A DNA stretch of 64,000 nt from Notolepis coatsorum (taxonomy: Eukaryota; Chordata; Actinopteri; Aulopiformes; Paralepididae). The DNA is taken from contig OZ020587.1 of the NCBI GenBank assembly GCA_963971535.1, positions 159,725,856 to 159,789,855 on the forward strand. Direction: 5' to 3'. Below the pieces are notes generated by a model. It had not been told where the DNA came from, did no database searches, and was given only the letters and a program-made list of their open reading frames with translations. The position numbers and the translations under genes are program-made. How positions within the stretch are numbered: the stretch's first letter is position 1; the number at the start of each line of letters is the position of its first letter. Of this stretch, positions 1-64,000 are shown in pieces.

Positions 1-281
1 CCTCCCCCCTCCCCTTTTCTCTCTCTTAGCATCTTTGATTTTGTTTTTACTGTTCTCATACAGAAATAGTACGTACATTCATTGGTACCTCCATTAGAAT
101 AGCTTGTACACAAATATAAATAATTGAAAAGAAAAAAAGAAAATGTACATAAAAAAAATAAAAATAAAATAAAAATAAATAAAAATAAATGACATCTTTA
201 CAACACCTTCACTGACGTGCCTCCGGTCTCTCCCGGGGTCCGGGTCACGGCTGACCGCGGGAGAGAGCGGGGGGACTCATC

Positions 282-3200
282 CTATAGCAGCCCTCCTATA
301 TCTTCCCTTCTCAGATATTCATTAAATGGTTTCCATATATCCTTGTAAATCTCTATATTGTTCCTGAGGATATATGTTATTCTCTCCATAGACATGCATT
401 GTGCCATGTTTTTAATCCAAGCACCGATTGTGGGTGCGTCTATTTTCTTCCAATTGAAAGCTATTGTTCTTTTTGCCTGTAGTATAGCAAAATCAATACA
501 TTTAAATTGTTTGGTTCTCAGGTTCAGATTTATTGGATATACATGTAACAATATCATTTTGGAGTCTAGTGGGATATTCACTGACAGGATATCTTTGATT
601 TTATTCACCACCTCCCCCCAGAACTTCTTGATTTTGTCACATTCCCAAATACAATGTATAAAAGTTCCCCGATCCTTGGTACATTTAAAGCACCTATCTG
701 GTGTGTTGCTGTTGTATTTATTCAGTTTGACAGGGGTTATATAAGTCCGCATCAGCCATTTGTATTGAAGTAGTTTTAAGCTAGTGTTGGTGTCTGAGCC
801 TCCTCGCATGCTCTGTTCCAGTCCTCATTTGAGATCTCCTCTCCCAAGTCCAGCCTCCATGACTCCAATCTGGATAATGACGTCTTGTCTGAACCAGATA
901 CAATCCAGTTATAGAACATTGATAACAGGCCTTTGCTATTGCAGTTCTTGATGATAATTTTTTCTAAAGATGAAAGTGTAGGAATTGCCAGTGATTGGTT
1001 TTGCAGAGAGGAAATGAAACTTCTCAGTTGCAAGTATTTAAAAAAATGCTTCCTTGGGATGCTGTATTTTATTGATAGTTCCTCAAAAGGCATCAAGACC
1101 CCATCTTTGTAAAGGTCAGATATTTTACTTATTCCTTCTTTTGTCCATAGTTTGAATCCGGCATCCAGTTTGCCTGGTTTAAATGAGACGTTTCCCCAGA
1201 TTGGGCTGAATTGCGACATGGAGTTGTTTATTTTCATAAATTTCTTTACCTCATACCATACATTAATCATGTTGAGCACTATGGGGTGTGTAGTATGTTT
1301 TCTTAAATATTTTGGCTCAGCTGAATACATGTATAAATGTAGTGGTAGTTGCATTGGGTATGCTTCCACTCCCATCCATGATGGTGGTTCTTCCTTAGAA
1401 AAATAAAACATTACAGTTCTCAATTGTGCAGCCAGGTAATACCAATGAAGGTTAGGACAGGTCAACCCCCCTGTATCGAATGGAAGATACAACAGAGATA
1501 GGCGGACTCTAGGACATTTCTTGCGCCATATACATTTTGAGATGAGAGACGCAATCTTTCCGAACATTCTTACCGGTGGTGCCAGAGGGATATTTTGAAA
1601 TAAGTATAAGAACTTTGGTAGTATGGACATCTTTAGTATGTTTATCCTCCCTATCACAGAGATGGGCAAGAACATCCATCTCTCTATGGATTTGAATACA
1701 GAGTCTATCATAGGTTCATAGTTTATTGATTATTGATTATTATTTTCTATTTGGGGTATTATTTTGATGCCCAGGTAAGTGAAGCTGTTCGAGAGTTTGA
1801 AAGGAAATTCTTGTTGGTCAGCGGTTTTTCTCTCGTTGTCATTAAGCAGCATAAGTGATGATTTTGAGGCGTTTAGTTTATATCCGGAGATACTACCGAA
1901 CTGATCAATTATATCAAGCAGTGCGGGTATCGATGTATCTAGGTTTTTTAGGAACAAAATGACATCGTCCGCAAAAAGGGCTATTCTGTGATCGTTATTA
2001 CCGATTTCAATCCCATGTAGCTGTATATTAGCCCTGATTGCTATTGCTAACGGTTCGATAGCTAAAATGAACAGAAGCGGTGATAAAGGCGAGCCTTGAG
2101 GGCAACCCCTGGTGATATTAAAGGGTTTAGATGTCACTTCATTTGTTAGTACCTCAGCTACAGAGTTTAGGTGTAGTAATTTGATCCAGTTACAAAAGTA
2201 ATTTCCAAATCCAAATCAATAACATCAAAAAGATAAGCCCATTCCACCCTATCGAAGGCCTTCTCCGCATCGAGCGAGAGAAGACCTGTGTCCCTCTCTC
2301 CTTTTTGGTTGTATAGGATGTTGAAGACCTGTCTGACATTGTGAAATCCCTGTCTCCCTTTTATGAATCCATTTTGATCATCTCCCACTATCTCTGGGAG
2401 TACGTTCTCTATTCTTTTGGCCAAGATTTTACTAAGAATTTTGGTGTCATTGTTTATCAAACTTATAGGACGGAGGTTCTCGCATTTAGTATTGGTTTTG
2501 CCTGGTTTTGGGAGCAGGATAATCAGGGCCTCTTTCATTGATGCGGGTAGGTAACCATTTTCAAAGGATTCTAGGTACATTTCAAAAAGGGGGGTCACTA
2601 ATTTATCTTGTGTTTATATAGGTCAATTGAGAGGCCGTCTGGTCCCGCTGTTTTTCCAGGTTTTAATGCTCCTATGGCCTCTGATATCTCTGTTATGATT
2701 AATTGTTCGTCCAGGTTTTTTTTTCTTTCTTCAGAGATTTTGGGGATGTTAAGGTTATCAAGAAATTTAGTTTGTGTATCTTCACTAATGTTATATTCTG
2801 AGCTATATAGTTTTTCATAAAAGGTTCTAAATGTTGTGTTAATCTCAAATGGATCGATTATATTATTTCCATTGCCGTCCTCTATGTTAGTGATTGTCCT
2901 CTCAGTCTGTTGTTTTTTGATGCGCCATGCAAGGAGTCTACCAGGTTTTTCTCCTTGGTCGTAATAATTCTGTTTTAGCCTCATCACATTTGCAGCAGCT
3001 TTATCGTATGTTATCTCGTTGTATTGAGTTCTGAGTATTAATAATTGTTTTGAAATGAGATGTTCGTTCTGTCCTTTCTGAAACCTTTCATTCTCAAACA
3101 TTTTGATTTTGGATTCCAGATCTCTAATTTCTTTCGTTCTTTCTCTTGTCGTTCTACTTGTGTAGCTTATAATTTGACCTCTAATATATGCCTTGAAGGC

Positions 3201-4060
3201 TTCCCATCTAATTGTGGCTGACGTTTGATTCGTGTTAATTTCAAAGTATATATCAATTTGTTCTCCCAAAAAAAGTAAAAATTTTGGATCTTTCATCCAT
3301 TTTGTTTGAAATCTCCATTTATGTGGTTTGTGTATCAGTTTTGGTTCCACATATACCATAGATACAGCTGCATGGTCTGATATGACTATGCTGTTGTGTT
3401 TACATCCTCTAATGTTAGGTAGTAGTTCTGTTGATATCAGGAAGTAGTCTATTCTGGAGTAACTTTTGTATGTACTCGAATAACAGGAAAATTCTTTCTT
3501 TGATGTATTTAGGTGCCTCCATATATCCAGTAGGTTCAGCTCTTTTATAAAATAGTGTAATGTTTTCCTACATCTTGTGTGGGTGTTATCCACTCCGAAT
3601 GATCTATCTTCCTTTGGGTCGAGGGTGCAGTTAAAGTCCCCAGCGATAATATATTTGCCTGGTAATGTTGAGATTTTTAGAAATAGGTTATTATAGAAGT
3701 TAACGTCATCATTATTTGGTCCATATACGTTGATTAAATTGAGGTGTTCAGAGAGAAGGCGACCTAATCTAATCCTAATCTACCATTAGGATCCTTTATC
3801 ACCTCTTCAATTTGGAATGGAATAGACCTGTGTATTAGTGTCATTACACCTCTAGCATTGGTAGAGTATGAGGTTGAGAAGACCTGTCCTGGCCACCTCC
3901 GTTGTATTTTAGGTGTGTCGTTCGCTAGTAAGTGTGACTCCTGTAAAAACACAATCTTGGCTTTTAGTTGTTTTATCCTGTTCATAACTTGTTTTACTTT
4001 AGTAAGCTTTTGAAGGCCTCTGCAGTTCCATGAAATATATTCAATTAAGGTATCTGCCAT
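282..4060 (-). pseudogene. L1-like ORF2 (endonuclease-reverse transcriptase), frameshifted
   Basis: The ORF2 protein of an L1 LINE nicks target DNA with an APE-type endonuclease and primes reverse transcription there. Pieces read on the minus strand are: 4060-3764 (endonuclease start, SWNCRGLQ and LQESHLL), 3593-2598 (endonuclease end with RIDYFLIS and SDHAAV, then the RT lead-in GPDGLS), 2598-2167 (RT, LLPKPGK and [11 protein letters not shown]), 2137-1730 (RGCPQGSPLSPLLF and the catalytic FADD near 1970), 1711-776, and 809-282 (the C-terminal motif CFKCTKDRGTFIHCIWEC). The pieces lie in different frames, and at least one gap in the same frame near 1711-1730 implies a stop, so the copy is dead. 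Motif order and the C-terminal Cys/His motif fit the L1 clade; the exact family is not resolved. Confidence 0.85.
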
Positions 4061-4161
4061 TTTGCATTAGTTGTTTTGTCTCCCTGAGACTGTTGTAAAG
4101 ATTCGGATGTCATGATGTAACAGTATAGAAATAAGAAAAAAATAAAAATAAAAACGAATAC

Positions 4162-4166
4162 AGTTG
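4162..4166. repeat. Target-site duplication of BEL1 (AGTTG, left copy)
   Basis: AGTTG lies directly before the 5' LTR and recurs at 14647-14651 directly after the 3' LTR. A 5-bp duplication is usual for BEL/Pao integrases and fixes both ends of the element. Confidence 0.9.
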
Positions 4167-4473
4167 TGTTACAAAGGGTCAGATTAAACCGAATATATAT
4201 ATTTATTACTTGAGATATATTGTATAATATTTGTATATCGTCTGATATCCCTTGTATATTCTTTGTACATATACACGGAATATCCCTTTACCTAGGTACA
4301 GGCCAGACCATAATATTCGTTCTCCTATTGGACAGCGACCCCCTAGGCGCCAACGGCCATACCCCCAATGTCTAGTTCAAAGTCACCGCTAAGACATGTC
4401 TCAACATGCCCAGGTTTGCGCAGTAATACGAGACAGAAATGAGGTTGGCACTAGATTATTCATCTTACGTATA

Positions 4474-5745
4474 TGTAACTGAGGGGTACAATTCCCTGAC
4501 TGTATTAATAAGTATGGTATCATTAAACCACTACCGTCTTATGTACATTACTACTGGCCATACAGTACACGAGTATATGATGAGAACTCCTCCACAATGA
4601 CACGGTTTCCACACAAATCTGGATTTAGAATATTTATTAGCAGCAAGAATACATAATATACTTTACTTTTAATGCGCTTATAAGGCAAAGGAATGTGCGT
4701 AGGCAAATCAATAACGAATGTCCATTCTCATATTACGCAGGAGATGATAATACAACCTGAATATTAGGAATTATATCTATGGTACTCTGGGGAGGCAGCG
4801 GGAGATTCTGGTAGGGGGTTCCCACCGGTTGTAAGCCAGCAGGGGGAGGAAATGTTCGAATGCAAAGTCTGGATCCACGGGGACTCAATAAGCTCCTGCT
4901 ATGGGAGGCGGTATATTACTCCCTGATCGGCAGACGAAAGCAACAGCTGTAATCCCAGTATGCGTGCAGGTGAAAGCCGGCCAGCCTCTCCTTGAGACGG
5001 GCTCGAGTGATGCTCCTCACGTCACGGGTAAATCCCACAGTAGTGGGTGTAGACGATTCTTCTCCGCTCCAACAGCCTGGTCCAAAGCAATAATAATAAT
5101 AATCCAGCCGGAAAGGGGCTCTGCATTCACCGGTGTAGATTCTCCGGTGCGTGGTACTTCACATTAACTAGGTAGAACTTGACGTTATTCCACTAAGCTC
5201 TGACACTTTACTATCCTATTCCTATAAGTGCTCTATTTAGACGCACGGTTGCTCACTTCACTTGGTCGTTGACTCGTGATGAAGGCTTTACTAGTAAGGA
5301 GCGAACGATACGTTGAACAAACGTATTAGGATAAGACAAGACTCTATTTTGGGGCAAAACGGGCCCACTTCACCGCATGTCGTATCGTGGGTGAGGCTTC
5401 ACTTGGGTAACTCGAACTACTTCTGTATTCACCTGCGCCATATTTATATGTTAGGCGAATAAACTAGTACCAGCCTTATTCCTGTCTCGTAGTCTTGGGC
5501 AGAACCGGGCATGTACAGACATGTCTTGACGGTGGCTTTGAACTCGACTCTGGGGGTATGGCAATGGCGCTGGTGGAACGCTATCCAATAAGAGAACGAA
5601 ATATTATGGTCTGTACTAGGTTAAAGGGATATTCCGTGTATATGTACAAAGAATACACAAGGGATATCAAACGATATACAAATATTATGCAATATATATC
5701 AATCAGTAAATATATATATTCGGTTTAATCTGACCCTTTGTAACA
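4474..5745 (-). mobile_element. Antisense solo LTR of a BEL2-like subfamily inside the BEL1 5' LTR
   Basis: The block begins TGTAACTGAGGGG and ends CCCTTTGTAACA, which is an LTR read backwards. It resembles the LTRs of BEL2 (49594, 55924) more than those of its BEL1 host. The uninterrupted 3' LTR shows the empty site (ACGTATAAATACG at about 13616), so the insertion created a 4-bp duplication, TATA (4470-4473 and 5746-5749). No internal sequence remains, as expected when two LTRs recombine and leave one behind. A 77-codon open frame inside it looks accidental. Confidence 0.92.
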
Positions 5746-5753
5746 TATAAATA
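5746..5753 (+). promoter_or_regulatory. Putative TATA box of the BEL1 5' LTR
   Basis: TATAAATA lies here and at 13619-13626 in the 3' LTR, in the U3-like first third of the LTR. In the 5' LTR the solo-LTR insertion duplicated the first four bases. The box itself survives, but about 300 bp of upstream LTR sequence now sit 1.27 kb further away. Its promoter role is inferred from sequence and position only. Confidence 0.5.
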
Positions 5754-6775
5754 CGTTGCAGGTGGATACAGCAGTTAGTTACCCCAACAATTTGAAGCCT
5801 TCACCACGATACAACGTGCTGTGAAGTGGGCCCGTTTTTGCCCCTAAATAGAGCCTTGAGACCGCGTGCGAATTGATAGCTAAAGTGTCAGAGTTTAACG
5901 CTGTATCGTCGAGTTCGACTTATTCTATTATAAAGTAATAGTCTATTATGTATAGTGTATCGTGCGGCTACCGTTCTACAGTGACCAGCATTACCACCGT
6001 TTCATCGTACCGAGCTAGTGCGCTTATCCAGGCTGGGCGGCCTAACCTTGTGCCGCCATCCGAGGAGCCCTAGACGAGAACCGTGTGGATATGTACACTG
6101 GATAACCTACACCGACGAATGCAGAGCCCTTTTCGGCTGGATTATATTGCTTTGGTACTGTGGCTGCTGGAGCAGAGAACCGTCTACCCCCACTACCGTG
6201 TGGGATCTACCCTGTGAGGAGCCCCGTCGAGCCCGCCTCTAGGACCCAGAGGCTGGCTAGCTTTCATCCATGCTGCAGTGCATACCGGAGTATAGCTGTT
6301 GCTTTGTCTAAGGACCAAGGGATTATTGCACCGTCTCCTGTACCTGGAGTCTCTTTATTCCTCGTTGATCCAGACTTTTGCTCCCGACAATTCCTCTCCC
6401 CTGCTGGCTTACAACCGGAGGGAACCCTCTTAGTATCTCCAGCTGACCTACGAGTGTGCCTTATATAATTCTTATGCTACAGGTGGTATTAATTATTCCC
6501 ATCGTAATATGCTCATGGACTTACGCTCTTGACCTATTCATGCACATTCTTCGCCATACAAGCGCGACCCTAATTCTCAATACTGTACTCTAATATTGCT
6601 GCTCTTCTAATAAATATTCCAAACAGGACTTTCTTTGTTAAGCCGTGTTATTGTGTGGGTGTTCATCATATATACCGTGTACTGTATGGCCAGTAATTAA
6701 AGTACATAACTCAGTAGTGATTTAATGATACCATACTCTCAATACAGTCAGGGAATTGTACCCCTCAGTTACAAT

Positions 6776-6792
6776 TGGTCCTTCGAGCCGGA
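6776..6792 (+). other. BEL1 primer-binding site, tRNA-Tyr type
   Basis: TGGTCCTTCGAGCCGGA starts two bases after the 5' LTR. It is complementary to the 3' end of eukaryotic tRNA-Tyr, whose acceptor stem ends TCGAAGGA followed by CCA. This is where the primer tRNA would anneal to start minus-strand DNA synthesis. Confidence 0.85.
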
Positions 6793-6834
6793 GCGTAACC
6801 AGTGTAATATCTAAATATAATATTGATATTAACC

Positions 6835-9800
6835 ATGGCCAGCGGTGAACACTCCACAAACGGCTCTCCTAAGCTAGAACGCCCGCAGCGCAGACGGCAG
6901 CCACCTCCTTACCTAGAGGACTACGCTGCCAGTCTACTACCTAGCTTTATACAGACGTTAAATGCGGAAAAAGCGGATAGTAAAAGCATGTCAAACCCTA
7001 CCGACCAGGCGACCTTGCCAGTAGAGACCCTAGTGGGTTCTAACGTAACTGACCAAGCTCACAGGGGGGACCAGGAGGGACATGACATGACTATACCCCC
7101 CGACGACGTCAACGGGACGGTCCCCGGAGAGCTCCAGGATAAAGAAAGCGCTCCAGGGACGGAACCCGACCCACTACCAGAAGAGAAGCGCACCCAGGAG
7201 ATAGACCTCCTCGGAGCGCGCCAGGAGAACGGATCTCCAACGAGCACTGTCAGAAGCCGATCACCTCCATCAGTGTCTTCCCCCAGCGAGGCGGACAAGA
7301 TGCTGGCGCAGGCATTTATCGCCACCCTGGCAGCCTCCACTGAACGCGATCGACTCCAAGCACAGACGCTTAGCGAGCGCGAACATTCTTCCATGGAACA
7401 AGAGCGCCTCCGAGCGCAACACCAAAGTGAGCGCGAACACTCTACCATGGAAAGAGAACGCCTGCAGGCTCAACAACTGAGTGAGCGCGAACAATCTGCA
7501 GACCAAAGAGAGCGCCTTCACGCGCAACTCCAAGCGCAAGCCCTTAGTGAACGCGAACACTCTGCGACCCAGCGAGAGCGCTTCCAGGCGCAGCAAAGGA
7601 GTGAAGACGACCGCATACGCCTGGAGACCAGACGCCTCCAGACGGAAGAGAATATTGAAAGAGACCGCGCCGATGCCCAGCGCGCCGCCGCCGATGCACA
7701 GCGCGAAGCCGCCAATGCACAGCGCGACGCAGCCCAAGCCCAGCGCGAAGCAGAGCGCGACCTCGCTCACATCAAGCGCGAAGCCGAGCGCGACCGACTA
7801 CAAGCGCAGATAATGGAGCAACTGATTGCCAGGGCGACTCCCCCTCTCTCCGCACGGAGCTCCAGGGCCTCGTCAAGACAAGGGTCTAGGGCACCTTCCC
7901 CTACCCGACCAAGCGACCCGGAGCCCGGCCAACAGAAAGAGCCTATACACGTCTCCGAACCCCCTCCCCGACCGGTCCATGCGAGACCCAGCAACAGGGA
8001 AGAACCGGCCTACGCCGCCGAGAGACTAAATAGACGATTGCAAGATCTAGAAGACCTAGCAGAGGAAGAGGAAGAGGAGGAAAGTCAAGCCCACCAGCAG
8101 CATCGTACTCCACAGGACCAGGAGGTCCAGTACAGCCCAGACTTTACCCCCGAGGCCCTGCGTTACAGACCCCCGACTCAACTCAAGGGTGAGTTTGACG
8201 CACCGCCAGCCCCGAGGAACAGCACCTGGGTACCCGGGCTTTGGTACCCACCAAGTACCAGCCCACAACGACACGCACGGGGAGACTCGCCCAGGAGGCC
8301 TCTCCCCCAACGCTCACCGATGTGCCAGCCATCCATGGCATCGTACCTTGGCACACCGACGTTCCCGGATTTCACACACGAGGACAGAGCACAGTACACG
8401 GAACTACGAATGTGCTTAGAGACTATGATGTCCGATGTCCCCGATGAGACGTACAAATATGCTATCCTCCTCAAGCACCTGAAGGTGCCCAGAGCGCATA
8501 ATATAGCGCTGGCATATTCCAACTCAAGTACCCCATACACCGCGGCTCTAGTAGCCCTCGACCAACGTTATGGACGCATATGGGACTACGTGATACAAGA
8601 GATAAGGAATATTGACCGTCTCCCCCCAGCCACAGACAATCGCTCATTGGATGACCTCTCCATCAAGGTACAATCCCTGGTAGGGATGCTGGGGGCACAA
8701 AAGGAAAAGGGTAGGCACGAACTGTACGCTAACTCTAATGTTGAAAGGATATTAGAGAAGCTTCCTCCCGCCCGACAAGAGCGCTTCAGGCGGCAAAGAG
8801 ACCACCGTGATCCCAACGGTCCCGAGCCATCCCTCCTAGACCTGGCCGACTTCCTCGCGAGAGAAGTCAGCAGCCTACGACTGGATACGTTCGTGCGGAG
8901 TGGACCAAGCCCCAGAGAGGGACCTCGGAGATCCAACGATAACCGCAGGCTGGTGACCGTCATGCACCAAGCCGAATCAGTACCGCGTAACAAGAACCAC
9001 AGCACCCCCTCGACGAAAGAGAAGTGGAAGATTGTATGCCAGTACTGCGAGAAAGAACATTGGCTGTCACACTGTGACACGTTCAAGAAGATGACCGCCG
9101 ACGAGGTGAGTCAATGGATAAAGTCCAACCGCCGCTGTTACCGCTGTGCGCGCAGCCATATGGCAGCCGAGTGCCGCTTGAAGAAGAGGTGTAGTCGGTG
9201 TGACGGAGCCCACTTGGACGTCTTGCATGACAGTAACAGGAAGAAACCCGCACCCTCAAGCAGCACCAGAGTAAGCGTCATGTATATTGACCCCGCCAGC
9301 AGTGGGGGCTCCCGGGTGCTCTTGAAGGTGGTCCGAGTGACATTAAGCTACGAGGACAAGGTCATGGACACTTACGCCGTCCTTGACGACGGGTCAGAAA
9401 AGACTCTCCTCCTCGCATCCGCTGCGGCCCAGCTGGGTCTGCGGGGGAGCGAAGAAACGATGACGATTCGTACTATAAGAAGAGACCTGAAGACGATAAA
9501 GGGTGAGCACGTCTCCTTCACTATCGCAGCAAGCGGGCAGCCAGAGAGGCGGTATAGGATCACTAACGCTTTCACCAGCCAAGACATAGGCCTGTCGCGG
9601 TACACCTACCCCATCGCCAAGCTGATGGATAAATACGTGCACCTGCGTCAACTACCTATACCGCTCATCGACGGCGCCACCCCGACCCTGCTCATAGGAT
9701 CCGACCACGCACACCTCATCGTCCCGACGGACCGGGTCCACATTGGGCCCAGAGGCTGTCCAGCAGCAGTTGAGACCCGCCTAGGATGGACACTACAAGG

Positions 9801-10197
9801 CCCCCTCTCCAGGTCTCCCAACCGAACAGCAGCCACTCGCTGCCTCCACTCCAGAGTGACAGAAGAAGACACCACCCTCTTACAGCACGTCGAGAGGCTA
9901 TGGACACTAGAGACAATGCCCTTTAAGAACGAAAAGAAACACATTCGTTCCAAGGAAGACATTTATGCCATAGCCCTCCTCGAGCAGGGGACAAAGAGAG
10001 TCAAAGTCAATGGAGTGATGAGATACGCAACTCCACTCCTGAGGCGAGAGGGTATGCCTACCTTCCACGCCTCAAAAGAAGCGACAGAGCGATATCTACT
10101 GAACACCGAGCGGCGCCTAGCCAGAGACCCCGCTCAAGCCACTGTGTACCGCGCTGAGATTGATAAGCTAATCACAGCGGGACACAAAGAGAATTGA
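6835..10197 (+). CDS. BEL1 Gag-protease and start of Pol
   Basis: I start at the ATG at 6835 (context ACCATGG, a strong Kozak match) rather than at the upstream TTG. From this start, about residues 148-335 form a long charged alpha-helical repeat rich in SEREHS and ERLQAQ units. A Glu-rich stretch follows near 405-415, then the conserved Gag core of BEL elements at about 510-620. Zinc-knuckle motifs at about 735-800 are CQYCEKEHWLSHC, CYRCARSHMAAEC and a CSRC-type motif. An aspartic protease core, VLDDGSEKTLLLA, lies near 845-860. The frame then enters the RT lead-in and stops at 10197, where pol continues in another frame. Gag packages the RNA and the protease would cut the polyprotein. Up to the frame change the reading frame is intact. 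Confidence 0.9.
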   Translation: MASGEHSTNGSPKLERPQRRRQPPPYLEDYAASLLPSFIQTLNAEKADSKSMSNPTDQATLPVETLVGSNVTDQAHRGDQEGHDMTIPPDDVNGTVPGELQDKESAPGTEPDPLPEEKRTQEIDLLGARQENGSPTSTVRSRSPPSVSSPSEADKMLAQAFIATLAASTERDRLQAQTLSEREHSSMEQERLRAQHQSEREHSTMERERLQAQQLSEREQSADQRERLHAQLQAQALSEREHSATQRERFQAQQRSEDDRIRLETRRLQTEENIERDRADAQRAAADAQREAANAQRDAAQAQREAERDLAHIKREAERDRLQAQIMEQLIARATPPLSARSSRASSRQGSRAPSPTRPSDPEPGQQKEPIHVSEPPPRPVHARPSNREEPAYAAERLNRRLQDLEDLAEEEEEEESQAHQQHRTPQDQEVQYSPDFTPEALRYRPPTQLKGEFDAPPAPRNSTWVPGLWYPPSTSPQRHARGDSPRRPLPQRSPMCQPSMASYLGTPTFPDFTHEDRAQYTELRMCLETMMSDVPDETYKYAILLKHLKVPRAHNIALAYSNSSTPYTAALVALDQRYGRIWDYVIQEIRNIDRLPPATDNRSLDDLSIKVQSLVGMLGAQKEKGRHELYANSNVERILEKLPPARQERFRRQRDHRDPNGPEPSLLDLADFLAREVSSLRLDTFVRSGPSPREGPRRSNDNRRLVTVMHQAESVPRNKNHSTPSTKEKWKIVCQYCEKEHWLSHCDTFKKMTADEVSQWIKSNRRCYRCARSHMAAECRLKKRCSRCDGAHLDVLHDSNRKKPAPSSSTRVSVMYIDPASSGGSRVLLKVVRVTLSYEDKVMDTYAVLDDGSEKTLLLASAAAQLGLRGSEETMTIRTIRRDLKTIKGEHVSFTIAASGQPERRYRITNAFTSQDIGLSRYTYPIAKLMDKYVHLRQLPIPLIDGATPTLLIGSDHAHLIVPTDRVHIGPRGCPAAVETRLGWTLQGPLSRSPNRTAATRCLHSRVTEEDTTLLQHVERLWTLETMPFKNEKKHIRSKEDIYAIALLEQGTKRVKVNGVMRYATPLLRREGMPTFHASKEATERYLLNTERRLARDPAQATVYRAEIDKLITAGHKEN

Positions 10198-11824
10198 CAT
10201 TCAAGAGGCCGATCAGACGACCGAATCATGGTACGTGCCCCACCACAAGGTCCACCACAACGGCAAGGATCGTATTGTGTTTAACTGCAGCTACCAGATC
10301 GGATCACAAAATCTGAATAAAGAGCTCTTGCCCGGCCCAACACTCGGCCCCTCTCTACTAGGCGTGTTGCTACGTTTCCGCCAGAACAAGGTGGCCATCA
10401 GCGGCGACATCAAAGGGATGTTCCTGCAGGTGCGACTAGTGGAAGAGGACAAGCCCCTGCTGCGGTTCTTATGGAGAGAGAAGATCGGGGATGAGCAACC
10501 ATCCATCTATCAATGGGAAGTCCTCCCTTTCGGAACCACATGCAGCCCATGCTGTGCTACGTTCGCACTGCAAAAACATGTCGCAGAGGACCCAGCAGCT
10601 GACGAGGAGGTCCGACAAAGTGTAGAAAAGAGTTTCTACGTGGACAACTGTCTGCAAAGCGTCTCGACGCCAGAAGAGGCCGAGGCCCTCCTACTCAAGC
10701 TCCGCGCCTCCCTGATCAAAGGCGGCTTTGATCTCCGGCAGTGGGCCAGCAGCGACCCTCAAGTACTGCGCAGCCTCTCCCCAGAGGACAAGGCAGCAAG
10801 CAGCGAGACCTGGATGGCGACCATCCCAGGTGAAGCCCAAGAAATGACATTAGGACTAGTCTGGCGCTTCAAAACGGACTCGCTCCATTATAGACACACA
10901 CCCCTGACCAAGGAGCAGGGAAGGTCGATTTCACTACCGACCACAAGACGGAGTGTATACAGAACACTCGCCAGACAATATGACCCGTTGGGATGTATTC
11001 TACCTTACACCACCAGGGCAAAGATGATTGTACGAGAGCTGTGGGACAAGGACCAGGGCTGGGACGACCCCATACCCGACCACCTTGCTTCCACATGGAG
11101 AGAGTGGGAAACAGAACTCAGCTCGCTCCCAGGTGTCAACATACGCCGCAGCTACTTCCCACCCACAGTGCGGCTGGAGACGTGTCAGATGGACCTGCAC
11201 GTTTTCAGCGTCGCCTCCGAAGTAGCCTACGGTTCGGTGGCCTACTTGCGGGCCCGAGAGGAGGGAGGAGAAATACATACCGCCTTCATCCTGGCTCGTT
11301 CAAGAATAGCCCCCCGCAAGCAACAATCGATCCCGCGTCTAGAGCTCTGCGCAGCCCTAGTAGGAGTGCAACTCGCCACGTTAATCCAACGTGAACTCAC
11401 CATCCCGGTGCAAAGAACAATCCTGTGGTCAGACTCCATGACCGTACTCACATGGATCCAGTCCGATTCATGTAGATACAAGGTCTTCGTGGGAGTCAGA
11501 ATCACAGAGATCCAAGATCTAACAGAATCAGCATGCTGGAGGTACGTGGACACAAAACAGAACCCAGTAGACGTCATCACACGGGGAATGTCCCTGGATG
11601 ACCTCACACGTCACAATCTCTATAGTGACGGTCCCGAGTTCCTCAAGCTCCCGGAAGAAGAGTGGCCTACACCCACCCCACGGGAGGCTAGTCAAGAGGA
11701 GGCAGAGATGAAGAAATCTATGTTCTGTGGGTTGACGCACACACCAGTCCCCACAGACCCCAACATAGACGACTGCCCCACCCTTGAGTGCGCAGTTAAA
11801 GACATTCCTGTGGCACCACCCTGA
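10198..11824 (+). pseudogene. BEL1 Pol: reverse transcriptase and RNase H (frame shifted)
   Basis: This open frame (first ATG 10235) is shifted by one base relative to the Gag frame. It holds the RT core: the first catalytic Asp in ISGDIKGMFLQV near 10395, LPFGTTCSP near 10525, and the palm motif FYVDNC at 10634-10651, where the usual second Asp of YVDD is Asn. RNase H follows, with PRLELCAA near 11335, WSDSMTVL near 11425 and NPVDVITRG near 11565. The frame ends at 11824, overlapping the next piece. It would copy the RNA into DNA and remove the template, but it is split from Gag and from integrase, so this copy probably cannot make a full Pol protein. Confidence 0.85.
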
Positions 11825-13212
11825 GGTTCCCTCCACTACTGACATTAATGCAGCTAACTACGAAGAAGCAGAACTCCTTCTGCTACAGCGAGCCCAAAGA
11901 GACTCGTTCCCCGACGAGCTAGACTGTCTGCAGGGATCAAAGCCAGTCCCGTCAGACAGCAGACTGCTCCACTTGGCCCCTGAGCGCGACGCCCATAATC
12001 TCATCAGAGTGGGTGGTCGTCTGAGAAGGGCCCCAGACTTAACGGATGACGTCAAGTTCCCGATAGTTCTCAACAGCCGACACAAGGTCACAGAGCTCAT
12101 CATAAAGAAATACGACGAGGACGTGCACCACGCCGGGGCAGAGAGTCTTCGCTGAGATCAGACGTCGCTATTGGATACTGCAAGGAAGAGAAGCAGTACG
12201 ACGCTTCCAGCGGACCTGTCTAGACTGTCGCAAGTGGCGAGCACAGCCCAGTATACCCCGGATGGCTGACCTACCCCCCTGTCGCCTTCGACTCGGCGAC
12301 AAGCCCTTTCACTCCACCGGTATGGACTGCTTCGGCCCGCTGTATGTGAAGAAAGGAAGAGGGACGGAGAAGCGGTGGGGTATTGTATTCAAATGCATGA
12401 CCACCCGAGCGATACACATAGAACTCCTTCCAACCATGAGTACGGACTCATTCCTTATGGCCTTCCGGAGATTCACAGCGCGGAAAGGAAAACCGTCTAT
12501 ATTATTGTCTGATCACGGGACAAACTTCAAAGGCGGAGAAAGAGAGCTGAGAGAGAGCTTCCAAGCTATGGGCCCAGAACTTAAGACCCACCTCGCCCCC
12601 TCTCAGATTGATTTCCAGTTTAACCCCCCGAATGCCCCTCACTTCGGGGGAACTTGGGAACGAGAAGTACGTTCAATAAAGACAGCCCTGTACGCCATGC
12701 TTGGGGCCCAGACCGTGGCGGAAGAAGTCCTCACGGAGATCGAGGGAGTATTGAACTCAAAGCCCCTCGGTTACGTCTCAAGTGATGTAGCAGATGTCGA
12801 CCCAGTCACCCCCAACACTCTCTTGATGGTGCGGCTGGACCCCGCGCTCCCACAGACAGTGTACAGACCTGAGGAAGCGAACGGCCGAAGAATGTGGAGG
12901 TACAGTCAAGTATTGGCTGACAAGTTTTGGAACAGTTTCCTCCTCCACTATCTACCGTCTCTACAGACCCGCCAGAAATGGGTAAAAGAAAGAGACAATT
13001 TGACGGAGGGCACAGTCGTCATGATTATCGACCAGTCACTACCCCGAGCTATGTGGCCGGCCGGCCGCGTAAGCAAAGTGATCACTGGTGCCGACGGAAA
13101 GGTCAGAGCGGCAGAAGTGCTCGTCCAGGGACGGACATACACCCGACCCGTGGCGAGGCTGATAGAGTTGCCAAGGCTCCCGACTCTCTTAATGATGACC
13201 ATGACCCCCTGA
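11784..13212 (+). pseudogene. BEL1 integrase, broken into two frames
   Basis: The first part (11784-12155) carries the region before the integrase, including RVGGRLRRAPDL and the start of the His/Cys zinc-binding domain (DEDVHHAG). A frame change near 12150 separates it from the second part (12262-13212). The second part has the DDE-type core: GMDCFGPLY near 12320, LLSDHGTNF near 12505 and GGTWEREVRS near 12645. The C-terminal part includes MWPAGRVSKV near 13050. The enzyme would insert the cDNA into the genome. The position after RNase H is the BEL/Pao order. Confidence 0.85.
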
Positions 13213-13302
13213 CTTTGTGAATTGCCCTACTCCTCACAAAGGACATTGAGTAGTGGACAAGGCGGCTAATCTGTCTCTGCTTATCTAATTAGGTGCGGAC
13301 TA

Positions 13303-13315
13303 ATTAGGAGGCGGC
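13303..13315 (+). other. BEL1 purine-rich tract before the 3' LTR
   Basis: TTAGGAGGCGGC abuts the TG of the 3' LTR at 13316 and is the expected position of the plus-strand primer. The run is short and imperfect. BEL2 has a similar sequence at 52030-52042 (minus strand). Confidence 0.5.
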
Positions 13316-14646
13316 TGTTACAAAGGGTCAGATTAAACCGAATATATATATTTATTACTTGAGATATATTGTATAATATTTGTATATCGTCTGATATCCC
13401 TTGTATATTCTTTGTACATATACACGGAATATCCCTTTACCTAGGTACAGGCCAGACCATAATATTCGTTCTCCTATTGGACAGCGACCCCCTAGGCGCC
13501 AACGGCCATACCCCCAATGTCTAGTTCAAAGTCACCGCTAAGACATGTCTCAACATGCCCAGGTTTGCGCAGTAATACGAGACAGAAATGAGGTTGGCAC
13601 TAGATTATTCATCTTACGTATAAATACGTTGCAGGTGGATACAGCAGTTAGTTACCCCAACAAGTTGAAGCCTTCACCACGATACAACGTGCTGTGAAGT
13701 GGGCCCGTTTTTGCCCCTAAATAGAGCCTTGAGACCGCGTGCGAATTGATAGCTAAAGTGTCAGAGTTTAACGCTGTATCGTCGAGTTCGACTTATTCTA
13801 TTATAAAGTAATAGTCTATTATGTATAGTGTATCGTGCGGCTACCGTTCTACAGTGACCAGCATTACCACCGTTTCATCGTACCGAGCTAGTGCGCTTAT
13901 CCAGGCTGGGCGGCCTAACCTTGTGCCGCCATCCGAGGAGCCCTAGACGAGAACCGTGTGGATATGTACACTGGATAACCTACACCGACGAATGCAGAGC
14001 CCTTTTCGGCTGGATTATATTGCTTTGGTACTGTGGCTGCTGGAGCAGAGAACCGTCTACCCCCACTACCGTGTGGGATCTACCCTGTGAGGAGCCCCGT
14101 CGAGCCCGCCTCTAGGACCCAGAGGCTGGCTAGCTTTCATCCATGCTGCAGTGCATACCGGAGTATAGCTGTTGCTTTGTCTAAGGACCAAGGGATTATT
14201 GCACCGTCTCCTGTACCTGGAGTCTCTTTATTCCTCGTTGATCCAGACTTTTGCTCCCGACAATTCCTCTCCCCTGCTGGCTTACAACCGGAGGGAACCC
14301 CCTTAGTATCTCCAGCTGACCTACGACTGTGCCTTATATAATTCTTATGCTACAGGTGGTATTAATTATTCCCATCGTAATATGCTCATGGACTTACGCT
14401 CTTGACCTATTCATGCACATTCTTCGCCATACAAGCGCGACCCTAATTCTCAATACTGTACTCTAATATTGCTGCTCTTCTAATAAATATTCCAAACAGG
14501 ACTTTCTTTGTTAAGCCGTGTTATTGTGTGGGTGTTCATCATATATACCGTGTACTGTATGGCCAGTAATTAAAGTACATAACTCAGTAGTGGTTTAATG
14601 ATACCATACTCTCAATACAGTCAGGGAATTGTACCCCTCAGTTACA
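13316..14646 (+). repeat. BEL1 3' LTR (1331 bp, intact)
   Basis: It starts TGTTACAAAGGGTC and ends CCTCAGTTACA. It serves as the uninterrupted reference for the split 5' LTR and shows the empty site of the solo LTR. TATAAATA at 13619-13626 is a likely TATA box. AATAAA at 14482-14487 could serve as a polyadenylation signal, but this is unproven. Confidence 0.93.
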
Positions 14647-14651
14647 AGTTG

Positions 14652-15010
14652 GTTGGTACCATAATACAGAGAGAGAAATTACCCAACCCCTAACATGCCC
14701 GAGTTGACCACTCGGGCAACCCTTAACCCTTACTAAGTAGCTTCCTTTTCGAGCTCGAAATATGTCCACATCACTGTGAGGAATCATATTTCCTTTACCT
14801 CTACTCTATACTACCTGAGGTGTGTGACCGTTGGTACAAGAGAAATCAAAAATCAAACATGAACATCAAATATAAATCAAGTGTGTGAACTGTTAAGCAT
14901 TGGTATTACAGTACATGTCTTATGTCCACCTAGAATGTAACTTTTGGTACACTTTTAGAGAGCTGTTTAGCCCTCAAAATACATGTGTGAAAGTGTATAT
15001 ACACACATAC

Positions 15011-15041
<31 letters not shown>

Positions 15042-15180
15042 TAGAAAGTATACAAAAAAAACAACAAAAAACATACATTTCACTTGATTCATTTTATTTT
15101 TATTTTTTATTTTTTTATAAACAATCATTCGTTGACATTCAAAAGTCAACTGATTAGCTGGTAACCTAATTTTCTACACT
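14652..15180. other. Intron sequence between BEL1 and the next LINE, no gene seen
   Basis: This is AT-rich sequence with a short TA/CA microsatellite at about 14998-15045. It is the right-hand continuation of the site into which BEL1 jumped, so it may be the displaced 5' part of the L1 at 1-4166. No ORF1-like frame is visible to support that. Confidence 0.5.
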
Positions 15181-15315
15181 GAAGACTATACGGCATGGCA
15201 CGCGGCCACACTAGAGCACCATCCCTCTGCTACAAAAAAGGGAAATAGTGTCTCACAAACACTGGAAATAGACACAGGGGAGAACCAAACAGTTGCAAAC
15301 TTCTATCATACAGGA

Positions 15316-15555
15316 ATGATAGTGATTCAGGGCAACACAAGTCCCTTTGAGAAAGACTTCCCCAGAATCAGAGAAACGGCACTAAAGAAAATAAGCAGTG
15401 AAGACCCACCCACAACAGACCATTGCTGCTTCACCGAGATAAAACAAATGAAGGAGATGTTTTCAAAGATAGAACACAAACAAGTGGAAATCGAGCAAAA
15501 AATTACAGCCAGCCAGGCCAGCACTGTGTCTCAGGGCTGCGGAGGAAAAATATGA
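15316..15555 (+). pseudogene. Fragment upstream of the LINE endonuclease
   Basis: This 79-codon frame begins with MIVIQGNTSPFEKDF and runs into a helical, coiled-coil-like stretch (EMFSKIEHKQVEIEQKI). By position it is the part of the LINE protein before the endonuclease. The frame upstream of the ATG also looks related (VANFYHTG), so the real start is probably lost. It ends in unrelated sequence. Function is unknown. Confidence 0.45.
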
Positions 15556-15689
15556 TTTCGATCACAGATTTTTGAAATATTGATATTAAAGACGAGTTAG
15601 GGCATCCTCGGCAACTTTAGCATGGCTAGGAAAGACACCTAAACACGTTTTCGGCACTTAAAGTGTTAATATTTTTTTTTTGGCTTCCC

Positions 15690-16913
15690 CTGTTATTTTA
15701 CCCACGCGACGCCACTGCTGTGGGGACCTCAATGCCAGGACAGGACGAGAACCTGACACTCTCAGCACACAGGGAGACAAACACCTACCAGGAGGCGGTA
15801 ACATCCCCTCCCAAATATGCCCCCCCAGAAAGAACTATGACCAAACAACAAATAAACATGGGTCACAACTTATACAGCTCTGTCGCTCGCTGGGACTGTA
15901 CATAGTTAACGGTAGGCTCCGAGGGGACACTTATGGTAGGTACACATATAGCTCATCTCTGGGTAAGGGCCCGCGTCCACCTAGCGCATATTTCTCCGTG
16001 AAACATGCTGGGAGTGCGCCGGCAGAGCTGGCTTGAAGCGCATCTTGTAGATGACAGAAATAAATCTACAGCCATGCCGCGGTTTTGCACATATTATAGC
16101 ATATTTGAATAACTTTATTGTATATTAATTATATATATAGTTATTGCCTGACACCACAGTTCGCCCTTTGCTTTTTATTAGCTTTTTAGTAGTGTATTCG
16201 TGTAGTTATTATTATTAGTTTTGTCGCGAATCTCAATGGTCTGTGGGAGACAGCCAGACAGGCAGGCAGCTCCGGTGTCAGGTTACAAACAGAGTGGTAG
16301 ATGAATGGCTGTGATTGGTTGTCTGAAAATGAGCTCCAGCGCATCGCTCTGAAAGTTCAGAAAGTTTCAACTTTCGGCGGCACAAAAAAGCTGAGAAAAG
16401 AAGCCGACGGCAGCGCACTTCCTAGAGGCGGCCGCATGCGGCCGCATGCGCTCCCTCCCCATTGGAATACATTGAAAACAGATGCGTGCGGTCAGAAATA
16501 TGCGCCAAGTGGACGCGGGCCCTAACAGTACAGTAGACTATTTTATCACCGACCTCAGCCTAGAGTCTCTCAGAGCGTTCACAGTCAGCCAGCAAACACC
16601 CCTGTCAGACCACAGCAAAACCACTATCTACCTGAATAGATCAACACCCAACCAGGAAATACCAAAACCAAACAAACTACACACTATTAAAAAACACTAC
16701 AAATGGAAAGAAAGTAGTATGGAAGCATTCCAATCCGCTATCAAGCTACAAAAAGTCCAATCCAAATTAGACCAATTCCTAGAAAAAAACTTCCAACACA
16801 ACAGCAAAAGTGTAAACGGGGCGGTAGAAAACCTCAATAACATATTTTACCTTACAGCTTCCTTATCCAACCTAAAGGCCTCAAATAGGAAAGCGAGGAA
16901 CATTTTTAATTAA
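15690..16913 (+). pseudogene. LINE endonuclease, split by a MITE
   Basis: The left part (to 15966) contains GDLNARTG, a core motif of APE-type endonucleases, and ends in GRYTYSSSLG. The right part (from 16523) resumes with STVDYFITDLSL and LSDHSKTTIYL, the C-terminal catalytic Ser-Asp-His region. Skipping the MITE and one TAA duplication (559 bp) leaves both halves in the same frame, so this was one gene before the insertion. The same frame continues to a TAA at 16911-16913 and then into the RT frame at 16917, so a single stop separates endonuclease and RT. The N-terminal endonuclease motifs are missing. Confidence 0.8.
15967..16522. mobile_element. PIF/Harbinger-like MITE (556 bp)
   Basis: The left end GGGCCCGCGTCCACCTAGCG and the inverted right end (GGGCCCGCGTCCACTTGGCG) match over about 29 bases with two differences. 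The flanks are a 3-bp duplication TAA (15964-15966 and 16523-16525), as expected of PIF/Harbinger. The interior has a GCGGCCGCATGC palindrome repeat near 16430-16450 and no transposase frame, so it depends on an autonomous relative. Confidence 0.85.
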
Positions 16914-16916
16914 AAT

Positions 16917-19280
16917 ATGCATGACAAATGGTATGATAATGATTGTAAAAATCTCAGGAAGAAATTAAGGAACCTATCAAACCAAAAACACAGAGACCCA
17001 GACAACCAGAACACACGTCTCCAATACAGTGAAACACTGAAACACTACAAAAACAGTCAGAAAAAAAGGGACCAACATGTTAGAAACCAGCTACAAGATA
17101 TAGAGGAATCCATAAAAACAAACAACTTCTGGGAAAACTGGAACAAACTAAACAAAGTACACCACAAGGAGCTACCCATCCAAAATGGAGATGTATGGGT
17201 AAACCACTTCTCCAATCTCTTTAGCCCAATACAAAAAAATGAACAGCAAAAACACATACAAGACAAACTACAAAGCCTGGAGTCAACCATAAAAGACTAC
17301 CAGAACCCGCTAGACTCCCCAATTACACTACAAGAACTACAGGACAAAATAAAATCACTTAAAACCAAGAAGGCCTGCGGAGCGGATGGTATCCTAAATG
17401 AAATGATCATGTTCACAGACTCCAAATTCCAATTGGCTATACTAAAACTCCTTAACATTGTCCTTAGCTCCGGGATCTTCCCCAATATCTGGAACCAAGG
17501 ACTCATAACACCGCTCCACAAAAAGGGAGACAAATACGACCCAAACAATTACCGTGGGATCTGTGTCAACAGCAACCTTGGAAAAATCCTCTGTATGATC
17601 ATTAACCACAGACTCATACATTTCCTCACAAACAACAATACCTTGAGCAAATCACAGATTGGCTTCCTACCAAATCACCGTACAACAGACCACATTCTCA
17701 CCCTCAGCACCCTAATCGACAACCAAATAAATAAAAATAAAAGCAAAGTATACTCCTGTTTCGTTGACTTCCAAAAAGCATTTGACTCAATTTGGCACGA
17801 GGGTCTGCTGTACAAACTGTTAGATAGTGGCATTGGAGGGAAAACCTACGACCTCATAAAGTCAATGTACACCAACAACACATGTGCTGTGAGGATTGAG
17901 GGAAAACACACCGACTTCTTCCCTCAACGCCGTGGGGTTAGACAGGGGTGCAGTTTGAGTCCAACCCTCTTCAACATATACATAAATGAACTGGCAAAAA
18001 CATTAGAACAAACTGCAGCACCTGGCATCCCCCTAGCAAACACAGAAGTCAAATGCCTACTGTTTGCAGATGACCTGGTGCTGCTGTCCCCAACAAAAGA
18101 AGGGCTACAACAGCACCTTGACCTTCTGCACAAATTCTCCCAGACATGGGCACTGACAGTAAACCTAAACAAAACTAAAATTATGATATTCCAAAAAAGG
18201 CCCAGCCTACAACAACAAAAACACAAATTCCTCCTAGACACAATTTCCTTAGAACACACAAAAAACTACACATATCTCGGCCTAAACATCAGTGCTACAG
18301 GGAACTTCAATCAAGCTGTGAACGACCTGAGAGACAAAGCAAGAAGGGCTTTCTATGCCATAAAAAGGAACATCAAGTTAGACATTCCAATCAAAATCTG
18401 GCTCAAAATATTAGACTCCGTCATAGAACCGATTTCCCTATATGGTTGTGAAATCTGGGGCCCACTTGCAAACCAAGACTTCACCAAATGGGACAAACAC
18501 TCAATTGAGACTCTGCACGCAGAATTTTGCAAATCCATTCTCCGCACCCAACAGAAAAAGCCAAATAATGCATGCAGAGCAGAACTAGGAAGATACCCAC
18601 TAATCATCAAAATTCAAAAAAGAGCATTCAAATTCCACAATCACCTAAAAGAAAGCGACCCAGACACACTCCACAACATAGCCCTCACCCACAGAGAGAC
18701 CCTCGATAGATGCCCACTCAGCCAGATGGTTCTGGGACTCTGCTCACAAACACAAGCAGAGCCACCAGACAGAAACCACAATGGACTAAATCTAATTATA
18801 AGAAAACAAAAAGAAAACTATCTGACACATTGGAAAGAAACAACCCAAAACCAGAGCAAATTAAAATGCTATTTGGCCCTAAACAGAGAGTACACAGTGG
18901 CAGAATACCTGAGCACTGTGACTGACCCAAAACTAAGAAGATCCTTGACTAGGTACAGACTCAGCGAGCACAGCCTAGCCATTGAGAAAGGCCGCCATAG
19001 GCAGACCTGGCTCCCAAGCGAAGACAGACTATGCACCCACTGCACACAAGATGAGGTGGAAACCGAGCTCCACTTCCTAACAACCTGCCCCCTATACCAA
19101 GACATCAGAGACATATACTTCCCACAAATTGCAAACACCCAAAGAGACTTTGAAAACATGGACAATAACTCAAAACTCCCATACCTACTGGGAGAAATAC
19201 AAGAATGTGCAAACACAGCAGCAAGATTTGTGAGCTGCTGTGACAAGAAAAGGACATCCAGCGGAATGCAACCACCATAA
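16917..19280 (+). CDS. LINE reverse transcriptase (I/Nimb-like), long open frame
   Basis: This is a 787-codon uninterrupted frame; the ATG at 16917 is only the first Met after the TAA at 16911, not the original start. RT motifs in order: TPLHKKGDKYDPNNYRGI near 17510, FVDFQKAFDSIWHEGLLYK near 17760, RRGVRQGCSLSPTLFNIYI near 17930, and the catalytic FADDLVLL at 18063-18086. A thumb region with YTYLGLNIS and LYGCEIWGP follows. A C-terminal Cys/His motif, CTHCTQDEVETELHFLTTC, lies at about 19033-19089. The protein would perform target-primed reverse transcription. I see no internal break, so the RT half of this copy is unusually well preserved. Confidence 0.85.
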   Translation: MHDKWYDNDCKNLRKKLRNLSNQKHRDPDNQNTRLQYSETLKHYKNSQKKRDQHVRNQLQDIEESIKTNNFWENWNKLNKVHHKELPIQNGDVWVNHFSNLFSPIQKNEQQKHIQDKLQSLESTIKDYQNPLDSPITLQELQDKIKSLKTKKACGADGILNEMIMFTDSKFQLAILKLLNIVLSSGIFPNIWNQGLITPLHKKGDKYDPNNYRGICVNSNLGKILCMIINHRLIHFLTNNNTLSKSQIGFLPNHRTTDHILTLSTLIDNQINKNKSKVYSCFVDFQKAFDSIWHEGLLYKLLDSGIGGKTYDLIKSMYTNNTCAVRIEGKHTDFFPQRRGVRQGCSLSPTLFNIYINELAKTLEQTAAPGIPLANTEVKCLLFADDLVLLSPTKEGLQQHLDLLHKFSQTWALTVNLNKTKIMIFQKRPSLQQQKHKFLLDTISLEHTKNYTYLGLNISATGNFNQAVNDLRDKARRAFYAIKRNIKLDIPIKIWLKILDSVIEPISLYGCEIWGPLANQDFTKWDKHSIETLHAEFCKSILRTQQKKPNNACRAELGRYPLIIKIQKRAFKFHNHLKESDPDTLHNIALTHRETLDRCPLSQMVLGLCSQTQAEPPDRNHNGLNLIIRKQKENYLTHWKETTQNQSKLKCYLALNREYTVAEYLSTVTDPKLRRSLTRYRLSEHSLAIEKGRHRQTWLPSEDRLCTHCTQDEVETELHFLTTCPLYQDIRDIYFPQIANTQRDFENMDNNSKLPYLLGEIQECANTAARFVSCCDKKRTSSGMQPP

Positions 19281-19436
19281 AGACTGTAAAAGAAATTCCA
19301 TCTGTAATGTACTGATTTCTAATGTCTGATTTCTTTTGTTTTCTCTGTTTGATTGTTTTGTTTAGTTTGGCTTTGGCAATGTAAACGTATGTTTCCTATG
19401 TCAATAAAACCCATTTGAATTGAATTGAATTGAATG

Positions 19437-19445
19437 GAGAGAGAG

Positions 19446-19500
<55 letters not shown>

Positions 19501-19565
19501 CACACACACACCCAGAGAGAGACACACAGAGAGACACACACACACACACACACACACACAGAGAG

Positions 19566-19600
<35 letters not shown>

Positions 19601-19806
19601 CACACACACATACACACACACACAGAGAGAGACACACACAGAGACACACACATAGAGACACACACACACACAGAGACACACAGAGACACACACACAGAGA
19701 CACACACACACACACGCACACACACACACAGAGAGACACACACAGAGACACACACACACACAGAGACACACACACAGAGAGAGAGAGACACACACACACA
19801 CACACA
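19437..19806. repeat. Compound GA/CA microsatellite
   Basis: GA runs followed by mixed CA and GA blocks directly abut the 3' tail of the LINE. Long frames in this tract (Cys/Val/Ser on one strand, Glu/Arg/Thr/His on the other) are products of the dinucleotide repeat and not genes. Confidence 0.95.
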
Positions 19807-20450
19807 GAGGTAAATACTATTAACTGGGATGAGGGTATCATGCCATCATTGTAAATGAGCTGGAAAATGATTCCGCCGCAATGACAGATTTGATTCCGCA
19901 GCTAAACCCCCCTGCGGTCTCTGGGACAAACGGCAGGACCTCGGCGCTCCCTCTCCGTCTGCGGTGCTGCCGATTCACGCCTCGCTTCTCTGCGTTCTCT
20001 TTTTTTTATATTTAAAAAGTATGATCTGCGACCACTGTGTGTATGTGTATGAAATTGCTGTTAAACGGCGTCTTGTTTTGTAAAGCCTGTCGCCGCTGTA
20101 AATGAGGGTAACCTCTGTGTCTCACGAGTTGAAATAAAAGGTTATTTTTTATTACCGTCGCTGGTCTGGAGCGGTCGCATCTAGAGAGCCTGCTTTCTCT
20201 CCGAAGTTAAATCGACTCTAAATGAAAGTGAAACTTAAGCTACTCTGTACTGTGACCGATAAGAATAGCCGACGCTTCAGTTTATAATGTTGTCCGACAC
20301 GCTTAGTGTTTTATAAATTAGTGTTTTTTATTTGATGAACGTGGGCACTGATGTGCGAAAATTAACTAAATGGGTTTTATTTCTATATATAAAAAAAATA
20401 AACTTGGTGGAGCCTGAACACCAAGTGACACCCGTATCGCCGACCACCGC
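19807..20450. other. Unique intron sequence, nothing recognised
   Basis: Ordinary-composition sequence with no exon, RNA gene or terminal repeats that I can identify. Conserved dynein-chain motifs expected downstream of exon C were looked for here and not found. Confidence 0.6.
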
Positions 20451-21062
20451 GACAAGCCTATCGGAGGGCTCTCTCTCTCACCGCGACAAGCCTATCGGAG
20501 GGCTCTCTCTCTCACCACGACAAGCCTATCGGAGGGCTCTCTCTCTCACCACGACAAGCCTATTGGAGGGCTCTCTCTCACCACGACAAGCCTATCGGAG
20601 GGCTCTCTCTCTCACCACGACAAGCCTATCGGAGGGCTCTCTCTCTCTCACCACGACAAGCCTATCGGAGGGCTCTCTCTCTCTCACCACGACAAGCCTA
20701 TTGGAGGGCTCTCTCTCTCACCACGACAAGCCTATCGGAGGGCTCTCTCTCTCACCACGACAAGCCGATTGGAGGGCTCTCTCTCTCACCACGACAAGCC
20801 TATCGGAGGGCTCTCTCTCTCACCGCGACAAGCCTATTGGAGGGCTCTCTCTCTCACCGCGACAAGCCTATTGGAGGGCTCTCTCTCTCTCTCACCGCGA
20901 CAAGCCTATCGGAGGGCTCTCTCTCTCACCACGACAAGCCTATTGGAGGGCTCTCTCTCTCTCACCACGACAAGCCTATTGGAGGGCTCTCTCGCTCACC
21001 ACAACAAGCCTATTGGAGGGCTCTCTCTCTCACCACGACAAGCCTATTTGGAGGGCTCTCCT
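20450..21062 (+). repeat. 34-bp minisatellite (about 18 copies)
   Basis: The unit is close to CACCACGACAAGCCTATCGG plus AGGGCTCTCTCTCT. Variation is mainly C/T at one site (TATCGG or TATTGG), G/A in CACCGCGAC or CACCACGAC, and the number of CT pairs. Because the unit has no stop in several frames, long frames appear across it; they are artefacts. Confidence 0.93.
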
Positions 21063-21079
21063 TTCGAACGAAGTTATGT

Positions 21080-21242
21080 TTTTGTAGATTTTTATTGGGT
21101 TTTTACTACCGAGCAGTCCGGTAGAGAGAGTGAGAGGAGGAATGAGAGACATTCGGCAAGGAACGCCGGGTCCGGGAATCGAACCCGGGTCGGCCGTGTT
21201 GCGACGCAGCACATTACGTGGTTCGCCACTCGGGCGCCCCGG
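21080..21242 (-). mobile_element. tRNA-derived SINE
   Basis: On the minus strand a tRNA-like head starts near 21240 (GGGCGCCCGAGTGGCGAACC), with a B box GGGTTCGATTCC inside a 5-bp stem (CCGGG/CCCGG) near 21170-21190. A pyrimidine-rich body and an A-rich tail with CCCAATAAAAATC follow. A cloverleaf can be drawn, but the anticodon loop (GCGTCGC) lacks U33 and the anticodon stem is imperfect, so it is a SINE head rather than a working tRNA. The head-body-tail arrangement resembles common fish SINEs. Confidence 0.7.
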
Positions 21243-21310
21243 TTCTCTCTGATTTTAACTGATTTAACTCTTTAAAGTCTGAAATAAAGGTTTGAAATGA
21301 GATGACATTA

Positions 21311-21335
21311 GGGGGGGGGGGGGGGGGGGGGGGGG
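21311..21335. repeat. Poly(G) run of 25
   Basis: An uninterrupted run of 25 G on the plus strand. Further G-rich blocks lie at about 21745-21791, next to exon C. Lengths of such runs are often wrong in assemblies. Confidence 0.95.
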
Positions 21336-21439
21336 CTCACGTCTTTCCCCCGGGCACGACCCCACCGTAAACAAACTCTCTCACTCGTACCATGAATTGA
21401 AAATGGGGGACCCTGATGTAAACAAGACGAAAGTCTTTC

Positions 21440-21537
21440 TCTGGTCTGCATCCCCTTAACAATTGTGTGTATTGAGCTGTACTGTATTGTACCCATTCTG
21501 CAATCTGTTAATAAAGTTTTCAATCAATCAATCAAGA
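21440..21537 (+). mobile_element. Possible LINE 3' tail with AATC repeats
   Basis: The stretch ends in TTAATAAAGTTTTCAATCAA followed by further CAAT units. An AATAAA followed by a short tandem repeat is how several fish LINE families end. No coding part is attached, so the family is unknown. Confidence 0.4.
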
Positions 21538-21797
21538 GAAAAATAAATCCTCAGAGGAAGAGAGAAAGGAAGAAAAAAGAAAAGGGGGTAAAAATGGTTA
21601 GTTTTAACCTTTACAGAGAGGCGAAAGAAAACAGGATGGACCGGCGGTGGAGAGAAAACCTCAGACCCAGTGTAGGATTCATGTCTGTGACACTCTTCTT
21701 GTTCTAAAGGCTGGCCTGAAAACACAAGACTCCTCAGTGTCCCTGGAGGGGGGGGGGTTGACCCACAGGGAGGGGGGGGGGGGGGGGGGGGCGTTAC

Positions 21798-21931
21798 CTT
21801 CCGTGACGACAGGCCATGTACACAGAGCCGTCCTCACTGCCCACCACAAAGTTGTTGACGTCTCCCAGCGGGAAGGACATGGAGGTGACGGCCACCGCTT
21901 TGGACTGTTTGAACACCAGCTCCAGGCTGTC
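21798..21931 (-). CDS. dync1i2: Exon C of a dynein intermediate chain 2-like gene (WD40)
   Basis: On the minus strand the exon reads [18 protein letters not shown], then [20 protein letters not shown] and MACRHG, ending within a Ser codon. The acceptor AG is at 21932-21933 and the donor GTAACG begins at 21797. The length of 134 nt gives phase 0 at the start and phase 2 at the end. This is part of the WD40 propeller of the cytoplasmic dynein 1 intermediate chain, which binds the heavy chain and, through its N-terminus, dynactin. [14 protein letters not shown] fits paralogue 2 better than paralogue 1. Fish have two dync1i2 copies and I cannot tell which this is. The next exon downstream is not in the window. 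Confidence 0.92.
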
Positions 21932-21934
21932 CTG

Positions 21935-23135
21935 TAGGAGAGGAGAGGAGGGGGGGAGGAGGAGGAGGAGGAGAGGGAGGAGGAGGAGGAGGGGGAGGAG
22001 AAGAGGGGGAGGGGGAGGGGGGGAGGAAGGAGGAGGAGGAGGAGGAGAGGGAGGAGGAGAGGGAGGGGGAGGAGAAGAGGTGAAGAGGGAGAAGGATGAG
22101 AAGAGAAAGAGAAGAGGAGAAGAGGGAGGAGGAGGTGGAGGAGAAGAGGGAGGAGAAGGATGAGAAGAGGAGGAGGCGGAGGAGAGGGAAGAGGAGGAGG
22201 AGAGGGAAGAGGAGGAGAAGAGGGAGGAGGAGGTGGAGGAGAAGAGGGAGGAGAAGGAGGAGAAGAGGAGGAGAAGAGAAGAGGGAGGAGAATAGGGAAG
22301 AGGAGGTGGATGAGAAGAGGGAGGAGAAGGAGGAGAAGAGGAGGCAGAGGAGAGAGAAGAGGAGAAGAGGGAGGAGGAGAGGGAAGAGGAGGCGGAGGAG
22401 AAGAGGGAGGAGAAGGAGGAGGGGAGGAGAAGGAGGAGGAGGCGGAGAGAGAAGAGGAGAAGAGGGAGGAGGAGAGGATAGAGGAGGCGGGGGAGAAGGA
22501 GGAGAGGGAAGAGGAGGAGAAGAGGGAGGAGAAGAGAGAGGAGAAGGAGAAGAGGGAGGAGGAGAAGAAGGAGAAGAGGGAGGAGGAGAAGGAGAAGAGG
22601 GAGGAGGAGAAGAGGACAAGAGGGGGAGAAGGGGAGGAGGAGGAGAAGAGGGGGAGGAGGAGAGGAGGGGGAGGAGGAGAAGAGGAAGGGGGGGAGGAGG
22701 AGGAGAAGAGGGGGGAGGGGGAGGAGGAGAAGAGGGGGAGGAGGAGGAGAAGAGGGAGGAGAAGAAGAGGGAGGAGAAGAGGGGGAGGAGGCAGAGGAGG
22801 GAGGAGGAGGAGACGAGGGAGGAGGAGGTGGAGAAGAGGGAGGAAAAGGAGGAGAAGAGGAGAAGAAGAGAAGAGGGAGAATAGGGAAGAGGAGGCGGGA
22901 GAGAGAAGAGGAGAAGAGGGAGGAGGAGGAGAGGGAAGAGGAGAAGAGGGAGGAGAAGAGGGAGGAGGAGGAGAAGGAGGAGGAGGAGAAGAGGGAGGAG
23001 GAGAGGGAAGAGGAGGAGAAGGGGGAGGAGGAGAGGGAGAGGGAAGAGGAGGAGAAGGAGGAGAAGAAGGAGGAGAGGGAAGAGGAGGAGAAGAGGAGAA
23101 GAGGGAGGAGGAGAAGAGGGGGAAGAGGAGGGAGT
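21935..23135. repeat. 1.2 kb polypurine tract (GGA/GAA-rich)
   Basis: The plus strand is almost pure G and A; on the gene strand it is a polypyrimidine tract that ends at the acceptor AG of exon C. Long frames here (Glu/Arg/Gly or Ser/Pro/Leu) are repeat artefacts, although one of them runs on into the true exon C. Confidence 0.95.
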
Positions 23136-23610
23136 GGAGACTGAGTCACATGTATAAAGCGCCCGCCTCTCCGCTCAGGGTCTGTATGTTAACACACGCC
23201 GTGCCAACCACAACCTATAAAGTCACTTGACAGTTTATTAATGCATCATCTAAATTCAACTCACACTTTATAAATTATTAACATTTGACACGGGGGGAGC
23301 GTTTGGCAGTGACATCGGCAGCTCAGTTCATTTCCTCTCTGCTTTGAAAAATGAGCTGTGTTTAGAAAAAATTTAAAAGGTTCACCGCAGATGGGACAAC
23401 GAGACGAAACAGCTCAGAGATTCAGGATGAGTGGGACTGAGGTTACGGCGCTTGAAGTCAGCTGCCGCGAAAATAACGGGCGCTGTTAACGTGATCATTT
23501 GTTTTTTTCCCCATCGGGAACTCACTTAGTCGTGTCAGTCTGTGGTCGAGGTGAGATATAGATAAGTCACACTATCAAGATGTCATTGATTGAAATTCCT
23601 AAAAAAGAGT
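23136..23610. other. Unique intron sequence, nothing recognised
   Basis: Normal-complexity sequence between the polypurine tract and the repeats. No exon, terminal repeats or RNA gene seen. Confidence 0.55.
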
Positions 23611-23780
23611 ACTTCTCTATACCTCTCTAGTCTCTGACCACAGCTGTTATCTCTGTACCTCTCTAGTCTCTGACCACAGCTGTTATCTCTGTACCTCTCT
23701 AGTCTCTAGTCTCTGACCACAGCTGTTATCTCTGTACCTCTCTAGTCTCTAACCACAGCTGTTATCTCTGTCTCTAGGAG
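23611..23780 (+). repeat. Short tandem repeat, about 36-bp unit, four copies
   Basis: The unit is close to CTCTGTACCTCTCTAGTCTC followed by TGACCACAGCTGTTAT. One copy carries a duplicated TCTAGTC. It leads straight into the next minisatellite. Confidence 0.85.
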
Positions 23781-24941
23781 GGATATGAGGACTGTGTGTA
23801 TGTGTAACTAGGAGGGATATGAGGACTGTGTGTGTGTGTAACTAGGAGGGATATGAGGACTGTTTGTGTGTGTAACTAGGAGGGATATGAGGACTGTGTG
23901 TAAGTGTAACTAGGAGGGATATGAGGACTGTGTGTGTGTGTAATTAGGAGGGATATGTGGACTGTGTGTATGTGTAACTAGGAGGGATATGAGGACTGTG
24001 TGTATGTGTAACTAGGAGGGATATGAGGACTGTATGTATGTGTAACTAGGAGGGATATGAGGACTGTGTGTATATGTAACTAGGAGGGATATGAGGACTG
24101 TGTGTATGTGTAACTAGGAGGGATATGAGGACTGTGTGTAAGTGAAACTAGGAGGGATATGAGGACTGTATGTGTGTGTATGTGTGTGTGTGTGTGTGTA
24201 TGTGTGTGTGTGTGTAACTAGGAGTAGGAGGGATATGAGGACTGTGTGTAAGTGTAATTAGGAGGGATATGAGGACTGTGTGTATGTGTAACTAGGAGGG
24301 ATATGAGGACTGTGTGTATGTGTAACTAGGAGGGATATGAGGACTGTGTGTATGTGTAACTAAGAGGGATATGAGGACTGTGTGTGTGTGTAACTAGGAG
24401 GGATATGAGGACTGTGTGTGTAACTAGGAGGGATATGAGGACTGTGTGTATGTGTAACTAGGAGGGATATGAGGACTGTGTGTGTGTGTAACTAGGAGGG
24501 ATATGAGGACTGTTTGTGTGTGTAACTAGGAGGGATATGAGGACTGTTTGTGTGTGTAACTAGGAGGGATATGAGGACTGTGTGTATGTGTAACTAGGAG
24601 GGATATGAGGACTGTGTGTGTGTGTAACTAGGAGGGATATGAGGACTGTTTGTGTGTGTAACTAGGAGGGATATGAGGACTGTGTGTAAGTGTAACTAGG
24701 AGGGATATGAGGACTGTGTGTGTGTGTAATTAGGAGGGATATGTGGACTGTGTGTATGTGTAACTAGGAGGGATATGAGGACTGTGTGCGTGTGTAACTA
24801 GGAGGGATATGAGGACTGTGTGTGTGTGTAACTAGGAGGGATATGAGGATTGTGTGTATGTGTAACTAGGAGGGATATGAGGACTGTGTGTATGTGTAAC
24901 TAGGAGGGATATGAGGACTGTATGTGTGTGTATGTGTGTGT

Positions 24942-24973
<32 letters not shown>

Positions 24974-26304
24974 AACTAGGAGTAGGAGGGATATGAGGAC
25001 TGTGTGTAAGTGTAACTAGGAGGGATATGAGGACTGTGTGTGTGTGTAACTAGGAGTAGGAGGGATATGAGGACTGTGTGTACAGTATGTGTAACTAGGA
25101 GGGATATGAGGACTGTGTGTAACTAGGAGGGATATGAGGACTGTGTGTGTGTGTAACTTATGAGGACTGTGTGTGTAACTAGGAGGGATATGAGGACTGT
25201 GTGTAACTAGGAGGGATATGAGGACTGTGTGTAACTAGGAGGGATATGAGGACTGTGTGTAAGTGTAACTAGGAGGGATATGAGGACTGTGTGTGTATGT
25301 GTAACTAGGAGAGATATGAGGACTGTGTGTAACTAGGAGGGATATGAGGACTGTGTGTGTGTAACTAGGAGGGATATGAGGACTGTGTGTGTATGTGTAA
25401 CTAGGAGGGATATGAGGACTGTGTGTAACTAGGAGGGATATGAGGACTGTGTGTAACTAGGAGGGATATGAGGACTGTGTGTAAGTGTAACTAGGAGGGA
25501 TATGAGGACTGTGTGTAAGTGTAACTAGGAGGGATATGAGGACTGTGTGTAACTAGGAGGGATATGAGGACTGTGTGTAAGTGTAACTAGGAGGGATATG
25601 AGGACTGTGTGTAAGTGTAACTAGGAGGGATATGAGGACTGTGTGTAACTAGGAGGGACATGAGGACTGTGTGTATGTGTAACTAGGAGGGATATGAGGA
25701 CTGTGTGTAACTAGGAGGGATATGAGGACTGTGTGTATGTGTAACTAGGAGGGATATGAGGACTGTGTGTAACTAGGAGGGATATGAGGACTGTGTGTAA
25801 CTAGGAGGGATATGAGGACTGTGTGTAAGTGTAACTAGGAGGGATATGAGGACTGTGTGTAAGTGTAACTAGGAGGGATATGAGGACTGTTTGTAACTAG
25901 GAGGGATATGAGGACTGTGTGTATGTGTAACTAGGAGGGATATGAAGACTGTGTGTAACTAGGAGGGATATGAGGACTGTGTGTAACTAGGAGGGATATG
26001 AGGACTGTGTGTAACTAGGAGGGATATGCGGACTGTGTGTAAGTGTAACTAGGAGGGATATAAGGGCTGTGTGTAAGTGTAACTAGGAGGGATATGAGGA
26101 CTGTGTGTAACTAGGAGGGATATGAGGACTGTGTGTATGTGTAACTAGGAGGGATATGAAGACTGTGTGTATGTGTAACTAGGAGGGATATGAAGACTGT
26201 GTGTAACTAGGAGGGATATGAGGACTGTGTGTAACTAGGAGGGATATGAGGACTGTGTGTAACTAGGAGGGATATGAGGACTGTGTGTGTGTGTAACTAG
26301 GAGG
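23781..26304 (+). repeat. 2.5 kb minisatellite reaching the splice donor of exon B
   Basis: The unit is GTAACTAGGAGGGATATGAG plus GACTGTGTGT and a variable TG-rich spacer, giving 28-34 bp. TG microsatellites have grown inside it near 24176-24216 and 24927-24973. Its right end stops three bases from the last base of exon B, and the junction itself resembles the repeat unit (see findings). Confidence 0.95.
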
Positions 26305-26307
26305 TAC

Positions 26308-26421
26308 CTGAGGCTGGGACAGCATGTCTAGGCTCCAGGAGCACATCTTGCCGTCGGTAGAGATGCTGATCAGGTTGTGAGCGTTCTGGGTGCCGACCAC
26401 GTTGACACAGTAGACGGGGTG
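26308..26421 (-). CDS. dync1i2: Exon B of a dynein intermediate chain 2-like gene (WD40)
   Basis: The minus strand reads [20 protein letters not shown], then [18 protein letters not shown]: 38 codons, phase 0 at both ends. The acceptor is CCGCAG at 26422-26427 and the donor is GTACCT from 26307. It directly follows exon A in the protein (A ends SAHT, B begins HPVY) and precedes exon C (PQ then DSLELV), as in the intermediate-chain family. STDGK and CSWSLD are typical WD40 strand sequence. The residues are well conserved and there is no sign of decay. Confidence 0.95.
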
Positions 26422-26539
26422 CTGCGGAGAGGAGGGTTAGCGGGAGACGTCATCGTTACTATGCGCTCATTTGTGTTGCATCATCAAACTTGTGAACGTG
26501 TTGGGGGCAGGTTGGGGGCATACTGGGTGTCAACCGCAT
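26422..26539. other. Intron start region upstream of exon B
   Basis: About 120 bp of unique intron including the polypyrimidine region before the exon B acceptor. It is followed by the hAT-like element at 26540. Confidence 0.5.
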
Positions 26540-26751
26540 CAGGGTTCCCACAGACATTGCAAAATGAAATTCAATGACGTGCAAGTACTTTTCCAAGCAC
26601 AATTTTTCTTTTAAATGCTGTTTTTTTTTTTTTATATAAAAAAGATTATTCTGATCCAATATTTATGGCCCAAAACCAATTTCCGACAATTAGTTACACT
26701 TGAAATGTAAAAACTTTTTTTTTTTGATTTTTTTTCTCTCACTTTTTTCTG

Positions 26752-27046
26752 TATTTTTCTCCCATCCCAATTTAGTCATTATGCCAATTCCCTTCCTGGT
26801 CGGTGTGCGCATTGCCCCACTGTCGGCCTAGCCTCCCTATGATACATGTGGAGTCAGCCAGCTGCTTCTTTTCACCCGACAGCGAGGACTCTCACTGGGG
26901 GAACGTAACGCGTGCACGGAGGTTCACGCTATTTCCCCGAGATCCACTCCCTGCTGAACAGGCGGCCAGACGGACCAGTAGGAACCGCAGTTTTTATAAC
27001 GACCAGGACACATGGCTTCCCACCCGCTAACACTGCCAATTGTGTT
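26752..27046 (-). mobile_element. tRNA-derived SINE, tail-side part
   Basis: This part holds the SINE body with GATACATGTGGAGTCAGCCA, CTTCTTTTCACCCGACAG and GACCAGGACACATGG. I recognise it as part of a widespread fish repeat. Its other half, with the tRNA-like head, lies at 27958-28082 beyond the L2 insertion. Confidence 0.6.
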
Positions 27047-27957
27047 ACATTTACATTTAGTCATTTAGCTGAAACGCTTTTATCCAAAGCGACTTACAGG
27101 TTCTGTATGACAAGTCATCAGGAAGGGCACGACTCTATCAGCTGAGTAACAATGTTCATCAAAGTGTTGCGTGTTACAGTGTAGGTTAGTTTATTAGGAC
27201 AAGTGCATGACAGTAAGGGTAGGGCTGTCCCCGACTAAGGATTTGGATGGTCGACTAGGATTGGCCAAAATTTGCCGTTAGTCGACTATTGGTTGACTAA
27301 AAAAAGAAGAAAAAAATATATATATATAATATCTTTTTTATTTATTAAAAAAAAAATGTATCATTCCATCTGGGCTGTGGGGGTGCTTAATGTCTGAAGG
27401 AGTCGACTGAAGGCTTCTTGTCCTCTGCAAAAGCATGCAATTGGTCCACTGATGGATACATCTTGATATTTGTCTAATCTAGTGTGTTCATTAGATGGGT
27501 GAAATCCTCTTTCAGTGCCTCTGTGCCTGTTTTCTTAGGCAGTTAGCCTCTGGTATGCGTGCCATTAGCGTTAGCCACGCTTCTAGGCCTCTTTTCTTTT
27601 GGAAAGAATGATAAAAAAAAGAAAAGAAAAAATTATTATATTCGACTAAGAGGTTGGCCAGTAGACTACGGCTCCTTTCGACCGATTAGTCGACTAATCG
27701 ATTAATAGGGGTCAGCCCTAAAGGTTAGTTAGGGTTCGATTATTATTATTACACGTCATACCAACAAGAGCTGAGGACAGAAGCAGAACCATCTGTCCAC
27801 TACATATGGGAGGACCAGCCCGATGGTGAGCAGGGCCACTGGACCGTCCTCACAGGAGGTTAACGGTCCGATACAGCTCTATTCTCTGGCTTTTGGAAAT
27901 GGAACCAGGAGGGTGTGTAGTAGTAGGTGTGTAGTAGTAAAGGCTGCGTGGTCTCAC
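27047..27957 (-). mobile_element. L2 LINE fragment, interrupted by a hAT
   Basis: 27047-27219 matches the 3' part of the L2 copy at 49877-50060 nearly base for base (ATTTACATTTAGTCATTTAG, then AAAGCGACTTACA, and TTAGGACAAGTGCATGACA). The match resumes briefly after the hAT (AAGGTTAGTTAGGGTT at 27721) and then diverges. Only the non-coding end is present. Confidence 0.65.
27220..27720. mobile_element. Non-autonomous hAT-like element (501 bp)
   Basis: The termini TAGGGCTGTCCCC and, inverted, TAGGGCTGACCCC match closely, and the subterminal parts share GTCGACTA motifs (GTCGACTAGGATT left, TTAGTCGACTAATCG right). It sits in the L2 fragment. A clean 8-bp duplication is not visible. No coding frame. 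Confidence 0.7.
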
Positions 27958-28082
27958 TGCGCGTTAGTAGGGACGACCGACCAAGCCGGAGGTACCGCTA
28001 GACAGCTGGATTCGAACCCAGAGTCTCTGCGGTGGTAGGCGGAGTACATTATCCACTGTGCTACCCAGCCGCACCCCCCCAA
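27958..28082 (-). mobile_element. tRNA-derived SINE, head part
   Basis: The minus strand reads GGCTGGGTAGCACAGTGGAT near 28068, an A-box region, and GGGTTCGAATCC near 28010, a B box. The SINE body (CCGGCTTGGTCGG) follows, as in other fish SINEs. It continues at 27046 after the L2 insertion. Confidence 0.65.
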
Positions 28083-28329
28083 AAACTCTATTTCTTGATT
28101 AAGAACAATTTTATTCATGGATGAACAAAACTTTCAATGCGAATGGTTGATTTGAATTTCAGGGATTTTGTAAGCCCATTGTTAAAGAAATGGGCTGTTT
28201 TCAAGGAATTCCAGGCCTTGACTTTTTGACACTTTAAGCACTGCAAGGACCTTGTGCAAACCCTGCCACATTCACCACACACAATATACAGTGGTGTCCA
28301 TAGACGGGGATGACAAGATGTTTTTTTTT

Positions 28330-28650
28330 TTAGCTATTTATACTTTTAGTGGATCGGAAATTGGCTTCCTGTACAGAAACAGAAGCAGCTTTCCTTTGAT
28401 TAGTAGGAAGAGAGTTTGTCGAAGCAGTTTTCTCACCAGTCTTGGACTGTGGTGATGTAATCTATAGACACACTGCGCCGTCAACCCTTAAACCCCTGGA
28501 CTCTGTCCGTCGCTCTGCCCTCAGATACGACACTCATCACTCTGTCCTTTATGAGCAGGTTGGTTGGCCCTGGCTGATGGAGAGGCGCAACAAACACTGG
28601 CATTTGTTCATTTGTAAGGCCCTTATTGGTAAGCTATAAGCTTATACTAC
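28330..28650 (+). pseudogene. LINE reverse-transcriptase fragment
   Basis: Reading plus-strand frames gives GFLYRNRSSFPLISRKR, then CGDVIYRHTAPSTLKPLDSV, YDTHHSVLYEQVGWPW and HLFICKALIGKL. This is the C-terminal thumb region of a fish LINE RT. There is at least one frame change near 28440. The family was not resolved, and the rest of the element is absent. Confidence 0.5.
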
Positions 28651-28717
28651 ATCTATTCAATTCAATTAAGGGGCAATTTAGAGCATGAATACGGGAAACA
28701 GCTGCACTTCTACACAT

Positions 28718-29298
28718 TAGTGTTGTCAAAAATATCGAAAAATCGATACATATCGATTCTGAATATTTAAAACGGTTTCAATACTCATTTCCCGAAATAT
28801 CGATATTTAATTATTCATAAAAAAAATGAAAAAAAAAATTGTATAAGGAAGTTGCATTGTTCATTTCAATACCAGTAATAGTACAGTAGTCCACACACAC
28901 ACACGTGCATTCTGTTAAGTCAGAATATGACTGTAATACAAACTGTTCAGTTTGTCAGGTACATGCAACACAGATTACAGTGTTGACATCTGTCTGCTTG
29001 AGAAAATACCATGTTCTGCAATAAAAATTATTGAAGTGAGATGAACAGTTATTTTTAAATGTGTGATCTAAAGATAACCAAAGGGTTTTAAACGTGATAT
29101 ATTTATCTTCTCTTATAGTACCAGAGAGAAGCTGAGGAGAATCAACCAGCAACAAAAGCTAAATGTATTACATTTTTTTTTTCTTTTTACATTTTAAGAT
29201 TGAACCTTTTTCCCTGTGGTATCGAAAATGGTAACGAATATCGATACTTTTCAAGGTATCGTATCGAAGTTCGAAATTCCAGTATCGTGACAACACTA
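28718..29298. mobile_element. Non-autonomous hAT-like element (581 bp) with perfect target duplication
   Basis: The termini TAGTGTTGTCA are perfectly inverted, the ends carry TATCGAT-type motifs, and an exact 8-bp duplication CTACACAT flanks it (28710-28717 and 29299-29306). An 8-bp duplication is typical of hAT. A 66-codon frame inside is not recognisable as transposase. Confidence 0.85.
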
Positions 29299-29306
29299 CT
29301 ACACAT

Positions 29307-29539
29307 TCAAGACAAAACAGGGGACAAGAGACATACATGACACTACCAAAGCACGTGCCAGAACGAGATCCATACATTGTTGATCTGTCAAGTCCAATAA
29401 ATACATTTGGTCAGTACAAAAAAAAAGTGCACTTTCATCAAATTCTTTTAATCAAGGGGTCAAAAAGGTGCCGACCACATTTATCCGATATTCAAGCTGT
29501 CGCATGGTGAGCGGACGGGGGAGAAACGTCATTACTTTA
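29307..29539. other. Intron sequence, nothing recognised
   Basis: Unique sequence between the hAT and the distal end of the 43-bp minisatellite. The stretch GGTGCCGACCAC resembles a few bases of exon B by chance; no exon frame extends from it. Confidence 0.5.
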
Positions 29540-29962
29540 TCGCTGTTATATCATAAAGTAGGAGTGAGTTATTATAATCAGGTCTCTCTGGTACTGTATC
29601 ATAAAGTAGGAGTGTATTATTATAACCAGGTCTCCTGTACCATATCATAAACTAGGTGTATTATAACCAGGTCTCTCTTGTACCATATCATAAACTAGGT
29701 GTATTATAACCAGGTCTCTTGTACCATATCATAAACTAGGTGTATTATAACCAGGTCTCTCTTGTACCATATCATAAACTAGGTGTATTATAACCAGGTC
29801 TCTTGTATCATATCATAAACTAGGTGTATTTTATAACCAGGTCTCTCTTGTACCATATCATAAACTAGGAGTATTATAACCAGGTCTCCTGTACCATATC
29901 ATAAACTAGGTGTATAATAACCAGGTCTCTTGTACCATATCATAAACTAGGTGTATTATAAC
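29540..29962 (+). repeat. 43-bp minisatellite, segment 1 (distal end)
   Basis: The unit is close to TAAACTAGGTGTATTATAAC plus CAGGTCTCTCTTGTACCATA and TCA. The first units differ most (ATAAAGTAGGAGTG), as expected at the edge of an array. The segment ends at the hAT insertion, whose target duplication ATTATAAC lies within the unit. Confidence 0.95.
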
Positions 29963-30560
29963 TAGGGATGCACGATAATTATCGGGATATCAGCAATTAT
30001 GACGTCATCCCGATAAACCCGATAACGTTATTGATAGCTCCGATAATATATAATAAATTATTTGGTTAAAAGAAATCCGGTGTGGGTGGATTTGGATGAA
30101 GGGCGCTTGTTTTTATTATAGCCTCCTCCCGTTTTGCCAGTACTGTGGTACGATTGTTAGCGTGTGGTTTAGTAACAGGGAGTTTTTCACAAATCCAGCG
30201 CTCCCTTTCTTGGCTGTGACGTACAGTAGTCACGTTACATTCGGAGGCAGACAGTCGATCTGCCAATTACGTCCCACCGCTTGCACCCACCTCTTCTTCT
30301 TACCACCAATCAGAAGCTCTCGTTCATTTATTTACCTCCGGATTGTCAGCCATTATTCTACTCGGAGCTCAGGCTAATAACGTTAGATCCCCGCCAGCCA
30401 CATTGACAAGTACCAGCGCTTATACATTACTGGCAAATGTCTTGTTGCACTTGTGGCAACGAGCGTTGTCAGCATCGACTTTAGTAAAATAGACCCAGAC
30501 TTTTGAACGTTTCGTTCTGTCCGCCATGATGAGAGCAGAGCTGTCTGTACTCGGCAGCAC

Positions 30561-30625
<65 letters not shown>

Positions 30626-30960
30626 TGAGTGTGTGTGTGAGCACAGCCAGCTCCTCGCGCAGGCAGAGACACCGAGGCAGGAGAGATATAGAAAACGGCC
30701 AACAAGATTAGTTTGCGACATTTAAATTCCTCAAAAAAAACCTCCATAATTTCTCGAGTACCGATAGCAGTACCGATGACGTCAGAGCTTATAAATACTA
30801 AAAAAGAAAGAAAAATTGATAAAAAAATATATATATATATATATATACATTAAAAAAAAGATTATAATAAAATAAATATCGGTTATCGATATCGGTTATC
30901 GGCTTGAGGAGCATAAAGTTATCGGTATCGGTATCAAAAAATCAATATCGTGCATCCCTA
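29963..30960. mobile_element. hAT element (998 bp) inside the minisatellite
   Basis: The termini TAGGGATGCACGATA are inverted repeats, and the flanks are an exact 8-bp duplication ATTATAAC (29955-29962 and 30961-30968). Subterminal TATCGG motifs are numerous. A GT microsatellite lies at about 30562-30632. A short piece of a BED-zinc-finger transposase remains at 30420-30527, so this looks like an internal deletion product of an autonomous hAT. Confidence 0.92.
30420..30527 (-). pseudogene. hAT transposase N-terminal fragment (BED zinc finger)
   Basis: The minus-strand frame begins MADRTKRSKVWVYFTKVDAD and continues NARCHKCNKTFASNV before a stop. SKVW-YF followed by C-x2-C is the start of the BED zinc finger found at the N-terminus of hAT transposases. 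The His half of the finger and the catalytic domain are missing, so it is a remnant. Confidence 0.8.
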
Positions 30961-30968
30961 ATTATAAC

Positions 30969-31029
30969 CAGGTCTCTCTTGTACCATATCATAAACTAGG
31001 TGTATTATAACCAGGTCTCTCTTGTACCA
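30969..31029 (+). repeat. 43-bp minisatellite, segment 2
   Basis: About 1.4 units between the hAT and the gypsy element, in the same orientation as the other segments. It shows that the two insertions lie about one unit apart. Confidence 0.93.
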
Positions 31030-32403
31030 TGTAGCCCCTTTTACCCCAGTTGACTTAGAGGGCAGGGCCCTAGGTTCGTAACACCTAGCTCTTACTAATC
31101 TAATAATACAAATATACGAATATCTGTTTGGGATATAACATCAATACATTTGAAATAGAAATGATCAAGCCAGACACTTAACTTTAAATATAAAAATAAT
31201 CTGTATTGAACATATAGTGTTATATATTACATACACCGTGTGTATATATATACACATTACCGAATAAAGAAAATGTTAGTTAGTTAATAAATAGAGTATT
31301 GTCTCTCAAAGGCACCGTGTGCTCAATATCAAAAAAGGAAAACAAAATAACAGAGCTGTTACTCTGTACTCAGGTTCAAACTCAAAGGCACCATGTGCTC
31401 AATATCAAAAAAGGAAATATAAATGAAAACCTATATCCAAAATGGCATTAATGATACAGCTAATTACAAATGAAATATCCTGTACAATAATACAATATAC
31501 TAATATACCTAAGCCGGCATGTAATAAACAAAAACAAACAAACAAAAACCCCCGTTGCAGGCCTGATTGATGGGAAACTCACAATCCCATTTAATCTTCA
31601 GCTCTAACGAGCCAAAGTACTCACGGTCCGGAGTCAGTGTTCAGGTGGGGGGAAAGGAGAAAGTGGAGATTGAGTACGATGCAATGTGAAGTCCTGGTGC
31701 GCCTCCCACGCTGCCAGAGGAAGTCTGTACAGGCCTTGGTAGCACAGACTGCTATCTGGTTCCCGAAATCTGTACAGGCCCTGGTAGCACAGACCGCTTA
31801 TCCTGTTCTCGAAGTCTGTACAGGCCCTGGTAGCACAGACCGCTTATCCTGTTCTCAAATGTAGTGGGTTTCCGGGTTAGCTATCCGGGGCCTGCTACTG
31901 TTTACCTAGCTTAGCCAGCTAGCCTCAACACCCAGTCCAATGTGGAGCAATTGATTAGGCATGCCTATCTAACATGCACAATTCCCCGACATCACATATA
32001 ATGTTCAGCGTGTGTTCTAGGCCAGAACACTTGATAACACTATACTGGATACAACTTAGCAATGGTGTGTCAAACATTTGCACACTCTTCCACCTGCTTC
32101 TCTCAGCCTCTCACTTTCTGGTGCTCCAGAGCTCAATCACCACACCTGGTTAAACCCAGTCCCATCAACCCTGACGTTTTTCCTGATTGGCCAAGCCACA
32201 GTTCCCAGTTCACATAGACAGGAGTTCTACATATTACCCATACATGAAATAATGGTATATGTAGAACATATTACCCAGAGGTAAATAAGATATACAAAAT
32301 ACAAAATAATAACATATTTATATAAGACAACAACTTGGTTTATATTAACAGGATAACCACTGGGTTAATATTACCAGGGTTAGTTAATATGACCAGGGTT
32401 ACA
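31030..32403 (-). repeat. Gypsy 3' LTR (1374 bp)
   Basis: On the plus strand it begins TGTAGCCCCTTTTACCCC and ends CCAGGGTTACA. A short internal repeat, TCTGTACAGGCC(T/C)TGGTAGCACAG, occurs three times near 31720-31840. The copy at 38913 matches throughout except for scattered changes (for example at 31856, 32001 and 32391). Confidence 0.95.
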
Positions 32404-32416
32404 CCCTCCCCCTTCC
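32404..32416 (-). other. Gypsy polypurine tract
   Basis: GGAAGGGGGAGGG on the minus strand directly abuts the 3' LTR, where plus-strand synthesis would be primed. Confidence 0.85.
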
Positions 32417-32480
32417 AAAGGTCTGTATGTCCCCATAAGACACGACATTTAACAGACTAAGGAGTTGACCCATTCGCTTC

Positions 32481-33473
32481 TTAACGTTGTTTGATCTTTA
32501 TAACCATACCTCTGTGCACTATGGTTAACGGTTTGTCTCTGGATTTACCTGGCTCATCATAGGTGAGTCTAATTATTGGCTTTACTGCTCGTTTAGGCCT
32601 GGTTTGTGTCTCAGGCACAACTTCTTCTTCAGAGCTGCTAGCGTGCCCTCCTTGTATGTCCGACCCCGACTCAGGAGACTCTGACTCAGGAGACTCTGAC
32701 TCAGTAGACTCTGACTCAGGAGATGGCTCCTCTCCGTTCTGTTCATCCTCGTATGTGTCAGGAGCTCTGACTGGTTCTTCATCAGGGATGATGACAGCTG
32801 GCTCTCGCACAGTCCTTTTCTTCAGGATCCCTTCCAGGTAGGTACTGTAGGGTCTGCGCTCCCTTACATACTCTACTTCAGAGGATGAGTCAGACGTCGG
32901 CTCACTCTCTTCTGTTGTAGGAGGAGACGGTATACGGTGTTGCTTCTTGATAGTTCCTGCCCTAGTTCTTGGTTTCACAGGTGTGTTGTGGTCACCCTCC
33001 GTTCTTGGCAACCGTACCAGTTGTCCAATGGGTAGGAGATGATCTCTGTGTAGGGTCCTTGTGCGTCCTATTCCATCTTCAGGACTCACTCTGTAAACAG
33101 GTAAGTTGGGCATTTTGCTCACCACCACGTGAGGAACAGCACTCCATCGGCTTTGGAGTTTGTGTTTTCCTCTCAACCCCAGGTTTCTTAACAACACTCT
33201 GTCACCAGGTTCCAAGGTTTGGCAGGTCACTCTCTTGTCATAGGACTTCTTGTTTCGCTGGTGTACTTTGTCAGCTGCGGCAGAAGCTAGTTTAAAGGCT
33301 CTTTGCAGGTCGTCCTTCAGCTTAGCCACATACTTGATGTGGTGACCTCTTTCCTTGCCATCCGGCGACGTACCAAAACACACATCCACGGGAAGTCTTG
33401 CTTCTCTTCCGAACATCAAGAAGTACGGAGAGTATCCGGTGGAGTCGCACCTGGTGCTATTGTATGCATGCAC
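32481..33473 (-). pseudogene. Gypsy integrase C-terminal part, in a separate frame
   Basis: This 330-codon frame continues the integrase: AYNSTRCDSTGYSPYFLMFG at its start, then KSYDKRV and LEPGDRVLLRN, the usual region after the catalytic core. The tail is acidic and repetitive (ESTESESPESESPES). It is one base out of frame with the Gag-Pol frame that ends at 33518, so a frame change between 33518 and 33500 splits the integrase. There is no chromodomain that I can recognise. Confidence 0.85.
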
Positions 33474-33517
33474 TAAGTAAGGTACTTGCTGACTCCACTG
33501 CCGCCTCTTTTCCTGAC

Positions 33518-36500
33518 TCAGCGTGCGCCCAGCATTGACAATAGCGTGCGGTTAAAGCGTTCGGGCTGTGGGTCTCCTTGTGGGTGATACGGAGTGGTTC
33601 TGGATTTCCGTACTCCCATCATTTGCAGCATCTCCCGGATCAGTCGACTTTCAAAGTCACGGCCTTGGTCCGAATGGACTCTTGCTGGCAGCCCATAATG
33701 TACAAAGTATTTCTCCACCAGTACTTTTGCGACAACATGTGCTTTCTGGCTTCTGGTGGGGAAAGCCTGAGCATAGCGAGTAAAATGGTCTGTGACCACC
33801 AACACATTGCTTATGCCTTTACTGTCGGGTTCCATTGAGAGAAAATCAATACACACAAGATCCATTGGACCTTTGCTCACGATCTGGTGTAGTGGAGCTG
33901 CTTGCTGAGGAAGGGACTTACGAGTGATGCACTCTCCACAGTTCTTAATGTACTGTTCCACTTCTACAGACATCTTCGGCCAGAAGAATCTGCTCTTCAG
34001 TTGGTCGACAGTTCTCTCAATGCCAAGGTGTCCTAAATCGTTGTGCATGGCCTTCAACACTATTTCTCTGAACTCTTTTGGGAGTACAAGTTGAGTGACA
34101 ACATCTCCAGAAGGTCGCTTGCTCAACCGATACAACATACCTTCTTTCATGGTCAACTTTCCCATCTCTCGTTTGAGCTTAGAGAGTTCTGGACTTGCAT
34201 CCTCATTTTCAAGCCATTTCCCCTGCTTCACGGCCTTGATAGCAGGTCCTATATCGACATCCTTTTCCTGAGCTCTCTTAAGCTCTTGCTTTGACATCTG
34301 TATCAACGACTCGGATTCCAAGTGGGTTGGAAACGCATAGATGTCTGGGATGCACTGAGGGGAAGCTCCCAACTGGTCGACACACCTCCGTGGGCAGCCG
34401 TGAGTCTCAGGGATAGAGATTCGCTGGCCGATGGCCTTTACTCCAGTCTGTGACAGAGTCACCCATTCATTACGGGTTTCTTCCTCAGGCATGATCCGGG
34501 ACAGTAGGTCTGCATCTATATGGTGTCGGCCCGGGCGGTACTGTACATCAAATTCATAGGTGGACAGGGCAGCCAGCCATCGATGCCCTACTGCACTGAG
34601 CTTTGCTGTGGTGAGCACGTAGGTAAGGGGATTGTTATCCGTACGTACTGTGAATCTGGCTCCGTAGAGATAATCATGCAATTTGTCTACTACAGACCAC
34701 TTTAGCGCCAAGAACTCCAACTGGTGGATTGGATAGTTCTGCTCAGATGCACTCAGTTTTCTGCTTGCGAAAGCCACTGGTCGCAGGCCCTCTGTGTACT
34801 CTTGGTAGAGCACTGCTCCAAGTCCCTTCAAGCTAGCGTCAACATGTAGGATGTAAGGCTTTTGGGGGTTTGCAAATGCCAACACAGGTGCATGCGTCAG
34901 ACAGTGTATGATCTGGTGAAACGCATCTGTGCAAGGCTGATCCCATCGTTCTCCAAAAGGCTCTGACTCTTTGATGTACGCCTTACTCCTATCGTGGGCG
35001 TTCTTTCTGCTCTTCTGCGTGGGTGCATAACCCTTTGTCAGCTCTGTCAGTGGTCGCACAATGGCTGCGTAATTGGCTATGAAACGCCGATAGTAGCCAC
35101 AGAACCCTAAGAAGGATTGCAAGGTCTTCAGGTTCGTCGGGCGAGTCCAGTTGGTAACCACTTCTATCTTTTCCGGGTCAGGTTCGACACCCTCGGCGGA
35201 CACAATGTGACCCAGGTATTTCACTCTCGGCAGGCAGATTTGACACTTGTCTATGGAGAGTTTCAGTCCGACTTCTCCGAGGCGATCCAGGACCTTGAGC
35301 AGCCTTTCTTCGTGCTCCTCTAGAGACCTCCCGAAGACAATCAGGTCGTCAAGGTACACCAACACCTGGAGTAAGTTCATGTCACCTACGGCTCTCTCCA
35401 TTAACCGCTGAAAGGTTGCTGGGGCTCCACTTATGCCCTGTGGCATCCTCTCAAACTCGTAGAACCCTAATGGGCAGATGAACGCCGTCTTCTCTCTGTC
35501 TTCCTCCGACATGGCGATCTGGTAATAGCCGCTTCGCAAATCGAGGACGGAGAACCATTGACTTCCTGTCAGGGCATTCAGCGCATCATCAATGCAAGGG
35601 GTTGTGTATTGGTCTGGGATGGTACGACTGTTGAGCAACCTGTAATCGATGCACATCCTGACTGTTCCATTTTTCTTCCTCACAACCACGATTGGTGAGG
35701 CATAGGGGCTCCGAGACTCTCTTATGATCCCGGCTTGCAGGAGCTCTTGTAGGTGCTTTCGCACGTCCTCAATGTCTGCAGGTGCCAGTCGTCGTGAACG
35801 CTCACGGAATGGGCGAGGATCAGAGAGACGGATCTGGTGTTCTACCCCTTTAGCTAGTCCGACATCCCACTCTTCCATGGAGAAGACATGAGATCTTTGC
35901 GACAGTTTTTGGCGAAGACGGGATTTCCACTCTTCTGAGATAGGCGAGTCTCCGAAGTTGATTCTGCTCTCATCAAACTCTGATGAGGTTGTCTCTTTGG
36001 GCGGGATGACAGTGACTGAATCCACCAGGTGCAGATACCCAATCACCGTTCCCACTGCTATGCTTGTTTCTATCAGAGAGTCATTTTTGAGTAGGACTCT
36101 GAAACTGTTCATGTCCATGGCCTGGCTACACACTACCATGGGCTGCAGTGACACACCAGCAGGGAGAGGGGCTATTGGTGAGGCGTCTAGCATTAGGATC
36201 TCCTGGCCTACTGCCTGTGTTAGCTCAACTTTGCACACAGCCTGCACATCACCACCAGGGGGTAGAGTCAACGGACCTGGTCCTTTCCACCGCACTGAGC
36301 CTACTCTATCTTCTCCCTCCACCATCTCATCTGAGCGCTTCAAAGTAGCCTGGTCTCCTACAGCACAAGCTTGGACGCCTAAGGTCGAAGTCACATCAAC
36401 CCCACCATCTCTGCACTGCTTCACCAATCGTCTTACATGACTAGCATTGGTCCCTACAATGACAGATGTCTGGTCTGCAGTCTTAGGGCTCGGGCAGATG

Positions 36501-38383
36501 AGTGCAAGGACTGTCATAGTCTGACTGGTACCTACCACCTCTGCTGGATACTCTACATCTACGACTACATAGCCAAGGTAGGGGTAACTCATATTGGATT
36601 CACTTAGACCCCAGAGGGCTAGCCCAGAGACAGGCTGGATTGGGACATGAGATAAGTACTTCTGATACCAGGGTGCAAAAATTATAGTCACCTGGGAGCC
36701 GCTGTCTAACAGGGCGGTGCAAGGTTGTCCACTAACCTTCAACTGTACAAGGCTAGGTGGCCCTACCAAACCCTCAGGGATAGATGGACTCTGTAAGATA
36801 ACTGCACTCTTTTTCACTTCACAGTTCTTGTTACCATGGGTGACACTACCTGTCTGCTGCTGGTCTTTTGCTACTCTCAGGGCATGAATTAGTCTCTTGA
36901 TAACCTTAGCCTGGTTCTCAGGGTTTTGACACTTCCCTGCAAAATGACCACCCTCGCCACCCCGGTAGCATAATTTCTCCTCTGCACCCTTTGGCGATCT
37001 TCGGGGATAGCTGGAGACAGGTCTTGACACGTCCAACGTCGAGACTGCAGCCGCAGTTTCTCTGGGAGTCACTCTTTGGTCGACTTTGTTTTGGAGTCGC
37101 TTCATCTGTTTCCTCAATGCCGCTAACTCGGAGTCAGGACGAAGCTCACTGGGTGTGGCTACATTGAGAGCCATGTTCTCCCCAGTATCTTGCCTGCCTC
37201 GGTGTGGCCTAGTCGCCACTGCAGCAACTAAGGACTTTAGCTCCTTTACTTCGGCTTTCAGGCTCTGTATTTCAGCCTGTTTTCCGTCAATTTCTGTCAT
37301 CACCGGAACACACTGCACAGCGGGGAAGAGTTTCTTCCTTGAGGCCTCATACTCTTCCTCTGAGCGTATATCCTTCAATAGCTGAAGAAAGGTAGGCGGT
37401 GCTGCTTTCCTCTCTCTTAGGCAGAGATTAACAAGCATTAGATCAGAGGCCACTGCACCTCCCAACAACTGCTCTATCCGTGCTCTGTCCACATTTGTTG
37501 GTAGAATACCACCTCGCTGGCTCACTTTGTCTAGTGACTGCTCCAGACGCCTCAGAAAGTCAGAGAGTTTCTCACCTGGCTGCTGCTGCATCATTCGGAA
37601 CGAGATGTACAAGTCTTCTCCAGACTGCACAGTTCCAAACACATGTTCCAGGGCTTCCAGGCATTCTCCAGGACTAACATCAGGGTTGCTGGCTCGTGCA
37701 GATTTCACTATTTCTAGTGCAGAGCCTTTGAGATTTTCCATCAGCCTCCGCCTCTTCTCTTTATCAGAGCCATCACTTTCTTCTACCATGAGTCGTGCTT
37801 GCTCTAACCAGTGTTCAAACTGTTCTTCACCTGATGGAGTGGGCAAGGTCCCAGAAAACAGACGTAGGCGCCGATAGCTGTTATGCTCAGTGGGGGGTTT
37901 TACTTTGTCCATCAATTCACTAAGTGCGCGCAGGATGGATTCGGTTGGGCTAACGGGAGAGTCTGCTCTCTGAAACATGTTCTGGAGGTCTTCCTCCGTC
38001 TTCCCCTCAGCAAACAGTAGTCCTGCTAACTTCTCGTAGAATTTAGCATCATCCACAGGGGCTGAGGGGGTCTCTCCTACTATGATTATAGGCCACGCCT
38101 CGCCACCATCTGTAGGCATAACTTCAGGGGGAACATTCTCACCCGTTACCTTTTCCCGACATTCACACAGGATCATAAACTTTTTTCGCTGTGTACTGAA
38201 CGACCTGCCTCTGACACGCACTCGCCCCAGACATTTTACTGTCTCCAGGGTCTTTTCTATGTTGGTGACATCAACATCTTCTGAAATGAGGACCATAAGC
38301 GTATGAGCCACATTTAATCCCTCCCCACGGAACCAGTCTTTAAGCTCCATCACAAGCGCAGCTTGAGTGCCCATTTTATCCAT
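33518..38383 (-). CDS. Gypsy Gag-Pol with PNMA-like Gag (1621 codons)
   Basis: Residues 1-130 and 160-330 resemble the vertebrate PNMA family: an N-terminal LKDWFRGEGLNVAHTLMVLI, KFYEKLAGLLFAEGKTEEDL, then RRLRLFSGTLPTPSGEEQFE and EKRRRLMENLKGSALEIV. A zinc knuckle at 472-485 (CYRGGEGGHFAGKC) has Gly in place of the second Cys. The protease is LLDSGSQVT with its Asp at residue 560. RT has YLDD at 1010-1013. RNase H lies near 1195-1290 and ends ADLLSR. Integrase has its His/Cys domain near 1440-1485, then CIDFLSM, VHSDQGRDF and PERFNRTL. The frame stops just after the last motif. PNMA genes are thought to be domesticated Ty3/gypsy Gags, so this is a mobile relative. The 1621-codon frame has no internal stop. 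Confidence 0.92.
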   Translation of the reverse strand: MDKMGTQAALVMELKDWFRGEGLNVAHTLMVLISEDVDVTNIEKTLETVKCLGRVRVRGRSFSTQRKKFMILCECREKVTGENVPPEVMPTDGGEAWPIIIVGETPSAPVDDAKFYEKLAGLLFAEGKTEEDLQNMFQRADSPVSPTESILRALSELMDKVKPPTEHNSYRRLRLFSGTLPTPSGEEQFEHWLEQARLMVEESDGSDKEKRRRLMENLKGSALEIVKSARASNPDVSPGECLEALEHVFGTVQSGEDLYISFRMMQQQPGEKLSDFLRRLEQSLDKVSQRGGILPTNVDRARIEQLLGGAVASDLMLVNLCLRERKAAPPTFLQLLKDIRSEEEYEASRKKLFPAVQCVPVMTEIDGKQAEIQSLKAEVKELKSLVAAVATRPHRGRQDTGENMALNVATPSELRPDSELAALRKQMKRLQNKVDQRVTPRETAAAVSTLDVSRPVSSYPRRSPKGAEEKLCYRGGEGGHFAGKCQNPENQAKVIKRLIHALRVAKDQQQTGSVTHGNKNCEVKKSAVILQSPSIPEGLVGPPSLVQLKVSGQPCTALLDSGSQVTIIFAPWYQKYLSHVPIQPVSGLALWGLSESNMSYPYLGYVVVDVEYPAEVVGTSQTMTVLALICPSPKTADQTSVIVGTNASHVRRLVKQCRDGGVDVTSTLGVQACAVGDQATLKRSDEMVEGEDRVGSVRWKGPGPLTLPPGGDVQAVCKVELTQAVGQEILMLDASPIAPLPAGVSLQPMVVCSQAMDMNSFRVLLKNDSLIETSIAVGTVIGYLHLVDSVTVIPPKETTSSEFDESRINFGDSPISEEWKSRLRQKLSQRSHVFSMEEWDVGLAKGVEHQIRLSDPRPFRERSRRLAPADIEDVRKHLQELLQAGIIRESRSPYASPIVVVRKKNGTVRMCIDYRLLNSRTIPDQYTTPCIDDALNALTGSQWFSVLDLRSGYYQIAMSEEDREKTAFICPLGFYEFERMPQGISGAPATFQRLMERAVGDMNLLQVLVYLDDLIVFGRSLEEHEERLLKVLDRLGEVGLKLSIDKCQICLPRVKYLGHIVSAEGVEPDPEKIEVVTNWTRPTNLKTLQSFLGFCGYYRRFIANYAAIVRPLTELTKGYAPTQKSRKNAHDRSKAYIKESEPFGERWDQPCTDAFHQIIHCLTHAPVLAFANPQKPYILHVDASLKGLGAVLYQEYTEGLRPVAFASRKLSASEQNYPIHQLEFLALKWSVVDKLHDYLYGARFTVRTDNNPLTYVLTTAKLSAVGHRWLAALSTYEFDVQYRPGRHHIDADLLSRIMPEEETRNEWVTLSQTGVKAIGQRISIPETHGCPRRCVDQLGASPQCIPDIYAFPTHLESESLIQMSKQELKRAQEKDVDIGPAIKAVKQGKWLENEDASPELSKLKREMGKLTMKEGMLYRLSKRPSGDVVTQLVLPKEFREIVLKAMHNDLGHLGIERTVDQLKSRFFWPKMSVEVEQYIKNCGECITRKSLPQQAAPLHQIVSKGPMDLVCIDFLSMEPDSKGISNVLVVTDHFTRYAQAFPTRSQKAHVVAKVLVEKYFVHYGLPARVHSDQGRDFESRLIREMLQMMGVRKSRTTPYHPQGDPQPERFNRTLLSMLGAR

Positions 38384-38399
38384 TTATAGATTTTTTTTC

Positions 38400-38832
38400 C
38401 CTTTTTGCTCTTAGCAACTTAAACAATATATATATTTTCTTTTTGCAAATTAAACAATATACATATTTTCTTTTTGCAAATTAAACAATATATATATTTT
38501 CTTTCTGCAAATTAAACAATATATATATTTTCTTTCTGCAAATTAAACAATATATATATTTTCTTTTTGCAAATTAAACAATATATATATTTTCCTTTTG
38601 CAAATTAAACAATATATATATTTTCTTTACGCAAATTAAACAATATATATATTTTCTTTTTGCAAATTAAACAATATATATATTTTCTTTCTGCAAATTA
38701 AACAATACATATATTTTCTTTTTGTAAATTAAACAATATATATATTTTCTTTCTGCAAATTAAACAATATATATATTTTCTTTTTGTAAATTAAACAATA
38801 TATATATTTTCTTTTTGTAAATTAAACAATTC
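38400..38832. repeat. 31-bp tandem repeat in the gypsy leader
   Basis: The unit is close to GCAAATTAAACAATATATAT plus ATTTTCTTTTT and repeats about 13 times between the start codon of Gag-Pol and the primer-binding site. It is AT-rich and varies at one or two positions per unit. Confidence 0.93.
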
Positions 38833-38891
38833 CTTTTATGGTGCTACTGGCTTGATTTCTAACCTATATTTTGTTATAAACCCAAACGGAT

Positions 38892-38908
38892 TCTCACTGG
38901 AACCTCCA
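38892..38908 (-). other. Gypsy primer-binding site, tRNA-Gln-like
   Basis: On the minus strand TGGAGGTTCCAGTGAGA follows the 5' LTR after four bases. The first eleven bases are complementary to the 3' end of tRNA-Gln (acceptor TGGAACCT plus CCA). The rest matches less well. Confidence 0.65.
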
Positions 38909-38912
38909 TTTA

Positions 38913-40286
38913 TGTAGCCCCTTTTACCCCAGTTGACTTAGAGGGCAGGGCCCTAGGTTCGTAACACCTAGCTCTTACTAATCTAATAATACAAATATAC
39001 GAATATCTGTTTGGGATATAACATCAATACATTTGAAATAGAAATGATCAAGCCAGACACTTAACTTTAAATATAAAAATAATCTGTATTGAACATATAG
39101 TGTTATATATTACATACACCGTGTGTATATATATACACATTACCGAATAAAGAAAATGTTAGTTAGTTAATAAATAGAGTATTGTCTCTCAAAGGCACCG
39201 TGTGCTCAATATCAAAAAAGGAAAACAAAATAACAGAGCTGTTACTCTGTACTCAGGTTCAAACTCAAAGGCACCATGTGCTCAATATCAAAAAAGGAAA
39301 TATAAATGAAAACCTATATCCAAAATGGCATTAATGATACAGCTAATTACAAATGAAATATCCTGTACAATAATACAATATACTAATATACCTAAGCCGG
39401 CATCTAATAAACAAAAACAAACAAACAAAAACCCCCGTTGCAGGCCTGATTGATGGGAAACTCACAATCCCATTTAATCTTCAGCTCTAACGAGCCAAAG
39501 TACTCACGGTCCGGAGTCAGTGTTCAGGTGGGGGGAAAGGAGAAAGTGGAGATTGAGTACGATGCAATGTGAAGTCCTGGTGCGCCTCCCACGCTGCCAG
39601 AGGAAGTCTGTACAGGCCTTGGTAGCACAGACTGCTATCTGGTTCCCGAAATCTGTACAGGCCCTGGTAGCACAGACCGCTTATCCTGTTCTCGAAGTCT
39701 GTACAGGCCCTGGTAGCACAGACCGCTTATCCTGTTCTCGAATGTAGTGGGTTTCCGGGTTAGCTATCCGGGGCCTGCTACTGTTTACCTAGCTTAGCCA
39801 GCTAGCCTCAACACCCAGTCCAATGTGGAGCAATTGATTAGGCATGCCTATCTAACATGCACAATTCCCCGACATCACATAATGTTCAGCGTGTGTTCTA
39901 GACCAGAACACTTGATAACACTATACTGGATACAACTTAGCAATGGTGTGTCAAACATTTGCACACTCTTCCACCTGCTTCTCTCACCCTCTCACTTTCT
40001 GGTGCTCCAGAGCTCAATCACCACACCTGGTTAAACCCAGTCCCATCAACCCTGACGTTTTTCCTGATTGGCCAAGCCACAGTTCCCAGTTCACATAGAC
40101 AGGAGTTCTACATATTACCCATACATGAAATAATGGTATATGTAGAACATATTACCCAGAGGTAAATAAGATATACAAAATACAAAATAATAACATATAT
40201 TTATATAAGACAACAACTTGGTTTATATTAACAGGATAACCACTGGGTTAATATTACCAGGGTTAGTTAATATTACCAGGGTTACA
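38913..40286 (-). repeat. Gypsy 5' LTR (1374 bp)
   Basis: In element orientation it starts TGTAACCCTGG and ends GGGGCTACA. It is the same length as the 3' LTR despite compensating 2-bp indels near 39877 and 40197. Confidence 0.95.
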
Positions 40287-40291
40287 TACCA

Positions 40292-43092
40292 TATCATAAA
40301 CTAGGTGTATTATAACCAGGTCTCTCTTGTACCATATCATAAACTAGGTGTATTATAACCAGGTCTCTCTTGTACCATATCATAAACTAGGTGTATTATA
40401 ACCAGGTCTCTCCTGTACCATATCATAAACTAGGTGTATTATAACCAGGTCTCTCTTGTACCATATCATAAACTAGGTGTATTATAACCAGGTCTCTCTT
40501 GTACCATATGGTAAACTAGGTATATTATAACCAGGTCTCTCTTGTACCATATCATAAACTAGGTGTATTATAACCAGGTCTCTCCTGTACCATATCATAA
40601 ACTAGGTGTATTATAACCAGGTCTCTCTTGTACCATATCATAAACTAGGTGTATTATAACCAGGTCTCTCTTGTACCATATCATAAACTAGGTGTATTAT
40701 AACCAGGTCTCTCTTGTACCATATCATAAACTAGGTGTATTATAACCAGGTCTCTCTTGTATCATATCATAAACTAGGTGTATTATAACCAGGTCTCTTG
40801 TACCATATCATAAACTAGGAGTATTATAACCAGGTCTCTTGTACCATATCATAAACTAGGTGTATAATAACCAGGTCTCTCCTGTACCAGATCATAAACT
40901 AGGTGTATTATAACAGGTCTCTCTTGTACTATATCATAAACTAGGTGTATTATAACCAGGTCTCTCTTGTACCATATCATAAACTAGGTGTATTATAACC
41001 AGGTCTCTCTTGTACCATATCATAAACTAGGTGCATTATAGCCAGGTCTCTCTTGTACCATATCATAAACTAGGTGTATTATAACCAGGTCTCTCTTGTA
41101 CCATATCATAAACTAGGTGTATAATAACTAGGTATCTTGTACCATATCATAAACTAGGTGTATAATAACTAGGTATCCTGTACCATATCATAAACTAGGT
41201 GTATAATAACCAGGTATCTTGTACCGTATCATAAACTAGGTGTATTATAACCAGGTCTCTCTTGTATCATATCATAAACTAGGTGTATTATAACCAGGTC
41301 TCTTGTACCATATCATAAACGAGGTGTATTATAACCAGGTCTCTTGTACCATATCATAAACTAGGAGTATTATAACCAGGTCTCTCTTGTACCATATCAT
41401 AAACTAGGTGTATTATAACCAGGTCTCTCTGGTACCATATCATAAACTAGGTGTATTATAACCAGGTCTCTTGTACCATATCATAAACTAGGTGTATTAT
41501 AACCAGGTATCTTGTACCATATCATAAACTAGGTGTATTATAACCAGGTCTCTCTTGTACCATATCATAAACTAGGTGTATTATAACCAGGTCTCTCTTG
41601 TACCATATCATAAACTAGGTGTATTATAACCAGGTCTCTCTTGTACCATATCATAAACTAGGTGTATTATAACCAGGTCTCTCCTGTACCATATCATAAA
41701 CTAGGTGTATTATAACCAGGTCTCTCTTGTACCATATCATAAACTAGGTGTATTATAACCAGGTCTCTCTTGTACCATATCATAAACTAGGTGCATTATA
41801 ACCAGGTCTCTCTTGTACCATATCATAAACTAGGTGTATTATAACCAGGTCTCTCTTGTATCATATCATAAACTAGGTGTATTATAACCAGGTCTCTTGT
41901 ACCATATCATAAACTAGGAGTATTATAACCAGGTCTCTTGTACCATATCATAAACTAGGTGTATAATAACCAGGTCTCTCCTGTACCAGATCATAAACTA
42001 GGTGTATTATAACCAGGTCTCTCTTGTACTATATCATAAACTAGGTGTATTATAACCAGGTCTCTTTTGTACCATATCATAAACTAGGTGTATTATAACC
42101 AGGTCTCTCTTGTACCATATCATAAACTAGGTGCATTATAGCCAGGTCTCTCTTGTACCATATCATAAACTAGGTGTATTATAACCAGGTCTCTCTTGTA
42201 CCATATCATAAACTAGGTGTATAATAACTAGGTATCTTGTACCATATCATAAACTAGGTGTATAATAACTAGGTATCCTGTACCATATCATAAACTAGGT
42301 GTATAATAACCAGGTATCTTGTACCGTATCATAAACTAGGTGTATTATAACCAGGTCTCTCTTGTATCATATCATAAACTAGGTGTATTATAACCAGGTC
42401 TCTTGTACCATATCATAAACGAGGTGTATTATAACCAGGTCTCTTGTACCATATCATAAACTAGATGTATTATAACCAGGTCTCTCTTGTACCATATCAT
42501 AAACTAGGTGTATTATAACCAGGTCTCTCTTGTACCATATCATAAACTAGGTGTATAATAACTAGGTATCTTGTACCATATCATAAACTAGGTGTATTAT
42601 AACCAGGTCTCCTGTACCATATCATAAACTAGGTGTATTATAACCAGGTCTCTCCTGTACCATATCATAAACTAGGTGTATTATAACCAGGTCTCCTGTA
42701 CCATATCATAAACTAGGTGTATTATAACCAGGTCTCTTGTACCATATCATAAACTAGGAGTATTATAACCAGGTCTCTCTTGTACCAGATCATAAACTAG
42801 GTGTATTATAACCAGGTCTCTCTTGTACCATAGCATAAACTAGGTGTATTATAACCAGGTCTCTCTGGTACCATATCATAAACTAGGTGTATTATAACCA
42901 GGTCTCTTGTACCATATCATAAACTAGGTGTATTATAACCAGGTCTCTCTGGTACCATATCATAAACTAGGTGTATTATAACCAGGTCTCTTGTACCATA
43001 TCATAAACTAGGTGTATTATAACCAGGTATCCTGTACCATATCATAAACTAGGTGTATTATAACCAGGTATCTTGTACCATATCATAAACGT
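40292..43092 (+). repeat. 43-bp minisatellite, segment 3 (largest)
   Basis: About 65 units in the same orientation. Variant units recur in the same order: TACCAGATCATAAAC, GTGCATTATAGCC and AACTAGGTATCCTG appear near 40885-41180 and again near 41985-42280, a higher-order period of about 1.1 kb. The segment ends in CATAAAC at the inverted-repeat element. Confidence 0.95.
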
Positions 43093-43380
43093 TAGGTTAT
43101 GACTATAACCAAGTTCTGTTAGTTAGGGGCGATGCTTGGCTTCGCCTTCTGCACTATCTCGCGTACGTGCACGCGTACTGAATAAACCACAAATGTACCT
43201 CTAATACCAGTATTAGTCTGACCACACCCCTCATCAGCTTACCTTCATAAGCAGGTGTGTGGTCACCTGCTCTCCTCCTTCCCAAGCTTTCACCACAAGG
43301 TGAGGTCAAGGGCTGCAGCGGCCGTCCGAAGCCAAGCATCGCCCCTAACTAACAGAACTTGGTTATAGTCATAACCTAAC
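43093..43380. mobile_element. 288-bp foldback unit at the left end
   Basis: The unit begins GTTAGGTTATGACTATAACC and ends with the exact inverse, with about 52 bp per arm (into GGGGCGATGCTTGGCTTCG). Its interior carries the same TTCTGCACTATCTCGCGTAC stretch as the right end of the large element. It may be a separate short family member inserted next to the large one, or a rearranged left end. Confidence 0.75.
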
Positions 43381-43916
43381 GTTCTGTATCGTTAGTGGCT
43401 TAGCTTGGCTTCGCCTTCTGCACAAGGGAGGCCAAGCGGAGCCACTTGGCTGACAAATACACCCCGCTGACAGCCCCCCAAAACCATCAGAACAGGGAGG
43501 GCCGAGCCCCCCCGACCCCCCCTAATGGAGGGTAGCCCCCCTATTAGGGACGTCACGGGAGGGCGACGGACCCGACCGTGCGAAGAGGCACTCAAGCAAC
43601 TCAACGCACAGGGTGAGCAGACCGTGGCTTGACCCACGACTACACACACGCACAACCCGCATGCCACCCGGGAACGAACGGAGGAACAACCTCGTTACTG
43701 CCCCCAGAATCACGGGGTCAAGGGCAAACCCAACCCCGTGGCAAGGCCGTAGCAGCGGAGCACGAAGGAAGACCCAGACCCACCAAAAGGACTGGACTCC
43801 CTGGAATGGGGGCCCGGAGAAGTCCATGATGCCAGCATCAAGACCCCACCAGGTGGGCACGTAGTGCCCCGCCCCCCACATCGCCAGCGTATTCGGACAA
43901 AGGCCCCTCAGTTACT

Positions 43917-44036
43917 GCACCTGGTATTCCCAGGCGGAACCAACCAGGCCAGTAAGCCGAGCGGGCCCCGTCCCCCCAATAGTACACCGCCTGGCACACT
44001 GACCCTGCAGAATAGGCAGTCAGCATGGCCGTAAGC
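43917..44036 (-). pseudogene. 5S-rRNA-like sequence, diverged interior
   Basis: On the minus strand the block begins GCTTACGGCCAT and ends CGCCTGGGAATACCAGGTGC, the two ends of vertebrate 5S rRNA, over a span of 120 bp, the length of 5S. The middle, including the internal promoter, no longer resembles 5S. It lies 590 bp from the better copy at 44628-44737, in the same orientation. Confidence 0.55.
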
Positions 44037-44627
44037 ACACAAAAAAAGGTTAACCAACGGAAGCAGGCAGCGCACCGGGGAAAAACCAGGCAACAGGCTG
44101 TTAACCCTAGCCTGGAGACTGCGGACGAGACAGGCGCCAGAGGGGACAGCTGAACACAGCCGCCCCGGCGGAAGGAGCGTAAGCTGGCGGTGTTGCATGA
44201 CCAAGCCTCCATTTAACAACCCCCACCCAGAGGGGTCGAGGCAGAGAAGGCTGACACGATTGGCAGACGTCATGAACGTGCAGGGGCACCCTCAACCGGT
44301 GAACCCGGGAGTTGACACTGCTCCAACACACCAGGGAACCAACCACCTCGGTGTTACCCAATGCGGTGGTTGTTCCTATAACCCCTCAAGAAAAAACTCC
44401 AAAACACACCTGCGGGTATACACCGGCTATACCGCAGTACAAGTGTTTCAGTTTCCAAAAAGGGTTAACCCAGGCCTACGGGTCGCAAACATCACTTCGG
44501 ACCGGGCCTGGCGGTACGGGAAGCACAGGGTCACCAGAGGAGGTCAAAAAACCACCCCCACAGGCCCCTCTTCGCCATGCGTGAGAGAGGAGCGAAAAAC
44601 AATGGAGAACCAGCCCCTAAGCACACC

Positions 44628-44737
44628 GTACCTGGTATTCCCCGGCGGTCTCCCAACCAAGTACTAACCAGGACCAACCTGTGTAGCGGCCGAGATCCGA
44701 CGAGATCGAGCGCGTACAGAATGGCATGGCTGTAAGC
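44628..44737 (-). pseudogene. 5S rRNA-derived sequence
   Basis: The minus strand reads GCTTACAGCCATGCC, then GATCTCGTCGGATCTCGG, CTGGTTAGTACTTGG and TTGGGAGACCGCC, ending GGAATACCAGGT. These are the 5S rRNA blocks in the right order and almost without gaps. The A-box region is changed (GCTACACAGG for GCTAAGCAGG), and no T-run terminator follows, so it is unlikely to be transcribed as 5S rRNA. It may have been captured from a 5S gene or a 5S-derived SINE. Confidence 0.85.
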
Positions 44738-45943
44738 CATGACGACAGTGCTGAGTAAAAAACATACCCAACCAGGGTCTCCATAGCGCTTAACCCTGTG
44801 ACACCCAGACCGACCTGGCATTTTTCCCCCTGAAAAAAGCCCAAGTCCCTCAGGGTACCAGAACAGCAGATCTGCATCCCCGGCGGACAACGGGTTCAAC
44901 TGATCTGGACCAGCGTGACCAGAACCAGTCCCGTGCCCTAACCACGCCGACATGCCCCAGGAAAAGGGCAGATATGCGTGTTGATCTTAACATGAAAAGA
45001 AGGCGCCACCCAGACGTCGGGACGAACCGCGCCTGGTGGCCCACCCCAAGGGCGTGAGACCCCACTACATATGTTCAGATCCATCCCGTCATCATCCCCC
45101 AGACATGAACGAGGATCCGTCGACAACCCACCCAGGTCATGGGATGTGGTCGCCGGAAGAGGAAAAACCCCCATCTCAGTTGCTTTATAAAAACGCTGTT
45201 TCAACCACAAGCAACTAAGGCGTGCCAGTCAATCGCCTGTTTACAGCGAGCTAGCACTATACGTGCGTCGGGACACACCCCCATCAATGAACAGGCTATT
45301 TAGACCTGCCATTGAATCCCCAAGGCGCCCAGGGGAACGACAAGAGGGGTGTGACACTCCCTAACTCCAACACTTCTGGAATAGAAAGAAGGAAGCATCA
45401 ACAGTATGTATCCCAGTCTACACAGCCGGGGTAAAAAATGTTCACATTTTTACATCCCACCACCCTCCCATAGGAAAGAGACGGGGATCCCCAGAGAGAC
45501 TTCCCACGCGAGCTGTACAGATTGAAAAGAATATATTGCACCTTGAGCCATGTAAAAAACTGGTTTTAGGGCCTCCGGGGAAGAGGCACCGAACCCATAC
45601 ACACTCAATAAACGAATTGAATCGAATATACATACAATAGAAAAGGACCCTTCTAGAGGGTCCACTCACTTTGACAATCTGAGGAGGAAGGCTCTGTACT
45701 CTGATGGAGGCTTCCTCACATGGATCACATGGAAGAAGGAGTCCGAACTCACAGAAGGCCTGAGTAGGCGCTTGGTGAGGAGGAGCCCTGACCACCCCCC
45801 CTGAAAACAGATCCATCACATGGACCTGAACAGCACACGGAAGTCCTACCAACAGAGACGCGCACGGTGACGTACTCTATGGCGGGGGAATTCCTGCGGT
45901 GCACACGCCCAATATACCAGGCCGTGGGACCAGGAACTCCCTC

Positions 45944-45967
45944 CCCCCCCCCCCCCCCCCCCCCCCC
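45944..45967. repeat. C-rich run inside the inverted-repeat element
   Basis: An almost pure C run of about 24 bases. The remaining 45100-48000 of the element shows no frame longer than about 140 codons and nothing recognisable. Confidence 0.85.
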
Positions 45968-48257
45968 GTAACGTGCCGAACCGCCACGTGACGGGAACCT
46001 TGAAGGACAGGGGGTGTACCCCTGACCGACAGAACAAAGGGGAGAGGAAAGGTTACCAGTTCACCCCTTTACGACCCCACACCCATGATACGACGTAACG
46101 ACAAAAAGAGAATATGACACAGTCATAGTCAGCTCTATGAAGCGTTTCACAGCTCCACACAGCGCACGAGCTAACCTGCTATCTGATTTTTACTAAGGAA
46201 AAACACAGAATAGAGAGGGCTCTAAGAACCCCGGTCCAACATACACATGTGCTTCTGTGGCCAGTACAACCCAGTTGTAGGTCACATGACACACACAACC
46301 CATCATCATCACAATGAGAGAATACATCATTCTTGATTAGTATCGACCACAGGCCTTGCTAAGCACACGACAGCAACCAAACCAATTTCCCTTTAGGAAA
46401 TAAGTTTCTCCAGCAGATTTAGCACAACCTCAGCAATCAAGCTGAGAGTTACATCGTATCCCTACCACACAAAAGACACAATTAATGCACAACATGTCTG
46501 ATAGGAGGTGATAAAGTCCCCAGGGAACCGGGGGGGGAAAAACACAATCCTCCTATTTTACCCTCAACACGGCCAGTTAAAACAGGAAAACCTGTTAATG
46601 TGTGAACTCACTGTCCATTGTCATTACAGTCTGAGAAAGAACATTCTTTTACTCACTCGTCACCAAGCATAGCTTCATAGGTTAGTTGCCTTAGTAGTGA
46701 GTACACGGTACACATAAACACCATGATGTTTCTCACACAACAACCAGATCAATACATCACGACCTGCACGGAGAAGCTACTGCCAGTGACAAAAACAGCT
46801 CACACACAACCCGCAACGTATCTCAAATGCATTGCAACAACACACGTTTTGGGAAAAAACACCGTCATTCACAATACATTTAGCAAGGTAAAACCAGAAG
46901 ACGTGTTATGAGGGTCTGGCCAACCCCGTACCTGCCCGGAACGCAGATCAGCGAAGTGCAGTCATAAGCCACCGTAGAACACAGCCCTCTTTGTTGACGC
47001 AATCCCCGTCTAGGCTCAGGCAGGGTTGACGAACATCCCCTGTCAAAGATGACGTCGTGGTCAAGAGTGTAAAACATGTTAAAAATCAAAGCACGTTCAA
47101 CAGAATAGCATCAAGCTAACGGCTGCTCCAACCGTTCTGGTGCTATCGCTTCCGCTCGCGAGACGCCGATCTACGACGCACGCGATCAGGAGCGAGCTCC
47201 CGGCGGCGCGCGAGAAGCCTAAGCTACCCCGCGCCAGGCCACCGACCGGCTAACCGTAAGCTATGAACATGTAAACAATGACATAACACTCACCCAGACA
47301 GGCCGCCGTTCTGAACCCTCCTCACTTTTTAAGAGAAAAGAGAAAACAAGACGTCAACACCGCTTCACAACGGTGACATTAACACGTCCGGCGGAATCAG
47401 CACAGTACCAACTGGCCTGTATAGCTGACTTTGAACATGAATCTGCCGCTATCGCACATTACATGCACATATCCCCTCGTGAAGGAATACTCTCATTTGG
47501 ATATGAAAGATGGGGTCTTAACACGGTGACAGAGAGAATCCACTCGTCCAGAACACACAGGGATCACCAGTGTCAATGGTCGCGGCCCACTAGTTAAAAC
47601 TATAATGGTCGCCAGACCAAGGCCTTCTGTCGCCTAGACGGCTAAACAAAGGACCCTAGCCTGGGGCCGGTTTCCATAAACTTTGTCTAGTAGCCCCCAT
47701 AGCACTAACAGACAAGTGGAGCCCGCCAGCAAACACTACTCACCCAACCTGGAACGCACCGCTCCTCACAACAGCGGCATGTCCGACAGTTCAGCTGTGG
47801 CCTGACAGGTTTCACCCCAACAAACACAGCAAGGAACTGCAGTTGAGAAGCATGCAGCGGCGTGCTCCCAATACGAAAACCGGTGGAGGGTTTGTAGAAT
47901 GATCATCATCTTCTAGACACTCCAGTACGAAGACAATATCGCCGTATTTTCTCGAAAATAGTGAGAGAGAAAATAAAGATATGATGTCAACGTATCCTTG
48001 TTTCCCAAGCTGTTCCTAATCCAATTTCTTCCATCATGGTGTCAAGTGTGGGGATCTACCGAGGCACCTCTTCCTTGTGGTGAAAGCGAGAAGGAGGAGA
48101 GCAGGTGACCACACACCTGCTTATGAAGGTAAGCTGATGAGGGGTGTGGTCAGACTAATACTGGTATTAGAGGTACATTTGTGGTTTATTCAGTACGCGT
48201 GCACGTACGCGAGATAGTGCAGAAGGCGAAGCCAAGCTAAGCCACTAACGATACAGA

Positions 48258-49593
48258 ACTAGGTGTATTATAACCAGGTCTCCTGTACCATATCATAAAC
48301 TAGGTGTATTATAACCAGGTCTCTTGTACCATATCATAAACTAGGTGTATTATAACCAGGTCTCTTGTACCATATCATAAACTAGGTGTATAATAACTAG
48401 GTATCTTGTACCATATCATAAACTAGGTGTATTATAACCAGGTCTCTTGTACCATATCATAAACTAGGTGTATTATAACCAGGTCTCTTGTACCATATCA
48501 TAAGCTAGGTGTATAATAACTAGGTATCTTGTACCATATCATAAACTAGGTGTATTATAACCAGGTCTCTCTTGTACCATATCATAAACTAGGTGTATTA
48601 TAACCAGGTCTCTCTTCTACCATATCATAAACTAGGTGTATTATAACCAGGTCTCTCTTGTACCATATCATAAACTAGGTGTATTATAACCAGGTCTCTC
48701 TTGTACCGTATCATAAACTAGGTGTATTATAACCAGGTCTCTCTTGTACCATATCATAAACTAGGTGTATTATAACCAGGTCTTTCTTGTACCGTATCAT
48801 AAACTAGGTTTATTATAACCAGGTCTCTTGTACCATATCATAAACTAGGTTTATTATAACCAGGTCTCTTGTACCATATCATAAACTAGGTGTATTATAA
48901 CGAGGTCTCTTGTACCATATCATAAACTAGGTGTATTATAACCAGGTCTCTTGTACCATATCATAAACTAGGTTTATTATAACCAGGTCTCTTGTACCAT
49001 ATCATAAACTAGGTGTATTATAACAGGTATCTTGTACCATATCATAAACTAGGTGTATAATAACCAGGTCTCTTGTACCATATCATAAACTAGGTTTATT
49101 ATAACCAGGTCTCTTGTACCATATCATAAACTAGGTTTATTATAACCAGGTCTCTCCTGTACCATATCATAAACTAGGTGTATTATAACCAGATCTCTCT
49201 TGTACCATATCATAAACTATGTGTATTATAACCAGGTCTCTCTTGTACCGTATCATAAACTAGGTGTATTATAACCAGGTCTCTCTTGTACCATATCATA
49301 AACTAGGTGTATTATAACCAGGTCTCTCTTGTACCATATCATAAACTAGGTGTATTATAACCAGGTCTCTTGTACCATATCATAAACTAGGTGTATTATA
49401 ACCAGGTCTCTCCTGTACCATATCATAAACTAGGTGTATTATAACCAGATATCTTGTACCATATCATAAACTAGGTGTATTATAACCAGGTCTCTCTTGT
49501 ACCATATCATAAACTAGGTGTATTATAACCAGGTCTCTCTTGTACCATATCATAAACTAGGTGTATTATAACCAGGTCTCTCTTGTACCATAT
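48258..49593 (+). repeat. 43-bp minisatellite, segment 4
   Basis: About 31 units in the same orientation, between the inverted-repeat element and BEL2. It contains TTTATTATAACC variants not seen in the other segments. The right edge ends in CATAT, the BEL2 target. Confidence 0.95.
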
Positions 49594-49876
49594 TGTAACT
49601 GAGGGGTACAATTCCCTGACTGTATTAATCTAGTATTAGTATCATTAAACTACTACCGTCTTATGTACATTACTGGCCAATACCGTACACAGGTATATGA
49701 TGAGAACTTCTCCACAATAACACGGTTTCCACACAAATACTTGTTTAGAATATTTATTACATCAAAGGTGGGATATTACATTACTTGAATGCGCTTATAA
49801 GGCAAATCGAATGTGCATAGGCAAATCAATACTGAATATTAAGAATTAGATCTAGGGATATTGTCAGGGGGATTAC

Positions 49877-51110
49877 ATTTACATTTAGTCATTTAGCTGA
49901 CGCTTTTATCTAAAGCGACTTACAAGTTCTGTGCGACAAGACAGCAAGAAGGGTATAACTCTATCAGCTGAGTAACAATGTTCATCAAAGTGTTGCGTGT
50001 TACAGTGTAGGTTAGTTTATTAGGACAAGTGCATGACATTAAGGTTAGTCGGGGTTAGATTTTTTTCTTTTTTTTTTTTTTTTTATCATTTCAGATAATG
50101 GTTGAAGAAGTGAGTCTTTAGTCGACGGCGAAAGATTGGACGGGATTCGGCTGTCCTAACTGGGATGGGTAGTTCATTCCACCATTGTGGGGCAAGGACT
50201 GAGAATAGGCGGCTTCTCTTTGATGACCCTCCGGGAGCTTGGATAGGAGTAGATCTGAGGCGGCCAGAAGACGCAGAGCGTAGGGGTCTTGAGGGTGTGT
50301 AGTTAGAGACCATTGACCGGAGGTAGGCGGGAGCGGTTCCCTTTGCCGCACGGTATGCTAGGTCGAGGGCCTTGAAGCGGATACGTGCAGCAATGGGGAG
50401 CCAGTGCAGGTCCCTAAGAAGTGGGGTGACATGGGCTGACTTCGGTAGGTTTGAGATCAGGCGGGCCGCTGCATTTTGAATGAGTTGAAGAGGCTTGGTG
50501 GCAGTGGCCGGGAGGCCAGCTAGCAGTGCGTTGCAGTAGTCGAGGCGGGAGATGACTGTTGATTGGACGAGGAGTTGGGTGGCTTCTTTTGTCAGGAAGG
50601 GGCGTATCCTTCTGACGTTGCTCAGGAGGAATCTGCAGGTTCTGGTTGTCGCTGCGATGTGAGCAGAGAAGTTCAACTGGTCGTCGAGGACAACACCAAG
50701 GTTCTTGGCGGTCGGCGACGCGGTCACAGCTGCATTCTCGACTGTGATGGAGAGGTCGGTCAGGGGGGAGGATTTGGCCGGCAGGTGGAGCAATTCTGTT
50801 TTGCTTAGGTTCAGTTTGAGGTGGTTGGTCGTCATCCAGGCGGAGATGTCGGACAGACAGGCCGAGATCCGCTCAGAGACGTGGATATCTGAGGGAGGGA
50901 AGGAGAGGAAGAGTTGAGTATCATCGGCATAACAATGATATGAGAAGCCATGAGATGTGATAATGTTACCCAGTGATTTAGTGTAGAGGGAGAAGAGAAG
51001 GGGTCCTAGGACCGAGCCCTGGGGGACACCCGTCCGGAGGGGGCGGATGGCCGACAGAGTCCCTCTCCATGACACTTGGTAGGAGCGGTCATTGAGGTAT
51101 GATGTCAGCC
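49877..51110 (-). mobile_element. 5'-truncated L2 LINE inside the BEL2 LTR
   Basis: It is flanked by a 7-bp duplication GGATTAC (49870-49876 and 51111-51117); the other LTR shows the empty site (GGGGGATTACTACCGG near 56200). The 3' part carries the fish L2 end ATTTACATTTAGTCATTTAG. It is the youngest insertion in this stack. Confidence 0.9.
50086..51110 (-). pseudogene. L2 reverse transcriptase, C-terminal two thirds
   Basis: The open frame starts in LTR sequence, so its first Met is not original. The L2 part has LTSYLNDRSYQV, TGVPQGSVLGPLLFSLYT, the catalytic YADDTQLFLS (near 50930), then RLDYCNALLAGLPATATKPL and RDLHWLPIAARIRFKAL. It ends RRRLKTHFFNHYLK. These motifs are characteristic of fish L2. 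The endonuclease and the first RT motifs are lost by 5' truncation, but the remaining frame is uninterrupted. Confidence 0.88.
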
Positions 51111-52029
51111 GGATTACTACCGGTTGTAAGCCAGCAGGGGGAGGCAATGCTCTATACAAAGTCAAGGGTCCACGGAGGCGATATCACCCGTGTGTCAGCG
51201 GGGAAAGCAGCAGCTGTAATCCTAGGGTGCGCGCCGCAGATGAAGCCGTGGAGTCTCTGCTCCAACAGAGACGGGCTCGAGTGATGTCCTCACGGGAATG
51301 TGTAGATCCCACAGCAGTGGGTGTAGACGGTTCTCTGCTCCAGCAGCCACAGCCAAAGCAATGAAGAATAATCCTGCCGGAAAATGGCTCTGCAATCACC
51401 GGTGTAGGTATCCTCCGTGGTGCGCGGTGGTCCACGGTTGAACTTGACGTTACTATCCTTATTAGCACGCGGCAATAAGTGCTCTATGTAGACACACAAT
51501 TACCCACTTCACGTGGTCTTTGACTCGTAATGAAGGCTTTTACTAGTAGGGAGCGAACGATACGTTAAACAAACGTATTAGGATAACACGAGACTCTATC
51601 TTGGGGCAATACGAGCCCTACTCTGCCCACGTTGCGTAGTGGGGAGAGACGTCACTTGGATAACTGGAACTGAACGAGACTGAACGGGACAAAAGGGACT
51701 AAGAGGAATTCTACATTTCTTGCGCCCTATTTATATGCACGTGAACAAATAGTACCATTCGTATTTCGGTAGCCGTATTCCTACGCGGAACCGGGGCTAG
51801 TTGGGACATGTTCGTCGGCACTATTGAACTTGACTCAAGGGGCCTGTCTGCTGGCGCCAGGTTCTTGTCCAATGAGAGAATGAACTATTATGGGCTGTAG
51901 TAGACTAAAGGGATATTCAGTGTATATGTACAAAGAATATACAAGGGATATCAAACGATATACAAATATTATGCAATATATATCAATCAATAAATACATA
52001 TATTCGGTTTAATCTGACCCTTTGTAACA

Positions 52030-52042
52030 GCCGCCCCCTAAT
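52030..52042 (-). other. BEL2 polypurine tract
   Basis: AGGGGGCGGC on the minus strand directly abuts the 3' LTR. Confidence 0.55.
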
Positions 52043-52150
52043 TAGTCCCACCTAATTAGCTAAGCAGAGACAGATTAACCGCACTGTCCACTACTCAATG
52101 TCCGTTGTGAGGGGTCGGTCAGTTCACAACGTCAGGGGTCATGGTCGTCA

Positions 52151-55100
52151 TTAAGCGAGTCGGGGAGCCTTGGCGACTCTATCAGCCTCGCCACGGGTCG
52201 GTTGTAGGTCCGCCCTTGGCCGAGCACTTCTGCCACTCTGACCTTTCCGTCGGCACCAGTGGTCACTTTGCTTACGCGGCCGGCCGGCCACGCAGCTCGG
52301 GGTAGTGACTGGGCTATGGTCATGACGACTGGACGGGATGAAGGGGGGCTTAGGAGGGAGCGGGCCTGAGACTGCTTTGATCTGTGCTTGGCTGTGCTTT
52401 CTCCTCCTCCGTCTGTTTCTCTTGTTTGCTCTGTACCCCATCTGAGGAGGGGCCGGTCCCGGCCGCCCCGTCAAGGAGTCGCTTGGGGTGCTGGGTTCGA
52501 GGTCAGCTACGTCTGGAGCGCAGCTGAGGGGGGTGGGGTTCCGAACTCCCTCTGGTACCCACGGTTCTCTCACGGGCCTCTCGCTTAATGTCAATAGCCT
52601 CTGCTGTACGGGGGAGAGGCCGGTGTCGCTCGCCTCTGTGTGTAGGCAGCGTGTAGACGTGGGTTGACTGTCAAGTCCGTAGAGGGGGCCCTGGAGCGTC
52701 CATCCCAGTCGGGTCTGAACCGCGACTGGGCATCCTTTGGGTCCGACGTGGGCCGCCTCAATTGGGAGAATGAGGTCCGCGTGGTCGGAGCCGATGAGCA
52801 GGGTCGGTGTGGCGCCGTCGATGAGCGGTATAGGTAGTTGACGTAGGTGCACATACTTAGCCATCAGCTGTGGGATGGGGTAGGTGTACTGAGACAGGCC
52901 TATGTCGTGGCTAGTGAAGACGTTAGTTATACTATACTGCTTCTCGGGCTGGTCCACCGCTGCTATCTTGAAGGAGACCCTTTCACCCGTTATGGAATTC
53001 TGGTCCCTTCTGATGGTGCGTATGGTCATTGTATCTTTGACACCCCGCAGGCCCAACTGGGCTGCTGCGGAAGCGAGGAGGAGAGTCTTTTCAGACCCAT
53101 CGTCCAGGACGGCGTAAGTGTCCAGGACCTTGTCCTCGTAGCTCAGGAGCACTCTGACCACTTTGAGGAGCACACGGGGGGTCCCGCTATGCTGGTCAAT
53201 GTGGAGCACTCCTGTTGGTTGGTTGCCTTGGACCTTCTGGTGGGCTCCGCACAGTGCTGCGCGGTAAGCGGCGCCCGCCTGGGCCGCCCCTGCGTGGTAA
53301 GCGGCGCCCGCCTGGGCCGCCTCACGCCACTGGTCCACTTGGACGGGGTTCAGTGTCTTATATTCGGCGCACTGTGCCAGCCAGTGTCCGCCGTCGCAGT
53401 AGGTACAGTAGGGAGCGGTCTGGTGGCTCTTCGGTACTGGTGCCACCGCCTCGGCATGGTACATCACCGCGACGGGCCCACTCTGTTGTCCTGGCTGACG
53501 CCTGTTGATGTCATGCAGGACCTCCAAGTGGGTGCCACCGCACCTGCTGCACTTCTTCTTCAAGCGGCACTCAGCTGCTAGGTGGCTGCGCACGCAGCGG
53601 AAGCAGCGGCGGTGGTCCTTGACCCACTGACTCACATCGTCCGTGGTCAGCTTCTTGAAATCTTCGCACTGATACAGCCGATGTTCTCCCTCACAGTACT
53701 GGCACTCAATCTTCCACTGGTCCTCTTTCGTCGAGGGGGTGTTGTGGTTCTTGTGTGGTACTGATTCGGCTTGGTGCATAACGGTCACCAACCGGCGGTT
53801 ATCCGTTTGTCCCCGAGGTCCGAGTCTTGGGCTTGGTCCACTCCATACGAACGTGTCGAGTCGTAGGCTACTGACCTCCCTGGCGAGGAACTCAGATAGG
53901 TCTAGGAGGGATGCCTCTGGACCGTTGGGGTCGCGGTAGTCTCTCTGCCGCCTGAAGCGCTCTTGTCGGGCGGGAGGGAGCTTCTCTAATATCCTCTCTA
54001 CGTTAGAGTTAGCGTACAGTTCGTAGATACCCTTTTCCTTTTGGGACCCCAGCATCCCTACCAGGGACTGTACCTTGATAGACAGGTCATCTAGCGCTCT
54101 GTTGTCTCTGGCTGGGGGGAGACGGTCAATGTCTCTTATCTCCTGTATCACATAGTCCCATACGCGTCCATAACGTTGGTCGAGTGCTGCTAGAGCCGCT
54201 GTGTATGGGGTAGTAGAGTTGGCATAGGCCAGCGCTATATTGTGCGCTCGGGGCACCTTGAGGTGCTTCAATAGGGTAGCATACTTGTGGCGTTCATCAG
54301 CTACATCAACCATCATTGTCTCTAAGCACATCCGTAGCTCCGTGTACTGTGCTCGGTTCTCATGGGTGAAGTCTGGAAACGTCGGTGCGCCAAGGTACGA
54401 TGTCATGGATGACTGGCACATCGGTGAGCGTTGGGGAAGAGGCCTCCTAGGCGAGTCTCCCCGTGCGTGTCGTCTTGGGCTGGTACTTGGTGGGTACCGA
54501 AGGTCGGGTACCCAGGTGCTGTCCCTCGGGGCTGGCGGTGCGTCAAACTCACCCGTGAGTTGAGTCGGGGGTTTGTAGCGCAGGGCCTCGGGGCTGACTT
54601 CTGGGCTGTACTGGACCTCCTGGTCCAGAGTACGTTGCTGCTGGTCGGGGCTGTACTGGGCCTCCTGGGCCAGAGTACGTTGCTGCTGGTCGGCTTGACA
54701 TTCCTCCTCTTCCTCCTCCTCTCCCTCTGCTAGGACCTGGAGTCTTCTGTTCAGTCTCTCGGCGTGGTCCGATTCTTCCCGGTTGCTGGGTCTCGTATGG
54801 ACCGGCCGGGAAGGGGGTTCGGAGACGTGGACAGGATCCTCCTGTTGGCGGAGTCCCGGGTCGCTTCGTCGGGTAGGGGAATGTGTCCTAGACCCATGTC
54901 TTGACGATCTCTGAGAGCTCCGTGCGGAGTGAGGGGGTGTCGCCATGGCAACCAGTTTGTCCATCAGCTCCGCCTGCAGCCGGTCGCGCTCTGCCTCGCG
55001 CTGGGCATGGGCTGCGTCGCGCGCTGCTTCGTGCTGGGCATTGGCGGCGTCGCGCTGCGCATTGGCGCTGGCCTGGGCGGCGTCGCGCTGTGCGTTGGCG

Positions 55101-55531
55101 GCGTCGCGCTGGGCATTGGCGCTGGCATGGGCGGCGTGGAGCTGTGCATTTGCGACGTCGCGCTGTGCATTGGCGGCGGCGTGCTGTGCATCGGCGCGGC
55201 TTCTCTCAATGTTCTCTTCTGTCTGGAGGCGTCTGGTCTCCAGTCTTATGCGGTCGTCTTCACTCCTTTGTTGCGCCTGGAAGCGCTCTCGCTCGCCTGC
55301 AAACTGTTCGCGCTCGCGCGTCTGTTGCGCTTGAAGTCGATCGCGTTCGGTGGAGGCTGCTAGGGTGGCGATGAGTGCTTGCGCCAGCATCTTGTCCACC
55401 GCGCTGGGGGAAGACGCCGTTCGGGGCGATCGGCTCCCGGCAGTACTTGTTGGAGACCCGTTCTCCTGTTGCGTACCGAGGAGATCCATCTCCTGGGTGC
55501 GCGTCTCTTCTTGTGGTGGGTCGGGTTCCAT
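52151..55531 (-). CDS. BEL2 Gag-protease with truncated Pol remnant
   Basis: A 1126-codon frame beginning in Gag after a frameshift (MEPDPPQEETRTQ). Residues about 45-205 are an alanine-rich helical repeat (NAQRDAANAQRDAA and variants). The Gag core follows. Four zinc-knuckle-type motifs come next: CQYCEGEHRLYQC, CFRCVRSHLAAEC, CSRCGGTHLEVLH and, further on, CTYCDGGHWLAQC, which BEL1 lacks. The protease motif is VLDDGSEKTLLLA. After LQGPLYG the frame passes through about 270 bp of proline- and arginine-rich sequence not found in BEL1, then into integrase-derived DNA in the wrong frame. The product would be a Gag-protease with a novel basic tail. No RT or integrase can be made. Confidence 0.85.
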   Translation of the reverse strand: MEPDPPQEETRTQEMDLLGTQQENGSPTSTAGSRSPRTASSPSAVDKMLAQALIATLAASTERDRLQAQQTREREQFAGERERFQAQQRSEDDRIRLETRRLQTEENIERSRADAQHAAANAQRDVANAQLHAAHASANAQRDAANAQRDAAQASANAQRDAANAQHEAARDAAHAQREAERDRLQAELMDKLVAMATPPHSARSSQRSSRHGSRTHSPTRRSDPGLRQQEDPVHVSEPPSRPVHTRPSNREESDHAERLNRRLQVLAEGEEEEEEECQADQQQRTLAQEAQYSPDQQQRTLDQEVQYSPEVSPEALRYKPPTQLTGEFDAPPAPRDSTWVPDLRYPPSTSPRRHARGDSPRRPLPQRSPMCQSSMTSYLGAPTFPDFTHENRAQYTELRMCLETMMVDVADERHKYATLLKHLKVPRAHNIALAYANSTTPYTAALAALDQRYGRVWDYVIQEIRDIDRLPPARDNRALDDLSIKVQSLVGMLGSQKEKGIYELYANSNVERILEKLPPARQERFRRQRDYRDPNGPEASLLDLSEFLAREVSSLRLDTFVWSGPSPRLGPRGQTDNRRLVTVMHQAESVPHKNHNTPSTKEDQWKIECQYCEGEHRLYQCEDFKKLTTDDVSQWVKDHRRCFRCVRSHLAAECRLKKKCSRCGGTHLEVLHDINRRQPGQQSGPVAVMYHAEAVAPVPKSHQTAPYCTYCDGGHWLAQCAEYKTLNPVQVDQWREAAQAGAAYHAGAAQAGAAYRAALCGAHQKVQGNQPTGVLHIDQHSGTPRVLLKVVRVLLSYEDKVLDTYAVLDDGSEKTLLLASAAAQLGLRGVKDTMTIRTIRRDQNSITGERVSFKIAAVDQPEKQYSITNVFTSHDIGLSQYTYPIPQLMAKYVHLRQLPIPLIDGATPTLLIGSDHADLILPIEAAHVGPKGCPVAVQTRLGWTLQGPLYGLDSQPTSTRCLHTEASDTGLSPVQQRLLTLSERPVREPWVPEGVRNPTPLSCAPDVADLEPSTPSDSLTGRPGPAPPQMGYRANKRNRRRRRKHSQAQIKAVSGPLPPKPPFIPSSRHDHSPVTTPSCVAGRPRKQSDHWCRRKGQSGRSARPRADLQPTRGEADRVAKAPRLA

Positions 55532-55569
55532 CCCGGGAGGGCTTTCTTTATCCTGGAGCTCTCCGGGGA

Positions 55570-55863
55570 CTACCTTGTCAACGTTGTCGGGGGATAAAGT
55601 CGTGTCAGTTCCCTCCTGGTCCCCACCGTGAGCTTGTCAGTTACATTAGAACCCACTAGGGCCTCTGTTGGCGGGGTAGCCTGGTTGGTAGGGTCGGACA
55701 TAATTTTACTATCCGCTTTAGTTATTTTATCCGTATCTAATTTCCCTTTAAAGCTAGGTATTGGACTGACAGCGTATGCCTCTAGATAGGGAGGTGGCTG
55801 CCGTCTGCGCTGCGGGCGATCTAGCTTAGGAGAACCGTTTGTGGAGTGTTCGTCATCGGCCAT
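55570..55863 (-). pseudogene. BEL2 Gag N-terminus, separated by a frameshift
   Basis: The frame starts at ATG 55863 (context ACATGG) with MADDEHSTNGSPKLDRPQRR, closely matching the BEL1 Gag start. It shifts near 55630, where one C present in BEL1 (GACCAAGC) is missing (GACAAGC), and ends at 55570. The rest of Gag continues in the frame that begins at 55531. Confidence 0.85.
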
Positions 55864-55902
55864 GTCAATATTAATATTATATTAATATTACGCTAATTAT
55901 TA

Positions 55903-55921
55903 TCCGGGGCTCGAAGGACCA
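55903..55921 (-). other. BEL2 primer-binding site, tRNA-Tyr type
   Basis: On the minus strand TGGTCCTTCGAGCC follows the 5' LTR after two bases, as in BEL1, and then has two extra C before GGA. It shares the tRNA-Tyr primer with BEL1. Confidence 0.8.
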
Positions 55922-55923
55922 AT

Positions 55924-57119
55924 TGTAACTGAGGGGTACAATTCCCTGACTGTATTAATCAAGTATTAGTATCATTAAACTACTACCGTCTTATGTACAT
56001 TACTGGCCAATACCGTACACAGGTATATGATGAGAACTTCTCCACAATAATACGGTTTCCACACAAATACTTGTTTAGAATATTTATTACATCAAAGGTG
56101 GGATATTACATTACTTGAATGCGCTTATAAGGCAAATCGAATGTGCATAGGCAAATCAATACTGAATATTAAGAATTAGATCTAGGGATATTGTCAGGGG
56201 GATTACTACCGGTTGTAAGCCAGCAGGGGGAGGCAATGCTCTATACAAAGTCAAGGGTCCACGGAGGCGATATCACCCCTGTGTCAGCGGGGAAAGCAGC
56301 AGCTGTAATCCTAGGGTGCGCGCCGCAGATGAAGCCGTGGAGTCTCTGCTCCAACAGAGACGGGCTCGAGTGATGTCCTCACGGGAATGTGTAGATCCCA
56401 CAGCAGTGGGTGTAGACGGTTCTCTGCTCCAGCAGCCACAGCCAAAGCAATGAAGAATAATCCTGCCGGAAAATGGCTCTGCAATCACCTGTGTAGGTAT
56501 CCTCCGTGGTGCGCGGTGGTCCACGGTTGAACTTGACGTTACTATCCTTATTAGCACGCGGCAATAAGTGCTCTATGTAGACACACAATTACCCACTTCA
56601 CGTGGTCTTTGACTCGTAATGAAGGCTTTTACTAGTAGGGAGCGAACGATACGTTAAACAAACGTATTAGGATAACACGAGACTCTATCTTGGGGCAATA
56701 CGAGCCCTACTCTGCCCACGTTGCGTAGTGGGGAGAGACGTCACTTGGATAACTGGAACTGAACGAGACTGAACGGGACAAAAGGGACTAAGAGGAATTC
56801 TACATTTCTTGCGCCCTATTTATATGCACGGTGAACAAATAGTACCATTCGTATTTCGGTAGCCGTATTCCTACGCGGAACCGGGGCTAGTTGGGACATG
56901 TTCGTCGGCACTATTGAACTTGACTCAAGGGGCCTGTCTGCTGGCGCCAGGTTCTTGTCCAATGAGAGAATGAACTATTATGGGCTGTAGTAGACTAAAG
57001 GGATATTCAGTGTATATGTACAAAGAATATACAAGGGATATCAAACGATATACAAATATTATGCAATATATATCAATCAATAAATACATATATTCGGTTT
57101 AATCTGACCCTTTGTAACA
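55924..57119 (-). repeat. BEL2 5' LTR (1196 bp, intact)
   Basis: It starts TGTTACAAAGGGTC in element orientation and ends CCTCAGTTACA. It is the reference for the L2-interrupted LTR and closely related to the solo LTR at 4474-5745. Confidence 0.94.
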
Positions 57120-58241
<1,122 letters not shown>

Positions 58242-58245
58242 CTAG

Positions 58246-58379
58246 GGGGGGGGGGGGGGGGGAGAGAGAGAGGGAAATAGAGAGGGAGAGACAGGAGGAC
58301 AGAGAGGGAGACAGGAGAGAGAGAGAGACATTTACATTTAGTCATTTAGCTGACGCTTTTATCCAAAGCGACTTACGAG

Positions 58380-58418
<39 letters not shown>

Positions 58419-58680
58419 CAGAGAGAGAGGAGAGGGAGAGACAGAGAGAGAGGAGGGGGAGAGAGAGACAGAGAGATAGAGAGAGAGGAGAGGGAGAGAG
58501 AGACAGAGAGAGAAGAGGGGGAGAGAGAGACAGAGAGAGATGGGAGAGAGAGAGGGGAGAGAGACAGAGAGAGATGGAGGGGGAGAGAGGGGAGAGAGTG
58601 AGAGAGAGAGAGGGAGAGAGTGAGAGAGAGAGATGGAGAGAGAGAGACAGAGACAGAGAGAGATGGAGATGGTGGGATAA
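58246..58680. repeat. G run and GA-rich microsatellite with an embedded L2 tail
   Basis: A run of about 17 G is followed by GAGA-rich sequence up to 58675. A 47-bp L2 3'-end piece (ATTTACATTTAGTCATTTAG, then CCAAAGCGACTTAC) is embedded at 58330-58376. Confidence 0.93.
58330..58376 (-). mobile_element. L2 3'-end fragment
   Basis: It matches the first 45 bases of the L2 copy at 49877. It is a minimal 5'-truncated insertion in the GA tract. Confidence 0.75.
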
Positions 58681-59105
58681 ACCAGACGGGTCTGAACCTC
58701 TGCCGTGATGATGAAGGAGACAGCCAGCCGGGCGACAGGTCTCTCACTAAAGTCACCGCCGTGTCGCAACCAATCAAAAGAGAGCGAAGCCTCCGGTCGG
58801 GAGTCTTCCTAGAAATAGCCCCGGCAACAGACCTGGCCATTCAGGACAGGGCAGAGCCGTGCCGTGCCAAGCTGCCGGGGCAGGCGAGGGAACGGGCAGA
58901 GCGGGCAGAGAGCACACTGCTTGTTTTTCTTCTTCTGAGGACTTCTCTTTTTTTTTAACAAGTCCTGAGTTTTCCATGACTCACCTCGTGGCGCCGACGG
59001 CGGAGAGCAGGCGACTCGACAGGATATATCACGTATGGATTATGCTGACATTATACTCACCAGGGGTTTATTATTATGACTTCAGGGCCCACGGTGCCTC
59101 TGTGT
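58681..59105. other. Unique intron sequence, nothing recognised
   Basis: A minus-strand frame gives FSERPVARLAVSFIITAEVQ but has no matching splice sites I trust and no similarity to the intermediate chain. The rest is low in motifs. Confidence 0.5.
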
Positions 59106-59107
59106 GC

Positions 59108-60868
59108 CCCCCCCCCCATCTGTGAGCCTGTCATGCCTACCTCCCCCCCATGAGCCTGTCATGCCTACCTCCCCCATGAGCCTGTCATGCCTACCTCCCC
59201 CCCATGAGCCTGTCATGCCTACCTCCCCCCCATGAGCCTGTCATGGCTACCTCCCCCATGAGTCTGTCATGCCTACCTCCCCCCCCCATGAGCCTGTCAT
59301 GCCTACCTCCCCCATGAGCCTGTCATGCCTACCTCCCCCATGAGTCTGTCATGCCTACCTCCCCCCCCCCATGAGCCTGTCATGCCTACCTCCCCCCCAT
59401 GAGCCTGTCATGCCTACCTCCCCCCCCATGAGCCTGTCATGCCTACCTCCCCCCCATGAGTCTGTCATGCCTACCTCCCCCCCATGAGCCTGTCATGCCT
59501 ACCTCCCCCCCATGAGCCCGTCATGCCTACCCCCCCCCCCCATGAGCCTGTCATGCCTACCTCCCCCCCATGAGTCTGTCATGCCTACCTCCCCCCCCAT
59601 GAGTCTGTCATGCCTACCTCCCCCCCATGAGCCTGTCATGCCTACCTCCCCCCCATGAGCCTGTCATGCCTACCTCCCCCCCATGAGCCTGTCATGCCTA
59701 CCTCCCCCCCATGAGTCTGTCATGCCTACCTCCCCCCCATGAGCCTGTCATGCCTACCTCCCCCCATGAGCCTGTCATGCCTACCTCCCCCCCATGAGCC
59801 TGTCATGCCTACCTCCCCCCCATGAGTCTGTCATGCCTACCTCCCCCCCATGAGCCTGTCATGCCTACCTCCCCCCCATGAGCCTGTCATGCCTACCTCC
59901 CCCCATGAGTCTGTCATGCCTACCTCCCCCCATGAGCCTGTCATGCCTACCTCCCCCCCATGAGCCTGTCATGCCTACCCCCCCCCCCCATGAGCCTGTC
60001 ATGCCTACCTCCCCCCCATGAGCCTGTCATGCCTACCTCCCCCCATGAGCCTGTCATGCCTACCCCCCCCCCCCATGAGCCTGTCATGCCTACCTCCCCC
60101 CCATGAGCCTGTCATGCCTACCTCCCCCCCATGAGCCTGTCATGCCTACCTCCCCCCCATGAGCCTGTCATGCCTACCTCCCCCCCCATGAGCCTGTCAT
60201 GCCTGCCTCCCCCCCATGAGTCTGTCATGCCTACCTCCCCCCCCATGAGCCTGTCATGCCTACCTCCCCCCCCCATGAACCTGTCATGCCTACCTCCCCC
60301 CCATGAGCCTGTCATGCCTACCTCCCCCCCATGAGCCTGTCATGCCTACCTCCCCCCCATGAGTCTGTCATGCCTACCTCCCCCCATGAGTCTGTCATGC
60401 CTACCTCCCCCCCATGAGCCTGTCATGCCTACCTCCCCCCCATGAGTCTGTCATGCCTACCTCCCCCCCATGAGCCTGTCATGCCTACCTCCCCCCCATG
60501 AGCCTGTCATGCCTACCTCCCCCCCATGAGCCTGTCATGCCTACCTCCCCCCCATGAGCCTGTCATGCCTACCTCCCCCCCATGAGCCTGTCATGCCTAC
60601 CTCCCCCCATGAGTCTGTCATGCCTACCTCCCCCCCATGAGCCTGTCATGCCTACCTCCCCCCCCATGAGCCTGTCATGCCTACCTCCCCCCCCATGAGC
60701 CTGTCATGCCTACCTCCCCCCCCATGAGCCTGTCATGCCTACCTCCCCCCCCATGAGCCTGTCATGCCTACCTCCCCCCCCATGAGCCTGTCATGCCTAC
60801 CTCCCCCCCCATGAGCCTGTCATGCCTACCTCCCCCCCATGAGCCTGTCATGCCTACCTCCCCCCCCT
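59108..60868 (+). repeat. 26-28-bp C-rich minisatellite (about 65 copies)
   Basis: The unit is ATGAGCCTGTCATGCCTACC plus TCCCCCCC. It varies in the number of C and in GAGCC/GAGTC. Frames across it are artefacts. Confidence 0.96.
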
Positions 60869-61012
60869 CCACATTACGCTCACGTCTGTCTATATAAAGA
60901 CAGTCTTCCTCCCCCCCCATCTTTGAGCATCTTTGAAGGGGGTGGAGGAAACAGTCCCATTTCAAGCCCACTCGGAGACGCGGAGGGAAAAACGCATTCA
61001 CACTTCAGTCTA
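60869..61012. other. Short unique spacer between two minisatellites
   Basis: About 145 bp including CTATATAAAGACAG. No feature supported. Confidence 0.5.
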
Positions 61013-62636
61013 TTCCCCCCCCCCCTCTTCATTCGTCTTGACGCCCCCCCCCCTCTTCATTCGTCTTGACGCCCCCCCCCCCTCTTCATTCGTCTGATGC
61101 CCCCCCCCCTCTTCATTCGTCTTGACGCCCCCCCCCTCTTCATTAGTCTCGACGCCCCCCCCCCTCTTCATCAGTCTTGACGCCCCCCCCCTCTTCATTC
61201 GTCTTGACGCCCCCCCCCCTCTTCATTCGTCTTGATGCCCCCCCCCCTCTTCATTCGTCTTGACGCCCCCCCCCTCTTCATTAGTCTCGACGCCCCCCCT
61301 CTTCATCAGTCTTGACGCCCCCCCCTATTCATTCGTCTTGACGCCCCCCCTCTTCATTCATCTTGACGCCCCCCCCTCTTCATTCGTCTTGACGCCCCCC
61401 CCTCTTCATTCATCTTGACGCCCCCCCCCCCTCTTCATCAGTCTTGACGCCCCCCCCCCTCTTCATTCGTCTTGACGCCCCCCCCTCTTCATTTGTCTTG
61501 ACGCCCCCCCCTCTTCATTCGTCTTGACGCCCCCCCCCTCTTCATTAGTCTCGACGCCCACCCCCTCTTCATTCGTCTTGACGCCCCCCCCTCTTCATTC
61601 GTCTTGATGCCCCCCCCCTCTTCATTCATCTTGACGCCCCCCCCCTCTTCATTCGTCTTGACGCCCCCCTCTTCATTCGTCTTGACGCTCCCCCCCTCTT
61701 CATTCGTCTTGACGCCCCCCCCCCCTCATTTGACGCCCCCCCCCTCATTCGTCTTGACGCCCCCCCCCTCTTCATTCGTCTTGACGCCCCCCCCTCTTCA
61801 TTCGTCTTGACGCTCCCCCCCCTCTTCATTCGTCTTGACGCCCCCCCCCTCTTCATTCGTCTTGACACCCCCCCCTCTTCATCAGTCTTGACACCCCCCC
61901 CCTCTTCATCCGTCTTAACGCCCCCCCCCCCCCTCTTCATTCATCTCGACGCCCCCCCCTCTTCATTAGTCTTGACGCCCCCCCCTCTTCATTAGTCTTG
62001 ACGCCCCCCCCCTCTTCATTCATCTTGACGCCCCCCCCCTCTTCATTCGTCTTGACGCCCCCCCCCCTCTTCATTCATCTTGACGCCCCCCCCCCTCTTC
62101 ATTAGTCTTGACGCCCCCCCCCTCTCATTCGTCTTGACGCCCCCCCCCCTCTTCATTCGTCTTGACGCCCCCCCCTCTTCATTTGTCTTGACGCCCCCCC
62201 TCTTCATTAGTCTTGACGCCCCCCCCCCTCTTCATTCATCTTGACGCCCCCCCCTTCTTCATTCGTCTTGACGCCCCCCCCCTCTTCATTCATCTTGACG
62301 CCCCCCCCCTCTTCATTCGTCTTGACGCCCCCCCCCCTCTTCATTCGTCTTGACGCCCCCCCCTCTTCATTCGTCTTGACGCCCCCCCCTCTTCATTAGT
62401 CTTGACGCCCCCCCCCCTCTTCATTAGTCTTGACGCCCCCCTCTTCATTTGTCTTGACGCCCCCCCTCTTCATTAGTCTTGACGCCCCCCCCCTCTTCAT
62501 TCGTCTTGACGCCCCCCCTCTTCATTAGTCTTGACGCCCCCCCTCTTCATTCGTCTTGACGCCCCCCCCCTCATTCGTCCTCTTCATTCGTCTTGACGCC
62601 GCCCCCCCCCCCCCCCCCCCCCCCCCCCCGCGATTC
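61013..62636 (+). repeat. 26-28-bp C-rich minisatellite up to the gap
   Basis: The unit is TCTTCATTCGTCTTGACGCC plus CCCCCC, with TTCATTAG, TTCATCAG and TTCATTTG variants and variable C number. It ends in a run of about 28 C and the assembly gap. Confidence 0.96.
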
Positions 62637-62836
62637 NNNNNNNNNNNNNNNNNNNNNNNNNNNNNNNNNNNNNNNNNNNNNNNNNNNNNNNNNNNNNNNN
62701 NNNNNNNNNNNNNNNNNNNNNNNNNNNNNNNNNNNNNNNNNNNNNNNNNNNNNNNNNNNNNNNNNNNNNNNNNNNNNNNNNNNNNNNNNNNNNNNNNNNN
62801 NNNNNNNNNNNNNNNNNNNNNNNNNNNNNNNNNNNN
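62637..62836. other. Assembly gap (200 N)
   Basis: Exactly 200 N, probably a fixed-size placeholder. The true length is unknown; a C-rich tandem repeat on its left probably stopped the assembly. Confidence 0.99.
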
Positions 62837-63354
62837 CCCACTGTCTGTGAGTGACTCTGCTTTGGTCCAATCACATTCCCCACCCACACTCTGCGAATCA
62901 GAGGCAGAGTAGGGCGGGTCTTCACAGCACGTCATGTGACATATGCGCCAATCGTGTGACAGCGGGGCTCCGTTGTCTCGAGTTGTTACAGCCTCGTCTG
63001 CACGGAGAATTCCACCCCAAAACGCTAGTCTAAACGCAAAATTAAAAGTGAGACCGTAAGACGACTTTTGCGGTTTCTGTTCAGACTCTCTCCGTCTAAA
63101 CGTAGCCTTAGAACCCGCTGCATCATCACTGCGGCAGCAGCAGGGCTCCCGCTCCCCTCGCCTGGAGAACATGTGTTCTAGATGTGGCGGAGGAGGTGGG
63201 ATGCCAGCGGGGCGTATGCGCGGGGGGGGGGGTTTGGGAACAGAGCAGGAGATGGAGGGGGGATGGGGAACATGGAGGAAGTGTATGTGTGTGGGGGGGG
63301 GGGGGGTTCTGGCAGCGTTCCACACTTTTCATGGAGAGTGCCACCCATGAGGGC
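62837..63354. other. Unique intron sequence, nothing firm
   Basis: Mixed sequence with short G runs near 63221 and 63292. The stretch TCTAAACGTAGCCTTAG near 63093 resembles a terminal sequence of some hAT elements, but no partner terminus is visible. Confidence 0.45.
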
Positions 63355-64000
63355 GAGTGAGAAAGGAGAAGAAACAGAGAGATAAAGAGAGAGCAGAGAA
63401 AGAGAGACAGACAGAGACAAACAGAGAGACAGAGAGAGAGAGAGACAGAGATAGACAGACAGAGCGAGACAGACAGACAGACAGAGACAGACAGAGAGAC
63501 AAAAAGAGAGAGACAGACAGGCAGACAGACAGACGAGACAGACAGAGAGAGACAGACAGACAGCCAGAGACAGACAGAGAGACAAACAGAGAGAGACAGA
63601 CAGGCAGACAGACAGACAGACGAGACAGACAGAGAGAGACAGACAGACAGCCAGAGACAGACAGAGAGAGACAGCCAGAGACAGACAGAGAGAGACAGCC
63701 AGAGACAGACAGAGAGACAGACAGAGACAGATAGACAGACAGACAGGTACCTGACAGACAGACAGACAGGTACCTGGCAGACAGACAGACAGGTACCTGA
63801 CAGACATACATACAGAGACAGATAGACAGGCAGACAGACAGACAGGTACCTGGCAGACAGACAGAGAGAAACAGATAGACAGGCAGACAGACAGGTACCT
63901 GGCAGACAGACAGACATACAGAGACAGATAGACAGGCAGACAGACAGACAGGTACCTGGCAGACAGACAGACAGACAGGTACCTGGCAGATATACAGACA
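63355..64000. repeat. GACA/GAGA tandem repeat with embedded CAGGTACCTG motifs
   Basis: GACA- and GAGA-type repeats run to the end of the window. From 63744 the palindrome CAGGTACCTG appears seven times at uneven spacing. Cys/Leu/Ser-rich frames on the minus strand are repeat artefacts. Confidence 0.93.

What the first reader, a model, noticed from the sequence alone, without database searches (positions are those of the whole stretch)
26281..26330. Minisatellite beside exon B looks like copies of the exon-intron junction itself
On the gene strand the exon B donor region reads CAGCCTCAG|GTACCTCCTAGTTAC; the repeat unit reads CAGTCCTCAT ATCCCTCCTAGTTAC. By eye, 21 of 25 aligned positions agree, and the match extends nine bases into the coding exon. 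Since the exon is constrained by coding, the exon is the likely source: a duplication across the splice donor seeded a 2.5 kb array that grew into the intron.
Basis: partly seen in the sequence, partly recalled or inferred. Interest (0 to 1): 0.75.

Follow-up and report, generated by a model that had tools for sequence, protein, structure and literature searches.

The report
Tandem repeats born at splice sites
The repeat array beside this exon belongs to a repeat family scattered over the genome and was probably not copied from the exon, but elsewhere in the same gene and in other genes of this animal, exon edges with their splice sites really have been copied over and over into the introns, which is an unusual way for introns to grow.

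Summary
The match is real as counted (21 of 25 columns), but 12 of the 21 are the array's own last copy. The exon part alone is weak (p 0.01-0.03 anchored, 0.07-0.11 unanchored). A 24-base piece of the unit occurs 21,580 times genome-wide in many separate arrays; six array edges seen elsewhere show no splice donor. So exon B is probably not the source of this array, which merely ends at intron position +4.

The proposed mechanism, however, is plain at other junctions. The dync1i2 exon at C8:159,724,768-159,724,912 ends GGAGCACCAAG|GTACC; that string recurs 14 times in the next kilobase. The exon-B donors of both dync1i paralogues are themselves copied. In all, 10 of 45 donors and 3 of 48 acceptors carry junction-spanning tandem copies, among them 5 of 57 junctions in genes not chosen for repeats. 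Array starts are 4.5- to 24-fold denser within 30 nt of junctions. Donors with arrays are weaker (median 1.2 vs 4.4 bits, p=7e-5). Exon A's 43-mer array, reaching its donor, is private: 77 of 77 genome copies lie in that intron. Which donors are spliced was not tested.

The parts
26308..26421 (-). Exon B of a dync1i2-like gene ([38 protein letters not shown]); donor CAG|GTACCT at 26308/26307
   Evidence: phmmer to dynein 1 intermediate chain 2, E 4.5e-20; tblastn; boundary
23774..26304 (-). 34/28-mer minisatellite array, 76 copies, ending at intron position +4 of exon B; member of a dispersed family (21,580 exact 24-mers genome-wide)
   Evidence: TRF, unit list, genome count
23614..23771 (.). 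36-mer array, 4.2 copies, directly beside the far end of the 34-mer array
   Evidence: TRF
58095..58241 (-). Exon A ([19 protein letters not shown]...SASAHT); donor ACG|GTACAT at 58095/58094
   Evidence: tblastn, sequence, boundary
57120..58094 (-). 43-mer array reaching the exon A donor; first intron copy GTACATAACC... is a divergent full unit (unit GTACAAGAGAGACCTGG...GATATG), similarity from +1 by eye and from +13 by the 16-mer criterion
   Evidence: sequence, TRF 57120-58081, sweep
48257..49593 (-). Second piece of the private 43-mer array, same intron
40287..43090 (-). Third piece of the private 43-mer array
29570..29966 (-). Fourth piece of the private 43-mer array; 77 of 77 genome matches of its 25-mer lie within 29641-58031
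21798..21931 (-). Exon C; donor AAG|GTAACG followed at once by a run of about 20 C
   Evidence: boundary
21936..23131 (-). 1.2 kb (CCT)n tract reaching the exon C acceptor
   Evidence: TRF
58262..58663 (-). (TC)n tracts upstream of the exon A acceptor
   Evidence: TRF
63374..64000 (-). Part of the array downstream of the next upstream exon (exon 3, beyond the window, 64452-64577 in window numbering); repeats its donor CTGCCAG|GTACCTGTCTG; 7 of the 17 downstream donor copies lie inside the window, at 63750-63982

Best explanation
Two things are present. (1) The exon B array is one locus of a dispersed 28/34-bp minisatellite family that abuts the exon B donor at +4 and now supplies donor positions +4 to +6; its likeness to the exon end is most likely chance or a short microhomology where the array met the intron. 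(2) In the same genome, short tandem duplications that span an exon-intron junction have repeatedly seeded arrays that grew into the intron. The exon-nearest copy keeps the reading frame intact, so the duplication is tolerated, and slippage or unequal exchange then multiplies the unit, carrying exon bases and a splice-site copy into the intron each time. Shown here: the junction-spanning copies, their position, their number and the weakness of the donors. Inferred: that the exon-nearest donor is the one used, that growth was by slippage or unequal exchange, and that weak donors either tolerate or result from the redundancy.
For: Dispersed family: 10,139 + 11,441 exact matches of the 24-mer, 0 + 0 for the reversed control; the places listed (a capped list) form about 11 groups in the first 16.5 Mb of C1. 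Junction-born arrays: 10 of 45 donors and 3 of 48 acceptors have tandem copies reaching at least 5 nt into both exon and intron, with 187 downstream donor copies in the ten donor arrays within the sequence held and at most 3 kb. Genes not chosen for repeats (eef2-like, vcp-like, slc25a12-like): 3 of 27 donors, 2 of 30 acceptors. Array starts per kb within 30 nt of the junction against 30-285 nt: donors 13.97 vs 2.44 (dync1i trio, p 0.001) and 4.19 vs 0.54 (other genes, p 0.004); acceptors 9.12 vs 2.04 (p 0.006) and 3.72 vs 0.15 (p 0.0003). Donor strength 1.2 vs 4.4 bits, Mann-Whitney p 6.7e-5; p 0.004 and 0.010 in the two subsets. Exon A array private: 77 of 77.
Against: Only four gene families were sampled and the dync1i trio was looked at because of the finding; the slc25a12-like gene is its neighbour. 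Array coverage stays level from about +30 to +300 beside donors, so part of the picture could come from ubiquitous arrays plus tolerance. Several acceptor-side starts are pyrimidine or GT tracts that natural acceptors may have anyway. The genome-wide count of paired strong donors (1,213 against 643 for the reversed pattern) looks dominated by very large arrays in the capped list and proves nothing. The donor matrix was recalled from memory, and +5 G alone does not differ significantly (8 of 16 vs 22 of 29, p 0.10). Exon A's array copies no exon bases. For exon B, its edge score (4) is higher than at six edges elsewhere (0,0,0,0,2,0), so an exon origin is not excluded.
Confidence: 0.78

Rival explanations
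1. The exon B array itself was seeded by a duplication across the exon B donor, and the family later spread from there to other loci (very roughly 2,000, extrapolated from about 11 groups in 16.5 Mb).
For: 21 of 25 columns; anchored P 0.01-0.03; edge score above the six other edges; exon B donors of both paralogues are truly copied in arrays.
Against: No unit keeps GGTA; exon-nearest units are not more exon-like by eye; 21,580 copies of the 24-mer in the genome; unanchored P 0.07-0.11.
Confidence: 0.1
2. No junction-specific birth: tandem duplication is common throughout this genome, exon-internal ones are purged, and junctions are simply the places where arrays stop.
For: About a third of donor-side and an eighth of acceptor-side intron positions are in arrays out to 300 nt; exon positions 30-60 nt inside the exon have none (0 of 37 donors, 0 of 36 acceptors).
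Against: Starts are concentrated within 30 nt of junctions in all four subsets, and arrays reach up to about 28 nt into the exon, which a stop at the boundary does not give.
Confidence: 0.3
3. Compact ancestral introns: introns were about 100 nt long when arrays were seeded, so seeds fell near a junction by necessity.
For: Fits arrays at both donors and acceptors; teleost introns are often short (recalled, no call).
Against: Would predict starts spread over 0-100 nt; donor starts in the other genes are -17,-13,-9,2,9,15 and then 167,197,237.
Confidence: 0.3
4. Selection for donor redundancy: repeated weak donors jointly recruit U1 and are kept for that.
For: Weak donors carry arrays; copies keep GT and near-identical donors.
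Against: If used, the first downstream donor copy would shift the frame or bring a stop at 8 of 10 donors. Arrays without exon copies occur at donors as well.
Confidence: 0.12
5. Assembly artefact.
For: Arrays are hard to assemble.
Against: Several genes and three paralogous loci show it; copies within arrays differ from one another.
Confidence: 0.03

Closest known systems
Human IFI6 (6-16) minisatellite with multiple splice donor sites (Turri, Cuin and Porter 1995; title seen in the reference lists of PMC4526556, PMC2572611 and PMC3618361; the paper itself, PMC306954, is not held)
   Same: By its title, a minisatellite that provides several splice donors in one transcript (that it lies at an exon-intron junction is recalled)
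   Different: One gene there; here many junctions, donors and acceptors, with up to 92 donor copies counted in 3 kb. Use of the copies not tested here. The exon B array has no donor GT at the matching place of its units
Tandem genomic duplication as a route of intron gain (review PMC3443670, passages seen)
   Same: A duplication that copies AGGT and with it splice-site sequence
   Different: There an exonic duplication makes a new intron; here an existing junction is duplicated and the existing intron grows
Fish intron minisatellites, e.g. growth hormone introns of Sparus (mentioned in PMC3045353, passages seen)
   Same: Variable tandem arrays inside fish introns
   Different: No exon copies or splice-site anchoring in the passages seen
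Dispersed minisatellite/satellite families (general knowledge)
   Same: The exon B unit: same unit in many arrays across the genome
   Different: How this family spreads is not known; no transposon was tied to it here

Membership tests
Junction-seeded array (exon B array) | Units copy exon bases beyond chance | tested here: inconclusive
   Anchored P 0.01-0.03, unanchored 0.07-0.11
Junction-seeded array (exon B array) | Unit private to the locus | tested here: not met
   21,580 exact 24-mers genome-wide
Junction-seeded array (exon B array) | Fewer or no copies in related species | not testable with these tools
   The genome tool holds no relatives of this genome
Dispersed minisatellite family (exon B array) | Same unit in many separate arrays | tested here: met
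   six of seven fetched pieces show array edges elsewhere
Junction-seeded array (exon A array) | Unit private to the locus | tested here: met
   77 of 77 matches in one intron
Junction-seeded array (exon A array) | Unit copies exon bases | tested here: not met
   By eye ACACG| against ATATG|; not among the spanning junctions
Junction-seeded arrays (10 donors, 3 acceptors) | Copies reach at least 5 nt into exon and intron | tested here: met
   10 of 45 donors, 3 of 48 acceptors
IFI6-type minisatellite giving multiple splice donors | Donor GT repeated in the units | tested here: met
   187 downstream donor copies at ten donors; at exon B no GGTA in the array
IFI6-type minisatellite giving multiple splice donors | Several of the donors are used in mRNA | not testable with these tools
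   No RNA data

The most novel reading that the evidence does not exclude
In this large genome splice junctions are birthplaces of minisatellites: introns lengthen outward from their own splice sites by repeated copying of the exon-intron junction, and the resulting string of redundant donors goes together with decay of the real donor, so that splice-site strength and array growth evolve together.
Probability: 0.3. Interest if true: 0.85.

Novelty: new variant of a known kind. Interest (0 to 1): 0.62.

Why it matters
How introns grow is usually told through transposon insertion. Junction-spanning arrays at 10 of the 45 donors examined (3 of 27 outside the gene family I started from) would be a second, datable route, and they put many equally good donors in a row, which makes the question of how the spliceosome picks the right one directly testable in natural genes. 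The link between arrays and weak donors is a concrete, checkable prediction.

Tried and rejected
Exon origin of the exon B array: judged unlikely after the genome count. Donor sequence GTACCT or the palindrome CAG|GTACCTG as the trigger: GTACCT begins four dync1i2 donors (the full palindrome only exon 3), but the eef2-like, slc25a12-like and several C7 arrays start otherwise, so not pursued. Genome-wide paired-donor pattern: inconclusive. Reading frame as a filter on downstream donors: no common rule. The first genome pattern was mistyped with respect to the unit and its ten matches mean nothing for this question. The human HAT1 and dync1i2 N-terminal queries found nothing in the 264-kb stretch at E 1e-3.

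Junction table: one search used 73 junctions; three of four strings that failed there were retyped and added together with 17 slc25a12-like junctions, giving 45 donors and 48 acceptors. Where a string occurred several times because the junction is repeated (three cases) the exon-nearest one was taken. Not every exon gave both junctions: those with an unclear or unfetched edge (for instance the acceptor of the first mapped dync1i2 exon and the second donor of L054) were left out before counting.

Literature: searches listed no paper whose title or abstract start describes recurrent junction-born arrays; they cover open-licence papers only. An ATP2A2 search for more exons did not complete and was dropped.

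Full report
What is in the window. The gene is a cytoplasmic dynein 1 intermediate chain 2-like gene on the minus strand (phmmer E 4.5e-20; exon map). The window holds exon A (58095-58241), exon B (26308-26421) and exon C (21798-21931) (boundaries set by hand). It lies at C8:159,725,856-159,789,855 of a 3.42-Gb genome. The genome has three dync1i-like loci (C8, C7, C1329).

The observation. The array 23774-26304 (period 34, 76 copies) ends three bases from the exon (array base 26304; GT at 26307-26306). The count 21 of 25 is right, but 12 of the 21 matches are the array's last partial copy. The rest is an exon nine-mer with one gap, plus GTA. Anchored at the array edge this is reached by 2.7% of 8,000 window 16-mers, 2.4% of 5,000 shuffles, 2.8% of 389 exon 10-mers followed by CAGGTA and 1.0% of 386 exon 13-mers followed by GTA; unanchored by 7-11%. 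The array has no GG on the gene strand, so no unit keeps GGTA; by eye units near the exon are not more exon-like than distant ones.

The decisive test for exon B. The 24-mer CCTCATATCCCTCCTAGTTACACA occurs 10,139 + 11,441 times in the genome, the reversed control 0 + 0. The places printed (a capped list) fall into about eleven groups in the first 16.5 Mb of C1. Seven short pieces at array edges were fetched; six show the edge, in different unit registers, none with a donor. The continuation score is 0, 0, 0, 0, 2 and 0 there, 4 at exon B. The array is thus a member of a dispersed family; an origin at exon B is not excluded but not favoured.

The neighbouring exon A. Its intron begins GTACATAACCATAACCTGGTTACCATACACCTAGTTTATGATATG and then repeats GTACAAGAGAGACCTGGTTATAATACACCTAGTTTATGATATG, so the array reaches the donor itself (by the stricter 16-mer criterion it starts at +13). 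A 25-mer of this unit occurs 77 times in the whole genome, all 77 within this intron (window 29641-58031). It now lies in four main pieces separated by other DNA, including a retroelement-like block with 99.8% identical ends (retroelement by eye from its reading frames). This array is private and donor-anchored but copies no exon bases.

Junctions that really are copied. One hundred kb on each side of the window was fetched. dync1i2 exon 7 (C8:159,724,768-159,724,912, outside the window) ends TGTGGAGCACCAAG|GTACCTGTCTG and GGAGCACCAAGGTACC recurs 14 times in the next kilobase. Exon 3 ends CTGCCAG|GTACCTG with 17 downstream copies, 7 of them in the window at 63750-63982. In the C7 paralogue the exon ending CCTTCCACTGCCAG|GTAGGG, the exon A donor, the exon B donor (CAGCCGCAG|GTACAG) and the exon ending ACACAGAG|GTACTAC are copied, and so is one acceptor with its exon start; in the C1329 paralogue the exon B donor is copied.

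Other genes. To get away from the ascertained gene I took vcp-like and eef2-like exons (17 stretches fetched, chosen from the 31 matches for being vcp- or eef2-like rather than retrocopies or other ATPases) and the neighbouring slc25a12-like gene. Junction-spanning copies occur at 3 of 27 donors (two eef2-like, one slc25a12-like with 92 donor copies counted in 3 kb) and 2 of 30 acceptors (an eef2-like 50-bp duplication carrying 24 nt of exon, and one in the slc25a12-like gene). In the dync1i trio the figures are 7 of 18 and 1 of 18. Together 10 of 45 donors and 3 of 48 acceptors.

Position and strength. Array starts per kb of exposed sequence, within 30 nt of the junction against 30-285 nt: donors 13.97 vs 2.44 (trio) and 4.19 vs 0.54 (others); acceptors 9.12 vs 2.04 and 3.72 vs 0.15; binomial p 0.001, 0.004, 0.006 and 0.0003. 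Several acceptor starts are pyrimidine or GT tracts and may be natural acceptor composition. Donors with an array start within 30 nt (16 of 45) score a median of 1.2 bits against 4.4 for the other 29 (p 6.7e-5; 0.004 and 0.010 in the two subsets), using a weight matrix recalled from memory; G at +5 alone is not significant (p 0.10). For exon A and exon B the array itself occupies positions that help to define the donor, so direction of cause is open.

Reading. A short duplication spanning a junction is tolerated because the copy nearest the exon is intact; the unit can then multiply into the intron. If used, the first downstream donor copy would be in frame without a stop at only 2 of 10 donors. 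Hence I expect the nearest donor to be used; there is no RNA evidence here. Whether junctions are special birthplaces, or arrays are common everywhere and seen at junctions because ancestral introns were short, is not settled by 93 junctions from four gene families.

Known relatives. A human precedent is the IFI6 minisatellite with multiple splice donors (Turri et al. 1995), seen here only as a title in reference lists. Tandem genomic duplication copying AGGT is a recognised route of intron gain (PMC3443670, passages). My searches listed no report of recurrent junction-born arrays in one genome; they saw open-licence papers only.

Noticed in passing
dync1i donors in window (58095, 26308) and in fetched flanks and paralogues: Unusual donors: 8 of the 18 dync1i donors begin GTAC; exon 3's CAG|GTACCTG is a perfect 10-bp palindrome holding a KpnI site.
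   Followed up: partly
C8:about 159,645,120-159,648,120, left of the window (slc25a12-like exon, minus strand): 92 copies of a donor (AACCTGGTCTCA|GTGAGT, 10-mer with at most one mismatch) counted in the 3 kb downstream of one slc25a12-like exon (the count stops at 3 kb).
   Followed up: partly
C8 left flank, slc25a12-like exons: Two slc25a12-like exons lie on the minus strand, the others found on the plus strand: an inversion, a misassembly or two gene copies.
   Followed up: no
L037 and L038, exon B donors: Beyond the exon copy, the intron part of the units in the C7 and C1329 paralogues is alike (ACAGATCAG-TACTAAT), although these look like dync1i2- and dync1i1-type genes; conversion or a shared dispersed piece.
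   Followed up: no
window 5746-14647: Retroelement-like block with 99.6% identical ends and large open frames between them.
   Followed up: no
window 31029 to about 40284: Retroelement-like block with 99.8% identical ends, its far end next to the 43-mer array that resumes at 40287.
   Followed up: no
window 44620-44737: 5S rRNA match (66.6 bits) inside the block that separates two pieces of the 43-mer array.
   Followed up: no
window 23774-26304: Most units hold ATATCCCT on the gene strand, one base from the U12-type donor consensus (recalled); probably chance.
   Followed up: no
C1:318,143,540-318,146,168 or beyond: Large array of units holding the strong donor motif CAGGTAAGT, period mostly 22-28 (capped list).
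   Followed up: no
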